IMG/VR virus record: IMGVR_UViG_3300047319_001698
Coordinates: 1-44,865 of that record
Strand: one strand, 5' to 3'
Source: a virus
Length of the DNA: 44,865 nucleotides
Shown piece by piece: positions 1-44,865 of the stretch (position 1 is its first letter; every line of letters starts with the position of its first letter). A program made the translations under genes and the position numbers. The notes under the pieces are model-generated. The model ran no database searches and was not told the origin of the DNA. It saw nothing but the letters and a program-made list of their open reading frames with translations.

Positions 1-9
1 AAGTAACCC

Positions 10-414
10 GTGCTCTTCCCGCTCCTCGCCGGCATCGGCGCGCTGTGCATGTCGAATCCGGGGAAGCGTCGGCGTCGTCGCGCGAAGAGTCGTCGGCGCA
101 GGAACCCCGGCGGGATGAAGATCACGCCGCATGACCTGCGCGAGCTCAAGGACATGATCGAGCACTTGGACACGCCCGCGAGGCGCGCCAGGTACGCGAA
201 GGGGGACTTTCCTGCAGCAGATCGCGTCAAGGACCTGAACAAGCGCTATCGCTGGGACCTGCTCTGGGCCGCGGACCGGGCCAAGACTTCGCTCTGGACC
301 GCGCGTGTCTACGACTACGCCAATGACGCGCACATCGACACTGCCCTCCGCGCTCTCGTCGCGCCGCTGGCACAAGCCAACCCGCGCCGCCGTCGCAAAT
401 CCCGCCGAAAGTAA
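10..414 (+). CDS. Basic Asn-Pro/arginine-motif protein, function unknown
   Basis: No function is recognised for this 134-residue basic protein. It opens with a short hydrophobic stretch (residues 2-13) ending in Cys-Met-Ser-Asn-Pro. A block of arginines (about 19-31) follows and closes with Arg-Asn-Pro. The C-terminus is Asn-Pro followed only by R, K and S. The same head recurs in the gene at 3934-4569, and the same tail in those at 3175-3930 and 3934-4569, so these proteins share end modules around unrelated cores. The core (about 38-120) looks like a small helical domain. The GTG start is chosen because it lies 3 bases after a TAA at 4-6 that ends a preceding gene, and because it keeps the shared head. 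Met-36 is an alternative start, with AGGAAC upstream. A virion or DNA-binding role is inference. Confidence 0.7.
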   Translation: MLFPLLAGIGALCMSNPGKRRRRRAKSRRRRNPGGMKITPHDLRELKDMIEHLDTPARRARYAKGDFPAADRVKDLNKRYRWDLLWAADRAKTSLWTARVYDYANDAHIDTALRALVAPLAQANPRRRRKSRRK

Positions 415-417
415 CCC

Positions 418-2091
418 ATGGCCGAACTGGTCGCCCCCGTCGGCAACACGAGCGAGGCATCAGCGTCCCTTGGTGGCTCGGGTCGGCTGTACTCGCCGTT
501 CTCCCCCTACTACAATCCGGCGAAGGCCCGCAAGATCGGCCTCGCCGAGACCCAGCGCATCCTGCGCCGCAACCCGCCGCTGTCCGGCGCCGAGCGCGAC
601 CAGATCCTGGCCTACCAGAGCGACGCCAACAACAAGGTCGTCATCCCGACCCACGCGGCGCTCGCCGTCGCCGGCTGCATGGTCAACCGGGAGTGGAGCT
701 CGGCCGCCGACCTCTGCGACCAGCTCGCGGCCTTCGCCCGCAGCAAGTCCACCAAGCCGCAAGCCGGTGGCGTGACCTTCGTGCAGGTCTACGACAAGCT
801 CGCCCAGTACCTGCGCGCCATCGCCGCCGGCCAGGAGCCGCTGCGGACGCCGGCCAACAAGGGCGAGCTCAAGAAGTACGGCTCGAGACCCATCCCGCTC
901 TGGGATGACGTCGCGAAATGCGCGCTCGCCGAAGACGGCAACGTCAAGCTGCCCTTCGCGGCCTACAGCGAGTTCCCGGTCGTCACCTGCCCCGGCGCCG
1001 GCGGCGTCGCTGCGCGGTACGGCCAGCTCGCCGGCGCTGCGCTCGGTGCGGCGAACGTCAGCGAGGGCGTCGACATCCGCGGCTGCGCGTCGTTCTGCTA
1101 CTCGCTCAAGGCGCTGCGCAACCCGACGGTCTGCTACCGGCTCTACATCCAGACCCTGGGCATGTCGGTCGATCCGGAGCGGCACGTCAGCACGGTCGGC
1201 GAGCGGATGCTCAAGCTCAACGCCAAGAAGGGCGTCAAGATCCTCCGGCTGTTCGTCGACGGCGACTTCCGCAGCGCGGCCGCGATCGAGACCTGGATGG
1301 GGCTGGTGAAGCGCCTCGGCGCCGCCGGCATCACCGTCTACGGGTACAGCAAGTCGTGGCCGGAGTTCCACTCGCTGCAGGCCAAGTACGGCTCCGCGTG
1401 GTGGCCGACCAACTACGTGCTCAACCTGTCGAGCGGCAGCCGGTACTTCAAGGACCCGAACTGGTTGGTCCGGATGAAGGAGATCCCGGTCGCCCGCGGC
1501 GAGTTCATCGCGGTGGACCCGCTGGAGCGCCTGGTCTGGAAAGCGTTCACCAAGGCCCGCGGCATGGTCGCGTGGAACCGCTACACCGCGCGGATCAACG
1601 CCATCGCCAACGGCTCGGCGCGCGACAGCGCCAAGGCCCGGCTGATCGAGCGCCTGCGGACCAACCTCGGGGCCGCGATCATGCACGCCAACCCGGAGCT
1701 GGCGCAGGCCTACAACGACTACGTCCAGACCATCCACGACCTGGAGGCCCCGAACAGCACCCTGCTGAGCACGGTCCGCAGCGCGATCGGCCAGCCCGAG
1801 ATGATCCCGGGCCCGATCGTGCAGGCGTCGACCTTCGCTTTCCTGTCGGGCATCCGGCAGCCCGACGAGATGCCGTGCCCGATCAGCTGCGGCAGCTGCC
1901 CCGGCACCGCCATCCCGCAGCACGAGAAGGTGATCAAGGCCGCCCGGATGAACGACACGGCGCTGCTGCAGGACATGAACATCGTCGAGAAGACCAAGCA
2001 GCTCAACATCCAGCGCGCCAAGATCGGCGGCAACGTGCACCTGTGCGGCAACGCCAAGGCCAAGAAATCGATCATCATCGGGGTGCACTAG
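418..2091 (+). CDS. Gp88-like cysteine-containing phage protein
   Basis: This 557-residue protein resembles, by pattern, the phage 'gene product 88' family. A Cys-Pro-Gly segment (about 191-193) is followed by a Gly-Cys-Ala-Ser-Phe-Cys-Tyr motif (about 222-228). An arginine-rich helix, an Arg-Leu-Phe-Val-Asp-Gly-Asp-Phe strand (about 278) and a Tyr-Gly-Tyr-Ser-Lys-Ser-Trp strand (about 308) come next. In Gp88 relatives these elements are spaced the same way. A second cysteine cluster (Cys-Pro-Ile-Ser-Cys-Gly-Ser-Cys-Pro, about 488) lies near the C-terminus, so metal or Fe-S binding is plausible. The biochemical role of the family is not known to me. ATG follows the previous stop by 3 bases, and the gene sits inside the basic-protein cluster. 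The residue between the two cysteine groups is well-formed coding sequence with no frameshift. Confidence 0.6.
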   Translation: MAELVAPVGNTSEASASLGGSGRLYSPFSPYYNPAKARKIGLAETQRILRRNPPLSGAERDQILAYQSDANNKVVIPTHAALAVAGCMVNREWSSAADLCDQLAAFARSKSTKPQAGGVTFVQVYDKLAQYLRAIAAGQEPLRTPANKGELKKYGSRPIPLWDDVAKCALAEDGNVKLPFAAYSEFPVVTCPGAGGVAARYGQLAGAALGAANVSEGVDIRGCASFCYSLKALRNPTVCYRLYIQTLGMSVDPERHVSTVGERMLKLNAKKGVKILRLFVDGDFRSAAAIETWMGLVKRLGAAGITVYGYSKSWPEFHSLQAKYGSAWWPTNYVLNLSSGSRYFKDPNWLVRMKEIPVARGEFIAVDPLERLVWKAFTKARGMVAWNRYTARINAIANGSARDSAKARLIERLRTNLGAAIMHANPELAQAYNDYVQTIHDLEAPNSTLLSTVRSAIGQPEMIPGPIVQASTFAFLSGIRQPDEMPCPISCGSCPGTAIPQHEKVIKAARMNDTALLQDMNIVEKTKQLNIQRAKIGGNVHLCGNAKAKKSIIIGVH

Positions 2092-2172
2092 ATGGGCATC
2101 ATGGGCCGCATATCCATCCCCTTTTCAGGTCGCGCTGGCAATCGTCAGTCGACCCGCTACCGTGGAGCCGTC

Positions 2173-3153
2173 ATGAAACGCCGCTACCGTCGCAATGCCC
2201 GTCCGAACGAGAACGAGATCCCGACGGTGAAGATCGTGCGCCGCCGGAATCCCAAGCGGCGAACGGGGCTACCGGACCTGCAAGGTGTCTACGAGACCGT
2301 GTCGCGCTTGGAGAACTCCTGGCGCGGGCGGCAATACCGCATCGCAGGCTGGCAGGGCGACCGCATTTTGCTCGCCGCCATCGACGACCCGACCGCGGGA
2401 CCCGGTCCTGGCCGCAAGCGAGGCTGGTTGGTACCACAGACCGAGCTCTGGAAGGTCAACCCCCGCCGCGGTCGCAAAGGCAAGCGGGGTCGTCGCGCTT
2501 CCGGCTCCCCGGGCTCCGCCGCGGCGCGCCTCGCGTGGTGGCGCTGGCACCACAATCCGCTGGGCGGGGTGCGCGGTCGCCGGCGGAATCCCGGCGGTCT
2601 TGACCCGGGCGCTGCGCGCGAACTCGAGCTGTTCATCGTCAACGATGGCGACCTGTACCGGCAGAACATCCAGCCGGTGATCAAGAACCTCGCCAAGAAG
2701 ATGGCGAAGGGCACCTACAACCACGACCTCGCGGTGAAGCTCTGGAACTACACCGCCGGCTTCGGCGCGCAGAAGTACACCCGCGAGCACGGCGGCTCCG
2801 GCAACGGCTCCTACGGCCTCTTCAGCCCCGCGACCCGCAAGCGCGTCGCCGGCGCTCTCGCCAACTACTACCTGGAAGAAGTTCAGGAAGCCTCCAACAC
2901 CAAGTCGAATCCCCGTCACCGGAGAACCACCATGGCCCGTCGTCGCAAGCATTCCCGCAACACCCTCCCCCAGACCGTGACCTTCCGGAAGGGCGGCCGC
3001 CACACCGTGGTGTTCCGCCACCGCAAGGCGACCGCGTCGACCCGCGCCATGCGCCGGGCGGCCGGACGGCGCCTCGCCAAGATGTGGACCAGGGCCGAGC
3101 GCCTGGCCAATCTGAAGAAGGCCCGGGCCGCGCTGCGCCGCAAGCGCCGCTAA
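2173..3153 (+). CDS. Multi-domain basic protein with Asn-Pro/arginine linkers and a conserved phage domain
   Basis: A 326-residue, arginine-rich protein with three parts joined by Arg-Arg-Asn-Pro type linkers. An N-terminal small beta-like domain (about 25-95) is followed by a basic linker. A central domain (about 155-245) contains the pattern Phe-Ile-Val-Asn-Asp-Gly-Asp-Leu-Tyr-Arg. I recognise this domain as recurrent in metagenomic phage proteins but cannot assign a function. The third part is a very basic C-terminal 73 residues. ATG 2173 is preferred over in-frame ATGs at 2092 and 2101 because GTGGAG lies 6 bases upstream and the Met-Lys-Arg-Arg start suits the family. An in-frame ATG at 2932, preceded by CCGGAGAACC, could produce the last 73 residues as a separate protein. 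The role is probably structural or nucleic-acid binding, by inference from charge and context. Confidence 0.65.
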   Translation: MKRRYRRNARPNENEIPTVKIVRRRNPKRRTGLPDLQGVYETVSRLENSWRGRQYRIAGWQGDRILLAAIDDPTAGPGPGRKRGWLVPQTELWKVNPRRGRKGKRGRRASGSPGSAAARLAWWRWHHNPLGGVRGRRRNPGGLDPGAARELELFIVNDGDLYRQNIQPVIKNLAKKMAKGTYNHDLAVKLWNYTAGFGAQKYTREHGGSGNGSYGLFSPATRKRVAGALANYYLEEVQEASNTKSNPRHRRTTMARRRKHSRNTLPQTVTFRKGGRHTVVFRHRKATASTRAMRRAAGRRLAKMWTRAERLANLKKARAALRRKRR

Positions 3154-3174
3154 GCGGTAGCGCGAGAGCGCCCC

Positions 3175-3930
3175 GTGTTCCCGGTCGTGGCCGCTGTGGC
3201 TGCCGGCTATGTGCTCCTGCGTGGATCGCGCAGGAATCCGCGGCGGCGTCGGCGGAATCCGCTGCGCCGCGGCCACAGTCGCGCCACGATCTCGGCCAAC
3301 ATCCGCAAGCTGATCCGCGAGGAAGGCTACGACCCGAAGCAGGCGGTCGCCATCGCCTACAGCAAGGCGCGGAAGCGGCGGAATCCTCTCTCGGTCAAGC
3401 GCTCCGCCGAGTTCCAGGAGTTCGGGACCTACGACGTCACGCTCAACGACGGCAGCATCGTCCAGATCGCGCGGGACGCGGGCAACACCAACTGGTGGCA
3501 CGCCAACTGGTGGCCGACGCACCAGCACAACGACACCCTCCTCGGCTTCACCAAAGCTGAAGCGCTGGCGAAGGTCGAGGACTGGGTCGCGAGGCGGGTT
3601 GCGCGTTACCCGGGAGAAGCGGCGAAGAATGTGCGCCGCGCGAATCCGCGCCGCAATCCCGAGACCGAGATCTCCGGCGGCAAGCGCATCGGCGCCCGAC
3701 TCCAGCAGTGGCACGGCAGCGCCGGCGACCCGATCTACGTGGTCGGCTCGAACTGGTACGCGGGCCGCAAGGTCGGGGCGTCCTACGTGCGCGACGCGAT
3801 GCGCGGGCTGCAGGCCCAACTGAACGCCGGGGCCCCGGAAGCCGACGCCAAGGACCTGCGGTACCTGATCGCGTACCTCAATCACCGGTTGCTGCGGAAC
3901 AATCCCCGCCGCCGCAAGAGTCGGAGATAG
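3175..3930 (+). CDS. Asn-Pro/arginine-motif protein with KQAVAIAYSKAR-type module
   Basis: A 251-residue protein with a hydrophobic N-terminus (residues 1-15) and two successive Arg-Asn-Pro arginine blocks. Residues 37-65 carry the motif Lys-Gln-Ala-Val-Ala-Ile-Ala-Tyr-Ser-Lys-Ala-Arg. That resembles small phage proteins of the DUF6496 type (from memory). Two further small domains follow, separated by Arg-Ala-Asn-Pro-Arg-Arg-Asn-Pro, and the end is Asn-Pro plus an R/K/S tail identical in style to its neighbours. The chain therefore reads as beads separated by Asn-Pro/arginine linkers. The GTG start is preferred because it keeps the hydrophobic head. The next gene begins 3 bases after its stop. 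The function is unknown. Proteolytic cutting at the linkers would be one explanation of the design. Confidence 0.65.
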   Translation: MFPVVAAVAAGYVLLRGSRRNPRRRRRNPLRRGHSRATISANIRKLIREEGYDPKQAVAIAYSKARKRRNPLSVKRSAEFQEFGTYDVTLNDGSIVQIARDAGNTNWWHANWWPTHQHNDTLLGFTKAEALAKVEDWVARRVARYPGEAAKNVRRANPRRNPETEISGGKRIGARLQQWHGSAGDPIYVVGSNWYAGRKVGASYVRDAMRGLQAQLNAGAPEADAKDLRYLIAYLNHRLLRNNPRRRKSRR

Positions 3931-3933
3931 CTC

Positions 3934-4569
3934 ATGACCATGCTCGTCCCCATCCTCGCCGGCATCGGCGCGCTGTGCATGTCAAACCCGCGGCGTCGGC
4001 GGAAGGCGCGGCGGGCGAAGAAGCGCAATCCGTCGACCGCGTGGAACGTGTACCTGGGCGGCAAACTCATCGACACCGTCTACTACAGCACCGACGAAGA
4101 CCCCGACAGTGTGAAGCGCAGCCTCGTGAATCACGACGGCTACGACTCGCGCATCGTGGTGCGCAAAGCCCGCTTCCACGGGCACCGCAAGCAGAACCCG
4201 CCCTACCACGCCCACGTCGGGCCGGTGTACATGCGCAACGGCGGCTCGCGGCTCGCGCCGTGGGTCGTCCGCACGACCGAGGTCTGGGGCTTCAAGAACG
4301 GCCAGCAGGATACGCGCCGCGGCGAGAGCATCTACAGCGGCAAGGCGAGCGCGTCCGGGCTCGCGGCCTGGGTCCGGAGCTTCAACAAGTCGATGCAGCC
4401 CGGCGGCGTCAACGCCCACATGCGCGGGCTCGACGGCTCGATCCCCTGGGTCTACCACGCCGTGCTCCGCAACCAGAAGACCGGCAAGTCCTACACCTAC
4501 GACGCCCCGGCGTTCGAGGTGATGGACACCAACCCGCGCCGCCGGCGTCGCCGCAAATCCCGCCGCTAG
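3934..4569 (+). CDS. Basic Asn-Pro/arginine-motif protein, second copy of the shared head
   Basis: A 211-residue protein. Residues 4-18 (hydrophobic, then Cys-Met-Ser-Asn-Pro) match the N-terminus of the first gene of the window almost exactly, including at the DNA level (ctcgccggcatcggcgcgct at both sites). After the arginine block comes a small domain with Gly-Gly-Lys-Leu-Ile-Asp-Thr-Val-Tyr-Tyr and Arg-Ser-Leu-Val-Asn-His-Asp-Gly-Tyr-Asp. I recall this domain in other metagenomic phage proteins, without a function. A second domain (about 85-195) and an Asn-Pro plus R/K/S tail follow. ATG 3934 is used, and ATG 3940 is two codons later. The shared head suggests recombination or duplication of end modules within the cluster. 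Confidence 0.65.
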   Translation: MTMLVPILAGIGALCMSNPRRRRKARRAKKRNPSTAWNVYLGGKLIDTVYYSTDEDPDSVKRSLVNHDGYDSRIVVRKARFHGHRKQNPPYHAHVGPVYMRNGGSRLAPWVVRTTEVWGFKNGQQDTRRGESIYSGKASASGLAAWVRSFNKSMQPGGVNAHMRGLDGSIPWVYHAVLRNQKTGKSYTYDAPAFEVMDTNPRRRRRRKSRR

Positions 4570-4600
4570 CAAACCGCCAACCCTAGGTTACGCTCGCACC

Positions 4601-7219
4601 ATGCACCACCTCGCCTCCGGTGATATCGACGTCAGCTACGGCGCTCTGCCGGAAGGCCAGGACGCCAGCGTCGACGCGACCGTCAAGCTGATGTCGGAGA
4701 TGGCGAAGGGCAAATGGGGTGCCCGGTCGCCGAAGATCCGGGCGGCCGCGATCAACATCATCAACGGTGTCGACCCGATCTCGGGCGAGCGCATCGGCCG
4801 GTCGGTCGACAACAAGGATTACTTCGGGATGCTCGAAGCGATCCACAACTACGTGCGGGACAACATCCGGTACGTCAAGGATGTGATCGGCCAGGAGACC
4901 CTCAGCTACCCCGAAGAAATCCTGTTCAACTCGCGCGCCGAGGACTGCGACGGCATGACCACCCTGGAGATGGCCCTGCTCGGCTCGATCGGCCTGCGCA
5001 GCTACCCGGTGGTCATCGGCCTGGTCCCCAACCACTTCTCCCACGTCTACCTGCATGCCGAGATTCCCTCGGGAAAACACCGGTATGCGGACTCCACCAT
5101 CGCCGCCGACCCCATCATGCGCGAATGGCCTCTTGGAATGGCCGCCCCGGCTGATAGGGTCAAGGCCAAGCGAACCTACCCCGAACTCGCAGGAATCGGC
5201 ACCATGGCTATCGCCGGCTACGCTTCTGGCCCCGCATACCTGAGCCCGTCGGACGAGCTCGAGGCCGCCCAGGTCCCGCGCGCGATGAAGAGCCGGTACG
5301 TCGATACCGGTTCCCGCGGCGAGATCGTCAACGCCACGCGCCTGACCCAGTGGGGCGACGAGCTTGACGACATGTTCAACCGAGCGACCAATGTCGGCAT
5401 GCCGATGCAGGCCGCGCCGGCGTTCTCGCTCTACAGCCGCGGCCCGATCACCAACCGCAACGAGAAGGTCCTGACCAGCTACCTGGGACAGGCCAACCCG
5501 GTGCGGCGCATCAGCGCGCCGCTCGGCCAGAATTTCCAGCGCGGCCGCAACGTCGTCACCGTCCAGGACGGCAAGACCGCCAAGAGCGCGACCATCGCCC
5601 CGACCGTCGGCGAACTGCTCGGTCTGTCGGACTACCTGACCGACCTCGCCGGCCCGGCGGCCCGCGCGTCGAAGCAGCACCTCGTCGCCGGCCACAGCGA
5701 TCCGCTGCACCGGGCGGCCGCGGCCGCCGCGCTCACCAAGCAGCGCGCGACCAAGGCCTCGGGCCGGGTGGTGCGCATGGAGCGCAACGCCGGCTTCCTG
5801 TTCGGTCTCGGCGACGTCGAGTCGACCCGCAAGCTCGATCAGGCCAAGGCGATCGAAGCCCTGGCCCACGAGATCGCGGTCAAGGCCCAGAACATCGCCG
5901 AGATGTGCGCCGGCTCGAGCCCGGAGCGGCAGCAAGTCCTGCGCGACAACTTCGCGGCGCTCGACCACATGGGCCACTACCTGGGGGTCATCGACGCGGT
6001 CGCCCAGCTCGACCCGGCGGACCATCCGCAGGTCGACGCCCAGAACAAGGTCGACACCCTGACCGTGGTCAGCCAGTCCCCGACCTTCCGCCAGGCCTCG
6101 ACTCTCAAGGCCTCGCCGGCCATGGCCAAGCGCGCCGCCAAGCCGATCGTCGGGATCATGCCCGGCGGCGCGGTGGTGCGCGACCAGAACGGCGACGTGC
6201 TCTACGCCGACGACGGCAGCGATGACCTCGCCGGCGGTCTCGGCAGCTTCTTCAGCAAGATCAGCCACGCGGTCCAGACGATCGTCAAGGCCCCGGTGAA
6301 AGCCGTGCAGTCGGTCGGCAAGGCTGTCGAGAAGGGCGCCCAGTCGGTCGGCAAGGTCGCCGAGAAGGGCGTGAAGGCCGTCGGCTCGACGGTCGGCAAG
6401 GTCGTCGGCAACAAGAACCTGATGCTCGGCATCGCGACCGCCGGCGCGTCGGAGCTGCACCGGAAGCTCACCAAGCCGCTGTTCAGCAGTGCGATCAGTG
6501 CGATCCAGAGCGGTCTGCACAAGAGCGGCGGAGCGGCGGCGCCGGTCAGCCCGTCCGTCGTCACCCCGACCAGCACGACCCCGCCGGTCGTACCGGTCGA
6601 CCCGAACACCGGGCTGCCGGTCGACCCGAGCATCGTCCCGCAGCCGGGCGAGTCGACCGCCAGCCCCAGCACCACCGACCCCTGGTCGACCTACGGCCAG
6701 GACGACGGCTACATGGGCCCCAGCGTCGAAGCCGAGAGCAGCCAGAGCTTCGAGCAGATGTCGTCCGGCGGTGGTGATGGCCAGTCGTTCACCGACACCA
6801 TGACCGTCGACGACAGCAGCAACCCGTTTGCCGATGACCAGAGCTCGGGCGGCGGCGACGATGCCAGCGAAGGCGACGACGGCAGCGCGAGCGGTGGCAG
6901 CTACGATGGCGGCGGTGACGATGGCGGCGACGACATGACCGAAGGTTCGGACGCCAGCCCCGCGCCAGCCCCGCGCCGGAAGCGCAAGCACCGCCGCGCG
7001 CCCACCGAAGCGAGCCAGGATGCGTCGGATCTCGATGCGTCGGACGACTACGGCGACAGCGACGACTACGACGACAACGAAGACGGCGGCGAAGGTGATG
7101 GGTCCGACTCCGTCGAATCCCCGCCGGTCGAAGGCCTGCCGATGGTCGGCGGCATGAGCGTCGGCACCCTTGCGCTGCTCGGCCTCGGCGCCTATCTTCT
7201 CCTCAAGAACAGGAAGTAG
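4601..7219 (+). CDS. Transglutaminase-fold protein with acidic tail and C-terminal membrane anchor
   Basis: An 872-residue protein. Residues 70-170 match the transglutaminase-like cysteine protease fold. They contain Ile-His-Asn-Tyr-Val-Arg-Asp-Asn-Ile-Arg-Tyr, then Glu-Asp-Cys-Asp-Gly with candidate nucleophile Cys116, Phe-Ser-His with His148, and Tyr-Ala-Asp with Asp164. The middle (about 250-560) is uncharacterised. Residues about 560-610 are repeated Lys-Ala-Val/Ser-Val-Gly-Lys amphipathic units. A long Pro/Thr/Ser then Asp/Ser/Gly-rich stretch (about 640-840) leads to a single hydrophobic span (about 850-868) and a basic end. This layout suggests a membrane-anchored enzyme with an extended stalk. 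In a tailless virus it could process virion proteins or attack peptide bonds at entry, which is inference. ATG 4601 follows a 31-base gap after the previous stop. Confidence 0.7.
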   Translation: MHHLASGDIDVSYGALPEGQDASVDATVKLMSEMAKGKWGARSPKIRAAAINIINGVDPISGERIGRSVDNKDYFGMLEAIHNYVRDNIRYVKDVIGQETLSYPEEILFNSRAEDCDGMTTLEMALLGSIGLRSYPVVIGLVPNHFSHVYLHAEIPSGKHRYADSTIAADPIMREWPLGMAAPADRVKAKRTYPELAGIGTMAIAGYASGPAYLSPSDELEAAQVPRAMKSRYVDTGSRGEIVNATRLTQWGDELDDMFNRATNVGMPMQAAPAFSLYSRGPITNRNEKVLTSYLGQANPVRRISAPLGQNFQRGRNVVTVQDGKTAKSATIAPTVGELLGLSDYLTDLAGPAARASKQHLVAGHSDPLHRAAAAAALTKQRATKASGRVVRMERNAGFLFGLGDVESTRKLDQAKAIEALAHEIAVKAQNIAEMCAGSSPERQQVLRDNFAALDHMGHYLGVIDAVAQLDPADHPQVDAQNKVDTLTVVSQSPTFRQASTLKASPAMAKRAAKPIVGIMPGGAVVRDQNGDVLYADDGSDDLAGGLGSFFSKISHAVQTIVKAPVKAVQSVGKAVEKGAQSVGKVAEKGVKAVGSTVGKVVGNKNLMLGIATAGASELHRKLTKPLFSSAISAIQSGLHKSGGAAAPVSPSVVTPTSTTPPVVPVDPNTGLPVDPSIVPQPGESTASPSTTDPWSTYGQDDGYMGPSVEAESSQSFEQMSSGGGDGQSFTDTMTVDDSSNPFADDQSSGGGDDASEGDDGSASGGSYDGGGDDGGDDMTEGSDASPAPAPRRKRKHRRAPTEASQDASDLDASDDYGDSDDYDDNEDGGEGDGSDSVESPPVEGLPMVGGMSVGTLALLGLGAYLLLKNRK

Positions 7220-7223
7220 ACCC

Positions 7224-7928
7224 ATGCACCACAAGCCCCACGTCCACAACCGCTACCGCAACGAGGAGATCAACCTCCAGCCGTACGGCAACACGATCTC
7301 GATCGAGACCGAGTCGGACAACCCGTTCGAAGACGACCAGGACGTCGAGGTGTTCACCCAGGCGTCCGGCGGCATGGCCGGCCCGGATCCGCGGCAGCGG
7401 TCGCGCGGCCTGCTGGCCAAGCGCAGCCAGACCACCCACCACCAGGGCGGCAAGGTCCGGACCTTCAAGGCCCACATGGACGCCGCCCACCCCGGGTTCA
7501 TGCCCGGCATGGGCGAGCTGGCCAAGGCCCCGGTGCGCCGCGCGCGGCCGACCGTCAGCCGCAGCTTCATGCCCGGCATGAGCGGGCTCGGCGCGGATTC
7601 CTCGACCGGCTTCGACACCGGGGAGGGCGTCGTGCCGGATCCGAGCGCGCCCGCCGCGTCGGGCACCCCGTCGTGGCTCACCGCCCTGACCACCGGCCTC
7701 AACGCCGGCGCCCAGACCACGTCCAGCGTGATGGCCAGCCGGACCGCCAAGGCCCAGGCGGACGCCGCCAAGTCGACGGCCGCGGCCGAGCAGGCTCGCG
7801 CCGACCAGATGCGCCAGGGCGCCATGGTCACCGGCGGCAAGGCCGCCAGCTACGCGGTGCCGCTGATCGGCCTCGCCGTGGCGGCCGGCGCGGTCATGCT
7901 GTTCATGAAGATGGGCAAGCGGAAGTAG
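7224..7928 (+). CDS. Small protein with one C-terminal membrane span and two FMPGM repeats
   Basis: A 234-residue protein of unknown function. Two copies of Phe-Met-Pro-Gly-Met followed by Gly/Ser-x-Leu lie around residues 92 and 114. An alanine/glutamine-rich helical stretch (about 155-200) is followed by a strong hydrophobic span (about 208-229) and a Lys-rich end, consistent with an anchor whose basic end stays inside. ATG 7224 sits 4 bases after the stop of the transglutaminase-fold gene, so the two are probably co-transcribed. It is the first of a run of single-span proteins up to 9791. A virion membrane protein is the favoured reading. Confidence 0.6.
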   Translation: MHHKPHVHNRYRNEEINLQPYGNTISIETESDNPFEDDQDVEVFTQASGGMAGPDPRQRSRGLLAKRSQTTHHQGGKVRTFKAHMDAAHPGFMPGMGELAKAPVRRARPTVSRSFMPGMSGLGADSSTGFDTGEGVVPDPSAPAASGTPSWLTALTTGLNAGAQTTSSVMASRTAKAQADAAKSTAAAEQARADQMRQGAMVTGGKAASYAVPLIGLAVAAGAVMLFMKMGKRK

Positions 7929-7930
7929 CC

Positions 7931-8422
7931 ATGGCCGGACACCAGCGCCACCCGATGGACGACGCCTTCTCCGCCCAGAACGGGGCGGTGCACCGGGCCG
8001 GCTCGGCCAAAGCGCGCCGGCCGGATCTGGTGCCGATCGCGGTGATGCCGCGCGGCGACGTCCAGGACCTGACCCCGGTGATCGCCCGGGCGACGCCGGG
8101 CCCGCGGAACCGGAACCTGACCCCGCGGCTCGGCCGCTCGATCTCGCACGGCCCGGCGGCATCGCTAAGCCTGCCGATCTACCAGAACCCCAAGGATCTG
8201 GCCGGGCTGGGGTTCTGGGGGTTCAACCCGAAGATCAAGAAGGGTCACCAGACCCCGCCGATCGTCGCGCCGGCCCGCGGCGGGTTCAAGTCCGCCCCCG
8301 GCTACCGGTCGCCGCCGATCCTCGCTGGCGACCACCTCGCCGCACTGGACGTGCCCGCCCCGGCCAAGACCATCCTGGTCGGCGCCGCCCTCGTCGCCGC
8401 CTTCTACTTCCTGGCCCACTAA
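7931..8422 (+). CDS. Single-span membrane protein, paralogue of the next gene
   Basis: A 163-residue protein. The soluble part contains Leu-Thr-Pro-Val-Ile-x-Arg (about 48-54) and a Pro-Lys-Asp-Leu-Ala-Gly-Leu-Gly motif (about 91-98). Both recur in the same order in the gene at 8432-8824 (Leu-Thr-Pro-Ala-Ile-Gly-Arg and Pro-Gly-Asp-Leu-Ala-Gly-Leu-Gly). One hydrophobic span closes the protein (about 146-162). The ATG lies 2 bases after the previous stop. The function is unknown. The tandem duplication suggests two related membrane components of the same particle. Confidence 0.6.
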   Translation: MAGHQRHPMDDAFSAQNGAVHRAGSAKARRPDLVPIAVMPRGDVQDLTPVIARATPGPRNRNLTPRLGRSISHGPAASLSLPIYQNPKDLAGLGFWGFNPKIKKGHQTPPIVAPARGGFKSAPGYRSPPILAGDHLAALDVPAPAKTILVGAALVAAFYFLAH

Positions 8423-8431
8423 GGACTCCCC

Positions 8432-8824
8432 ATGCACCGCGACATGAGCTTCGACCTCGACGGCATCTTCTCCACCCGCAACGCCGGCGAGCTCACCTCG
8501 GTGAAGCAGGTCCGCACGCGCGTCACCCGCGCGCCGGGGCTCGAGCGCGCCCACCGCGCCGACGGCGGCGACGTCACGGTCCTGACCCCGGCGATCGGCC
8601 GGAAGATGCACGCCAGCGCCCCGCGGCCCATCCTGCGCTTCCCGGCCAAGCCGCTCGACGCGTCGGCCGGCCGCAGCCTGACCACCCCGTTCTACCACCG
8701 GCCGGGAGACCTGGCCGGTCTGGGCGACGTCACCCTGCCGGTCATCGGCACGGTGTCGACGATCAGCCTCGCGCTCGCGGCGGTGCTGGGCTACGTCGGC
8801 TACAAGATGCTCAAGAAGGCCTAG
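8432..8824 (+). CDS. Single-span membrane protein, paralogue of the preceding gene
   Basis: A 130-residue protein sharing the Leu-Thr-Pro and Asp-Leu-Ala-Gly-Leu-Gly motifs of the preceding gene but otherwise diverged. A hydrophobic span (about 105-125) ends in Lys-Lys-Ala. The start is an ATG with the purine-rich stretch TAAGGACT about 9 bases upstream, and the next gene begins 2 bases after the stop. Gene order, spacing and charge pattern match a set of small virion membrane proteins. No enzymatic motif is visible. Confidence 0.6.
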   Translation: MHRDMSFDLDGIFSTRNAGELTSVKQVRTRVTRAPGLERAHRADGGDVTVLTPAIGRKMHASAPRPILRFPAKPLDASAGRSLTTPFYHRPGDLAGLGDVTLPVIGTVSTISLALAAVLGYVGYKMLKKA

Positions 8825-8826
8825 TC

Positions 8827-9312
8827 GTGGAATCGGCGCTCGGCGTCGGGCAGCTGACGTCGCTCGAACTCCTCAACCCGGCCACGGGCAAGACCACGGC
8901 GCAGCGCGTGCACGGACGCTGGCTTGGCTGGTCACCGAAGAAGCGGCAGTTCCTGATCTGCAAGATCCTGCGGCGCAACCCGGGCAAGGTGAGCAGCGGC
9001 ATCGAGCGCGCTCACCGCCGGTTCCACCAAGCCCCGTCCAGCGGATCCTTCGTGGTCGATGCCCCGGCGCCGCAGGGCAAGCTGCAGCAGGTCGGGCTGG
9101 TCAAGGCCCTGACCTATCAGGTGCCGGACAGCGTGAAGAGCCCGGGCAAGAACCGGGCCCACTGGCACCACGCGTTCGGTGACACCGGCCACAAGGGCGG
9201 GGTCTACACCCCCAAGGTCATGCCGGCGCTCTGCCGCGACGCCAAGGGCAACCTGTTCATCAAGCGCCGCAAAGGCAACATCTTCACCGTCGACACCTGG
9301 CTGAGGGGCTGA
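8827..9312 (+). CDS. Basic protein of unknown function with Arg-Arg-Asn-Pro motif
   Basis: A 161-residue basic protein starting at GTG, 2 bases after the previous stop. An Ile-Leu-Arg-Arg-Asn-Pro-Gly-Lys segment (about 49-56) echoes the Arg-Asn-Pro linkers of the upstream cluster. Histidines are frequent in the middle (His-Trp-His-His, about 113-117). No membrane span is visible, unlike its neighbours. I do not recognise the family. Its position between membrane-protein genes suggests a role in the same particle. Confidence 0.55.
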   Translation: MESALGVGQLTSLELLNPATGKTTAQRVHGRWLGWSPKKRQFLICKILRRNPGKVSSGIERAHRRFHQAPSSGSFVVDAPAPQGKLQQVGLVKALTYQVPDSVKSPGKNRAHWHHAFGDTGHKGGVYTPKVMPALCRDAKGNLFIKRRKGNIFTVDTWLRG

Positions 9313-9314
9313 GC

Positions 9315-9791
9315 ATGCGTATCACCGCGGTCCTCGGAGTCCTGCTCGCCGTCGGCGGCGCCGGCTACTGGTTCTGGTCGAAGCGCAAGCCGGTCGTGCC
9401 GGTGCGCCGCGCGCCGCTGCCGACCTACGCTCCGATGGTGACCTACCAGCTGCCGCCGGGCCAGACCATCCCGGGACCGATGGTGCCGGCCCAGTCGGCG
9501 AACCCGTTCCTGCCGGGCTACGTCGCGCCGGCGCCCACCGTGAATCCGTTCCTGGTGCCGACCGCGGCGCCGGCGCAGGCCGATGTCTTCTTCGCGTGGC
9601 GGCCGGGCACCCCGCCGGTGCGGCAGGCCCAGATCCAGCAGCAGTTCAACCTGACCCCGGTGCCGGCTGAGTTCGGCAACCTGCTGTCCTTCCGCGCGCC
9701 GGCGCCGCAGGGGACCAGCGCACTGTACGCGGCGCTGCAGGCGGTGCCGGAGCTGCAGCAGATGGGCGTGATGGAAGCGGCGCCGGTCTAG
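9315..9791 (+). CDS. N-terminally anchored proline-rich protein
   Basis: A 158-residue protein. Residues 4-21 form a hydrophobic span followed by Lys-Arg-Lys, which could be a membrane anchor or an uncleaved signal. The next 70 residues are rich in proline and alanine, with two Asn-Pro-Phe-Leu repeats (about 56 and 76). The C-terminal part (about 95-158) is more ordered-looking. The ATG lies 2 bases after the previous stop, making it the last gene of the plus-strand run. The function is unknown. The design resembles a membrane-anchored stalk or spike base, which is inference. Confidence 0.55.
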   Translation: MRITAVLGVLLAVGGAGYWFWSKRKPVVPVRRAPLPTYAPMVTYQLPPGQTIPGPMVPAQSANPFLPGYVAPAPTVNPFLVPTAAPAQADVFFAWRPGTPPVRQAQIQQQFNLTPVPAEFGNLLSFRAPAPQGTSALYAALQAVPELQQMGVMEAAPV

Positions 9792-9814
9792 CGATCGACC
9801 CGGCGCCGCGGAGC

Positions 9815-10048
9815 CTACGGAACCTCGAGCGTCTGGTGCTCGAAGCAGAACCACGCCAGCTTGTGGCAGCCGCACATGATGTGGCCATCCTTCGCGAACT
9901 GGTTGGTGAACGTCGCCTTGTGGGTCATGCAGACCCAGCGGCCTTCCTTCCCCGTCGCGCACTTCGGTGCCACCGTGAACGTCTCGCCCTCCACGGTGAC
10001 CGAATCGCCGACCGCGGCGCGAGTGATTCTCTCTTTCTTTGCAGGCAT
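9815..10048 (-). CDS. Small Cys/His-rich protein, possible zinc binder
   Basis: A 77-residue protein transcribed toward the structural module. Four cysteines and several histidines are arranged as Cys-Met-Thr-His and Cys-Gly-Cys-His, with a further Cys-Phe-Glu-His. This would suit a small zinc-binding fold. The start is well supported by AAGGAGGG 8 bases upstream. A possible extended -10 (TGATACAAT on this strand, 10070-10078) lies just above. The gene ends 23 bases from the convergent gene at 9315-9791. The function is unknown. Confidence 0.6.
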   Translation of the reverse strand: MPAKKERITRAAVGDSVTVEGETFTVAPKCATGKEGRWVCMTHKATFTNQFAKDGHIMCGCHKLAWFCFEHQTLEVP

Positions 10049-10069
10049 GGTTGTGCCCTCCTTGCGCGT

Positions 10070-10078
10070 ATTGTATCA
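10070..10078 (-). promoter_or_regulatory. Extended -10 for the small Cys/His protein
   Basis: On the minus strand this reads TGATACAAT, an extended -10 (TG, one base, TACAAT). No good -35 is visible, which is acceptable for extended -10 promoters. It lies about 22 bases upstream of the ATG at 10048. Confidence 0.35.
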
Positions 10079-10241
10079 GGTCGGGTTTTGCGATTTTTCA
10101 AAAACGGCCTGTTTTTACCGTCAAATCGTTCGCAACCCCTGAGCCCCACTGGCGAGAACATTTCGCTTGACCGGGTTTTCACACTTTAGCGCAACACCGC
10201 CGTTCGTACGACAAGCGCGTGTCGCACGTCCCGAAATAGTT

Positions 10242-10270
10242 TTGACTCTGAGACTCCCGATGCCTAGAGT
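10242..10270 (+). promoter_or_regulatory. Sigma70-type promoter for the membrane/capsid operon
   Basis: TTGACT, a 17-base spacer, then TAGAGT. It is the best plus-strand promoter in the region and would give a leader of about 96 bases before the ATG at 10374. It lacks the TCCATAG heptamers of the early-type promoters, so this operon is probably regulated differently. Confidence 0.5.
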
Positions 10271-10373
10271 CGGCGGGGTCAGCATGTAGCAGCGCGATAG
10301 CCTGAAGGCAATCGCCCGGCCAGCAGCCTAGTGAGTCGATCAGGACGCGCCCGCCTAGGGCTGAAGGTTCCCG

Positions 10374-11159
10374 ATGCCGCTCATGCTGCTGTCCAACCCT
10401 GGCCTCCATCTCGCTCTCCTCGGCAACCCGCGTTCACGCCGCACGTCGCGCCGTGGCGGTCGCCACCACCGTCACCCACGAAGGAACCCCACCATGGGCA
10501 TCGCCAAGCAGTACATCAGCGCCGTCAAGCGCGCCCCCTCCGAAGTCCTCAGCGTGGTCAAGCACCACAAGCTGAAGACCCTCCTGTTCACCGCGGGCGG
10601 CGCCGTCGGCACCTACGCGCTGGGTGGCATCCTCACCGCGCAGTTCGTGGCCCCGATGCTGGCTCGCTTCGGCGGCGGCGCGATCCTGACCAGCCCGATC
10701 GGCAAGCGGGTGGTCGGCGGCCTGACCCCGTTCACCATCGGCTTCATCGCCTCGAAGTTCGTCAAGGGCAACATCGGCAAGGCCCTGGCCGTCGGCGGCG
10801 CCGCGGCCTCGATCGTCGAGCTCGTCTCGCCCGGCATGCTCGCCTCGCTGGTCTACCGCACCCCGATCGTCGGGCCCGCCGCGGTCGCCGCCGCTCCCGC
10901 CGCCGCCGTCCGCGGCCCGGTGAACGGTCTCGAAGGCTACGTCGACGCCAAGGCCTACCAGGGCACCGGCGGCTACGTGGACGCCAAGGCCTACCAGGGC
11001 ACCGGCGACATGGACGAGGACTCGGTCGACGGCTACGTCGACGCCAAGGCCTACCAGGGCACCGGCGACATGGAAGACGACCTGGCCAGCGACGACCTCG
11101 CCGGCGTGGACGGCTACCTGACCGACGCCAGCAAGTACATGGAGACCTACCTCAACTAG
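10374..11159 (+). CDS. Membrane protein with Asn-Pro/arginine head and three acidic repeats
   Basis: A 261-residue protein. The head (1-40) has Ser-Asn-Pro, Gly-Asn-Pro and Arg-Arg-Asn-Pro with arginines, as in the basic cluster at the left end. Residues about 60-150 contain two to three hydrophobic spans rich in Gly/Ala. The tail contains Gly-Tyr-Val-Asp-Ala-Lys-Ala-Tyr-Gln-Gly-Thr-Gly three times in an acidic context. Met-41 (ATG 10494) is preceded by GAAGGAACC, a better ribosome-binding site than the one at 10374, so a shorter form lacking the basic head may also be made. I recall similar proteins next to capsid genes in metagenomic tailless phages, without a function. A virion membrane component is likely. 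Confidence 0.6.
   Translation: MPLMLLSNPGLHLALLGNPRSRRTSRRGGRHHRHPRRNPTMGIAKQYISAVKRAPSEVLSVVKHHKLKTLLFTAGGAVGTYALGGILTAQFVAPMLARFGGGAILTSPIGKRVVGGLTPFTIGFIASKFVKGNIGKALAVGGAAASIVELVSPGMLASLVYRTPIVGPAAVAAAPAAAVRGPVNGLEGYVDAKAYQGTGGYVDAKAYQGTGDMDEDSVDGYVDAKAYQGTGDMEDDLASDDLAGVDGYLTDASKYMETYLN
10935..11066 (+). repeat. Three 36-base coding repeats
   Basis: Near-identical units at 10935-10970, 10971-11006 and 11031-11066 each encode 12 residues with the core Ala-Lys-Ala-Tyr-Gln-Gly-Thr-Gly. Only a third-position change (gtc/gtg) separates the first two. The nucleotide identity suggests recent expansion and likely length variation between relatives. Confidence 0.85.
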
Positions 11160-11354
11160 GTGTTGAGGTAGCGCGTACGGGGGCGCCCACGGCCCCTTCT
11201 CCGCCCTTCCGCTCTTTCGCATTCCCGCCTTCATTCGGAGCGCTGCCTCCCGCTTTCGCGGACAGGACCGACAGCGAACCGTACCCACCGGTCGTAGCCG
11301 CAGGAAGCCCCTCGGCGAGACTACACCTTCTATCCCCTCGGGGAGGAGTTTCTC

Positions 11355-11924
11355 ATGCCCGTTTTCCGCACCGTCAAGGACGCCCGTTCGGGCTCCATCC
11401 GCCTCGAGGCGATCCACCAGCCGCTGTACGACAGCGTCGCCCTCACCAACCAGACCAGCGTCACCCTGTTCTCGACCGGCTCGGCCGGCCGCAGCGCGCT
11501 GCTCACCAACCTGCAGACCGCCGGGCAGCTCAGCTGGCCGAAGCGGTTCAGCATCCGGGCCCTGCGCCAGGTGCTGGGCTACGCCGCGATCGCGGACTAC
11601 GCTGATGCGGCCGCGTTCTTCCAGCGCGGCAGCTACAAGGTGCAGGTCGGCGAGAAGGTCTACCTGACCATTCCCGCCTTCATCCTGACCGCCGGCACGG
11701 GCCTCGAAGCCCAGACCGTGGTCCCGGCCGTGGCGGTCACCGCCTCGACCGTGTACGCCAACGCCGGTCGCCCGGAGCAGCGCAACATCTACTCGCTGCT
11801 GCATTCTATCTACCTCCCGCCGGTGCAGAACTTCTACGTCCAGCTGGACATCGCCACCGGCCTCTCGGTGACCCTGGTGCTCCACCTGTTCCTCGAAGGG
11901 GAATTGCTCCGCGAGATCCAGTAA
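11355..11924 (+). CDS. Candidate jelly-roll major capsid protein
   Basis: A 189-residue, beta-rich protein without membrane spans or enzymatic motifs. Its pattern includes Gln-Leu-Ser-Trp-Pro-Lys-Arg-Phe (about 57-64), Leu-Thr-Ile-Pro-Ala-Phe-Ile-Leu (about 103), Leu-Pro-Pro-Val-Gln-Asn-Phe (about 155) and a C-terminal Leu-Glu-Gly-Glu-Leu-Leu-Arg-Glu. It fits sequences I recall as capsid proteins of metagenomic tailless phages. The size suits a single jelly roll, as in Thermus phage P23-77-like viruses. The start has a strong GGGGAGGAG site, and a 195-base leader and a strong terminator isolate the gene, as expected for a highly expressed product. The assignment is inference, since no close homologue can be checked here. 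Confidence 0.45.
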   Translation: MPVFRTVKDARSGSIRLEAIHQPLYDSVALTNQTSVTLFSTGSAGRSALLTNLQTAGQLSWPKRFSIRALRQVLGYAAIADYADAAAFFQRGSYKVQVGEKVYLTIPAFILTAGTGLEAQTVVPAVAVTASTVYANAGRPEQRNIYSLLHSIYLPPVQNFYVQLDIATGLSVTLVLHLFLEGELLREIQ

Positions 11925-11967
11925 GCGGTTCCGTTCGCTTCGGCGAACGCCGAGATCGTGGATACGC

Positions 11968-11999
11968 AAAAACCCCGGCAGCAATGCCGGGGTTTTTGT
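11968..11999. terminator. Bidirectional rho-independent terminator
   Basis: An 8-bp GC stem (CCCCGGCA/TGCCGGGG) with a GCAA loop is flanked by AAAAA on the left and TTTTTGTT on the right. It can therefore stop the capsid-gene transcript from the left and the minus-strand helix-turn-helix gene transcript from the right. Confidence 0.85.
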
Positions 12000-12020
12000 T
12001 TTTCTCTATGGAGCCGTCGC

Positions 12021-12353
12021 TTAGTGGGCTTTGCTCTTCGGCCGCGTTCGGACGCCTGCGGCGGCGAGCACGTTGTACACCGTCTTCTTGTCGACGCCGT
12101 ACTGGCGCCCGATCACCGTCGCGCCGAGGCCCTCGGTAACGTAGGCCTTGATGATCGCGTCTCGGGTGTCATCGGGCGTCGCCGGCTTGCCGCCGCGGTT
12201 GTTGGCCTGCGCGCCGCACTTGCGCAGCACCAGCAGGACAGCATCGCCGCCCACGCCGTAGGTCTCGGCGATCTTATCGGCGCCCTCGCCCGCCGCGTAG
12301 CGCGCGAGGATCCGTTGGTGTTGTTCGGGAGGGATAACTGCTTTGCCGGCCAT
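12021..12353 (-). CDS. Tandem helix-turn-helix DNA-binding protein
   Basis: A 110-residue protein with two helix-turn-helix units of the transposase/resolvase-like kind. One is at about 14-44 (Ile-Ala-Glu-Thr-Tyr-Gly-Val) and the other at about 62-97 (Ile-Gly-Arg-Gln-Tyr-Gly-Val-Asp-Lys-Lys-Thr-Val). No catalytic domain is present. The N-terminus of the divergent homing endonuclease carries the same kind of unit, so the two may share DNA-binding ancestry. The gene is divergent from that endonuclease across an 89-base gap containing overlapping promoters and a 10-base direct repeat. A regulator, possibly of itself and the endonuclease, is a reasonable inference. Confidence 0.65.
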   Translation of the reverse strand: MAGKAVIPPEQHQRILARYAAGEGADKIAETYGVGGDAVLLVLRKCGAQANNRGGKPATPDDTRDAIIKAYVTEGLGATVIGRQYGVDKKTVYNVLAAAGVRTRPKSKAH

Positions 12354-12377
12354 GGTGGTCCTTTCGGTGGAAGGGGT

Positions 12378-12427
12378 GATATTCCGATCCTAGACTTGAC
12401 ATTACTAACAGGCAAGCGATATTCCGA
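12378..12427 (+). promoter_or_regulatory. Plus-strand promoter flanked by a 10-base direct repeat
   Basis: The promoter is TTGACA (12396-12401), 17 bases, then ATATTC (12419-12424). GATATTCCGA occurs at 12378-12387 and again at 12418-12427, exactly 40 bases apart. The first copy abuts the minus-strand -10 and the second covers the plus-strand -10, so a protein bound to both would control both genes. The helix-turn-helix protein next door is the obvious candidate. Confidence 0.5.
12387..12415 (-). promoter_or_regulatory. Minus-strand promoter of the helix-turn-helix gene
   Basis: On the minus strand: TTGCCT, 17 bases, TAGGAT. It overlaps the divergent plus-strand promoter, so only one may be occupied at a time. 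Confidence 0.5.
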
Positions 12428-12442
12428 ACAAGGAGAACCGTT

Positions 12443-13297
12443 ATGCCTCATGGAGTTGGACATCGCCTGACCCTCGCCGAGCGCGAAGCGGTCATCGACG
12501 GCTACATGGAAGGCATCTCGTCGGAGAAGCTGGCTCTTGATTTCGGTGTCAGCGGAGTGGCGATCCGAAAAACGCTACAGCGCGCCGGTGTCGAGCGGCG
12601 GGACGCGCGCGAGTGCCACCGCACCTGCGAGCTCGACGAAACCGTCTTCGATACACTGACGCCGGAGAGCGCCTACTGGGTAGGCATGCTCATGTCCGAT
12701 GGCTACCTAACCGAAGAGGGTCTGTCTGTAAACATGCGCCTGCAGATCGGCGACAAGGCCCACGTTGAAAAACTCCAGGCCTTCCTGAAGTCAACGCACG
12801 CGGTGCGGCTGAACAAGGCGGCCACGTCAGTCGGTCTGAGCGTGAAAAGCCCAAAGCTGTACGCAGCTCTTCAGAGCTACGGAGTCCGGCCGAATAAATC
12901 ATTCACCGCCGAAGTAGCCCCTGTCTTGGCGCATAACCGCGACTTCTGGCGCGGTATCGCCGACGGGGACGGCTCGCTCAAAAACTACGGCGGATGCCCG
13001 CGACTGCATCTGATCGGGTCGCAGGGTACCATCCGGCAATTCGACGAGTTCTGCGCCCCCTATCTCGATGGCTACCCCTTGAAAATACAGATATGCAAAC
13101 ACTCACCGATCTGGAATGCGACGATGTACGGCAACGCCGCCATGACCATGATGCGCGTGCTGTACAAAAGCGCGGTCGTCTATCTCGACCGGAAGAAAAC
13201 ATTCGCCGACGAAATGGCTGCGCTCTACAAAGGCCGCACCTTCCGCGTCTTCAAGAAATTTGCCCGCCTCTCGACATCCTCCCCAGCCCCCCTATAG
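12443..13297 (+). CDS. LAGLIDADG homing endonuclease with N-terminal helix-turn-helix
   Basis: A 284-residue protein. Residues about 15-50 form a helix-turn-helix. The two LAGLIDADG helices are Tyr-Trp-Val-Gly-Met-Leu-Met-Ser-Asp-Gly-Tyr (about 78-88) and Phe-Trp-Arg-Gly-Ile-Ala-Asp-Gly-Asp-Gly (about 172-181). Each ends with an acidic residue that would bind the catalytic metal ion. Two motifs in one chain fit a monomeric enzyme that cuts a long asymmetric site. No intron or intein boundaries are visible around it, so it appears free-standing between the capsid operon and the minus-strand region. Its codon use looks less GC-biased than the neighbours', consistent with transfer. The start has AAGGAG 9 bases upstream. 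Confidence 0.85.
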   Translation: MPHGVGHRLTLAEREAVIDGYMEGISSEKLALDFGVSGVAIRKTLQRAGVERRDARECHRTCELDETVFDTLTPESAYWVGMLMSDGYLTEEGLSVNMRLQIGDKAHVEKLQAFLKSTHAVRLNKAATSVGLSVKSPKLYAALQSYGVRPNKSFTAEVAPVLAHNRDFWRGIADGDGSLKNYGGCPRLHLIGSQGTIRQFDEFCAPYLDGYPLKIQICKHSPIWNATMYGNAAMTMMRVLYKSAVVYLDRKKTFADEMAALYKGRTFRVFKKFARLSTSSPAPL

Positions 13298-13486
13298 TCC
13301 GCCCAAGGACCCGGATGAGCACGGGAACTTTAAGGCGCTGCTCCGCCTGTCTGTATTCACCCGCCCTCAAGGCCCCCGGCAGATCACCGGCTCGCGGAGG
13401 GATGGCTGTGAGACTTCAACTGGCTCGGTGAAATAACCCGACGTAGCAACCGGCGAACGCCCTGGGTAACCAGGGCGAAATCGTTT
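13298..13486. other. 189-base non-coding stretch with a GNRA-type hairpin
   Basis: No gene with a plausible start is seen. A 7-bp stem (GCCCTGG/CCAGGGC, 13459-13476) closes a GTAA loop and is followed on the plus strand by GAAATCGTTTTC, at best a weak terminator for the endonuclease gene. The rest contains several short GC-rich inverted segments. A phrase around 13425-13450 superficially recalls riboswitch or intron cores, but I could not build a known fold. Confidence 0.35.
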
Positions 13487-13654
13487 TCAGTCCTCGTCGT
13501 CAACCCCGAAGTCGTCCTCGTCGTCCGACTCCTCGGCTTCGTCGGTCTCTTCCTCGGCGACCTCGAGCAGCTCAGCAATCGCTTCCCGGACCTCCTCGTT
13601 GACCGTGAAGCCCTCGAACCTCAGCAACTTGGCAATCTCCGCCTCGATCGACAT
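13487..13654 (-). CDS. Small, very acidic protein
   Basis: A 55-residue protein whose last 25 residues are nearly all Asp and Glu. The N-terminal half is a regular helix (Ile-Glu-Ala-Glu-Ile-Ala-Lys-Leu-Leu onward). The start has AGGAGGGC 3 to 4 bases upstream. It is the last gene of the long minus-strand series, 15 bases after the glycosyltransferase gene upstream of it. Acidic mini-proteins in phages often mimic DNA or bind host proteins, but nothing specific shows that here. Confidence 0.6.
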   Translation of the reverse strand: MSIEAEIAKLLRFEGFTVNEEVREAIAELLEVAEEETDEAEESDDEDDFGVDDED

Positions 13655-13669
13655 ACGCCCTCCTGGTGG

Positions 13670-14356
13670 TCAAGCCGTGGTAAGTAGATCCGCCCGAACG
13701 TGGCCCTTCGCGATCTCGCTCGCGACCAACTCCCGCGCGATGCTGCCGGCGGCCAGCGCCGCCCGGAGCTCGTCCTGGAACGTCGCAGCAGCCGGGTGGC
13801 CTGCATACCGCCAGGGCTGCCGCCGCAGGTCGGTGTAGTGCACAGCCCGGGTCTCGAGGTCTCGCCGGTCGAGCGTGTTCCAGGCCTTGGCCAGTGGCGC
13901 GAAATCTTTCCGGTAAGGCGAGGTCTTCGACGCCCACATCACCCCCTGGAACGACCCGTGCTGGACGTACTCGTGCAGCCGCATGAAGTCCCAGTGCTTG
14001 AGCTTCGCGCAGTCCATGATCATGACGCTGGTGAAGTACCGGTCGTCCGGCGTGGGCCGCGCGAGCACGCCGCGGTCGTCGGGGATCGTCTCCTTCCACA
14101 AGGCTTCGATGCTGCCGATGACCACGATGTCGGCGTCCAGATAGATCGCGCGCCCGGCGTACCCGACCAGCTGCGGCACCTGCCAGCGGGCGAACGAGAA
14201 CCCGGTCTGCTGCGGCAGCGGCTCGTCGACGTCACCGATCTCGGTGAACTCCACCGTATCGAAGCAGCGCGCCTGAATCGAGAACTTCAGCACCTCGCAC
14301 GCGAGCCGCTGCTTCGGCTCCATGCCGATGAACACCCGGATCGGGACATCGCTCAT
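13670..14356 (-). CDS. Glycosyltransferase, GT-A fold (GT8-like)
   Basis: A 228-residue protein. Residues 6-12 form the first strand (Ile-Arg-Val-Phe-Ile-Gly-Met). Tyr-Leu-Asp-Ala-Asp (about 72-76) is the Asp-x-Asp metal/nucleotide-sugar site, preceded by Arg-Ala-Ile. Later segments with Thr-Ser-Val-Met-Ile-Met-Asp and Trp-Asn-Thr-Leu fit the acceptor side of family 8-like transferases. Length and order match a single catalytic domain with no membrane segment, so it should act in the cytoplasm. The start overlaps the previous gene by 4 bases (ATGA). The gene upstream has its Asp-Ala-Asp at the same residue numbers, so the two look like diverged paralogues. The sugar and acceptor are unknown. 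Confidence 0.75.
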   Translation of the reverse strand: MSDVPIRVFIGMEPKQRLACEVLKFSIQARCFDTVEFTEIGDVDEPLPQQTGFSFARWQVPQLVGYAGRAIYLDADIVVIGSIEALWKETIPDDRGVLARPTPDDRYFTSVMIMDCAKLKHWDFMRLHEYVQHGSFQGVMWASKTSPYRKDFAPLAKAWNTLDRRDLETRAVHYTDLRRQPWRYAGHPAAATFQDELRAALAAGSIARELVASEIAKGHVRADLLTTA

Positions 14357-14925
14357 ATCGGTGCGCCTGCCTTCGCCCGTCGCAGCTTCCGGCTCGCCTG
14401 GTACTGCCCGATCACTGCACCGCTGTCGCGCTCCGCGAACTTGTGGGCGTAGGTCCAGGGCAGCCCAACGATGCCTCCGGCGCTCATTCGCCGATCCACG
14501 ACCCGCTGCAGCAGCGTCTGGTCGATGCTCTTGGTGTCCTTGTTCAACTCCTGGATCCACTCGGCGACCAGCGACAGACCGTAGTGGCTGTTCTTGACGT
14601 AGATCGTCGACGCGAAGAGCTCGCCCGGCGGCCGCAGCACCACGCCCAGGTCTCCCGCGAAATGGTCGAACAGCGTCGGGTGCTGCAGCACCACCGCGTC
14701 CGCGTCCAGGTACAGCACGTCCTTGCCGCCGTTGCTGCTCAGCATGTCGGCGATGAACTGGGGCTTCATCCGGCACACCGCCTTCCAGCGGTGGCCCGAA
14801 TTGATGGTCCGGATCTCGTGCGGCAGCTCGAACTGCTCGAGCGATGCCCGCAGCCGCGCGATCTCGGCGTTGTAGATCTCGTCGTCGGTGTGGAACGCGC
14901 AGACCACGTAGGGAACGTTTTTCAT
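14353..14925 (-). CDS. Glycosyltransferase-like protein, GT-A fold
   Basis: A 190-residue protein with a first strand Val-Pro-Tyr-Val-Val-Cys-Ala and Leu-Tyr-Leu-Asp-Ala-Asp (about 71-76) as the metal-binding Asp-x-Asp. A helix with Trp-Lys-Ala-Val-Cys-Arg-Met-Lys-Pro precedes it. It is shorter than most complete transferases, which end with more C-terminal helices, but the core is intact. Both ends overlap neighbours by 4 bases, so expression is probably coupled to the Rossmann-like gene upstream and the GT8-like gene downstream. The set may build or transfer a glycan on the host surface or on virion proteins. Confidence 0.7.
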   Translation of the reverse strand: MKNVPYVVCAFHTDDEIYNAEIARLRASLEQFELPHEIRTINSGHRWKAVCRMKPQFIADMLSSNGGKDVLYLDADAVVLQHPTLFDHFAGDLGVVLRPPGELFASTIYVKNSHYGLSLVAEWIQELNKDTKSIDQTLLQRVVDRRMSAGGIVGLPWTYAHKFAERDSGAVIGQYQASRKLRRAKAGAPI

Positions 14926-15434
14926 ACCTTGTCCTTGGCGTACTGCACGGTGAGACCGAGCTTGGTGATCGCGGCTGCCTGCAGCTCGCGCTCCCTCTTC
15001 CAGCGGTCGTCGACCCGGTTACGCGCCGCGGTCCCGTCCCAGTCGAGCTTGCCCTGCTTGTCATCGCCGAACAGGGTGGCATCAGTCGCACCCAGATGCT
15101 TCGCGAGCCCCAGCGCCGCGATCGTCGAGAACCCGGGCGCGACCCCGAGGATCTCCCAGACGATCCAGGCCATCAGCTCGAACTTCTTCCGGTGCGGCCC
15201 CTGCCGGGTCACCCGGGCAGAGTCGATGGTGGTGCAGATCCCGGTCTTCGGTCGGCAGTCGATCGCCAGCAAGGTGTCCCAGTCGCCACATGCATGCCAG
15301 TGCACACAGCCGCGCGCAGCGGGGTGCAAGATGGCCCGGTTCACCGCGATGACGACGTCGAAGCAAGCGAGGCCGCCGGCACTCGGGCAGGTCCGTTCCA
15401 GTGAGGGCCCGGGACACAGGATCGCCGCGATCAT
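14922..15434 (-). CDS. Rossmann-like GPSL-motif protein (DUF115/MptE-type)
   Basis: A 170-residue protein. The N-terminal Ile-Leu-Cys-Pro-Gly-Pro-Ser-Leu motif (5-12) is followed by a Val-Ile-Ala-Val-Asn-Arg strand and Gly-Asp-Trp-Asp-Thr-Leu. A later Gly-Phe-Ser-Thr-Ile and a Leu-Phe-Gly-Asp-Asp strand complete the pattern. This is typical of phage proteins related to DUF115, some of which act in sugar or nucleotide-sugar chemistry. It ends with a basic helix. Start and stop each overlap the neighbours by 4 bases, placing it in the glycosyltransferase operon. The exact reaction cannot be read from sequence. Confidence 0.6.
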   Translation of the reverse strand: MIAAILCPGPSLERTCPSAGGLACFDVVIAVNRAILHPAARGCVHWHACGDWDTLLAIDCRPKTGICTTIDSARVTRQGPHRKKFELMAWIVWEILGVAPGFSTIAALGLAKHLGATDATLFGDDKQGKLDWDGTAARNRVDDRWKRERELQAAAITKLGLTVQYAKDKV

Positions 15435-15550
15435 CGCTTCCCTTTCTTCGGTTTCTTGCGCCGGAACACCCGCTCGAATCCCCGCTCGTACGCCTCACGC
15501 TCGGCCTTGGTCTGCCCGCGCGGCGTCGAGCCCTTGCCGTTCTGCGTCAC
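15431..15550 (-). CDS. Tiny basic protein (39 residues)
   Basis: A 39-residue protein rich in Lys and Arg, especially at the end (Arg-Arg-Lys-Lys-Pro-Lys-Lys-Gly-Lys-Arg). GTG starts inside the stop of the upstream gene (GTGA), and its own stop overlaps the next ATG (ATGA). That fits the coupling pattern of the whole operon and supports translation. The function is unknown. Confidence 0.55.
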   Translation of the reverse strand: MTQNGKGSTPRGQTKAEREAYERGFERVFRRKKPKKGKR

Positions 15551-15861
15551 GCCTTCTCCGCGTCCTTGAGCGGCTTCTCGCCCGCCATCTTCCGGATCCG
15601 GGCCTTGGCGACCTCGCTCATGCCGGCGAACGCCAGGTCGATCACCTCCGGGTGCTGGGTCACCAGGGTCGACATGAACCGGCGGACGACCTCCTTGCCG
15701 GCGCCGTCCTTGCCAGTGATCCGCTTGCCCGCCATGCCGGCGCTGATCACGCGTCCCACCGGAACGGCGAAGCCGCGGCCCATCAGCAGGTCGTCGGCGA
15801 TGGTGATCAAGGTCTCGGACAACGCGTCGATGTCCGCGTCATGATTCTGTGGGGTGGCCAT
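15547..15861 (-). CDS. Hypothetical helical protein after the recombinase
   Basis: A 104-residue, mainly helical protein of unknown function, without cysteine clusters or membrane spans. Its start lies within the end of the serine recombinase gene (23-base overlap), the longest overlap in the operon. A recombination directionality factor would be expected near a serine integrase and is usually small and helical, but nothing in this sequence specifically shows that role. Confidence 0.5.
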   Translation of the reverse strand: MATPQNHDADIDALSETLITIADDLLMGRGFAVPVGRVISAGMAGKRITGKDGAGKEVVRRFMSTLVTQHPEVIDLAFAGMSEVAKARIRKMAGEKPLKDAEKA

Positions 15862-16804
15862 ACGATGGTGCCTCTTCGTTCAGGGTTTTCGGGTAGCGCG
15901 ACGCGGCTTCAATGATCGACTCCGCGGCTTCCCAGGTGTCGGGCAGGATCTTGAGGTCGGGACGCTGGGACGAGTACAGCTTGCCGGCGTACAGCTCCCG
16001 GTTGTCCAGCATCCGCATGATGCGCATGGGGTACCACGTCTCGTCGCCGAACTGGGCCGCCAGCAGCTCGCAGATCTGCCGGTAGGTGTACCGGTACACC
16101 TGCCGGTACCGGAAAACCGCCACCACGACCGGGGCTTTTTCGGGCACCACGACCAGCTCGCCGGCGCGCACCGCATACCCGTAGGGGATCGACCCGCCGA
16201 TCCATCCGCCCTTCGATTTCTTCTTGCGGGTTCCCATGCTCATCCGGAGCTGGATCATCCGACGCTCGTACTCGGCGAAGCACGCCAGGATCTGGCGCAT
16301 CAGGTGGCGGACCGGGTCCTGGTCGGCGCTGGCCCCGCCCTCGACCAAGTGCCGCTCGCCGGCGTACGCCAGGTGGAACTCGATCTCGTAGCGCCGGAAC
16401 AACGACAGGAACATCTCCTGCTCGGACGCCACCCGCGCGAGCCGGTCGAACTTCCAGGCGACCAGCTTCGACTTCGGCCGGTCGCTCAGCCCGACCAGCA
16501 GCATGCTGAACAGCGGCCGCGGGGCCTCCGCCACCGTCGAGGGCCCGGTCGACTTCATGCCCGGCAGGGTGACCGTGAACATCGGCAGGGCCGCGCTGGC
16601 GGCCTCCTGCACCAGGATCACCGGCTCGCCGGGAAACCGGTCGGCGCAGTAGGCCCGGATCTCGTCGCACTGGACCTCCGGCGACTGGCCGTCCTCTTGC
16701 TTGTCGGACGACACCCGGACGTAGCCCCAGATCGCCGGCTTGATCGCTGCTTGGATCCGCCGGTAGAGCTCGTCTTCGGTGGTGATCGGGGTCAGGAGGT
16801 CCAC
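15839..16804 (-). CDS. Serine recombinase (resolvase/integrase family)
   Basis: A 321-residue protein. Tyr-Val-Arg-Val-Ser-Ser-Asp-Lys-Gln (28-36) carries the nucleophile, Ser32, and the usual preceding arginine. Lys-Phe-Asp-Arg-Leu-Ala-Arg (about 107-113) is the second conserved block. Phe-Ala-Glu-Tyr-Glu-Arg (about 163-168) opens the long E helix. Gly-Gly-Ser-Ile-Pro-Tyr-Gly-Tyr (about 190-197) begins the recombinase domain that follows the catalytic domain. The chain is much shorter than large phage integrases (450 residues or more) and lacks an obvious zinc ribbon and coiled coil. A compact integrase or a multimer resolvase are both possible. The GTG start lies inside the previous gene (13-base overlap), and no later start keeps Ser32. 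Confidence 0.85.
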   Translation of the reverse strand: MDLLTPITTEDELYRRIQAAIKPAIWGYVRVSSDKQEDGQSPEVQCDEIRAYCADRFPGEPVILVQEAASAALPMFTVTLPGMKSTGPSTVAEAPRPLFSMLLVGLSDRPKSKLVAWKFDRLARVASEQEMFLSLFRRYEIEFHLAYAGERHLVEGGASADQDPVRHLMRQILACFAEYERRMIQLRMSMGTRKKKSKGGWIGGSIPYGYAVRAGELVVVPEKAPVVVAVFRYRQVYRYTYRQICELLAAQFGDETWYPMRIMRMLDNRELYAGKLYSSQRPDLKILPDTWEAAESIIEAASRYPKTLNEEAPSYGHPTES

Positions 16805-17382
16805 GGGTTCGGGAACGCGAGCCGGTCCGCGTAGAGGTGGAAGTTGTCGGCATTGATCCCCTGCTTCAGCAGGGTCTGCTTGGTGTACTCGACCGGGTCG
16901 TTGGTCTGGCTCTCGGCTGCCACGAACTTCAGGAACTTGATCGCCATCACCGCGGTCAGCCGGTCCATCTGGAATTTGCGGTCGGTCGGCGGCTTGTCCT
17001 TGTCGCCCTGCCAGAACAGGATCTTGCCGCCCTTCGAGACCTCGCCGTAGTGCACTTCTTCGCCGAGGTCCCAGCCGAAGATCTTGATCTCCTGCGCGGC
17101 CTGGCGCCACAGCTTCATCATCTCGTTGTGCATCTCCGGCCGGCGCATCCACATCTGGGCGCGGATCCGGAGCTGCTCCTCCAACAGCCGCGGCGCCTGC
17201 GGGTCGGCCTTCTCCTTCACCCGGGACTTCAGCAGCTTGATGTTGTCGTCGACGCTGCGCTTGATCTCGGAGTTGTCGGACGCGTCCGCGGCGCACTCCT
17301 GCACGCAGCCGAACGACTCGAGCCAGTACTTGAGGGTGCGCTCGGGCTGGACGCGCTGGGTCGGATCGATGATGCGTGGCAT
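16792..17382 (-). CDS. Hypothetical protein upstream of the recombinase
   Basis: A 196-residue soluble protein of unknown function, charged and helical in the first half (about 30-100) and with a more mixed second half. The fragment Phe-Gly-Trp-Asp-Leu-Gly-Glu-Glu near residue 103 is distinctive but not assigned. It overlaps the recombinase start by 13 bases and follows the gene upstream by 2 bases, so it is co-expressed with the recombinase. Confidence 0.55.
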   Translation of the reverse strand: MPRIIDPTQRVQPERTLKYWLESFGCVQECAADASDNSEIKRSVDDNIKLLKSRVKEKADPQAPRLLEEQLRIRAQMWMRRPEMHNEMMKLWRQAAQEIKIFGWDLGEEVHYGEVSKGGKILFWQGDKDKPPTDRKFQMDRLTAVMAIKFLKFVAAESQTNDPVEYTKQTLLKQGINADNFHLYADRLAFPNPWTS

Positions 17383-17384
17383 GG

Positions 17385-17795
17385 TCAGTCTCCGTCCGCG
17401 AACTCGAGGTCGCCGACCACGATCTTGAACACCGCGAACCCGAGCTGCTTGTGGACCACCGAGATCGCGGTCAGGGCCTGGACCTCGACCGGCAGCGACG
17501 TGATCGTGTCGCCGGCGGGGGTCTTGGCCCCGTCCTCGGCCCGGATGCCGTTGAGCAGGTGGGTGAGGGCCTGTTCGAGCTGCGGCTCGATCCCCTGCAG
17601 CAGCTGCACGACGTACGGCCGCAGCAGCAGCGGAGCCGGGATGTCGTCGGCGACGGTCAGCGACAGGACCAAGGCCGAGTCGAGCACCGACGCGACGATC
17701 CCGGTGACATCGTTGGCCGTGGCGAACGCCGCCAGCCGGGCGTTGAACGCGTCGAGGGTCTCGGCCCCGTCCGGAGAGAAGCAGAAGAGTTCCAT
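17385..17795 (-). CDS. Hypothetical protein
   Basis: A 136-residue protein rich in Leu, Val and Ala, with no clear membrane span. The pattern suggests alternating helices and strands in a small alpha/beta domain. Its ATG follows the previous stop by a single base, and its stop is followed by the next ATG after 2 bases. Family and function are not recognised. Confidence 0.5.
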   Translation of the reverse strand: MELFCFSPDGAETLDAFNARLAAFATANDVTGIVASVLDSALVLSLTVADDIPAPLLLRPYVVQLLQGIEPQLEQALTHLLNGIRAEDGAKTPAGDTITSLPVEVQALTAISVVHKQLGFAVFKIVVGDLEFADGD

Positions 17796-17796
17796 G

Positions 17797-18579
17797 CTAG
17801 GGTTCCTTCGGCGGAAGGGTGATGGCGGGGAGTTGGCGGGTTTCGACGTCGGATGGATGCGGGCGGAGCTTCAGCTGCTCAAGAGCAGACGACGTGGCTG
17901 GGAGGAGCTCCGGTAACGACGGTGCTGGAGTCCCGTCGCTCAGCCGCAAGGGCTGCGCCGGAGCGCCGTCGCTTGGCCCCGGCGGCACGAACGCCCCGAT
18001 GATCACGTCTTCATTCGGCGTCGAGCCCTCCGGCCGCGCGGCCGGATCCACCGCGAGGCCTTCGACTCCGGCCTTCACGTCGATCCCGTACTTCTCGCGC
18101 AGGGCCTGCTCCGGGGTGATCCGGTTGAACACGTAGAACTCGGGCGGGTCGCCGTCGATCAGGTTGTCCCCGTGCTCGGTGTTCGGCGACGCAGCCAGCC
18201 ACGCCGGGCACGGCCGCGGCTTCGCCCCGTCGCCCAGGTCGATCAGCCCCTGGCACTTGACCACCTCGTTCTCCTGGCCGTCGACGACCGCGCGCACCAC
18301 CCGCGAGAAATCGCCGCGCTCCGCGACCTCGGTCCCGCACTTCGTGCAGGCAAGCCCACACTCGGCGATCTCCTGCCGGGCGACGAAGTACACCTCGTGG
18401 GTCGGCTGCACGTGCTCGTTGCCGACGGCCCGCATGTGCCGGGCCAGGCCCGGCGCCCACGGCACCTCGCCGAGGGCCCGCAGCAGCCAGTTCGGGCAGT
18501 AGAACCGCCGGACGTTGCGCAGGGACAGCAGGGCGATGGCAATGGCGGCGCCGGCGAGGAGGGTGAGCAGGGTGTTCAT
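17797..18579 (-). CDS. Membrane-anchored protein with a Cys-x2-Cys site and disordered tail
   Basis: A 260-residue protein. Residues 2-20 form a hydrophobic N-terminal anchor followed by Arg-Asn-Val-Arg-Arg. A soluble part contains Cys-Gly-Leu-Ala-Cys-Thr-Lys-Cys (about 76-83) and later Cys-Pro (about 121), a plausible zinc site. The last 70 residues are rich in Pro, Ser and Ala and probably unstructured. The ATG overlaps the stop of the nuclease gene (ATGA). The function is unknown. The topology would place the zinc site on the cytoplasmic side if the anchor is uncleaved. Confidence 0.55.
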   Translation of the reverse strand: MNTLLTLLAGAAIAIALLSLRNVRRFYCPNWLLRALGEVPWAPGLARHMRAVGNEHVQPTHEVYFVARQEIAECGLACTKCGTEVAERGDFSRVVRAVVDGQENEVVKCQGLIDLGDGAKPRPCPAWLAASPNTEHGDNLIDGDPPEFYVFNRITPEQALREKYGIDVKAGVEGLAVDPAARPEGSTPNEDVIIGAFVPPGPSDGAPAQPLRLSDGTPAPSLPELLPATSSALEQLKLRPHPSDVETRQLPAITLPPKEP

Positions 18580-18971
18580 GGGGTGAAGATCGAATCCCAG
18601 AACCGGGGAGTCGCACGGCTGGTCCAGTCGAAAACCGCTTGCGCCTTGAGGCGCAGCGTCGCCGTAGTCGGGCCCGGCGCCAACTGCCGGATCACCACCT
18701 GCCACGGGTTGTTCTTGTGCCGGTACAGCCACAGTTCTCGGACCCGGGCGCCCGCCACCAGCAGCCGGCGAATCTCGCGCTCCTGTGCTGTGCTCAGCGG
18801 GTTATCCCCGACTTTGGCCTCGACCCACACCGCGGCGTGCCCGATCTGGTAGTGCAGGTCCGGCGTCCCGTCCTTCGCCAGCGTCTTGACGAAGCCGTAC
18901 CAGCCGAGCGGGAACACCTCGGCGAACGCCTCGTTGAGGCCCTTCTTGAACGTCGCTTCCGGCTGTTTCAT
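18576..18971 (-). CDS. VRR-NUC-like nuclease (PD-(D/E)xK)
   Basis: A 131-residue protein. Gly-Thr-Pro-Asp-Leu (about 35-39) supplies the metal-binding Asp, Trp-Val-Glu-Ala-Lys (about 49-53) the Glu-x-Lys pair, and Leu-Ser-Thr-Ala-Gln (about 59-63) the conserved Gln helix. This order and the small size match VRR-NUC nucleases, which in phages often act as Holliday-junction or flap endonucleases. It is the first gene after a promoter with a triple operator (18980-19006), so it may be controlled by the repressor-like gene just upstream. Confidence 0.7.
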   Translation of the reverse strand: MKQPEATFKKGLNEAFAEVFPLGWYGFVKTLAKDGTPDLHYQIGHAAVWVEAKVGDNPLSTAQEREIRRLLVAGARVRELWLYRHKNNPWQVVIRQLAPGPTTATLRLKAQAVFDWTSRATPRFWDSIFTP

Positions 18972-18979
18972 GGAGTGTT

Positions 18980-19009
18980 ACTCGTAACGCGTGACGAGTC
19001 ACGAGTCAA
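18980..19009 (-). promoter_or_regulatory. Promoter with three ACGAGT half-sites
   Basis: On the minus strand: TTGACT (19004-19009), 17 bases, TACGAG (18981-18986). ACGAGT occurs on the plus strand at 18994-18999 and 19001-19006, 7 bases apart, and inverted (ACTCGT) at 18980-18985. The copies lie in the spacer and over the -10, positions where a bound protein would repress. The helix-turn-helix gene ending at 18999 is the likely binder. Confidence 0.5.
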
Positions 19010-19241
19010 GCAGACGGTTGGCGCCCGGCGAGATCGCCACCATCAGCTCGCCGCCGAGGACCTTGGTGATGGCGGTCAAGGTGCGCAGGGTCGGGTTGCC
19101 GCCGGGGCCGATCGCCTTGCGCACCACCGACCGCGGCAGCTTGGCGGCCTTGGCGATGGCGGCGATCGGCCACTGCTGCCGGTGCTCCCGCAGGTACACC
19201 AGCAGCTGCGGCACCGTGGCGGCGCCGGCGGGGGTGGTCAT
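18999..19241 (-). CDS. Small helix-turn-helix regulator (Cro/XRE-like)
   Basis: An 80-residue protein with one helix-turn-helix. Residues about 27-60 run Ala-Ala-Ile-Ala-Lys-Ala-Ala-Lys-Leu-Pro-Arg-Ser-Val-Val, then a stretch with Asn-Pro-Thr-Leu-Arg-Thr-Leu and a helix ending Val-Leu-Gly-Gly-Glu-Leu. The Asn-Pro-Thr-Leu-x-Thr-Leu phrase is typical of HigA-type and Cro-like regulators. ATG 19241 is preferred to a TTG two codons earlier. It ends just before the promoter of the nuclease gene, which carries three short repeats, so autoregulation or control of the downstream operon is likely. Confidence 0.7.
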   Translation of the reverse strand: MTTPAGAATVPQLLVYLREHRQQWPIAAIAKAAKLPRSVVRKAIGPGGNPTLRTLTAITKVLGGELMVAISPGANRLLDS

Positions 19242-19243
19242 GG

Positions 19244-19552
19244 TCAACCGACGGCGAGGCTCGGGGCCGGGGCCGGCGCCGGGGCCTGGACCTTGACCGT
19301 ACCGTCGGTCAGGGCGATGTCCCCGCGGTCATAGGCCGCGATCAGCACACGCACCAGCTCGGACAGCGAGTCGCCGAAGCGCTTGCGGGCGCGGTCGAAC
19401 AACTTGCGGTCGGGCCCGCTGGTCCAGAGCGACACCGCCTTCTTGCGGCCGGGATTTCCGGCCAGCTTGAGCTTGGGGTGCTTGGCCTTGGATTTGGCCT
19501 TCGACACCTTGGCCTTCTTCGGCTTCTTGGTTTTCGGAGCGGATGACACCAT
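19244..19552 (-). CDS. Lysine-rich DNA-binding-type protein
   Basis: A 102-residue protein. The first 40 residues are almost entirely Lys, Ala, Ser and Pro, like histone-H1 tails. Residues about 40-80 may form a ribbon-helix-helix-like pair of helices with Arg-Ala-Arg-Lys-Arg-Phe-Gly-Asp-Ser-Leu-Ser-Glu-Leu. The C-terminus is Pro-Ala repeats. A non-specific DNA-binding or condensing protein fits this composition. It lies between the RecB-like nuclease and the small regulator in the same transcription unit. Confidence 0.55.
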   Translation of the reverse strand: MVSSAPKTKKPKKAKVSKAKSKAKHPKLKLAGNPGRKKAVSLWTSGPDRKLFDRARKRFGDSLSELVRVLIAAYDRGDIALTDGTVKVQAPAPAPAPSLAVG

Positions 19553-19561
19553 GGGAACTCC

Positions 19562-20554
19562 CTAGAGGGGGGACAGTTGGATCGGTCCTACAGCTTTACG
19601 GGCTATGGAGAGATTGTAAAGAGCTCCTGGTCGGGGCATGATCTTGGAGTAGCAGTCGTCCTTGTACCGGCACCAGGAGTAGACGCAGTGGTCCCCAAGG
19701 TTCGGGTAGGCGACGTCGAACAGCTGGTCTGACATCAGGAACCGGCAGAAAGCTTCGACTTGGTCGGCGTAGAACTTCATGGCGTCGGTCGTGAAGTCGA
19801 TCCACACCATGTTGGTCCACCGGCCCTTCATCGAGTCGAGGTACAGCACCCAGGCGCGCTCGGCGCCGGTCAGCCGCTGGTAGGCCGTCATCTGCAGCAG
19901 GTGCGCCGGCTTGAGCCAGCCGCCTTGCGGAGGCTTGGCGGTCGTCTTCAGGTCGCCGAGGATCTTCTTGTCGGCCCGCAGGAAATCGGTGTGGCCGCTG
20001 ACGTAGTCGTTCTCGAACTCGTCTTCGGCGCACCAGCGCTCACCGGACGGCAGCGGCGGCACCGTGGCGGCGCCGAGGGTCGCGGCGGACCGGACCTGCT
20101 CGCGCGCCGTGTCGACGTTGCCGCCCCAGAGCTTGGCGGCGTCTTCCCACTCGGCCGCGGTCGGCTGGTAGCAGCGGGGGTCGCCGGCGGCGAGGGCCGC
20201 GTGGGCCTCCGATAGGTCACCGTTGAAGTGCTCGTCGGCGAGCGACAGCAGCTGCTGCTCGTCTGGTGACAGCTCTTCCGGCGTAATGGGTTGGCCCAGC
20301 GCATCCGCTTGGTCCAGGTCGGCGCCAAGCTGCTGCGGGTTCACCTGCAGCTGCTTCCTCGGAAACGTGCACCGGATCCCGTCCTGCAAGGTGAAGTGGA
20401 TGCAGGTCCCGAGCGACGCCGCGGACGTCTCGGCCTGCGGCGCCGGCTCCGGCAGCTCGCCTTCGTAGACCGCCCGGTCCTGGGCCGCGCGCCACAGGCA
20501 GTTGGCGTAGAAGCCGAGCGCGGAGGCGCGGGGTTTCCAGGGGGGTTTGGTCAC
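19562..20554 (-). CDS. RecB/Cas4-like exonuclease with possible Fe-S cysteines
   Basis: A 330-residue protein. The PD-(D/E)xK core is His188/Asp190 in Gly-His-Thr-Asp, Asp201 and Lys203 in Gly-Asp-Leu-Lys-Thr-Thr, and the Gln221-Tyr225 helix. An N-terminal Tyr-Ala-Asn-Cys (Cys19) and a C-terminal trio Cys-Val-Tyr-Ser-Trp-Cys-Arg-Tyr-Lys-Asp-Asp-Cys match the four-cysteine Fe-S arrangement of Cas4 and AddB nucleases. It probably resects double-stranded DNA for recombination during replication. The GTG start overlaps the previous gene by 4 bases (GTGA). There is no helicase domain, so it resembles stand-alone phage exonucleases. Confidence 0.75.
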   Translation of the reverse strand: MTKPPWKPRASALGFYANCLWRAAQDRAVYEGELPEPAPQAETSAASLGTCIHFTLQDGIRCTFPRKQLQVNPQQLGADLDQADALGQPITPEELSPDEQQLLSLADEHFNGDLSEAHAALAAGDPRCYQPTAAEWEDAAKLWGGNVDTAREQVRSAATLGAATVPPLPSGERWCAEDEFENDYVSGHTDFLRADKKILGDLKTTAKPPQGGWLKPAHLLQMTAYQRLTGAERAWVLYLDSMKGRWTNMVWIDFTTDAMKFYADQVEAFCRFLMSDQLFDVAYPNLGDHCVYSWCRYKDDCYSKIMPRPGALYNLSIARKAVGPIQLSPL

Positions 20555-21186
20555 TTGATTTCCTGCCGAGGAACCCAGTCCGACCGGATCAAGTGCGCCC
20601 AGGTCCGAGAACCATCGAGGTGCGCGGCGTAAAGGTCGGAGATGATCTGCCGCGGAAGAGGTGCGTAGCCGCGCTGCTGTAACCACCGGGCCACCGACTT
20701 CGGCACTGGGTTGTCGCCGATCGAGTTGTCGCAGTGCCCGGACACAGCCCCCGCCGCGACGTAGAGAGGTGCGGCTGCCTGCGCCACTGCGTCCGCCGTG
20801 GCGACGCCCGCCTTGCAACCGCGTGCTATCCGATCGCTGTCGTGCTCCTTCTCCTTGAGCAGCCATGGGCCCAAATCCTGCGCGCACCATCGCTCCAGAT
20901 GGCCAAGTAACCGCTCCGCGGTAGGCGCGCCGTAAAAGTCAGTCCGATAGGTCCGGCCGTTCTGCCATACGGTAACGCGAGCCCCGTAGGTGCCCGGGAC
21001 GAAATCGTAGGCCGGAACAATGCTGACGCTCGCGTCTGCTCCAGCACTGCGCTCGAGGGCGACCAACCGGTCTCTTAGCTTTTCTCGTAACTCGGGACTG
21101 CTGAGCAACTGGGTCACGTCGACGACCGTCTCCGCCGGGACTGCGAAGTAACGTGGTGCTGCTTTCTTCGCCGGTTTTTTGGCCAT
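20551..21186 (-). CDS. Hypothetical protein coupled to the RecB-like nuclease
   Basis: A 211-residue protein with a basic start (Ala-Lys-Lys-Pro-Ala-Lys-Lys). A beta-rich part (about 50-90) contains Val-Thr-Val-Trp-Gln-Asn-Gly-Arg-Thr-Tyr-Arg. A C-terminal half follows with Cys-Asp-Asn-Ser-Ile-Gly-Asp-Asn-Pro-Val-Pro. No catalytic motif is recognised. ATG 21186 has AGAGGAGC upstream and is preferred over an earlier TTG at 21204. Its stop overlaps the nuclease start, so an accessory role to that nuclease is possible. A hairpin/U-run lies just upstream of its ribosome-binding site. Confidence 0.5.
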   Translation of the reverse strand: MAKKPAKKAAPRYFAVPAETVVDVTQLLSSPELREKLRDRLVALERSAGADASVSIVPAYDFVPGTYGARVTVWQNGRTYRTDFYGAPTAERLLGHLERWCAQDLGPWLLKEKEHDSDRIARGCKAGVATADAVAQAAAPLYVAAGAVSGHCDNSIGDNPVPKSVARWLQQRGYAPLPRQIISDLYAAHLDGSRTWAHLIRSDWVPRQEIK

Positions 21187-21202
21187 CGTCGCTCCTCTGC
21201 GC

Positions 21203-21233
21203 AAAAAGCCACCCCTCCTTGCGAAGGGGTGGC
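21203..21233 (-). terminator. Rho-independent terminator or attenuator
   Basis: On the minus strand a 9-bp stem (GCCACCCCT/AGGGGTGGC) with a short loop is followed by TTTTT. It ends the transcript of the Pro/Ala-rich gene at 21269-22336. Because it sits only 17 bases before the ATG at 21186 and no strong promoter is visible between, it may work as an attenuator that lets a fraction of transcripts through. Confidence 0.75.
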
Positions 21234-21268
21234 CACACCATCTGCGTATTCTCTACTGTCTTTCGACT

Positions 21269-22336
21269 TCAGGTGGTCGCGATCTGCTTGAGCTTGGCGA
21301 GCTGCTCGGCGGTGAGCGTGTGCTTGGACCACGCCGCGATGGCCGCGTTGAGCTCGGGGTCGCTGCCGCTCTGCGCCAGGAACTTGTTGAACTCGGCCTT
21401 GATCTCTTCCATGCCCGCGGCATTGGACGCCTGGGCGACCTTGTAGTAGTGCTCCGCCCACGGGGCGTTGCCCTTCGAGCCCTTGGTCATGTAGGTGATC
21501 GGCTGGATCATCACCGGAGTCGGCCGGACTTCCGGGAAGGCCGTCAGCAGCTCCTTGCCGGTGTTGAACACGCTGTCGTAGCTCGACGGGGTCTGGATCG
21601 CGTACACCCCGGCCTGCGGGTCGTACACCAGCATCTCGAGCGCCAGGGTCGGGTGACCGACGGCGTCGTACTGGTCCTGGGTCGCACGCTGGCGGAAGGC
21701 GTACCGCTGGGCCGCCATCTGGGCAGCGTCGACCGCTTCGGCTTCGTCGTAGGCCAGGACGGCCTTGCTGCTGGGCACCATCTTGACCCCGCGCTGGTAG
21801 GCCTTGGGCCACAGCAGGATCTCGAACCGGACGCCGAGCAGGATGCACAGCACCGGATCCTTGCCGAGCGGCAGGTCGGCGCTGGCGCCTTCGACATTCA
21901 TGTCGTGGGCCAGCATCGAGCCGCCGGAGTCACCGCCCTGCATGTAGACCGTCGGGAAGATGTTGGGCTCGCCGGCGGCGGTCCGGCCGTCGACCAGGAT
22001 GGCCAGGGCCGACTTGGCCTGCGGGTTCTTGGGGGCCAGGAGCGCCAGGAAGCCGGGCAGGGCCGGGGCGGCGGCGGATGCCGGCGGCGGGGCGAGCACC
22101 GAGGCGGTCGCGGCTGCCGGCGCGGTAGGGACCTCGGCGGTGCGACGACTGCGCCGCGGTGCGGCGGCCGCCGGCGGAGCTGCCGCGGCGGGGGCGGTGG
22201 GCGGTGGGGTGGCGACGGGCGGCAGCGCCGCGGGTGCGGTGGCAGCCGGAGCCGGCGGGGCGGTCGGGGGCGGCGGTGCGCCGGTGGACGGGGCGGCGGC
22301 TGATGCCGCGGCGGGGGCGTTGCGTTTCCACACCAT
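21269..22336 (-). CDS. Pro/Ala-rich protein with a conserved C-terminal domain, next to recombination genes
   Basis: A 355-residue protein. The first 90 residues are almost only Pro, Ala and Thr with one basic patch (Arg-Arg-Ser-Arg-Arg), surely disordered. The remaining 260 residues form an ordered domain with Val-Tyr-Met-Gln-Gly-Gly-Asp-Ser-Gly, Phe-Glu-Ile-Leu-Leu-Trp-Pro-Lys, and Pro-Ile-Thr-Tyr-Met-Thr-Lys-Gly. I do not recognise it securely. Its own promoter, terminator and position before a RecB-like nuclease suggest an abundant DNA-metabolism protein such as an annealing or single-strand-binding factor, which is only a guess. Confidence 0.5.
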   Translation of the reverse strand: MVWKRNAPAAASAAAPSTGAPPPPTAPPAPAATAPAALPPVATPPPTAPAAAAPPAAAAPRRSRRTAEVPTAPAAATASVLAPPPASAAAPALPGFLALLAPKNPQAKSALAILVDGRTAAGEPNIFPTVYMQGGDSGGSMLAHDMNVEGASADLPLGKDPVLCILLGVRFEILLWPKAYQRGVKMVPSSKAVLAYDEAEAVDAAQMAAQRYAFRQRATQDQYDAVGHPTLALEMLVYDPQAGVYAIQTPSSYDSVFNTGKELLTAFPEVRPTPVMIQPITYMTKGSKGNAPWAEHYYKVAQASNAAGMEEIKAEFNKFLAQSGSDPELNAAIAAWSKHTLTAEQLAKLKQIATT

Positions 22337-22388
22337 GAGAGACTCCTGCAGACGTTGAGGGAAGAATTGGGGAACGGGTAGGACGGTG

Positions 22389-22417
22389 ACGCTATTGAGG
22401 GGCCATTGAGGGTCAAG
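22389..22417 (-). promoter_or_regulatory. Variant TCCATAG-type promoter for the Pro/Ala-rich gene
   Basis: On the minus strand: TTGACC (22412-22417), then TCAATGG and TCAATAG 11 bases apart, matching the heptamer pair of the other early-type promoters with a C-to-A change. TAGCGT 16 bases after TTGACC is a possible -10. The leader is about 50 bases and lacks the shared start-associated element. Confidence 0.5.
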
Positions 22418-22435
22418 GGGGAATCTGTGGAGCGG

Positions 22436-23074
22436 CTACAGGTCCCGGTGCAGAGCCGCAAGCAACTCGTCCGTACCGCGGCAGTGAACGAAGTGCTTTT
22501 TCCGATGAGCGGTGATGACGGGCAGCTTGTACTCGACGAGATACACAGGGGTGCCGACACTATGCGCAAGGTGTGACATGCCGCTGTCGCAACCGACGAA
22601 GCACTGAGAGTGGGCGAGGTGCGACATGCAGGTCCTGAGGGGCAGGTTCTTGCTCAGGCGCACGGCCTGATATCCACGGGCGTAGATGGCGCGCAGGACC
22701 CTGTCCTCGTCCTCCTCGGAGGGGTTTTTGTCGGCAGCCGATGAAATGCCGTCGAACTGATAACAGACGACGTCTACCTTTTGCGGAAACCACCGATCCT
22801 TGGTCGGCCAATAGGGCGACGTCCAGACGTCTTCGCCCTCGGGCTCGTGGGTGCCGCGCGCGTCGACGATGGTGACCTTGGACTCCTTGGGCTTGTCGAG
22901 CAGCTCGAGGATCTCCTCCATGCGGACTTTGAAATCCTGCCCGTGCTGGTAGCGGCTGAGGTGGATCTCCTCCTTGAGCATCCACGACCGGGTGATCAGG
23001 TAGTTGATCGTGGCCCAGTGGTCGCCGAGGTTGAAGCGCCAAGGCGCCCAGACGGAAGTCGCGGGGGTCAGCAT
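22436..23074 (-). CDS. Glycosyltransferase family 9-like protein
   Basis: A 212-residue protein. The strong signature is Val-Gly-Cys-Asp-Ser-Gly-Met-Ser-His-Leu-Ala-His-Ser-Val-Gly-Thr-Pro-Val (about 159-176), typical of the nucleotide-sugar-binding half of GT9/heptosyltransferase-like enzymes. The N-terminal half is only about 120 residues, shorter than in full GT-B enzymes (about 320-350 in total), so this may be a reduced form. ATG 23074 has TGGAGAG just upstream and overlaps the GT2 gene by 7 bases. Together they suggest a second glycan-modifying cassette. Confidence 0.7.
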   Translation of the reverse strand: MLTPATSVWAPWRFNLGDHWATINYLITRSWMLKEEIHLSRYQHGQDFKVRMEEILELLDKPKESKVTIVDARGTHEPEGEDVWTSPYWPTKDRWFPQKVDVVCYQFDGISSAADKNPSEEDEDRVLRAIYARGYQAVRLSKNLPLRTCMSHLAHSQCFVGCDSGMSHLAHSVGTPVYLVEYKLPVITAHRKKHFVHCRGTDELLAALHRDL

Positions 23075-23793
23075 TTTCTCTCCAGGACTTCCTTGACCAT
23101 AGCCAGGTAATCTTTTCTCCACTGTGGCTCGATTACGATCTGGCCGGTGGGCTCTTTCCCTGTGACCATGCGCTCCGCGGCGTCCCGGCGAAAACCGATC
23201 CCAGCATCAAGGGCGCCTGTGCCTGAAACGTGGTGCGCCCCGTTCCCCCAGATGTACAGGTAAGACGGACGCGCCCGGGTGTCTGCGCGGTAAAGCGGCT
23301 CGATCTTGGTGAAGTTATCGTAGAACGCGTGCTCCTGCTTGTTATCCAGCGACGCGAAGCCGCCGCACGACAGAGCGAGATCGCGCTCCATCAAGAGGTC
23401 CATGAGCGACGGCTCGGCGATGTCCCCCTTGTCGCCGACGAAGAAGAATTTGTGGCTGGCCGCAGCTGTTCGCTTGCCTTTGGCAATGGCGTCCAGCGCG
23501 CGACGTAGGTGCCAGGGCATAATGATGTCGTCGTCATCGAGAAAAGCGATCCACGGGGCGGTTGCCATCTTCAAGAGATCGTTGAGCTTGTCGCCGAGGG
23601 TGCGGTAGGTGGGGAAGAAATTCTGTATCTGCACTCGGCTGTCGTAGCACCGCAGCCACTGCTTGGGGCAGTCGTTGAGAATGAGAACCCGAACGTTCCC
23701 GTCGTAGTCCTGCTGCAGAGCTGAATAGACTGCCTCCTCCAGCCACTTCACCCGTGCGTAGGTCGGGATCAGGATGTCGATGTCCGGGCTCAC
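23068..23793 (-). CDS. Glycosyltransferase family 2
   Basis: A 241-residue GT-A enzyme. Asp-Ile-Leu-Ile-Pro-Thr-Tyr (6-12) opens the nucleotide-binding strand and Ala-Leu-Gln-Gln-Asp-Tyr follows. Phe-Leu-Asp-Asp-Asp-Asp (84-89) is the Asp-x-Asp metal site, and a His/Trp segment lies near 190. No membrane segment is seen, so it would act in the cytoplasm on a nucleotide-sugar donor. GTG starts inside the previous stop (GTGA), coupling it to the secreted protein upstream. Donor and acceptor cannot be deduced. Confidence 0.8.
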   Translation of the reverse strand: MSPDIDILIPTYARVKWLEEAVYSALQQDYDGNVRVLILNDCPKQWLRCYDSRVQIQNFFPTYRTLGDKLNDLLKMATAPWIAFLDDDDIIMPWHLRRALDAIAKGKRTAAASHKFFFVGDKGDIAEPSLMDLLMERDLALSCGGFASLDNKQEHAFYDNFTKIEPLYRADTRARPSYLYIWGNGAHHVSGTGALDAGIGFRRDAAERMVTGKEPTGQIVIEPQWRKDYLAMVKEVLERKC

Positions 23794-24380
23794 GGATTCT
23801 TGGTGATGGTGACGGCGAAGCCTTCCGGGCTGGAGCCGGTGCCGTGGGCTCCATCAGCCGCCAGGGTGATGGTCTCGATGCGCCCGTTATTCCAGCTCAA
23901 GGACAGCACGCCTTCCGCGGTGACGTGGAAGGCGCCCTTGTTGTCCTTCACCGATGCCGCGCCCTTCTCGGTGAGCACCAGCGGGCTCTGCCAGCCGTTG
24001 GCGACCGTCATCTGCCAGGTTCCGACCACCGCGGCCTTGAAGTCCACGGCGACCGGCTTGGTGGCCTTCGGCGCCTTGGGCAGCTTGTCCATCGCGGCCC
24101 GGATCGCCAGGGCCTTGTCGAGATCCCCGGCCTTGGTGGCCTGCTCCTGCGCAGCCGCCAGCTTCTTGCGAAGCTCCTCGGCCGCCTTCAGGACCGCGGT
24201 CTCGTAGTTGGTCTTGGCCTTGGCGATCTCGTTCTGGTACTGGGTCAGGGCCGGCACGCCGGGCAGCAGCCGCGAATCGACGCCGAGCGAGTCGAGGTCG
24301 AAGGTCGAGGGGACGGTCGCCGGGAGCGAATCGTCGGCGAAGATCGCGGCGGCCAGGAGGATCAAGATGAGCGTCTTCAT
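23790..24380 (-). CDS. Secreted coiled-coil protein with C-terminal beta domain
   Basis: A 196-residue protein. Residues 1-15 are a signal peptide (Lys, then Leu-Ile-Leu-Ile-Leu-Leu-Ala-Ala-Ala). Residues about 45-100 are a coiled coil ending in Ala-Gly-Asp-Leu-Asp-Lys-Ala-Leu-Ala-Ile-Arg. Residues about 115-195 start with Val-Gly-Thr-Trp and look like a small lipocalin-like beta domain. I know this layout mainly from secreted proteins of Planctomycetota and Verrucomicrobiota, which hints at the host or at a gene taken from it. Its promoter and start-associated element are of the phage-wide type. It shares a transcript with two glycosyltransferases, so a cell-envelope role is plausible. Confidence 0.65.
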   Translation of the reverse strand: MKTLILILLAAAIFADDSLPATVPSTFDLDSLGVDSRLLPGVPALTQYQNEIAKAKTNYETAVLKAAEELRKKLAAAQEQATKAGDLDKALAIRAAMDKLPKAPKATKPVAVDFKAAVVGTWQMTVANGWQSPLVLTEKGAASVKDNKGAFHVTAEGVLSLSWNNGRIETITLAADGAHGTGSSPEGFAVTITKNP

Positions 24381-24385
24381 GGGAG

Positions 24386-24400
24386 TACCCTTTCCAGGTA
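24386..24400 (-). promoter_or_regulatory. Start-associated element (divergent copy)
   Basis: CTACCTGGAAAGGGTA on the minus strand, ending 6 bases before the ATG at 24380. It is the least conserved of six copies and includes the purine-rich ribosome-binding site. Confidence 0.6.
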
Positions 24401-24411
24401 GGAGTTGCCAG

Positions 24412-24440
24412 AGTGTACTATGGAGAGGCTAGGGAGTCAA
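24412..24440 (-). promoter_or_regulatory. TCCATAG-type promoter, short-spacing class
   Basis: On the minus strand: TTGACT (24435-24440) fused to TCCCTAG, 4 bases, TCCATAG (24418-24424), then TACACT 17 bases from TTGACT as a good -10. It is identical through the heptamers to the promoter at 35209-35237. Confidence 0.7.
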
Positions 24441-24471
24441 GCGTGGTCCTAAGTGCCGTAGCAGACGGTTG

Positions 24472-25101
24472 TTAGTGTCTCGCCTTGTTCTTGGCTGCTT
24501 CCTGCCGGCGCTCTTCACGCAGCCACACGCGTCGCTCCGCCTTGACCCGGCGGTACAAGGCCTTCTCCGACTTCGACCACTTCGGGCGTGTCGGCTCCAC
24601 GAACAACCACTGCGGAGGGTTGTTGCGGATGCGCTCGTTGAGCGCGATCAGCGCCGCGTCGCAGGAGACGATGGCAGGCACGGGCAGACGATGGCGCTTG
24701 TTGTACATACCCAAGCGCACCACGGTCTGGGTCTCCTTGAAAAAGTTGTCCTCCGAGACGAAGAACGCGATGCCCTTAACCGTGGCAGCGGCGTAATGCC
24801 GGAGATCCGGATCATCCGAGCGGCGCCCTGGAAACTCGGCCGCGTACTTCGCGGCCAGATTCCGCATCTGCGGCGTCTCCTCGAATATCTGCACCAGCCG
24901 CAGCGCGGTCTGGCGCTCCCGGGCAGCGGACGGTGCGCCGGCCAGTGCTTCCTTGACCAGGAGCGATGAGCCCACCAGCCGCCCGCGCGAGCGCGCAAGC
25001 GCAAAGAACATGCGTGCGGCGATCGTGACCGCGTCGGCCTTGCGACCGCCGGCGTAGAAGGACAGAACCATGTTGTCGACGTAGTAGGTAGGCTTGGTCA
25101 T
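24472..25101 (-). CDS. PIN-domain-like protein, possible toxin
   Basis: A 209-residue protein. Tyr-Tyr-Val-Asp-Asn (6-10) gives a first acidic residue. Asp-Pro-Asp-Leu-Arg-His-Tyr-Ala-Ala-Ala (about 97-106) gives the central acidic motif, and Phe-Phe-Val-Ser-Glu-Asp-Asn-Phe-Phe (about 112-120) the third. These match the order of PIN-domain ribonucleases such as VapC, although this chain is longer and ends in a basic helical tail. A ribbon-helix-helix gene lies immediately upstream, the usual partner type. Each has its own promoter, unlike most toxin-antitoxin pairs. Confidence 0.55.
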   Translation of the reverse strand: MTKPTYYVDNMVLSFYAGGRKADAVTIAARMFFALARSRGRLVGSSLLVKEALAGAPSAARERQTALRLVQIFEETPQMRNLAAKYAAEFPGRRSDDPDLRHYAAATVKGIAFFVSEDNFFKETQTVVRLGMYNKRHRLPVPAIVSCDAALIALNERIRNNPPQWLFVEPTRPKWSKSEKALYRRVKAERRVWLREERRQEAAKNKARH

Positions 25102-25122
25102 GGGTTTCTCCGTAGGTGCATA

Positions 25123-25151
25123 CTTGTATACGGAGCTATAGTCGGCGTCAA
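25123..25151 (-). promoter_or_regulatory. Promoter of the PIN-like gene
   Basis: On the minus strand: TTGACG, 17 bases, TACAAG. The TTGACG contains the TGA stop of the ribbon-helix-helix gene. Only a degenerate relative of the TCCATAG pair is present (CTATAGCTCCGTA), so it may be outside the regulon. Confidence 0.4.
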
Positions 25152-25312
25152 GTGGCGGTTTCCGCCTTGTCCACCGCGGCCCGCAGCACCTCGGCCGCCC
25201 ATACCCGCATCGGCTTGCCGGCGCGTATGGCTGCGACCTTCATGGCCAACCGCAACTCCGGGTCGAAGCCCTTGATCACCAGTTGGGTTTCCTTCTTGCC
25301 GGCCTTCTTCAC
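25148..25312 (-). CDS. Ribbon-helix-helix (CopG/Arc-like) protein
   Basis: A 54-residue protein. A strand with Thr-Gln-Leu-Val-Ile-Lys-Gly-Phe is followed by two helices (Pro-Glu-Leu-Arg-Leu-Ala-Met-Lys-Val-Ala-Ala and Pro-Met-Arg-Val-Trp-Ala-Ala-Glu-Val-Leu-Arg-Ala-Ala-Val), the ribbon-helix-helix fold. The GTG at 25312 is chosen because AAAGGAGG lies 7 bases upstream. The in-frame ATG at 25342 falls inside the promoter. It probably represses and may neutralise the PIN-like gene downstream. Confidence 0.65.
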   Translation of the reverse strand: MKKAGKKETQLVIKGFDPELRLAMKVAAIRAGKPMRVWAAEVLRAAVDKAETAT

Positions 25313-25337
25313 GCGTCGCCCTCCTTTGTGCCGCCGA

Positions 25338-25366
25338 ATCATGCTATGGAGCCCCTAACGAGTCAA
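25338..25366 (-). promoter_or_regulatory. TCCATAG-type promoter of the ribbon-helix-helix gene
   Basis: On the minus strand: TTGACT (25361-25366), overlapping TCGTTAG, 4 bases, TCCATAG, and CATGAT 17 bases from TTGACT. TTGACT contains the TGA stop of the upstream gene. Confidence 0.55.
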
Positions 25367-25602
25367 GTCCCCGGCTTGTCGGTCCCCGGCTTCGCCGCCG
25401 GCAACGCCTTGAGCAGAACCGTCTCGGCTTGGCTGTTGTAGACCTTGAGCGCTTCGGCCACGGCGCGCCCGGTCTCCTGCCGGCTGGCCTCCGTCATGGC
25501 CTGCCACTTGGACAGGTTGACCACCACGATCAGCATGTCCGGGTGGGCCTGGTTGGGCAGGACGTTGGCGGTCGTCTGGTAGACCTTGTGGGCGGGTGCC
25601 AT
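25363..25602 (-). CDS. Hypothetical small protein
   Basis: A 79-residue protein with a central hydrophobic strand (Asp-Met-Leu-Ile-Val-Val-Val-Asn-Leu) and a helix rich in Ala, Gln and Glu. The start has CAGGAG about 12 bases upstream, a rather long spacing. It lies 57 bases after the preceding gene and shares its transcript. The function is unknown. Confidence 0.5.
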   Translation of the reverse strand: MAPAHKVYQTTANVLPNQAHPDMLIVVVNLSKWQAMTEASRQETGRAVAEALKVYNSQAETVLLKALPAAKPGTDKPGT

Positions 25603-25659
25603 GGCGCGCAAGCTCCTGGAGAGCAGCGTACCGCGGCGCCCGCCTCGGGGAAGCGACGC

Positions 25660-26115
25660 TCACGCTTCCGCCGGCGTGACGTCGCCCTCGAACACCACCG
25701 CCCCGCGGCGGCGCTGCTTGGTCTTCTTGGCCAGCCGCTTCCAGGCCGCGGCGGTCGTCCGCTTGAACTTCTTCAGCTCATCGCCGCCGACATCCTCGTC
25801 CTCGGTCTCCTCGTCGGTCTCGGCGGCCTGGTTCTTCGCGAGGATCTCCAGGGCTTCCTCGATCAGGGAGTCGATCGACACCTTGTTGAGCTTGTCCATC
25901 GCGAGCTTGAGCAGCAGGACCGGGTTGAGCTTGTTGACCTGCTGGGCCTCCGAGTCCTCGCCGACCCGGAGCTCGCCGCGGACGTGGACGATGCACTCGA
26001 CGTCGTGCTCGCCGGCCTCGACCTGATCGCGGGCGTCGTTGACGACCGTCTTGGTCAGCATCTTGGAGAGCGCCAGGATGGCGGCGGGGGAGAGGGCGGA
26101 GAGGGATGCGTTCAT
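25660..26115 (-). CDS. Hypothetical helical protein with acidic and basic C-terminal segments
   Basis: A 151-residue protein. The first half contains Val-Glu-Cys-Ile-Val-His-Val-Arg-Gly-Glu-Leu. The second half has an acidic stretch (about 105-115) and then a strongly basic one (Lys-Lys-Thr-Lys-Gln-Arg-Arg-Arg). It is the first gene after its own TCCATAG-type promoter but lacks the shared start-associated element. No family is recognised. Confidence 0.55.
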   Translation of the reverse strand: MNASLSALSPAAILALSKMLTKTVVNDARDQVEAGEHDVECIVHVRGELRVGEDSEAQQVNKLNPVLLLKLAMDKLNKVSIDSLIEEALEILAKNQAAETDEETEDEDVGGDELKKFKRTTAAAWKRLAKKTKQRRRGAVVFEGDVTPAEA

Positions 26116-26143
26116 GGGCTGGTCCTTGGTTTGGTGTTGCCCG

Positions 26144-26172
26144 ACTATAGAGGCTCTATGGAGCGGAGTCAA
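26144..26172 (-). promoter_or_regulatory. TCCATAG-type promoter, long-spacing class
   Basis: On the minus strand: TTGACT (26167-26172), CCGC, TCCATAG, 4 bases, TCTATAG. The -10 is TATAGT, 17 bases from TTGACT, and is the closest to consensus of the set. TTGACT contains the TGA stop of the upstream gene (26169-26171). Confidence 0.75.
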
Positions 26173-26477
26173 GCCTCGTCGTGCTCGGGTACTTCCATCC
26201 ACCCGGTGATATCCTCCGACCCGAGCGCGCACCCGTCGTCGGCGTGCCAGGAGCCGGAGTAGCTGCTGATAGTGAAGAGCCGGGACTTCGCCCGTACCAG
26301 CAGTGTCGCGCCCGAGTCGGGTTCGTCCTTCCACGGGTCCTTCCACGCACTCTTGGCGAGATCCCGCGCCGCTTGCTGCAGCGCAGCGATCGCGTCAGGC
26401 GGCAGCTGATCCATCCAAGCGCCGATCACCGCGAGCAAGCCGCGGTTGGTGTTGGTGATGCGGATGCGGTCGCTCAT
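26169..26477 (-). CDS. Hypothetical protein, last gene of the helicase operon
   Basis: A 102-residue protein of mixed fold with no recognised family. It starts in a 4-base ATGA overlap with the upstream gene, and its TGA stop is embedded in the -35 of the next promoter. The middle contains Ala-Trp-Lys-Asp-Pro-Trp-Lys and the end is acidic. Confidence 0.55.
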   Translation of the reverse strand: MSDRIRITNTNRGLLAVIGAWMDQLPPDAIAALQQAARDLAKSAWKDPWKDEPDSGATLLVRAKSRLFTISSYSGSWHADDGCALGSEDITGWMEVPEHDEA

Positions 26478-26797
26478 GGCTTGTCCTTCTCCCAGTGCGC
26501 ATCGACCTGCGGCACCCAGTGCATGCCGGGGTGCGCTTCCTGGGTCTTGCGCTCCAGCCAGGCAACGCCGTAGGGCATCGCCAGGAGCATGCCGATGATC
26601 GCCGCGATCGTGAGACCCCACATCCACGCGTCTGCGATCCGCCGGGCCCGGCGCTGCGCCGGCGTCTCCTGCCGCTGCTTCCAGTCCAGGCGCGAGAAGA
26701 ACAGCCGCGCGGCGCGCTGGAACTCCGGGTTGTCGAACCGGGCTTTGTTCTCGGCCACGATCTCGGCGTAGCGCTGCTCGGCTTCGGGCGACATCAT
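26474..26797 (-). CDS. Small membrane protein with basic coiled N-terminus
   Basis: A 107-residue protein. Residues 1-55 are charged helix (Arg-Phe-Phe-Ser-Arg near 32, Arg-Arg-Ala-Arg-Arg near 50). One hydrophobic span (about 57-75) is followed by a short tail. Both ends overlap neighbours by 4 bases. Two adjacent Met codons start it, and the first is used. The function is unknown. Confidence 0.55.
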   Translation of the reverse strand: MMSPEAEQRYAEIVAENKARFDNPEFQRAARLFFSRLDWKQRQETPAQRRARRIADAWMWGLTIAAIIGMLLAMPYGVAWLERKTQEAHPGMHWVPQVDAHWEKDKP

Positions 26798-27120
26798 GGC
26801 TTCCCCGCATTCTGCAGCATCAGGACGATGACGTCGACGCCCTCGCCGACCATCACCACCGACCCGTCCATCAGGTCGAGCCGGGTGCCGTCGGCGTACT
26901 TGCTGAACGTCACGAGCTTCGAGACGGCGAGGTAGACCGGCTCGTTGCGCTGGTGGACCAGGATGAAGCCGGGGGCGGAGCTGGCGGGGATGGAGACGGA
27001 GGCGGCCGGGGCAGCGATCTGGACGTTTTCCTTCTTCGGCGCCGCTTTCACGATGTCGGTGATCACCCACCCTGCCAGGAATCCCACCACGCACAGCAGC
27101 CCGAGTAGCGCGTCTTTCAT
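26794..27120 (-). CDS. Exported or anchored small protein
   Basis: A 108-residue protein. Residues 4-22 are a hydrophobic anchor or signal. After an Ala/Pro-rich linker, a beta-rich C-terminal part (about 55-105) contains Asp-Gly-Ser-Val-Val-Met-Val-Gly-Glu-Gly-Val. Start and stop overlap neighbours (ATGA). The C-terminal part would be outside the cytoplasm if the anchor is type II. Function not recognised. Confidence 0.55.
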   Translation of the reverse strand: MKDALLGLLCVVGFLAGWVITDIVKAAPKKENVQIAAPAASVSIPASSAPGFILVHQRNEPVYLAVSKLVTFSKYADGTRLDLMDGSVVMVGEGVDVIVLMLQNAGKP

Positions 27121-27707
27121 ACCGCCCCCTTGGTGACGAACCACGATGCGTACGGATCCAGCGTGGTGTGGACCCGCTCCGCGATCCCGAGCGACTTGAC
27201 GAACTCGTCGACCGCCCGGATCACTCCAAACGTCACGCCGAACCGCTCGATCCCGATGTAGTCGTGGCCGCCGAGCGTGCCGCCGACCCGGACCTTCGGC
27301 CACCACGCCGCGATGTCGGCCTTGACCGCTTCGTAGGTGTGGTCGGCGTCGAGGTAGACGAAGTCGAGCTCGCCGTCAATGACCGCGGATGACATCTTGA
27401 CGGAGTCGCCGCGCAGGAGCTGCAGGTTGATCCCCTGGAGCTGCAGATCTTTCGCGTAGCCCTGGAGACCCAGGAACATCGCGTCGCACTTGGCTTGGCT
27501 ATGGCCTTTGTCGTTCTGGCTCTTGATCCCGGTCAGGGCCCAGATGTCGACCGCGACGACGTTGGTCGGCTTCGCAGTCATCCAGGTCTTGAGGTGATGG
27601 CCCTCGCGAACGCCGACCTCGGCGAGGCGCTTGTAACCGCAGGCTTGGAGCCAGGGCGGGATGTTGACGCGATGCACGAGGAGATTGGATTTCAGGACGG
27701 TGGGCAT
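27117..27707 (-). CDS. Class I SAM-dependent methyltransferase (family 24-like)
   Basis: A 196-residue enzyme. Leu-Ala-Glu-Val-Gly-Val-Arg-Glu-Gly (about 28-36) is the SAM-binding motif I, and Val-Val-Ala-Val-Asp-Ile (about 49-54) the acidic motif II. Leu-Asp-Phe-Val-Tyr-Leu-Asp-Ala-Asp-His (about 113-122) and a Gly-Gly-Thr-Leu-Gly-Gly-His-Asp-Tyr segment (about 142-150) complete the family 24 pattern. Such enzymes usually methylate small molecules or sugars. Given glycosyltransferases elsewhere in the window, a sugar substrate is plausible. No DNA methyltransferase motif is seen. Confidence 0.75.
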   Translation of the reverse strand: MPTVLKSNLLVHRVNIPPWLQACGYKRLAEVGVREGHHLKTWMTAKPTNVVAVDIWALTGIKSQNDKGHSQAKCDAMFLGLQGYAKDLQLQGINLQLLRGDSVKMSSAVIDGELDFVYLDADHTYEAVKADIAAWWPKVRVGGTLGGHDYIGIERFGVTFGVIRAVDEFVKSLGIAERVHTTLDPYASWFVTKGAV

Positions 27708-27714
27708 GGGGCTC

Positions 27715-28026
27715 TCAGGTTGGGTTGTAGTATTCGTCGTGGAGTTCGCGCGGGGAGTCGGTGATCGCCAGCCCGGGCTTGTGCCAGTTCTCGCCCTTGC
27801 CGATGCAGTAGGCCTTGTCGTCCGGGTGTGGGCGCAGCACCAGCTCGATCATGGGTATGCTTGGAGTGGTACCGTCGAGCATCGCCAGGAGGCTGAAGGT
27901 CACGCCGTCGCAGCGCTCCTGCGGCGTCTTGTTGGGCAGCGCCGCCCAGTACCGCGCATTTGCACGGCACTGGGCGAGGAATCGTTTCCGCTCTTCGGCG
28001 ACGGTGAAGGGGCGGGGTTTGCTCAT
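27715..28026 (-). CDS. Hypothetical protein downstream of the helicase
   Basis: A 103-residue soluble protein. It has a basic helix at the start (Glu-Glu-Arg-Lys-Arg-Phe) and a strand with Ile-Glu-Leu-Val-Leu-Arg-Pro-His-Pro. The ATG overlaps the helicase stop by 4 bases, so it is translated along with the helicase. No family recognised. Confidence 0.5.
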   Translation of the reverse strand: MSKPRPFTVAEERKRFLAQCRANARYWAALPNKTPQERCDGVTFSLLAMLDGTTPSIPMIELVLRPHPDDKAYCIGKGENWHKPGLAITDSPRELHDEYYNPT

Positions 28027-29570
28027 TCCCGCTCCTCGTCCTTCTTCGGCGGCAGCGGCTGGATGATCAGGGTCTTGATCGCCCGGGTGCAGGTCACGTA
28101 GCGCAGGTTGTTCTCGGCCTCGCGGGCCGCTTCGTTGCGGGCCTTCTCCTCGCACAGGTCGTTCTTCTCCGGCGCGAGCCAGACCACCACCGCGGCCTCC
28201 AAGCCCTTGCTGCGGTGGCCGCTGGTGAACAGGATGCCTTCGACCGCGTCGCTGAACAGGGTATCGATCCGGGTCTGCAGGCTCGAGATGCTGTTGATCC
28301 CGCGCAGCAGAGCGAACAGGGTCTCGCACTGGTCTTCGAGCTGCTGGGCCTGGGCGTCCTTGAACATCTTCCGAAGCTTGCCGCTCTCGCAGTCGCGGTA
28401 CTCCTGGATTCGGCCGCACAGGTCCTCGACCTGCTCATCCCGCAGACCGCGGGCGAGCTTGGTGGCGAGCTTGGCGACCGTCTTGCCGATGTCGCGGCCG
28501 CGGACCACCGCCTTCTTGCCCTGGGCGATCAGGTTCAGCGCGGCGCCGATCAGCGGGGCGTTGGTCCGGCAGATCACCATCGCGCCCGAGGTCAGGCTCT
28601 TCAGGGTCGCGGCGCACTCTTCGCCGCGGCGCTCGATCACTTCGCCGGCGGCGGCGCTGTCCGCGGCCTGGATGTGGGGCACCCAGCCCTGGGCCAGCGC
28701 CACCACCGCGCGCGGGCAGCGGTAGGTGATGCTGAGCGGCAGGCAGTTGCCCTGGCTGACGTTGAACTCCTCGCGGATGCGGGCCATCGCGCGGGCGTCG
28801 GCGCCGCGGAACAGGTAGATCGCCTGCCGGCTGTCGCCGACCGCCACCAGCCGGCCGCCAGGGTTCAGGGCGCGCTTGAGGATCTCGATCTGCAGCAGGT
28901 TGAGGTCCTGGCTCTCGTCGACGCAGATCAGATCGTAGCGCGGGACCACGCACGAGTGGTCGATGACGAAGGTCAGCATCTCGTCGAACGAGCAGCAGGA
29001 GACGTCGGACCGCATCGCCTGGTCCAGCTCGGCCAGCATCGGCAGGCTGGTCGCCGACGCGTCCAGGGTGGCGCCGTAGGCCGACACGGTCTCGGCCACC
29101 GCGTCGAGGTCGTTCAGGCAGGTCATGGTCCCACGCATCAGGCCATAGATCTTGGTCAGGTCGCCGATGACCTTGGCGTTGCCGTCGCGATCCTGGGTGC
29201 CGTTGACCGTCTCGACCAGCATGCGGGCGGTGTCGCGCAGCTTGTGGTCGCTGACCTTGATGCCGCGGAAGCGGCGCATCACCGCGCCGAAGCAGAGCGA
29301 GTGGAGGGTGCGGGCGTCGACGCCGCGCGGGACGCGGAGGCTGAGCTCGTCGGCGATGGCCTTGTTGAACGCGCAGAACAGGGCGCGCTTGCTGCGGTTC
29401 GCTTCGACCTTCTGCCAGCGATTGAGGGCCTCGACCAGGGTGGTGGTCTTGCCCGAGCCGGCGACCGCCTCGATCACGACGTTGCCGGTGCCTTCGATGA
29501 ACGCCCGGAAGATGGCTTCCTGGTACGGGGAGTAGACGCGGACGGCGGAGGCGGCGATGGGGGAGTTCAT
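28023..29570 (-). CDS. Superfamily 1 DNA helicase (UvrD/Rep-like)
   Basis: A 515-residue helicase with the SF1A motifs in order. Ala-Gly-Ser-Gly-Lys-Thr-Thr (37-43) is the Walker A. Thr-Leu-His-Ser-Leu (about 91) follows, then Cys-Val-Asp-Glu-Ser-Gln-Asp (about 223) as Walker B, and Val-Gly-Asp-Ser-Arg-Gln-Ala-Ile-Tyr-Leu-Phe-Arg-Gly-Ala (about 251). Tyr-Arg-Cys-Pro is motif IV, and Gly-His-Arg-Ser-Lys-Gly-Leu-Glu and Tyr-Val-Thr-Cys-Thr-Arg-Ala close it. It should unwind DNA 3' to 5' using ATP. ATG 29570 is set by the upstream element CCTGGAAAGGGCA. It heads a six-gene operon down to 26169. Confidence 0.92.
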   Translation of the reverse strand: MNSPIAASAVRVYSPYQEAIFRAFIEGTGNVVIEAVAGSGKTTTLVEALNRWQKVEANRSKRALFCAFNKAIADELSLRVPRGVDARTLHSLCFGAVMRRFRGIKVSDHKLRDTARMLVETVNGTQDRDGNAKVIGDLTKIYGLMRGTMTCLNDLDAVAETVSAYGATLDASATSLPMLAELDQAMRSDVSCCSFDEMLTFVIDHSCVVPRYDLICVDESQDLNLLQIEILKRALNPGGRLVAVGDSRQAIYLFRGADARAMARIREEFNVSQGNCLPLSITYRCPRAVVALAQGWVPHIQAADSAAAGEVIERRGEECAATLKSLTSGAMVICRTNAPLIGAALNLIAQGKKAVVRGRDIGKTVAKLATKLARGLRDEQVEDLCGRIQEYRDCESGKLRKMFKDAQAQQLEDQCETLFALLRGINSISSLQTRIDTLFSDAVEGILFTSGHRSKGLEAAVVVWLAPEKNDLCEEKARNEAAREAENNLRYVTCTRAIKTLIIQPLPPKKDEERE

Positions 29571-29574
29571 GGTT

Positions 29575-29591
29575 TGCCCTTTCCAGGCTGG
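29575..29591 (-). promoter_or_regulatory. Start-associated element
   Basis: CCAGCCTGGAAAGGGCA on the minus strand, ending 4 bases before the helicase ATG. It carries the ribosome-binding site, but conservation extends beyond what ribosome binding needs. Confidence 0.75.
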
Positions 29592-29604
29592 CGGTGATGA
29601 CACT

Positions 29605-29633
29605 ACTATGGAGGGTCTATGGAGATAAGTCAA
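29605..29633 (-). promoter_or_regulatory. TCCATAG-type promoter, long-spacing class (helicase operon)
   Basis: On the minus strand: TTGACT (29628-29633), TATC, TCCATAG, ACCC, TCCATAG. The -10 is CATAGT, 17 bases from TTGACT and overlapping the second heptamer. Both heptamers are perfect here. Confidence 0.8.
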
Positions 29634-29658
29634 TGACCAATCGTAAGTCCTGTAACCA

Positions 29659-29970
29659 CTATGGTTTGTAGGTTTCTCCCGCCTGCCGCTGTTTGGTGTA
29701 GGCGTCCAGGGCGGCCTCGATCCTCTCCGCCTCGGCGGTGGCTCGCGCCATCCGCTCCTCCAGCTCCTGGGGCTGTCCGAGCTCCAGGGTGGCCCCGGAA
29801 TCCCGCTGCTCGCGCGCGGTCTTGGCCGCCCGCCGCTGCGCCAGGGCCTTCTCCGTCCACAGCTCGAAGTCGCCGCTGCCGGCGATGATGATGGGCTTCT
29901 GGGCGTTCGAGTACATGGGCTTGTCCTTGCCTTGGGTGAACACGAATTTCTTGGGCGGGCGGCGGGTCAT
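29659..29970 (-). CDS. Coiled-coil hypothetical protein
   Basis: A 103-residue protein. The basic start contains Arg-Arg-Pro-Pro-Lys-Lys-Phe, and a long charged helix (about 40-95) is rich in Glu, Arg and Ala with a heptad-like pattern. The ATG overlaps the upstream stop by 4 bases. It is the last gene of a three-gene operon ending before the helicase promoter. No function is assigned. Confidence 0.5.
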   Translation of the reverse strand: MTRRPPKKFVFTQGKDKPMYSNAQKPIIIAGSGDFELWTEKALAQRRAAKTAREQRDSGATLELGQPQELEERMARATAEAERIEAALDAYTKQRQAGETYKP

Positions 29971-30215
29971 CGGGGCGCCGCCTGCGAGACCGCGCGGATC
30001 CCGGCCGCGACCAGCTTCCACGGCAGGCTCTCGAGCTCGCGCAGCGTGACCTGCTCGAACGCATCGGCAAGCGCCCAGCCCTTGAGCCGGGCCGCTTGAT
30101 ACGCGCGCCACCGCCGGGCTTCGGCCAGTTCCTCGTCCGCGGTCCCGGGGTCCGGGCGCTCGAACCCGGCCCGGTTCTGGACCTCGGCCTTGTCGATGAA
30201 GGTGTGGAGGGTCAC
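29967..30215 (-). CDS. Hypothetical helical protein
   Basis: An 82-residue protein starting with GTG inside the previous stop (GTGA). Helices contain Arg-Arg-Trp-Arg-Ala-Tyr-Gln-Ala-Ala-Arg and Trp-Ala-Leu-Ala-Asp-Ala-Phe. Its size and composition suggest a small helical bundle. Not recognised. Confidence 0.5.
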   Translation of the reverse strand: MTLHTFIDKAEVQNRAGFERPDPGTADEELAEARRWRAYQAARLKGWALADAFEQVTLRELESLPWKLVAAGIRAVSQAAPR

Positions 30216-30874
30216 GCCTGGGCCTCGCCCTGGGCGAGCAGGACCGTCGAGGCGCAGTGGACTCGAATCGCCGGCGTTCCCCGGCTGGCCGACGCGCCGC
30301 CGTGGACCCACGGGGCGAACTTGAGACACTTCGCCCGCAGGCGGTTCGGCGTCGCGCTGTACTCGTCGGTGTGCTGCCAGGCGACATCGGCGATCCCGTC
30401 TTCGGTCACCGTCGCGACCAGCACCGCGTGCAGGGCGGTGTAGGCCTGACCGCGCTTGCTGTCGCGCTGCTTCACCCCGTCGAGCAGGTACCGGAAGCCG
30501 GTCGGGCGCTTCTGGTAGGTGAAGATCGGGAGGCGGTAGGCGCCGATCTCCTGGGCCCGGGCCTTCACCAGCGCCGCGACTTCAGCGGCGAGCTTGCTGG
30601 CGAGGTCGCGGAGGATCTTGTCCAGCGCGAGCGCGGCCTCGTAAGCGCGGTGGTACTCGGCGCCCGCGGCCTGGACCTCCGGGTCCTTGTCCGAGGCCGA
30701 GATGTGGCGGTTCGGGTTGCGGGCGCGCCAGGCATCGGACGCGGCGCTCATCGCCGGCCAGTCGCGCTTGAACAGGACGTTGGTGGCCTCGTCGGCGGCG
30801 GCCGCGGTCTGGGCGGCGGCCCGGACCTGAGCCAGGATCGCGCGGGTGGAGTCGTTGAGGGGGATCGTGGTCAT
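30212..30874 (-). CDS. Hypothetical protein heading a three-gene operon
   Basis: A 220-residue protein. The N-terminal 110 residues are helical and Ala-rich. The C-terminal part has Tyr-Arg-Leu-Pro-Ile-Phe-Thr-Tyr and Trp-Gln-His-Thr-Asp-Glu-Tyr, with a more mixed fold. No catalytic signature is recognised. The start is fixed by the shared element CCTGGAAAGGGCA just upstream. Its strong promoter suggests it matters early in infection. Confidence 0.6.
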   Translation of the reverse strand: MTTIPLNDSTRAILAQVRAAAQTAAAADEATNVLFKRDWPAMSAASDAWRARNPNRHISASDKDPEVQAAGAEYHRAYEAALALDKILRDLASKLAAEVAALVKARAQEIGAYRLPIFTYQKRPTGFRYLLDGVKQRDSKRGQAYTALHAVLVATVTEDGIADVAWQHTDEYSATPNRLRAKCLKFAPWVHGGASASRGTPAIRVHCASTVLLAQGEAQA

Positions 30875-30878
30875 GGGG

Positions 30879-30895
30879 TGCCCTTTCCAGGCTGG
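30879..30895 (-). promoter_or_regulatory. Start-associated element
   Basis: CCAGCCTGGAAAGGGCA on the minus strand, identical over 17 bases to the copy before the helicase and ending 4 bases before the ATG. Confidence 0.75.
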
Positions 30896-30907
30896 TGGTA
30901 TGACCAC

Positions 30908-30936
30908 ACTATGGAGGATCTATGGAGCGAAGTCAA
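30908..30936 (-). promoter_or_regulatory. TCCATAG-type promoter, long-spacing class
   Basis: On the minus strand: TTGACT (30931-30936), TCGC, TCCATAG, 4 bases, TCCATAG, with CATAGT 17 bases from TTGACT. Both heptamers are perfect. Confidence 0.8.
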
Positions 30937-30977
30937 GCATAGGCGTAAGTCCTTGTCAGGACTGGACTACACCACCA

Positions 30978-31349
30978 TCACCTCGCCGGGCCGATGATCA
31001 TCAGCACTTCCGCCCACTTGGTCACCAGGACCCAGCGCGCGACTCGCGCGGCCTCCGCCAGCATCTGCTCGACTTTCTCGGCCGCGGCGGTCGTGCTGCC
31101 AAAGCGCTTGACCAGATACGCGACCCGGGCATCGGGCTCCAGCTCGTAGGCGATACTCGAGAACGCGCGCATGTCGTCGTTGATCTTGTCCAGACGCTTG
31201 GCGCTCTCGGCTGCGGCGTCCTTCAGCGCCTCGATCGCCAGCTGCTTGAGCGCCACGAGCGCCTGCAGCTTCTCCAGCTCGACGCTGACGCCGATCTGGT
31301 TGATCTGCTTGGCGAGGGCTTCGATGTCGATGGCGGCGAACTGGCTCAT
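30978..31349 (-). CDS. Helical hypothetical protein
   Basis: A 123-residue protein made almost only of helix. Residues about 10-55 form a Leu/Ala/Lys-rich coiled-coil candidate and about 80-115 a second helix pair. The ATG overlaps the previous stop by 4 bases. It closes a nine-gene operon that begins at 33439. The function is unknown. Confidence 0.55.
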   Translation of the reverse strand: MSQFAAIDIEALAKQINQIGVSVELEKLQALVALKQLAIEALKDAAAESAKRLDKINDDMRAFSSIAYELEPDARVAYLVKRFGSTTAAAEKVEQMLAEAARVARWVLVTKWAEVLMIIGPAR

Positions 31350-31558
31350 TTGGTTTCCTTGGGGATGTCGTCCAACCACTCGAACGCCCCGGTGATCGGG
31401 TTGTAGCGGGCGGCGTGGTGTTCGACCGCGCGATCCTTCCAGAAGTTTCCGGCCATGATGCGCGTGATCACCAGATTGGACGCGGAGGTGAGGAGGAGCA
31501 GCACGGCAACCTCCTTCCATGTCCACAGGGTGACGCTGTTCTTCGTGTTGTCGCTCAT
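31346..31558 (-). CDS. Small single-span membrane protein
   Basis: A 70-residue protein with one hydrophobic span (about 12-32, Trp-Lys-Glu-Val-Ala-Val-Leu-Leu-Leu-Leu onward) and a charged C-terminal half. Overlaps neighbours by 4 bases on both sides. Function not recognised. Confidence 0.55.
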   Translation of the reverse strand: MSDNTKNSVTLWTWKEVAVLLLLTSASNLVITRIMAGNFWKDRAVEHHAARYNPITGAFEWLDDIPKETK

Positions 31559-31791
31559 CGCGGCTTCTCCGATTCGGGGATGCAGAGTTTGTCGAGCGCC
31601 GAACTGAGGGCGAGACGGTTGATCCTATGCGCACAGCCCCGGCAGTAGAACGCCAGCGTCTGGACGTTCCACCACCGCTGCCCGAGGATCAGCCTGGTCT
31701 GACAGGCCTCGCGGTTGCACGCGGTCTCGCCTTTGATCAGCCCGGCGATCTTGGTCTCGCGGGTGCGCTGGGCGGGGTCTTCGAGGGTCAC
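31555..31791 (-). CDS. Small zinc-ribbon-like protein
   Basis: A 78-residue protein with Cys-Asn-Arg-Glu-Ala-Cys (about 23-28) and Cys-Arg-Gly-Cys (about 47-50), a four-cysteine zinc-ribbon pattern. The GTG starts inside the stop of the 43-residue membrane protein (GTGA). The rest is basic. It could bind nucleic acid, but nothing proves it. Confidence 0.55.
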   Translation of the reverse strand: MTLEDPAQRTRETKIAGLIKGETACNREACQTRLILGQRWWNVQTLAFYCRGCAHRINRLALSSALDKLCIPESEKPR

Positions 31792-31919
31792 GACCGCACC
31801 TCCCGCTCCAGCACGAACAGGAGCGCGAGCCCCGCCCACCACGGGTGGCCGGTCCCTGCCAGGTACGCGGCGGCGACCAGCAGCGAGACGTTGAGGGTGA
31901 GGGAGCACAGGGCTTTCAT
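31788..31919 (-). CDS. 43-residue membrane protein, relative of the gene at 32104
   Basis: A 43-residue protein. Met-Lys-Ala-Leu-Cys is followed by a hydrophobic span, Pro-Trp-Trp-Ala-Gly and a second hydrophobic stretch, ending Glu-Val-Arg-Ser. The 57-residue protein encoded at 32104-32277 repeats this plan (Met-Lys-Arg-Met-Cys, span, Pro-Trp-Trp-Ala-Ala, span, Glu-Val-Ser-Ser). ATGA and GTGA overlaps on both sides support translation. Two short spans could form a hairpin in the membrane, as some small phage lysis or exclusion proteins do. Confidence 0.6.
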   Translation of the reverse strand: MKALCSLTLNVSLLVAAAYLAGTGHPWWAGLALLFVLEREVRS

Positions 31920-32107
31920 GACGCGGCCTTGTCTGCGGCCTCGAGGGCAGCCTCGCCGACTTCGACCGCCATGGTGACCAGCATATCCTTGGTGCCGTGG
32001 ATATTCGTAGCAGCCATGATGCCGGTGAGCGCCGCACAGATGTACCGGTCGCGGCGCTCTTCCTGGTAGCGTTCGTCGGCGATCTCTTCAGGGGATGGGC
32101 GGCTCAT
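31916..32107 (-). CDS. Small acidic hypothetical protein
   Basis: A 63-residue protein lying between the two related mini-membrane proteins. It has an acidic N-terminal helix (Glu-Glu-Ile-Ala-Asp-Glu-Arg-Tyr) and an alanine-rich C-terminal helix. Overlaps both neighbours by 4 bases. Function not recognised. Confidence 0.5.
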   Translation of the reverse strand: MSRPSPEEIADERYQEERRDRYICAALTGIMAATNIHGTKDMLVTMAVEVGEAALEAADKAAS

Positions 32108-32277
32108 GGGTCGTCCTCGCGCTCGGTGTACTTGGTCGGCTTCGACGAGACCTCGGATTCGTTGAAGAGGAAGAAGGCCAGCATCAGCGCGGCCCACCAC
32201 GGCGAGTTGGTGGTGATCAGGAACACCGCTGCGAACAGCAACGCGACGCTGAGCACGGTTGCACACATGCGTTTCAT
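32104..32277 (-). CDS. 57-residue membrane protein, relative of the gene at 31788
   Basis: A 57-residue protein with two short hydrophobic stretches (about 7-23 and 28-40) around Pro-Trp-Trp-Ala-Ala, then a charged tail. The same plan occurs in the 43-residue protein two genes downstream. Both are likely duplicates. The function is unknown; membrane insertion is likely. Confidence 0.6.
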   Translation of the reverse strand: MKRMCATVLSVALLFAAVFLITTNSPWWAALMLAFFLFNESEVSSKPTKYTEREDDP

Positions 32278-32864
32278 GCCTTGGCCTTCTCGGTCTCGTA
32301 GGCGGCGATGGCGGCGGCCATCGCTTTGACATCGTCGCCGTTGACGCGGTCGTGCGAGACCTCGCGGTACGCCCGCAGGGCTTCCTGCAGGGCGCGGACC
32401 TCGGGCGGCTTCGGGTGGATGATCGGGTCGAGGTGCTTGTCGAAGATGCGATCCGCCTCCGTGCAGGATAGCCCGCGGATCTGGGCCCTGGCGTCGATCT
32501 CCGCGCGGGCCGCGTTCACCGCGGCGAGCAGGTTGATGTACTGCTGGGTTGCTCGCTGGGCCTCGGCCTTCCAGTCGGGACCGCAGACTTTCCGCTGGGC
32601 CTCCGCCATGCGCTGCATGATGTCGGGCCCCTCGGCCCCGATCGAGGCGTTCCCGTCTGGCCACTGGAACGCTTTCGGCTCCTCGACCTTCGACGCCGTC
32701 AGCCGCTGAAACGCTTCGCCGGCGGCCGCGCAGGCGAGCTTGTAGGAGCCCGCTTCGCCGCTGTCGAGCTCCGCTCCGCCCAGCCGTGTCTCGACCTTCC
32801 ACCGCGCCGTCGACACGATGCCGCTCTGCGTCACGATGATTCTGATCTTGTCGGCGTCGTACAT
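32274..32864 (-). CDS. Hypothetical protein with coiled-coil C-terminal half
   Basis: A 196-residue protein. The N-terminal part (1-60) looks beta-rich and the rest is helical, with Ala-Glu-Ala-Gln-Arg and Arg-Ala-Glu-Ile-Asp-Ala-Arg segments. ATG 32864 is preferred over the in-frame GTG at 32870 because AAGGAG lies 8 bases from the ATG but only 2 from the GTG. Not recognised. Confidence 0.55.
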   Translation of the reverse strand: MYDADKIRIIVTQSGIVSTARWKVETRLGGAELDSGEAGSYKLACAAAGEAFQRLTASKVEEPKAFQWPDGNASIGAEGPDIMQRMAEAQRKVCGPDWKAEAQRATQQYINLLAAVNAARAEIDARAQIRGLSCTEADRIFDKHLDPIIHPKPPEVRALQEALRAYREVSHDRVNGDDVKAMAAAIAAYETEKAKA

Positions 32865-32866
32865 GA

Positions 32867-33439
32867 TCACGTCTCCTTCTTGCTGAGCCGCAGCATCGTG
32901 ATGGTGTCCTGGTCCTTCCAGTCGTGCTCCGGTCCGCCTTCGTAGGCGCTCGCCGGCAGCCCCTCGGGCGTCGCCTTGTTGGTGAAGCCGAGCGCCCGGC
33001 CCCAGCGGTAGGCTGCGGCCAGGTTGGTGCCGAAGGCCCGGGTCGCGACCGCGTCGGCCATCAGGTCGAGCAACGGCTTGTACGGGTCGCCCTGGGCGTC
33101 GACCGTGCACGGCATGGTGACGTCGGCCCCGCCGTGGAAGCGCGCGAAGCGCCAGACGTAGGCTGCGCGCTTGCCGGCCTCGGTGTCCTGCTTCGGCTTG
33201 GCGGAGCGCAGGCCGCCCTTCGACTTGCCCGACAGGAGCTTGACGATCCCGGCCGTGTCGGGGCAGGTGAACGACCCGCGGCCGTCGCAGCCGTAGCACT
33301 TGGAGATCCGCTCCGGGTAGTCCTTGCCTTCGTAGCTCCAGGCCGGGGAGACGTACGTGCCGGTGCCCTGGCACGAGGTGCACGGCAAGCTCGGGGTCTT
33401 GGCCAGGGTGAGGATCTCGGCGTCGGTGAGCTGGGTCAT
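32867..33439 (-). CDS. DnaJ-type zinc-finger protein without a J domain
   Basis: A 190-residue protein. Cys-Thr-Ser-Cys-Gln-Gly-Thr-Gly (20-27) and Cys-Tyr-Gly-Cys-Asp-Gly-Arg-Gly (48-55), plus Cys-Pro (59-60), are the Cys-x2-Cys-x-Gly-x-Gly units of the DnaJ central zinc finger. No J domain (His-Pro-Asp) is present. The C-terminal 120 residues are not assigned. It heads a nine-gene operon and has the shared start element. Such stand-alone fingers occur in phages and may bind unfolded protein or nucleic acid. Confidence 0.7.
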   Translation of the reverse strand: MTQLTDAEILTLAKTPSLPCTSCQGTGTYVSPAWSYEGKDYPERISKCYGCDGRGSFTCPDTAGIVKLLSGKSKGGLRSAKPKQDTEAGKRAAYVWRFARFHGGADVTMPCTVDAQGDPYKPLLDLMADAVATRAFGTNLAAAYRWGRALGFTNKATPEGLPASAYEGGPEHDWKDQDTITMLRLSKKET

Positions 33440-33443
33440 GGGG

Positions 33444-33461
33444 TGCCCTTTCCAGGCTTGG
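33444..33461 (-). promoter_or_regulatory. Start-associated element
   Basis: CCAAGCCTGGAAAGGGCA on the minus strand, ending 4 bases before the ATG at 33439. The 14 bases GCCTGGAAAGGGCA are identical to four other copies. Confidence 0.75.
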
Positions 33462-33472
33462 CGGTTGGCAGG

Positions 33473-33501
33473 ACTATGGAGCGGCTACGGAGCTTTGTCA
33501 A
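33473..33501 (-). promoter_or_regulatory. TCCATAG-type promoter, long-spacing class
   Basis: On the minus strand: TTGACA (33496-33501), AAGC, TCCGTAG, 4 bases, TCCATAG, with CATAGT 17 bases from TTGACA. The TGA inside TTGACA is the stop codon of the upstream gene (33498-33500). Confidence 0.8.
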
Positions 33502-33980
33502 GCGTCAGCGTCGATGGTCGGGTAATCCTCGGTTGTCGGCATCGGCTGCGGCAGATTCTGTACGCCCACCGTCGGCACGTCCGCCAGCTTCCAGACCTGG
33601 CCGCACTGAGCGCACAGGTGCTTGCGGTGCGGGATCAGGGTCCAGTCGTCGGCGTCGATGTGCTGCGTGAAGCACCGCGGGCAGATCGCGAGCACCGGCA
33701 TCGGTGGGGCGAAGTCCTGCAAGCTCATGACGCAGTAGCCGGATGACAAGCCGACGACGTCCTGCGGGAGCAGGATGTGGGTGACCTGCCGGTAAAGCGT
33801 CTCGCCCGGATAGTAGAACCACTTGTTCTCCTCCGGGTCCTTCACCCAGTGGCGAAGCACCAGGATGTCGCCTTCGCGGAAGCCGCCTTCGCGGTCGTTC
33901 TTGCGGAACTCGAACGTCTTCCGCTTGTCCTTGACGTGGCCGTAGTGCGGGTCGACGGTCTTGAGCAGGTGGGCGCGCAT
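33498..33980 (-). CDS. DUF3850/ASCH-like protein with C-terminal zinc ribbon
   Basis: A 160-residue protein. Residues 3-75 match the DUF3850 (PUA/ASCH-like fold) pattern: His-Leu-Leu-Lys-Thr-Val-Asp-Pro near the start, Lys-Thr-Phe-Glu-Phe-Arg-Lys-Asn-Asp-Arg (about 22-31), Gly-Asp-Ile-Leu-Val-Leu-Arg (about 38-44). A Cys-Pro-Arg-Cys and Cys-Ala-Gln-Cys zinc ribbon (about 101-131) follows. ASCH-type domains bind RNA or modified nucleotides, but the role of this fusion is unknown. The start overlaps the previous stop by 1 base, and its stop lies in the next -35. Confidence 0.7.
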   Translation of the reverse strand: MRAHLLKTVDPHYGHVKDKRKTFEFRKNDREGGFREGDILVLRHWVKDPEENKWFYYPGETLYRQVTHILLPQDVVGLSSGYCVMSLQDFAPPMPVLAICPRCFTQHIDADDWTLIPHRKHLCAQCGQVWKLADVPTVGVQNLPQPMPTTEDYPTIDADA

Positions 33981-34222
33981 CAGGTAGCCCTTTCGCGGTC
34001 CGCCTTCGCGGCCTCGGGGTTGCACAAGGGGCACGGGTAGACCTCGCCCCCGTAGCACACCGGGCAGTCGGCCCCGTTGTCTTCCACCAGGGCGTGCAGC
34101 TGCGCGGTGAGCTTCTCTCGCAGCTCTTCCTTGCGCATCTTCCGGTCGAGCGCGAAGACGAGCTTGACGCCGAGGGCGAGGAGGCCGATGGCGACCAGGA
34201 TGATGGTGATGCATTCGAGCAT
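33980..34222 (-). CDS. Anchored mini-protein with zinc ribbon
   Basis: An 80-residue protein. Residues 4-25 form a membrane anchor, then a basic helix (Arg-Lys-Met-Arg-Lys-Glu-Glu). Cys-Pro-Val-Cys and Cys-Pro-Leu-Cys (about 53-68) give a zinc ribbon of the membrane-proximal kind. The cytoplasmic side is likely for the ribbon. The function is unknown. Confidence 0.6.
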   Translation of the reverse strand: MLECITIILVAIGLLALGVKLVFALDRKMRKEELREKLTAQLHALVEDNGADCPVCYGGEVYPCPLCNPEAAKADRERAT

Positions 34223-34232
34223 GGTGGTTCCT

Positions 34233-34634
34233 TCAGGTGGTGGGGCGACGGTGCGCGATGCCGTAGTCGACGCAGGCTTGCTTGGCGGCGGCGAGGGTGG
34301 GATGCACAACACCCATGTACTGTTCAGGGCCGCCGGGCTCGGGGCCACCCGACGGGCCGACCCAGCCCGACCAACCGAGGGTGTCCCGCGCGTCCCCGTT
34401 GCGCTCGACGTGGTAGACAAACCCGCCGACGTCGGCTCGGTAGTAGCGCCCGAGCGAGGTGGTGCCCGGCGACGTCCACAGGAACCGCACCGGCGGGTTG
34501 ACCAGCTTGCGCACGGCGTCGACCGCGGCGTACAGCTTGCTCGCCACGCGGCTGTGCGGGTCGTCGATGCAGCCCGCGCCTTCGTCGGCGGTCTTCAGCA
34601 GGTGGTCGAGCGCGGTCTTGAGCTTGGCGTTCAC
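34233..34634 (-). CDS. Hypothetical protein
   Basis: A 133-residue soluble protein. A helical start (1-45) is followed by a beta-rich middle with Gly-Arg-Tyr-Tyr-Arg-Ala-Asp-Val-Gly-Gly-Phe and a Gly/Pro-rich loop. GTG starts inside the previous stop (GTGA). No family recognised. Confidence 0.5.
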   Translation of the reverse strand: MNAKLKTALDHLLKTADEGAGCIDDPHSRVASKLYAAVDAVRKLVNPPVRFLWTSPGTTSLGRYYRADVGGFVYHVERNGDARDTLGWSGWVGPSGGPEPGGPEQYMGVVHPTLAAAKQACVDYGIAHRRPTT

Positions 34635-34924
34635 GACGGTGCTCCCGGGTCACGTTTGAGGTCATTGAGCGCGAGCTCGCGGCTGGCGACGGCCTTGTCG
34701 ATCTCGGCCTGGGCCCAGGCCTTCGCCTGGCGCACGGCTTCGATCGCGCCGTCGTTGGCCAAGGCGAACCGAAAGTGCCGGCGGATCCAGCCGTCCTTGA
34801 ACACCTGGATCGAGCTGGTCTTGTTGCAGCCCTTGCCGGCCTTCCCGCCGGACTGGGGGAGGTAGAACGAGTAGGGGCCGAGCTTGCCGATGAGGTGCGC
34901 GGGTGGGGAGGGCATGGCGCTCAT
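34631..34924 (-). CDS. Hypothetical protein
   Basis: A 97-residue protein. A beta-rich first half contains Gly-Pro-Tyr-Ser-Phe-Tyr-Leu-Pro and Lys-Thr-Ser-Ser-Ile-Gln-Val, and a helical second half contains Ala-Val-Arg-Gln-Ala-Lys-Ala-Trp. ATG 34924 is used because it overlaps the upstream stop (ATGA). Another in-frame ATG lies three codons later. Confidence 0.5.
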   Translation of the reverse strand: MSAMPSPPAHLIGKLGPYSFYLPQSGGKAGKGCNKTSSIQVFKDGWIRRHFRFALANDGAIEAVRQAKAWAQAEIDKAVASRELALNDLKRDPGAPS

Positions 34925-35178
34925 TCCTCCGAGCGCAGCGGGTAGAGGGCGCCGCAGTGGCGGCACTTGAGCGTGTGGCCGGCGCTGCTCGCCGACTGGC
35001 TGTGGTGCTGGGCCACGCTGAAGTCGGACGCGCCGCAGTCGTCGCACTGCTCGGTGCCGCCTTCGTACGTCGGGATCACGCCCTTGGTCGCGGCGCAGCT
35101 GGCTTCGTGCCAGATCAGGGTGCCGTAGACCCGGGTGTTGTTGATCTTGGCGGAGACGTCGATGGTCTGAGTGGCCAT
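34921..35178 (-). CDS. Small zinc-ribbon protein
   Basis: An 85-residue protein. Cys-Asp-Asp-Cys (about 45-48) and Cys-Arg-His-Cys (about 72-75) give a treble-clef or zinc-ribbon pattern. It heads a five-gene operon and has both the TCCATAG-type promoter and the start-associated element. Its partners are not identifiable. Confidence 0.65.
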   Translation of the reverse strand: MATQTIDVSAKINNTRVYGTLIWHEASCAATKGVIPTYEGGTEQCDDCGASDFSVAQHHSQSASSAGHTLKCRHCGALYPLRSEE

Positions 35179-35182
35179 GTGC

Positions 35183-35200
35183 TGCCCTTTCCAGGCTGAG
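35183..35200 (-). promoter_or_regulatory. Start-associated element
   Basis: CTCAGCCTGGAAAGGGCA on the minus strand, ending 4 bases before the ATG at 35178. The 15 bases AGCCTGGAAAGGGCA are shared with four other copies. Confidence 0.75.
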
Positions 35201-35208
35201 GTTGGCGA

Positions 35209-35237
35209 AGCGTACTATGGAGAGGCTAGGGAGTCAA
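35209..35237 (-). promoter_or_regulatory. TCCATAG-type promoter, short-spacing class
   Basis: On the minus strand: TTGACT (35232-35237) fused to TCCCTAG, 4 bases, TCCATAG, and TACGCT 17 bases from TTGACT. TTGACT contains the stop codon of the upstream gene (35234-35236). Confidence 0.7.
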
Positions 35238-35740
35238 GCCCTGAACACCGCATGGACCGCGGTCACGCGCCGGCGGTCGGCGTCGCGCGGGTCGGTGTCG
35301 ACGATGGTCGTGCCGTCCGCGGCAAGCAGCAGGCAGTGGCGCTGGTCGCCGACCGCGACGCAGACCATGTACCGGGTGCCGACCGGGTCGTGACCAGCCA
35401 GGGCGCGGATCGCGGCGCGGGCAGCCCCGACGGTCCGGCGCTTGCCGAGCTTCGACATCCGCGACCGGACGGCGTAGCCGTTGCGGCGCAGGACGCCGGC
35501 GCGCTGGTGGGCGTAGCCGCTGTACTTGTAGGTCGAGGCGTCGATCCCGAACGCGGCCAGGACGTGGCTGGTGCACACGGTCTTGGCCGCGCCGCTGGCG
35601 TGCCAGACGTGCTCGGCGACGCCGCGGGCGGTGGTGGCGGCGCACTGGAGCGTGGCCTGCTCGACGGAAGCGTCGCACGCGACCATCGCCTTGTCGATCA
35701 TCTTGCCGAGGAGCCACGGGGACGGGATGAAGTGCTGCAT
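35234..35740 (-). CDS. Hypothetical protein, first minus-strand gene after the divergent switch
   Basis: A 168-residue protein. It has a helical first half (Met-Ile-Asp-Lys-Ala-Met-Val-Ala-Cys) and a beta-rich last third with Tyr-Met-Val-Cys-Val-Ala-Val-Gly and Leu-Leu-Leu-Ala-Ala-Asp-Gly-Thr-Thr. It forms a single-gene unit with its own promoter and start element, next to the divergent plus-strand operon, a common position for regulators, but no DNA-binding fold is visible. Confidence 0.55.
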   Translation of the reverse strand: MQHFIPSPWLLGKMIDKAMVACDASVEQATLQCAATTARGVAEHVWHASGAAKTVCTSHVLAAFGIDASTYKYSGYAHQRAGVLRRNGYAVRSRMSKLGKRRTVGAARAAIRALAGHDPVGTRYMVCVAVGDQRHCLLLAADGTTIVDTDPRDADRRRVTAVHAVFRA

Positions 35741-35744
35741 GTGT

Positions 35745-35761
35745 TGCCCTTTCCAGGCTGG
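35745..35761 (-). promoter_or_regulatory. Start-associated element
   Basis: CCAGCCTGGAAAGGGCA on the minus strand, ending 4 bases before the ATG at 35740. Identical over 17 bases to the copies at 29575 and 30879. Confidence 0.75.
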
Positions 35762-35771
35762 TGATGCCCAG

Positions 35772-35800
35772 ACTATGGAGCGTCTCCCTAGAGAAGTCAA
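35772..35800 (-). promoter_or_regulatory. TCCATAG-type promoter with a flipped first heptamer
   Basis: On the minus strand: TTGACT (35795-35800), TCTC, TAGGGAG, 4 bases, TCCATAG, with CATAGT 17 bases from TTGACT. The first heptamer site reads as the reverse complement of CTCCCTA, unlike most other promoters. Confidence 0.75.
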
Positions 35801-35846
35801 GCGCCGACCCGGATCCGTCTACTAGCTGGGTCGTAGAAACAGGGTG

Positions 35847-35875
35847 TTGACAGGGCTAGGGAGAGGCTCCATAGT
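35847..35875 (+). promoter_or_regulatory. TCCATAG-type promoter on the plus strand
   Basis: TTGACA, GGGC, TAGGGAG, 4 bases, TCCATAG, with CATAGT 17 bases from TTGACA. It is the plus-strand member of the family and again has the flipped first heptamer. The -10 ends only 7 bases before the ATG at 35883, so the transcript would have no or almost no leader. Confidence 0.8.
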
Positions 35876-35882
35876 GCCACTC

Positions 35883-36149
35883 ATGAACCTCCCCCTGCGT
35901 GACAACAACGGTCAGAAGCTCACGGTCGCCGAGATCGATGCGCGGATCCAGAACGTGGACGCGGCCCTGGCCCAGTCGGGCGCGATGCTGGGCCGCCTCG
36001 ATGGCGGTGAGACCCCGCGGTCGGTGTGGGGCAGCAACGACATCCCCGACAGCGTCGAGTACGTCCGCCGCCGCATCTCCCAGAACCTCGACTCCGACAA
36101 CGCCTACCGGGCGAAGCTGGTCGAGGCGAAAGCCTTCCTGTCCGAGTAA
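35883..36149 (+). CDS. Small helical protein from a likely leaderless transcript
   Basis: An 88-residue protein with two charged helices around a Gly-Gly-Glu-Thr-Pro-Arg-Ser-Val-Trp-Gly loop. The ATG at 35883 is fixed by the promoter. An upstream in-frame start would lie inside the -35. No ribosome-binding site can exist if transcription starts about 7 bases after the -10. It heads the plus-strand operon. The function is unknown. Confidence 0.6.
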   Translation: MNLPLRDNNGQKLTVAEIDARIQNVDAALAQSGAMLGRLDGGETPRSVWGSNDIPDSVEYVRRRISQNLDSDNAYRAKLVEAKAFLSE

Positions 36150-36164
36150 CCCCGGAACCCCGCC

Positions 36165-36494
36165 ATGCACCACACCCCACGCTTCAAGATCTACGACGCC
36201 GACGGCCGCTACCGGGCCGCTACCATGGGCCCGATGCCGGCGCTCTGCCTGGTCTCCCACTACTTCGGCAAGGGCTCCACCATCCGGTACAACCACCAAG
36301 CGCTGCTGTGGACCGAGGGCGAGGACGGTCTGGCCTTCCAGGCCGGGGCTCTGCCGTCGAAGTGCTACGAGCGGGCCTACAAGATCATGGAGCAGCGGCG
36401 CGGCGAGTGGGATCGGAAGCGGGCGGGGCGGGCGCAGGAGCGGCAGGCGAAATTCGTCGCGCGGATGTCCCGGCCGAGCGCGGTGCCGTCATGA
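36165..36494 (+). CDS. Hypothetical protein
   Basis: A 109-residue protein with a beta-rich first half (Arg-Phe-Lys-Ile-Tyr-Asp-Ala-Asp-Gly-Arg-Tyr) and a long basic helix at the end (Lys-Ile-Met-Glu-Gln-Arg-Arg). It overlaps the next gene by 4 bases (ATGA). Not recognised. Confidence 0.5.
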   Translation: MHHTPRFKIYDADGRYRAATMGPMPALCLVSHYFGKGSTIRYNHQALLWTEGEDGLAFQAGALPSKCYERAYKIMEQRRGEWDRKRAGRAQERQAKFVARMSRPSAVPS

Positions 36495-36625
36495 CGCTTG
36501 CCGACCTGATCCTTCTCGGCGCCATCGCCTTCAGCTTCGTCGCCATCTGCCTGCTGGTCCGCTGGGTCTCGCGCAAGCCGACCGACGAAGAGGTCTGGCG
36601 TCACCGTGACGACTACGAGCGGTGA
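36491..36625 (+). CDS. 44-residue single-span membrane protein
   Basis: A 44-residue protein: a hydrophobic span (about 3-24, Leu-Ala-Asp-Leu-Ile-Leu-Leu-Gly onward), then Arg-Trp-Val-Ser-Arg-Lys and a charged tail. The basic flank after the span suggests the C-terminus is cytoplasmic. It starts in the stop of the previous gene. Confidence 0.55.
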   Translation: MTLADLILLGAIAFSFVAICLLVRWVSRKPTDEEVWRHRDDYER

Positions 36626-36632
36626 GGAAACC

Positions 36633-36839
36633 ATGAAACACCGTACACGCAATGCCCTGTCCCGGAACCGTCGGCCACGGCCGTACCGGTTGAGACCGCG
36701 GCCGATGGTGATCCGCTATTGCTACGTCTACCGCGGCGCGCTCACCACCGCGCAGATCATGCAGATCGAAGATGTGCTGTCCCAGCGCTGGGGCATCCCA
36801 CTCGATCGGCCGCCCGCGGCCGGGGCGGGGGTCGCATGA
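36633..36839 (+). CDS. Small basic protein, first of a tandem pair
   Basis: A 68-residue protein. The N-terminal 25 residues (Met-Lys-His, then Asn-Ala-Leu-Ser-Arg-Asn-Arg-Arg-Pro-Arg-Pro-Tyr) match the next gene nearly residue for residue, while the rest differs. GTGAGGAAACC precedes the ATG. The arginine-rich head recalls, but is not the same as, the Asn-Pro/arginine heads of the structural cluster. The function is unknown. Confidence 0.6.
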   Translation: MKHRTRNALSRNRRPRPYRLRPRPMVIRYCYVYRGALTTAQIMQIEDVLSQRWGIPLDRPPAAGAGVA

Positions 36840-37144
36840 AACACCACGCACGCCGCGCCCTGGCGCGGAACCGTCGGCCGCAACCGTACTGGATGCGGTG
36901 GCGCCCCTGGGTCACCTACATGCGCGGGGCCAACCGCGGCAACCTGACTGCCCGGGAGCGGCAGATGATCAGCGCGCACTTGGCGCAGCAGGCGCGGTGC
37001 TCGACCCTTCAGGTCAAGCTCTATGCCGAAGTGAACCCGGAGGGCCTCTTCTTCGACGAGATCGCAGCTCCCGACAAGCGGTACTACGAAGAGGTCCGCA
37101 CCTACGTTCAGACCGATGGCTACCAGGGCGAGAAGCAACCGTAA
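36836..37144 (+). CDS. Small basic protein, second of a tandem pair
   Basis: A 102-residue protein with the same N-terminal module as the gene before it (Met-Lys-His, Arg-Ala-Leu-Ala-Arg-Asn-Arg-Arg-Pro-Gln-Pro-Tyr) and an unrelated helical then beta C-terminal part. It overlaps the upstream stop by 4 bases (ATGA). The shared head suggests a reusable basic module attached to different cores. Confidence 0.6.
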   Translation: MKHHARRALARNRRPQPYWMRWRPWVTYMRGANRGNLTARERQMISAHLAQQARCSTLQVKLYAEVNPEGLFFDEIAAPDKRYYEEVRTYVQTDGYQGEKQP

Positions 37145-37150
37145 CAGCGC

Positions 37151-37178
37151 TTGACCGCGTAGCGACTCCATAGACACT
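37151..37178 (+). promoter_or_regulatory. TCCATAG-type promoter before the ThyX operon
   Basis: TTGACC, overlapping CGCGTAG, 4 bases, TCCATAG, with GACACT 16 bases after TTGACC. It follows the stop of the previous gene by 6 bases and drives the small gene at 37203 and probably thyX and the kinase. Confidence 0.6.
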
Positions 37179-37202
37179 CCACCCGCCCAGAGGACTGACA
37201 CC

Positions 37203-37436
37203 ATGCTCACCGCCACCGCCACCGCCACCGCCCCCAAGCCCGCCCGCCACGCCCGGTCCCGCCGCAGCTTCGGCGAGATCGCGCGCAACCTGCTGTACTT
37301 CCACGCGAAGAGCGGGACGGCTGCGGAGTTCTCGACCGACCAGCTCGGCGAGGTGCTGCGGCTCGAGCGCTACGAGGGCAACTTCCACGACCTGCGCAAG
37401 CTCCGGGAGGCGCTCAGCGGGTTGGCGGACGACTGA
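37203..37436 (+). CDS. Hypothetical small protein
   Basis: A 77-residue protein. A Thr-Ala repeat start is followed by a basic patch (Arg-His-Ala-Arg-Ser-Arg-Arg) and a helical domain with Glu-Ile-Ala-Arg-Asn-Leu-Leu-Tyr-Phe and Glu-Val-Leu-Arg-Leu-Glu-Arg. It could be a small winged-helix-like DNA binder, but the pattern is not decisive. Confidence 0.5.
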   Translation: MLTATATATAPKPARHARSRRSFGEIARNLLYFHAKSGTAAEFSTDQLGEVLRLERYEGNFHDLRKLREALSGLADD

Positions 37437-37481
37437 GCCGCCCGATCATCTTCAATCACTCTCGATCACCAAGGATCACCC

Positions 37482-38468
37482 ATGCCCTGCATCGTCAAAG
37501 TCATCGCCCACACCAAGTTCATCGGGGTTCCCGACGACCTGCTGCCGCTGGAGAAGGCGGCGAAGGGGCTCATCGGGTCCGAACGCACGGACACGGATCT
37601 CGTCCGTTCCCGCGCACGCTCGCTGCTGGCGGACAAGGGCCAGGACCAGGGCGCCGACGCGGACCGCCTGATCGAGTGCGCCGGCCGGAACTGCTACGAC
37701 TCCTACGGCGTGGGCCGGCCGTCGAGCGAGTACCACAAGCACATCGAAGAGGTGGACCATGGGAGCGTCCAGGAACACGCGACGTTGACATTCTTCATTT
37801 CCGCCGTAAGTCGCGGCCTGACCCACGAGCTGGTGCGCCACCGCGTCGGTGTCGCCATCAGCCAGCGCAGCACGCGGTACGTCGACGAGAACGAGAGCCC
37901 GTACATCCATCACCCGCTGGTCGAGGCGTGGTTGGCGGCGCAGCCCGACAAAGGCGAGAGCGAACGCGACATACTCCGGATCGACATCTCCCACGGTTCT
38001 GACAACCAGACCTATGCCATGGTCCGCGACACCCTCGAGCCCTGGCTGATCGCCAAGGGCGTCGACAAGTTCACCGCCCGCAAGCAAGCCCGCGGCGCCG
38101 CTCGCGGCTACCTCGGCAACGCCCTGCAGACCGAGATGGTCTGGACCGTCAACGTCCGGGCGTTCAAGGGGATCCTCAAGCAGCGGGCGAGCGCCGCGGC
38201 CGACGCCGAGATCCGGATCCTGGCCAACCGGCTCTACGAGTGCGCGCTGCCGTACTGGCCGGCGTACCTGGGCCACCTCAAGCAGCGGCCCTGCCCGGAC
38301 GGTCTCGGCTACGAGCTGTACGACCCGAACGGGCTCAAGGAGAAGCACCGGGTGCTGGTCGAGGCGGTGCGCGGGCTCGTCGCGTCTCCTCTCGGCCTTG
38401 TCGGAGAAACGGCCGCGGCTGCGGCCTTCAACGACAAGCTCGCCAACCTCCTCAAGCTCGCGTCCTGA
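37482..38468 (+). CDS. thyX: Flavin-dependent thymidylate synthase
   Basis: A 328-residue protein. It makes dTMP from dUMP using methylene-tetrahydrofolate, FAD and NADPH. The ThyX signature is Arg-His-Arg (119-121), followed by Ser127 and Gln-Arg-Ser-Thr-Arg-Tyr (128-133). His-Gly-Ser-Val and Glu-His (93-99) match the flavin- and dUMP-binding region. The chain is longer than many ThyX (about 220-260) owing to an N-terminal extension and a C-terminal helical part. AAGGA lies 6 bases upstream of the ATG. The gene is next to a deoxynucleotide kinase, so together they supply dTTP for phage replication. Confidence 0.9.
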   Translation: MPCIVKVIAHTKFIGVPDDLLPLEKAAKGLIGSERTDTDLVRSRARSLLADKGQDQGADADRLIECAGRNCYDSYGVGRPSSEYHKHIEEVDHGSVQEHATLTFFISAVSRGLTHELVRHRVGVAISQRSTRYVDENESPYIHHPLVEAWLAAQPDKGESERDILRIDISHGSDNQTYAMVRDTLEPWLIAKGVDKFTARKQARGAARGYLGNALQTEMVWTVNVRAFKGILKQRASAAADAEIRILANRLYECALPYWPAYLGHLKQRPCPDGLGYELYDPNGLKEKHRVLVEAVRGLVASPLGLVGETAAAAAFNDKLANLLKLAS

Positions 38469-38476
38469 GGCCCGCC

Positions 38477-39091
38477 ATGCCCTTCCCCGACCCCCGTCTC
38501 AAGATCATCAGCTTCCTCGGCATCACCGGTCGCATCGGTGACGGCAAGACCACGCTCTACCAGGCGATCCGGGAGGCCGGGCTGCCGTGCCACGACCTGT
38601 CGATGGCCGCGCCGCTCAAGGAAGCCGCAGCGATCCTGTTCGGCGGCACCAAGGCCAACTACTGCGGCACCCAGGAGGAGCGCCTCCAGATCCACGAGTT
38701 CTGGCGCGACCGCCTGGGCCCGGACTGGGAGAACGGGCGCAAGCAGCTCCAGAACCTCGGCGACGGGCTGCGGAAGCTCATCAGCCCGTGGCTGTGGGTC
38801 TACATCGCCGAGCACCAGATCCTGCGCAAGCTCGAGCTGCGACTGATCCGGCCCGGCGAAGTGATGATCGTGCCCGACGTCCGGTACGACAACGAAGCGA
38901 CCGCCATCCGGATGCTCGGCGGCCGGGTGATCAAGATCGAGAACGCCAACCGGGTGGTGCCGAGCGCCGAGGTCAACAACGCCCCGAGCGAAGCCGGCAT
39001 CAGCCCGGAGCTCGTCGACGAGATCTATCAATCCGGGTCGCACGCCGCGACCGTCAACTTCGGGCGGCTGGTTGCTGCTCGGTACGCCTAA
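38477..39091 (+). CDS. Deoxynucleoside monophosphate kinase
   Basis: A 204-residue P-loop kinase. Gly-Ile-Thr-Gly-Arg-Ile-Gly-Asp-Gly-Lys-Thr-Thr (15-26) is a slightly expanded Walker A. Lys-Glu-Ala-Ala-Ala-Ile (about 48) and Val-Pro-Asp-Val-Arg-Tyr-Asp-Asn-Glu (about 132-140) fit the phage T4 gp1-like family. It converts deoxynucleoside monophosphates to diphosphates. It lies 8 bases after thyX and probably uses its dTMP. Final phosphorylation would be done by the host. Confidence 0.75.
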   Translation: MPFPDPRLKIISFLGITGRIGDGKTTLYQAIREAGLPCHDLSMAAPLKEAAAILFGGTKANYCGTQEERLQIHEFWRDRLGPDWENGRKQLQNLGDGLRKLISPWLWVYIAEHQILRKLELRLIRPGEVMIVPDVRYDNEATAIRMLGGRVIKIENANRVVPSAEVNNAPSEAGISPELVDEIYQSGSHAATVNFGRLVAARYA

Positions 39092-39101
39092 CGGAGAAGC
39101 T

Positions 39102-40058
39102 ATGAAAACCACCACCATGGAAGTCACACCGTCGCTCGCGCAGCGGTGGCTCGACGGCAAGATCAACCACGACAACCGCGACCTGTCGTCGAGCCATATC
39201 ACCTACCTCGCCGGCGAGATCACCGCGGGCCGCTGGCGGGTCACGCACCAGGGCATCGCCTTCTCGGTCACCGGGCGCCTGCTGGACGGTCAGCATCGAC
39301 TGCACGCGGTCGTCGAGGCCAACAAGGCGGTGCGAATGATGGTGACGGAGGGTCTCGACGACGAAGACTTCCGGGCCATGGACTGCGGCAAACGCCGGGC
39401 CATGAAGGACCGGCTGCACCTCGTCGACGACACGAACCAGAACCACCTGATGTGCCAGGCGATCACCGGCTATCTCTCGGCCACCACCTCCAGCCGCGGC
39501 GCCATCAGCGCGTCAGCCGTGGAGGAGGAATTCCTGAAGGACGGGCATACCGAGGCGTGGATGTGGGTCGGTCAGCACTTCAACGGCTGTGGCGCCAAGC
39601 TGCGCCCTGCTGGGGTGATGGCCGCGCTGGCCATGTACTTCGTGGTCGACAAGCGCAAGGCCCAGTCGTTCATCGACTCGTACCTCAGCGGCGCCGGGCT
39701 CGAGCACGGGTCGCCGATTCTGCGGATGCGCGACGACGCCATGGGGATCACCAGCCGCGGCACCAAGCGCACCATCGACTACTGGCGCGCGGTGAGCTGC
39801 CTGCAGAGCCATCGCGAGTCGGTGACCGTGACCAGCATCTACGCCGCTGCCAAGGACATGGTCGGCAACGAGAACACCAGCCGCGAGATGAAAAAGCGCA
39901 TCGAGGTGCGGACCAGAGCCGCTGCGTCGGTACCCGCCGATGTACGAGCCCAGCGCGGCAAGGCGGCGATCATGTCGCTACCGCCGGACGTGCGCGCTGC
40001 GAACGCGGCGAAGGCCAGTCAGGTGGCCCAGGAGAAACGGCGGAGGAAGTTGGCGTGA
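39102..40058 (+). CDS. ParB-like domain protein
   Basis: A 318-residue protein. The N-terminal 100 residues contain Ala-Gln-Arg-Trp-Leu-Asp, Gly-Arg-Trp-Arg-Val-Thr-His-Gln-Gly-Ile-Ala-Phe and Asp-Gly-Gln-His-Arg-Leu-His-Ala-Val (about 62-70), the core of ParB/Srx-fold proteins. The rest is helical, ending in a basic tail (Lys-Arg-Arg-Arg-Lys). In phages such proteins are called ParB-like nucleases, but many have no proven nuclease activity. ACGGAG lies 6 to 7 bases before the ATG at 39102. No ParA partner is seen in the window. Confidence 0.65.
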   Translation: MKTTTMEVTPSLAQRWLDGKINHDNRDLSSSHITYLAGEITAGRWRVTHQGIAFSVTGRLLDGQHRLHAVVEANKAVRMMVTEGLDDEDFRAMDCGKRRAMKDRLHLVDDTNQNHLMCQAITGYLSATTSSRGAISASAVEEEFLKDGHTEAWMWVGQHFNGCGAKLRPAGVMAALAMYFVVDKRKAQSFIDSYLSGAGLEHGSPILRMRDDAMGITSRGTKRTIDYWRAVSCLQSHRESVTVTSIYAAAKDMVGNENTSREMKKRIEVRTRAAASVPADVRAQRGKAAIMSLPPDVRAANAAKASQVAQEKRRRKLA

Positions 40059-40204
40059 GCTACTGGCAGATCATCCGCCGCGGCACCTTCCGGTTCTACT
40101 GGTTCCCGGGCGTCCAGATCGGGATCTACCGGGTCCAGTACGACGGCTGGCACCTCGCCATGAATTTCGGGATCTTCGCGCTGGAATGGTCGGACGCCTG
40201 GTGA
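40055..40204 (+). CDS. 49-residue aromatic-rich protein
   Basis: A 49-residue protein starting with GTG inside the previous stop (GTGA), and ending the same way into the next gene. It has unusually many Trp, Tyr and Phe residues (Tyr-Trp-Gln-Ile, Phe-Tyr-Trp-Phe) and a likely beta hairpin. The two couplings support translation. The function is unknown. Confidence 0.5.
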   Translation: MSYWQIIRRGTFRFYWFPGVQIGIYRVQYDGWHLAMNFGIFALEWSDAW

Positions 40205-40563
40205 CGAAGTGCCCGCGCCGCTGGCGGTGGACCTGGGACGTCGGCCTGCGCAACGTCGCGTGGGATACGGTCATGCCCCGAGAGAACGCGCCTGATTCAT
40301 GGCAGCACACCGGCCATGGCCCCATCCCTAGTCGGCATGACGCGGAAAAATCCACGCCGCTCGAGCGTTATCAAGCGGTGGAGGAAGCGCAGGATTGGCA
40401 GCGCGCGGAACACGAGCGGCGGACGGTTGCCGTGGCGCGGGCGATGCTCTCGGTCACCGAGCCCTGGGAGCGCGACAACCTCGCCCGGGTCCTGAGGATC
40501 TTGCGCGCTGGACGACTGGTCGCCATACCCGGCGATGGTCGCGACAAGCGATACATCGACTAA
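40201..40563 (+). CDS. Hypothetical protein
   Basis: A 120-residue protein. The GTG start is chosen for the 4-base overlap with the previous gene; an in-frame ATG lies at 40274. The C-terminal half has helices with Gln-Arg-Ala-Glu-His-Glu-Arg-Arg and Asp-Asn-Leu-Ala-Arg-Val-Leu-Arg-Ile-Leu. It overlaps the convergent gene at 40560-40841 by 4 bases. Confidence 0.45.
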   Translation: MTKCPRRWRWTWDVGLRNVAWDTVMPRENAPDSWQHTGHGPIPSRHDAEKSTPLERYQAVEEAQDWQRAEHERRTVAVARAMLSVTEPWERDNLARVLRILRAGRLVAIPGDGRDKRYID

Positions 40564-40841
40564 GGCGCCACGCTCCGATACAGCCCACCCCTGACCCGCG
40601 CGATCGTCCCCCGGGCCGCCAGCGACGCCAGCAGCCGGCCGGTGTGGTGCGGGCTCCACGTCGGGGCCGCGAGCTTGGCGCCGACGTGGATGCCTGCCGG
40701 CGACATCGGGGAGTTGCCGGGCTGGGCGAGGAAGTCGACGACCTGCTGGGAGAACGACCGGCCGTCGGCGTTCGGGCGGCGCTTGGCCTTGCCGGGGGCC
40801 AGGGCGTCGATCCAGGAGCGGTTGTTGGGGGCGTGGCGCAT
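40560..40841 (-). CDS. Winged-helix-like small protein
   Basis: A 93-residue protein. The C-terminal two-thirds fit a winged helix: Val-Val-Asp-Phe-Leu-Ala-Gln, Ala-Lys-Leu-Ala-Ala-Pro-Thr-Trp-Ser-Pro-His-His-Thr-Gly-Arg-Leu-Leu as the recognition helix, and Gly-Thr-Ile-Ala-Arg-Val-Arg-Gly-Gly-Leu-Tyr-Arg as the wing. It closes the minus-strand mini-gene run and might regulate it. Inference from pattern only. Confidence 0.55.
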   Translation of the reverse strand: MRHAPNNRSWIDALAPGKAKRRPNADGRSFSQQVVDFLAQPGNSPMSPAGIHVGAKLAAPTWSPHHTGRLLASLAARGTIARVRGGLYRSVAP

Positions 40842-40842
40842 G

Positions 40843-41163
40843 TCAGCAGGGCGCGAACACGCCGGTGGTCAGGAACCCGTGCCAGCCGCAGCCATGGGGA
40901 GCTGGGCGGAAGATCGATGGGTGCAGGCTGAGGGTCTCGAACGTGTCGCCGTGGCGGTGCCAGCCAGCCGGGTTCTCCTCGGCCCGCGGGTCGATCGGGT
41001 TCTTGAACGGGATGTAGCCGCGGACGCCGCACGTCCCGCAGGGGCAGTCGAAGGTTACGCCGACGCGCTCACGCTGGGGGACCGGCTTTCCGGTCCGGCT
41101 GTCGGTGATGCCCTCGCCGCCGGAGGAGACCCAGCGGGGGTTGAGCTTGGTCAGGGGGATCAC
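40843..41163 (-). CDS. DUF6527-like protein with Cys-Pro-Cys-Gly motif
   Basis: A 106-residue protein. Leu-Asn-Pro-Arg-Trp-Val (6-11) is followed by Phe-Asp-Cys-Pro-Cys-Gly (about 38-43), Gly-Asp-Thr-Phe-Glu-Thr-Leu-Ser-Leu-His-Pro-Ser (about 75-86) and a Cys-Gly-Trp-His-Gly-Phe end. I recall this order from the DUF6527 family, of unknown function, common in phages. The cysteines and histidine may hold zinc. GTG starts inside the stop of the membrane protein gene (GTGA). Confidence 0.6.
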   Translation of the reverse strand: MIPLTKLNPRWVSSGGEGITDSRTGKPVPQRERVGVTFDCPCGTCGVRGYIPFKNPIDPRAEENPAGWHRHGDTFETLSLHPSIFRPAPHGCGWHGFLTTGVFAPC

Positions 41164-41465
41164 AGCAGGAACCACAGGATGACGGCGACGTCCGCGGTTG
41201 CGTCGTGCGCCTCGGGCTTCGGTTTCTTGAGCTGCTGCTCCCAGTGGCCGTCGGGGGCCTGGATCCAGATCGGCGCGGCTTCTGCGTCTTCGCGCTGCAT
41301 GCGCTTGATCGCGTCGGCCTTGCGCTGCTTCTCGGACAGCACGACGACGCCCACGACGCCCAAGAGGAGCAGGATGCCGACAACCCAGGCGCCGATCTTG
41401 AACAGCAGGTTCTCTCGGCGCAGGCGCGCCAGGTACTGGGCTGAGGTTTCGAGATCGCTGATCAT
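41160..41465 (-). CDS. Small single-span membrane protein
   Basis: A 101-residue protein. A charged N-terminal helix with Ala-Arg-Leu-Arg-Arg-Glu-Asn precedes a strong hydrophobic span (about 22-44). A charged helix and a soluble tail ending in hydrophobic residues follow. ATGA and GTGA overlaps link it to both neighbours. Not recognised. Confidence 0.55.
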   Translation of the reverse strand: MISDLETSAQYLARLRRENLLFKIGAWVVGILLLLGVVGVVVLSEKQRKADAIKRMQREDAEAAPIWIQAPDGHWEQQLKKPKPEAHDATADVAVILWFLL

Positions 41466-41659
41466 TCGATGGTCTCCTCTTTCTTCGCAGCTCGTCGCTC
41501 AAGCCGATGCGTCCGGACCTTGGTCTGCTTGCCCGGGTTGCGACCGCCTGGTCTGGCGGTCCAGTATTCGTAGCCGTAGGCCCGCTGCTTGTAGGCGCCG
41601 GTCGCGGCGAAGCCATAGGAGACCGCGCCGTGCTTGGGGTGGTGGCGGGAGCGGCTCAC
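41462..41659 (-). CDS. Small basic protein
   Basis: A 65-residue protein rich in Arg and aromatic residues (Gln-Arg-Ala-Tyr-Gly-Tyr-Glu-Tyr-Trp). It contains Gly-Gly-Arg-Asn-Pro-Gly-Lys, another arginine-Asn-Pro phrase. GTG starts inside the previous stop (GTGA) and its stop overlaps the next ATG. The function is unknown. Confidence 0.5.
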   Translation of the reverse strand: MSRSRHHPKHGAVSYGFAATGAYKQRAYGYEYWTARPGGRNPGKQTKVRTHRLERRAAKKEETIE

Positions 41660-41862
41660 ACGATGTCCCTCCAGATGCACTCGACCTCGCGGTAGATCGT
41701 CTTGTCCTTCGGGTCGGCGACGAAGGCGCGCAGCGTTTCCTGCACGATACCCGGGCCGTGGCCGTCGCCGCTCTCGCGCAGGATGATCACCCCGTTGGGC
41801 GGCGGGTCGTCCGGGTGGCGCTCGTAGATCACGCCGGTCTTGGTGTGCAGGAAGACTTTCAT
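41656..41862 (-). CDS. Small hypothetical protein
   Basis: A 68-residue, beta-rich protein (Lys-Val-Phe-Leu-His-Thr-Lys-Thr-Gly-Val-Ile-Tyr at the start). Its ATG follows the previous stop by 3 bases. It is coupled to the next gene by a GTGA overlap. Not recognised. Confidence 0.5.
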   Translation of the reverse strand: MKVFLHTKTGVIYERHPDDPPPNGVIILRESGDGHGPGIVQETLRAFVADPKDKTIYREVECIWRDIV

Positions 41863-41865
41863 CGC

Positions 41866-42069
41866 TCAGCCCCACGCCGCTTGACGAGTGTCGGGCTCGC
41901 TCGGAATCTCGACGAACACCGTCTCTCCAGGCTTCGGCATGCACATGCTCAGCAGCAGCAACGCCGTGGGGAGTTCTCGGTCCTTCGGCATCGGGGGCTG
42001 CCCAGCGTGGTGCCGTGCGAAGGCGTCCATGGTTCTGCCGATCGCTCCGAACGAAAACGAATCTTTCAT
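41866..42069 (-). CDS. Small hypothetical protein
   Basis: A 67-residue protein starting Met-Lys-Asp-Ser-Phe-Ser-Phe in an ATGA overlap with the upstream gene. A Leu-rich helix (Ala-Leu-Leu-Leu-Leu-Ser-Met) lies in the middle. The function is unknown. Confidence 0.5.
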   Translation of the reverse strand: MKDSFSFGAIGRTMDAFARHHAGQPPMPKDRELPTALLLLSMCMPKPGETVFVEIPSEPDTRQAAWG

Positions 42070-42275
42070 CGGTTCCACCATGCGCCGCGGGGCGGCGGAC
42101 AGGGGCGCGGCTTGGGTTTCGGCGGCTCCATAGCGGGGATGTTACGAAGCACCATCTCGGGCCGCTCCCTCTCGACACCATCGAAGAGCCTGACCTCGTT
42201 GCCGGTCGTGATCTGCACGATAGATCTCGCGGTCCTCTGGTCGAAGACTCGGCTGGTGATGCCGTCGGGTGCCAT
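42066..42275 (-). CDS. Small hypothetical protein, first of the minus-strand mini-gene run
   Basis: A 69-residue protein with a beta-rich first half (Ser-Arg-Val-Phe, Ile-Val-Gln-Ile-Thr-Thr-Gly) and a proline-rich basic end. CAGGAG lies 9 bases upstream of the ATG. No convincing promoter was found in the 156 bases shared with the divergent phosphoesterase gene. Confidence 0.5.
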   Translation of the reverse strand: MAPDGITSRVFDQRTARSIVQITTGNEVRLFDGVERERPEMVLRNIPAMEPPKPKPRPCPPPRGAWWNR

Positions 42276-42394
42276 GGTCGGTGCTCCTGCTCGGTCAGCG
42301 CGCAGCCTACCGGCGTGCCCGCGGAAGCAACAGTCTCCCCCGTCCGGGGCTTCTCGGGATCTTAACCGGGAACCGCGCATTTATCAGTCTTCCC

Positions 42395-42423
42395 TTGCGA
42401 TTGGTCACATGACCAACTATTGT
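42395..42423 (+). promoter_or_regulatory. Promoter with a palindromic operator in its spacer
   Basis: TTGCGA, a 17-base spacer, then TATTGT. The spacer holds TTGGTCA-CA-TGACCAA (42401-42416), a perfect inverted repeat of 7-base arms, in the place where a dimeric repressor would block RNA polymerase. The -10 ends 8 bases before the ATG at 42432, so the leader is close to zero. Confidence 0.65.
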
Positions 42424-42431
42424 GGCTCCTT

Positions 42432-43682
42432 ATGCCAAAGGCTCCCGGCTGGGGTGACGTGGCGGATGAGCTCGATCGCGAGAAGTTTCCGGACAAGCTG
42501 CTCCGCGAAACCCTGGACTTCCTCGCGGCCGCCAACGGCAAAGAGAAGGTCGCAGCCAAGCTCGCCGGCGTCTCGCTCGGTGTCCACCGCCAGCGCATGC
42601 ATGCCGCGCGCCGGCGGTTCACGCCGGAAGAAGTCGCGGCTGTAGTCCCGGATGCCGGCGCGGTCAAGCGCGCGGACGAGCACAGCGAGCTCGGGCAGCT
42701 GCGCCGCGAGAACGAGATGCTGCGCCAGCACCTCACCGACAAGAGACACGCGAAGCCGTGGAAACCCGTCAAGGTGACGAAGCGCAAAGGGCGCGACGAC
42801 TGGGTGCGGTGCATCATTCCGGACAGCCACGGCTCCCATGTCGACAAGCCGGCGTGGGCCGCCTGCATGGCCGACATCAAGGCGCTGGATCCCGACGAAA
42901 TTGTCCATTTAGGCGATTATATGGACTGCGGGGGTTTCCTCGCGCAGCATCAGGTGCTCGGGTACGTGGCCCAGATCGACGAGTGCAGCTACGCCGACGA
43001 TCTCGAGGCCTGGCATGGCCAGCTCGACGAGCTCATGTCGGTGGCGCCGCGCGCCAAGATCCACCTGCTGCAGGGCAACCACCTGCACCGGATCGAGCGC
43101 TGGGCGGTCGAGGAGTCGCTCGGCAAGAAGAAGGACGCGCAGCTGCTCTACGACGCGATCTGCCCGGAAAACGCCCTCGACTACAAGGGTCGCGGCATCC
43201 GGTACGCCAAGGACGGGGACTTCCACGACGGGGTGAAAACCCGCGGGGTCATCAAGCTCGGGAAGTGTTTCTATACCCACGGGTTCGCCATCGGTCGCAC
43301 CGCGGCCGCGGCGCATGCCCGCAAGATCGGCGGGCCGATCTGCACCGGCCACGGCCACCGGCCTTACGGCCACTACGACAAGACCGTGGCGCACGGGCCT
43401 TTCGCAGCGTGGTCGCCAGGCTGTCTCAGCGACCTGAACCCGCGGTGGCGGCACACCGACCCGAACGACTGGGGCCACGGCCACGACATCCAGTTCGTTG
43501 CCCGGTCGGAGCTCTTCAACCACGTCCACATCCCGATCATCGACGGCGTCTCGCTGCTGCCGGAGGTGATGCGTGGCGGACCGCGCACGGCACCGCCGGC
43601 GCCGAGTGCGTGGGCCAACCGGAAGGCCGGCCTCGAGGCCGCGCGCGACTTCCTCGACCAAACCCTGCAGAAAATCCACTAG
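42432..43682 (+). CDS. Calcineurin-like metallophosphoesterase
   Basis: A 416-residue protein. Ile-Ile-Pro-Asp-Ser-His-Gly (128-134, Asp131 and His133), Leu-Gly-Asp-Tyr-Met-Asp (160-165, Asp162), Gln-Gly-Asn-His-Leu (about 212) and Gly-His-Gly-His (about 303) are the metal-ligand motifs of the family in order. The first 110 residues are an added domain with a possible helix-turn-helix (about 30-65) and a coiled coil (about 83-102), so it may be directed to DNA. The substrate is unknown; phage relatives include protein and nucleic-acid phosphatases. ATG 42432 is preferred to the TTG at 42420, which lies in the -10. Confidence 0.8.
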   Translation: MPKAPGWGDVADELDREKFPDKLLRETLDFLAAANGKEKVAAKLAGVSLGVHRQRMHAARRRFTPEEVAAVVPDAGAVKRADEHSELGQLRRENEMLRQHLTDKRHAKPWKPVKVTKRKGRDDWVRCIIPDSHGSHVDKPAWAACMADIKALDPDEIVHLGDYMDCGGFLAQHQVLGYVAQIDECSYADDLEAWHGQLDELMSVAPRAKIHLLQGNHLHRIERWAVEESLGKKKDAQLLYDAICPENALDYKGRGIRYAKDGDFHDGVKTRGVIKLGKCFYTHGFAIGRTAAAAHARKIGGPICTGHGHRPYGHYDKTVAHGPFAAWSPGCLSDLNPRWRHTDPNDWGHGHDIQFVARSELFNHVHIPIIDGVSLLPEVMRGGPRTAPPAPSAWANRKAGLEAARDFLDQTLQKIH

Positions 43683-43690
43683 GAGACGCC

Positions 43691-43939
43691 ATGGCGTGGA
43701 CCGACATCGACGACGCGATGAAGCAGAAGCGCTGCCAGCGGCCGAAGGGCGGACTCACGATCGTCGAGATCGCCGCGAAATACCAGTGGACCGAGAACCA
43801 CGCGCGCCGGGTGGTGAAGGAAGCGATCACGAACGGGCAGGCTGAGCAAGTCGACGGGTGGAAGAAGATCCACACCGGGCGGCTGTGCCGCGAGGTCTAC
43901 TACGTGATGATCGACGAGAAGGGCAAGGCGAAGAAGTAG
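43691..43939 (+). CDS. Small helix-turn-helix protein
   Basis: An 82-residue protein. A helix-turn-helix-like segment (Ile-Val-Glu-Ile-Ala-Ala-Lys-Tyr-Gln-Trp-Thr-Glu-Asn-His-Ala-Arg, about 24-39) is followed by Val-Val-Lys-Glu-Ala. Basic ends. AGGAGACGCC precedes the ATG. It lies 8 bases after the phosphoesterase gene and could bind the palindrome upstream of that operon, which is speculation. Confidence 0.6.
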   Translation: MAWTDIDDAMKQKRCQRPKGGLTIVEIAAKYQWTENHARRVVKEAITNGQAEQVDGWKKIHTGRLCREVYYVMIDEKGKAKK

Positions 43940-43944
43940 CGGCG

Positions 43945-44214
43945 CTACGCGTCCGGCACCAGACGGATGGTGACCGTGTAGTAGGTCGGCGGGTCTCCCG
44001 CGTGCATGGGTATCGTCCAGTACCAGATCAGCAGCCAGCGCCCCGGCGTCAGCCCTGGACACCAGCGCTGCGCTTCTTCGAGCGTCATCTCCGTGTGCAG
44101 CTTGGTGTGCTGGTCGTAGCCCCAGCGATCGTCGATGATGTCCACGCAGATCGGCAGGGGCGTCGTGCGCAGCTCGTAGAGGGTGGGGGCGGGCGGGAGG
44201 TCGGAGGAGGGCAT
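43945..44214 (-). CDS. Hypothetical protein
   Basis: An 89-residue protein, aromatic-rich in the second half (Trp-Leu-Leu-Ile-Trp-Tyr-Trp-Thr-Ile-Pro), with Ile-Cys-Val-Asp-Ile-Ile-Asp-Asp in the middle. It is convergent with the gene at 43691-43939, 5 bases apart. It follows the toxin gene by 15 bases on the same strand. Not recognised. Confidence 0.5.
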   Translation of the reverse strand: MPSSDLPPAPTLYELRTTPLPICVDIIDDRWGYDQHTKLHTEMTLEEAQRWCPGLTPGRWLLIWYWTIPMHAGDPPTYYTVTIRLVPDA

Positions 44215-44229
44215 CGCGACCCCCGAAGC

Positions 44230-44502
44230 CTAGTAGGAATCGCCGCGCTTGTCGATCCAGAGAACCGAGATCACCACCAGCACGTTGCCAACCAGCTGGA
44301 AGCCCACCCGGTAGCTACCGACCCGCAGGCGTCGTACCGGTTTGCCGTCGTGCTTCACGTCTCGGAGCAGCGAGACATCGCCGTCGCTCGGGTCGCACTG
44401 CAGCTTGTACAAGGCGTGCCCGATGGCGCCGCGAACCGGTGCTTCAGCGGAAGCGAGCCAATGTTGAGCTTGCGTGGCGAAGATGACCTTGTGGCGGATC
44501 AT
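44230..44502 (-). CDS. RelE/ParE-type toxin
   Basis: A 90-residue protein. Ile-Arg-His-Lys-Val-Ile-Phe is the first strand. Two helices follow, then Leu-Arg-Asp-Val-Lys-His-Asp-Gly-Lys-Pro-Val-Arg-Arg-Leu-Arg-Val-Gly-Ser-Tyr-Arg (about 46-65), the core of RelE/ParE toxins, and Val-Leu-Trp-Ile-Asp-Lys-Arg-Gly-Asp at the end. The basic residues fit an mRNA endonuclease like RelE. ATG overlaps the antitoxin stop by 4 bases, the usual antitoxin-first order. Confidence 0.85.
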   Translation of the reverse strand: MIRHKVIFATQAQHWLASAEAPVRGAIGHALYKLQCDPSDGDVSLLRDVKHDGKPVRRLRVGSYRVGFQLVGNVLVVISVLWIDKRGDSY

Positions 44503-44735
44503 CCGAAGATCTTGTTCAGGTCACGGGCGTCCTCGACCACCAACCACTTCTTGCCCTTCATGCGCTTGAGCTCGCGGAGGCAGTTCTTGCCCAGCTCCTC
44601 GTCGAGCTCGTCCTCGGTCGGCGGACGGAGCACCGCCACCAGGCGGCCGTGCTTGGTGAGGCGGACGGACTGGCCCTGGCTGACGCGGCGCAGGCTGCGG
44701 GGGATGGCCTTGCGGAATTCGGCGACTGCAGGCAT
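44499..44735 (-). CDS. Phd/YefM-type antitoxin
   Basis: A 78-residue protein. Residues 1-45 fit the Phd/YefM DNA-binding fold: Val-Ala-Glu-Phe-Arg-Lys-Ala-Ile-Pro-Arg-Ser-Leu-Arg-Arg-Val, Val-Arg-Leu-Thr-Lys-His-Gly-Arg-Leu-Val-Ala-Val-Leu. The C-terminal half is the charged toxin-neutralising tail. ATG 44735 has CAGGAG 9 bases upstream. The promoter just above contains repeats that could be its own operator. Confidence 0.85.
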   Translation of the reverse strand: MPAVAEFRKAIPRSLRRVSQGQSVRLTKHGRLVAVLRPPTEDELDEELGKNCLRELKRMKGKKWLVVEDARDLNKIFG

Positions 44736-44752
44736 GAGGTGCTCCTGCGAGT

Positions 44753-44780
44753 TTTGTACGTTGGTACGCGGGTAAGTCAA
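44753..44780 (-). promoter_or_regulatory. Toxin-antitoxin promoter with CGTAC repeats
   Basis: On the minus strand: TTGACT, 16 bases, TACAAA. The spacer holds CGTAC-CAA-CGTAC, two copies 8 bases apart of a self-complementary GTAC core, a likely antitoxin binding site. Confidence 0.6.
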
Positions 44781-44786
44781 CCGACG

Positions 44787-44865
44787 TCAAAAAGGTGGGT
44801 CCGTATCATCGTCGACCGGCGCCGCCGGCCGCCCCGCCACCCCCTCAGCCCGCTTGAACCGGTAG
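44787..44865 (-). CDS. C-terminal end of a likely single-stranded DNA-binding protein
   Basis: The last 25 codons of a minus-strand gene enter from the right edge and end with TGA at 44787-44789. The final residues are Pro-Val-Asp-Asp-Asp-Thr-Asp-Pro-Pro-Phe, preceded by a Gly/Ala/Pro-rich linker. This closely mimics the acidic Asp-Asp-(x)-Pro-Phe tip of bacterial and phage SSB proteins, which recruits partner proteins. Only the tip is visible, so the assignment rests on it alone. It lies 52 bases upstream of the antitoxin start. Confidence 0.5.
   Translation of the reverse strand, partial: YRFKRAEGVAGRPAAPVDDDTDPPF

Follow-up and report, generated by a model that had tools for sequence, protein, structure and literature searches.

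In phage T4, the internal proteins IPI–IPIII are unlike small proteins that bear a short common N-terminal capsid targeting sequence (CTS). Proteins with the CTS are packaged and later injected; one of them, IPI, acts by blocking a restriction system (PMC9026906, PMC9391042). Ascovirus P64, a large virion protein of basic composition, has repeated modules and stretches rich in arginine (PMC6163548). The locus described here, in a viral window of 44,865 nucleotides (the whole stretch of DNA that was analyzed), shares features with both. As in T4, common terminal sequences are attached to otherwise unrelated small proteins. The virus is of another type, however; the N-terminal head is membrane-like and is followed by arginine linkers bracketed by Asn-Pro (NP), there is also a C-terminal tail, a single protein can carry several cores and no gp21-type prohead protease was recognized among the genes scanned. 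Packaging and injection, known for the T4 proteins, are predictions at this locus. As in P64, the proteins are large and basic, with repeated modules and arginine-rich stretches, but at this locus captured phage proteins make up the cores, Asn-Pro brackets the basic tracts and the tagged proteins scanned gave no Pfam match to a two-cysteine adaptor module of the P64 type. We propose, at about an even chance of being right, that heads, linkers and tails form a clade-specific cargo tag that joins small proteins of phage origin to either the membrane or the genome of the virion and that would work like the tag of the T4 internal proteins, to which it is not homologous.

The genes at positions 10 and 3934, which like all features below lie on the plus strand, open with a common hydrophobic head (MLFPLLAGIGALCMSNP and MLVPILAGIGALCMSNP, respectively) of about 15–17 hydrophobic residues. 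A preliminary description of this DNA had reported that the head is shared even at the nucleotide level, and this is borne out by 60 identical bases out of 67 and by a tblastn search of the contig itself, in which 3934 as query retrieves gene 10 (E = 1e-8). Gene 3934 probably starts at 3940. The tails of Asn-Pro plus R/K/S residues, reported earlier for genes 10, 3175 and 3934, are confirmed by the end sequences (NPRRRRKSRRK, NPRRRKSRR and NPRRRRRRKSRR, respectively); apart from 6 inserted bases, the tail DNA of genes 10 and 3934 is identical at 27 of 27 aligned positions. Asn-Pro also exceeds its frequency in shuffles that keep composition, with counts of 6 versus 0.84 in gene 3175 (p = 0.0005), 4 versus 0.64 in gene 3934 (p = 0.0015), 5 versus 1.06 in ORF 2092/2173 (p = 0.002), 3 versus 0.34 in gene 10374 (p = 0.0025) and 3 versus 0.31 in gene 10 (p = 0.003). 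Within the family, Asn-Pro occupies the 5' edge of 28 of 49 basic tracts (null 5.1 ± 2.0, maximum 11) and the 3' edge of 19 of 49 (null 6.0, maximum 13). The Arg-Asn-Pro linkers proposed for genes 2173, 3175 and 10374 thus stand, but gene 8827 was rejected as a family member, as its single RRNP (p = 0.03) is missing from a 59% identical orthologue in the relative G005.

In gene 10, the head (10–54; MLFPLLAGIGALCMS), which matches gene 3934 in both protein and DNA, precedes an NP-bracketed basic linker (55–114; NPGKRRRRRAKSRRRRNPGG), core A (115–366) and the tail with its stop codon (379–414). A structural model of this protein has an ordered core, a five-helix domain with pLDDT of about 95 for which a fold comparison with the PDB returned no match, and unordered tags: the linker is of low confidence and lacks secondary structure, and the head, a region that had no homologues in the modeling, is not predicted as a helix. 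Gene 3175 comprises a head (MFPVVAAVAAGYVLLRGSRR) and NP-basic linker (together 3175–3255), the head being of a type also present in a 249-aa protein of the relative G001, followed by core C (3256–3381), two more cores separated by NPRRNP (3382–3900; no tblastn match in phage records) and the tail with stop (3901–3930). Gene 3934 consists of head and linker (3940–4032; MLVPILAGIGALCMSNPRRRRKARRAKKRNP), core B (4033–4176), core D (4195–4530) and the tail with stop (4531–4569). The R/K-rich multi-module protein with RRRNP linkers (2173–3153) starts at an internal ATG within ORF 2092–3153; its modules ‘RPNENEIPTV’, ‘WRWHHNP’ and ‘ELELFIVNDG..’ recur in relatives, and gene 2092 had no tblastn match in phage records. 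Finally, gene 10374 has a head (MPLMLLSNPGLHLALLGNPRSRR...RRNP; 10374–10490), conserved in relatives where the gene was found, and a conserved hydrophobic, glycine/alanine-rich body with GYVDAKAYQGTG repeats (10491–11159).

That the same tags sit on unrelated small domains had been noted before; beyond this, we find that cores are whole phage proteins. Five inter-linker cores (A, B, C and two of G001) correspond over their whole length to proteins of 47–100 aa, mostly free-standing, from unrelated tailed phages, namely Mycobacterium, Gordonia, Achromobacter, Pseudomonas, Caulobacter, cyano-, Bradyrhizobium and Klebsiella phages. Core A (phrog_9817) matches a free-standing phage protein over its full length, with the start methionine of the captured protein retained behind the gene 10 linker; core B (phrog_6353) corresponds to a stand-alone protein of 47–48 aa in Pseudomonas phages; and core C (phrog_2423) stands alone in hundreds of viral contigs. 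Each of the ten core boundaries has an Asn-Pro no more than 7 residues away (rough chance 1e-5). Elsewhere these three families are untagged orphans, mostly stand-alone small proteins, whereas here they are tagged: none of 79 parsed IMG/VR loci with core A carries tags, and among 60 parsed for core C, NP linkers at the flanks occur in this clade only. TALE-repeat matches of core C in a PDB sequence search were tiny and repeated, none significant singly, and were taken as chance.

Relatives were collected via a candidate capsid protein, with capsid identities of 53–93%. Across them, heads, linkers and tails persist and cores are mostly replaced, with 9 modules shared versus dozens found singly. 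For example, the head-bearing genes of the window and G001 have tags but not cores in common, despite 93% identical capsid proteins, and the head and linker of gene 3934 are identical at 74 of 85 bases to a G001 gene whose cores are unrelated. The head recurs in one gene of G001, one of G004 and three different genes of G009. Core D, by contrast, is not replaced and is found as a C-terminal module in G004 and G005, in proteins of different build, and the 10374 body is likewise conserved; both fit a structural part better than cargo. This conservation, the tails placed close behind transmembrane (TM) segments in structural-type proteins and the very basic composition (R up to 30%) are features expected if the tagged proteins serve virion architecture, either as basic membrane-anchored bridges or as core proteins that condense the genome, with ascovirus P64 as a precedent for large basic multi-domain virion proteins condensing DNA (PMC6163548). 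The arginine tracts would then act through DNA charge neutralization or capsid–membrane bonding, and the cores would be tolerated spacers or dimerization modules. Captured genes would be needless for mere spacers, however. The cores are phage proteins known in their own right, of which at least one has a confidently predicted fold and is kept from the start methionine, and they turn over far faster than the tags. We therefore regard a purely architectural role as possible but rather doubtful.

A different alternative is that GC-rich arginine/NP linkers spread by duplication and recombination, fusing neighboring genes in frame without any common function. A 54-base linker is repeated at 96% identity inside one G001 gene, head DNA is 83–87% identical and cores have been shuffled from gene to gene, all as this scenario would have it. 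It leaves unexplained why G009 keeps the head at the protein level with different residues (MIPLLAGLAGLA..CNP), why tails are always at the C-terminal end and why Asn-Pro marks both edges of the tracts, and we give it very little credence. The tag is found again in the genomes of related viruses, where it amounts to more than low-complexity arginine richness, as the preliminary description had anticipated, but not more widely: the full set is absent from G011 and the G119 provirus, the exact head pattern was found in IMG/VR in the nearest relative only, and RRNPRRR failed as a general viral tag. Among at least 120 IMG/VR stretches, 47 ORFs had that motif, nearly all in unrelated or implausible frames and without a second tagged gene. 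Because neither the exact head nor RRNPRRR recurs further, we consider the tag clade-specific rather than general. A lipobox reading of Cys-Met-Ser was rejected because the cysteine shifts in G004 (GCALMSNP) and G009 (LCNP). A literature search returned no paper with NPRRRR together with phage.

The tagged block is part of an operon of structural genes, in agreement with the earlier proposal of a virion role. An untagged GP88-family protein (418–2091; PF17338, E = 3.5e-12) is interspersed among the tagged genes, and these same-strand genes nearly adjoin one for a transglutaminase-like protein with a C-terminal TM segment (4601–7219), which is homologous to gp34 of Salisaeta icosahedral phage 1 (SSIP-1; 36.7% identity over 109 aa, E = 5e-16); the annotation of gp34 is that of a structural protein. 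A C-terminal-TM protein follows (7224–7928), which ends in KMGKRK here and in TNPRRRRHRR in its G002–G005 orthologues; the NP/arginine tail also caps C-terminal-TM proteins of this operon in G002–G005 and G008. In records of 109 kb and 97 kb, tail-bearing ORFs are confined to the structural block. We infer a virion location for the tagged proteins. The head and charge pattern match a single N-out, C-in anchor and would also suit host-membrane proteins outside the virion whose arginine region points inward, perhaps to hold viral DNA at a site of assembly or replication. Restriction of the tags to the structural block, their presence on structural-type C-terminal-TM proteins and the proximity of the gp34-like gene make this unlikely.

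Both the window protein and SSIP-1 gp34 keep Cys-His-Asp, which could suggest that a virion protease, perhaps this adjacent transglutaminase-like protein, cuts at Asn-Pro during maturation to free the cores; the regular occurrence of NP at both linker edges would suit such processing. Sequence analysis gave no sign of cleavage at Asn-Pro, however, no Asn-Pro-specific protease was identified here, and in the membrane-protein tails Asn-Pro lies at the extreme C-terminal end, where a cut would remove the tail alone. We consider maturation cleavage quite improbable.

These are large and probably tail-less bacterial viruses. SSIP-1-like tail-less membrane phages are characterized by two single-barrel major capsid proteins, a packaging ATPase and the gp34-type structural protein. 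The candidate jelly-roll capsid protein (11355–11924), the query used to find relatives and present as three paralogous candidates in G001, has an all-β model of modest confidence (pLDDT 66), with Sulfolobus polyhedral virus 1 (SPV1) as best PDB match (E = 1e-5) and a 211-aa viral protein as best BFVD match (TM 0.54); a profile comparison with SSIP-1 gp45/gp46 gave no significant alignment. The scanned genes of the window and G001 gave no convincing match to terminase, portal, HK97 capsid or tail genes. In selected genes of the window, G001 and G005, the Walker A pattern hit only a phage helicase and a few chance-like matches, and no packaging ATPase was recognized in G001 or G005; the contigs are linear and possibly incomplete. 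Likeness to SSIP-1 extends to the homologous transglutaminase-like structural gene and to the numerous small proteins that end in a C-terminal TM segment. Yet SSIP-1 has 43.8 kb and lacks NP/arginine tags, whereas relatives here reach 109 kb, and there is no clear protein match other than the gp34 homologue.

How might a cargo tag operate in a phage that is large, contains a membrane and probably lacks a tail? First, the head could enter the host cytoplasmic membrane with its arginine side toward the cytoplasm, according to the positive-inside rule, so that the membrane patch destined to become the virion vesicle would gather head-bearing proteins. Second, the basic linkers and tail could attach to DNA, to acidic lipid or to the inner face of the capsid, with Asn-Pro most likely making a turn or ending a helix between the basic tract and the folded core. 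Finally, the cores, orphan phage proteins some of which come from early regions of other phages, could reach the next host inside the particle, as the internal proteins of T4 do. A host-directed role for the cores, of which core A resembled no PDB fold, is one that we infer. The shortness of the heads, the non-helical prediction for that of gene 10, the lack of such tags in SSIP-1 and the incomplete set in G011 and the G119 provirus count against the cargo reading. Repeated linker DNA may double as a seam for in-frame splicing of new cores. More broadly, we tentatively suggest a general capture-and-deliver system in which large tail-less phages, perhaps of Planctomycetota, splice complete foreign orphan proteins between reusable cassettes of membrane head, Asn-Pro/arginine linker and tail, producing multi-cargo proteins that would travel in the virion membrane and be delivered at entry.

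We found no described cargo tag for a virus of this type. If the cargo-tag interpretation is right, the head, linker and tail would constitute a label, readable from sequence, for the proteins that a membrane-containing phage brings into its host, and would do so for viruses on whose functions hardly any data exist. Dozens of uncharacterized small phage proteins would become candidates for takeover of the host in the first minutes of infection or for anti-defense, and the NP/arginine seam would represent a route by which phages can place entire genes in a cassette for delivery. A separate gain is the clade itself, a set of contigs of up to 110 kb from phages that are probably tail-less.

Asn-Pro (NP) dipeptides are more frequent in the products of genes 10, 2092/2173, 3175, 3934 and 10374 (each named by its start; 2173 is an internal ATG of the ORF at 2092–3153) than in shuffled proteins of the same composition. 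The hydrophobic head that the preliminary description assigned to genes 10 and 3934 is indeed the same in protein and DNA (60/67 bases identical; tblastn E 1e-8), with alignment placing the start codon of gene 3934 at 3940, and the basic NP tails claimed for genes 10, 3175 and 3934 are present. Gene 8827, previously counted as a partial member, was dropped from the family; its orthologue in the related genome G005 has no NP at the corresponding site. Among 49 basic tracts in 27 clade proteins, NP occupies the 5′ edge of 28 and the 3′ edge of 19 (a 3′ NP being impossible for tails by definition), compared with means of 5.1 (maximum 11) and 6.0 (maximum 13), respectively, in 300 trials of random NP placement. 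These counts therefore establish a grammar of hydrophobic head, NP, basic tract, NP, core, NP, basic tract, optionally further cores, NP, basic tail and stop. The record is linear (44,865 bases, GC 62–71%), and no tRNA genes were found in it.

Searches with the candidate capsid protein (11355–11924) and the transglutaminase-like protein (4601–7219) retrieved related contigs of 15–110 kb, as well as two contigs in Planctomycetota MAGs. G002, G003, G005 and G007 are near-identical across this region and were counted as one; G006, with a capsid protein 96% identical to that of the window, stops before the tag block. The head gene for a 397-residue protein in G001 shares 74/85 bases of head and linker DNA with gene 3934, the cores being unrelated, and a 54-base linker in G001 is repeated at 96%. 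There is one head gene in G004, and G009 carries a single head, MIPLLAGLAGLA..CNP, on three different genes. Because cutting the clade proteins at NP yields nine modules shared among proteins versus dozens of single cores, we conclude that the tags persist and the cores are replaced. In G005, core D (gene 3934) recurs as the C-terminal module of a 374-residue protein that has another head and no tail. Elsewhere, tandem GYVDAKAYQGTG repeats (10930–11121) end the conserved 10374 protein, with copy number differing among relatives; a conserved protein of ~1630 residues is encoded in G001 (100147–105045), G006 (2095–6987) and G005 (5613–10490), with 53–80% identity among relatives; and glycosyltransferase family 9 and family 2 genes lie side by side at 22436–23793.

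Searching annotated phages by tblastn and aligning sequences directly showed that five of the cores are equivalent to complete small proteins encoded by other phages. Core A (gene 10) has counterparts in Mycobacterium prophi79-1 (gp53), Gordonia ObLaDi (gp142) and Achromobacter 2-1; core B (gene 3934) in Pseudomonas Ab17 (ORF129) and Boevelstad (CDS0021); and core C (gene 3175) in Caulobacter RBC57 and cyanophage KBS-S-2A. One core of the G001 397-residue protein is matched along its entire length by a Bradyrhizobium BDU-MI-1 reading frame; in Stenotrophomonas Suzuki gp7 it matches the N-terminal region. A core of a G001 249-residue protein is matched by Klebsiella KP2025. In gene 10, MKITPHD directly follows the linker ...RRRRNPGG and aligns with the free-protein starts MKMTS, MKMSP and MKIKP; overall, 10/10 core boundaries fall within seven residues of NP (rough chance 1e-5). 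In the 79 IMG/VR loci parsed for core A it lacks these tags and mostly makes up the entire ORF. Core C turned up in no fewer than 483 IMG/VR contigs, and of the 60 parsed only those of this clade have it internal, between NP linkers. The T7-like phage Stalingrad encodes a core A homologue as its gene 2, in the part of the genome that carries early genes in that group. An AlphaFold2 model of gene 10 has a five-helix core (pLDDT about 95), for which no PDB fold match was found, and unordered tags (pLDDT 57–62), for which the alignment contained no homologues.

In the two longest contigs, tailed ORFs are confined to the structural block. The transglutaminase-like gene lies directly downstream of the tag block, and its product conserves Cys, His and Asp and is homologous to gp34 of Salisaeta icosahedral phage 1 (SSIP-1), annotated as a structural protein; this putative virion protein is possibly a cross-linking or protease enzyme. 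It also carries an acidic low-complexity region and a C-terminal TM. Two tandem C-terminal-TM proteins in G002–G005, orthologues of window 7224–7928, end TNPRKRRR and TNPRRRRHRR; the corresponding ends are KMGKRK in the window and KKKRK in G001, and G008 has a comparable end, ...ATNPRKHR. A GP88-family protein (418–2091), conserved in G002/G005, also lies inside the block.

The candidate capsid protein is modeled as all-beta (pLDDT 66), with best matches to Sulfolobus polyhedral virus 1 in the PDB (E 1.1e-5) and, in BFVD, to I1ZBH9 (211 residues, TM 0.54), which has the length of SSIP-1 gp46, identity unconfirmed; profile comparison with SSIP-1 gp45/gp46 was not significant. SSIP-1 has been described with an internal membrane and two single-barrel capsid proteins (PMC4958249, PMC6356626). 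Terminase, portal and tail families had no convincing match among the genes scanned, on contigs that are possibly incomplete. Together with the capsid and gp34-like setting, this makes a tail-less membrane virion likely but not proven. Besides the window's candidate jelly-roll capsid protein (11355–11924), G001 has three paralogous ones (35552, 37300 and 50005), one opposite in strand to the structural operon. Adjoining the capsid gene, 12021–13297 is a possible HNH/homing-type endonuclease insert with phrog HNH and DNA-binding matches, to which a larger G006 ORF is related. In G119, a 9.5-Mb single-contig genome that shares its phylum with the Planctomycetota MAG G007, capsid-like and transglutaminase-like genes lie about 4–5 kb apart on one strand (contig 1, about 3.847–3.860 Mb; L356/L357), with small C-terminal-TM proteins between them; this locus has no NP tags and probably represents a provirus from the SSIP-1-like lineage.

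The sequences show that tags are shared between genes, that cores are whole proteins, that the tags are conserved as the cores change, and that the setting is structural. We propose that the head, although short for a membrane helix, would serve as a short membrane anchor with its arginine side inside, following the positive-inside rule. As PRD1-type vesicles are pinched off from a phage-modified patch of host membrane (PMC6356626), anchored tagged proteins would be gathered into the virion. Arginine tracts on the cytoplasmic side would then be turned towards the capsid, except if the protein crosses together with the DNA, so that they are no less likely to touch the inner face of the capsid than to touch DNA. 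For core D and the 10374 body, both conserved, a structural role fits as well. Phage T4 packages and injects small internal proteins bearing a 10-residue capsid targeting sequence, one of which, IPI, works against host defence (PMC9026906, PMC9391042). These internal proteins are the nearest working parallel to the tagged proteins, and the two are alike in logic, not in membership.
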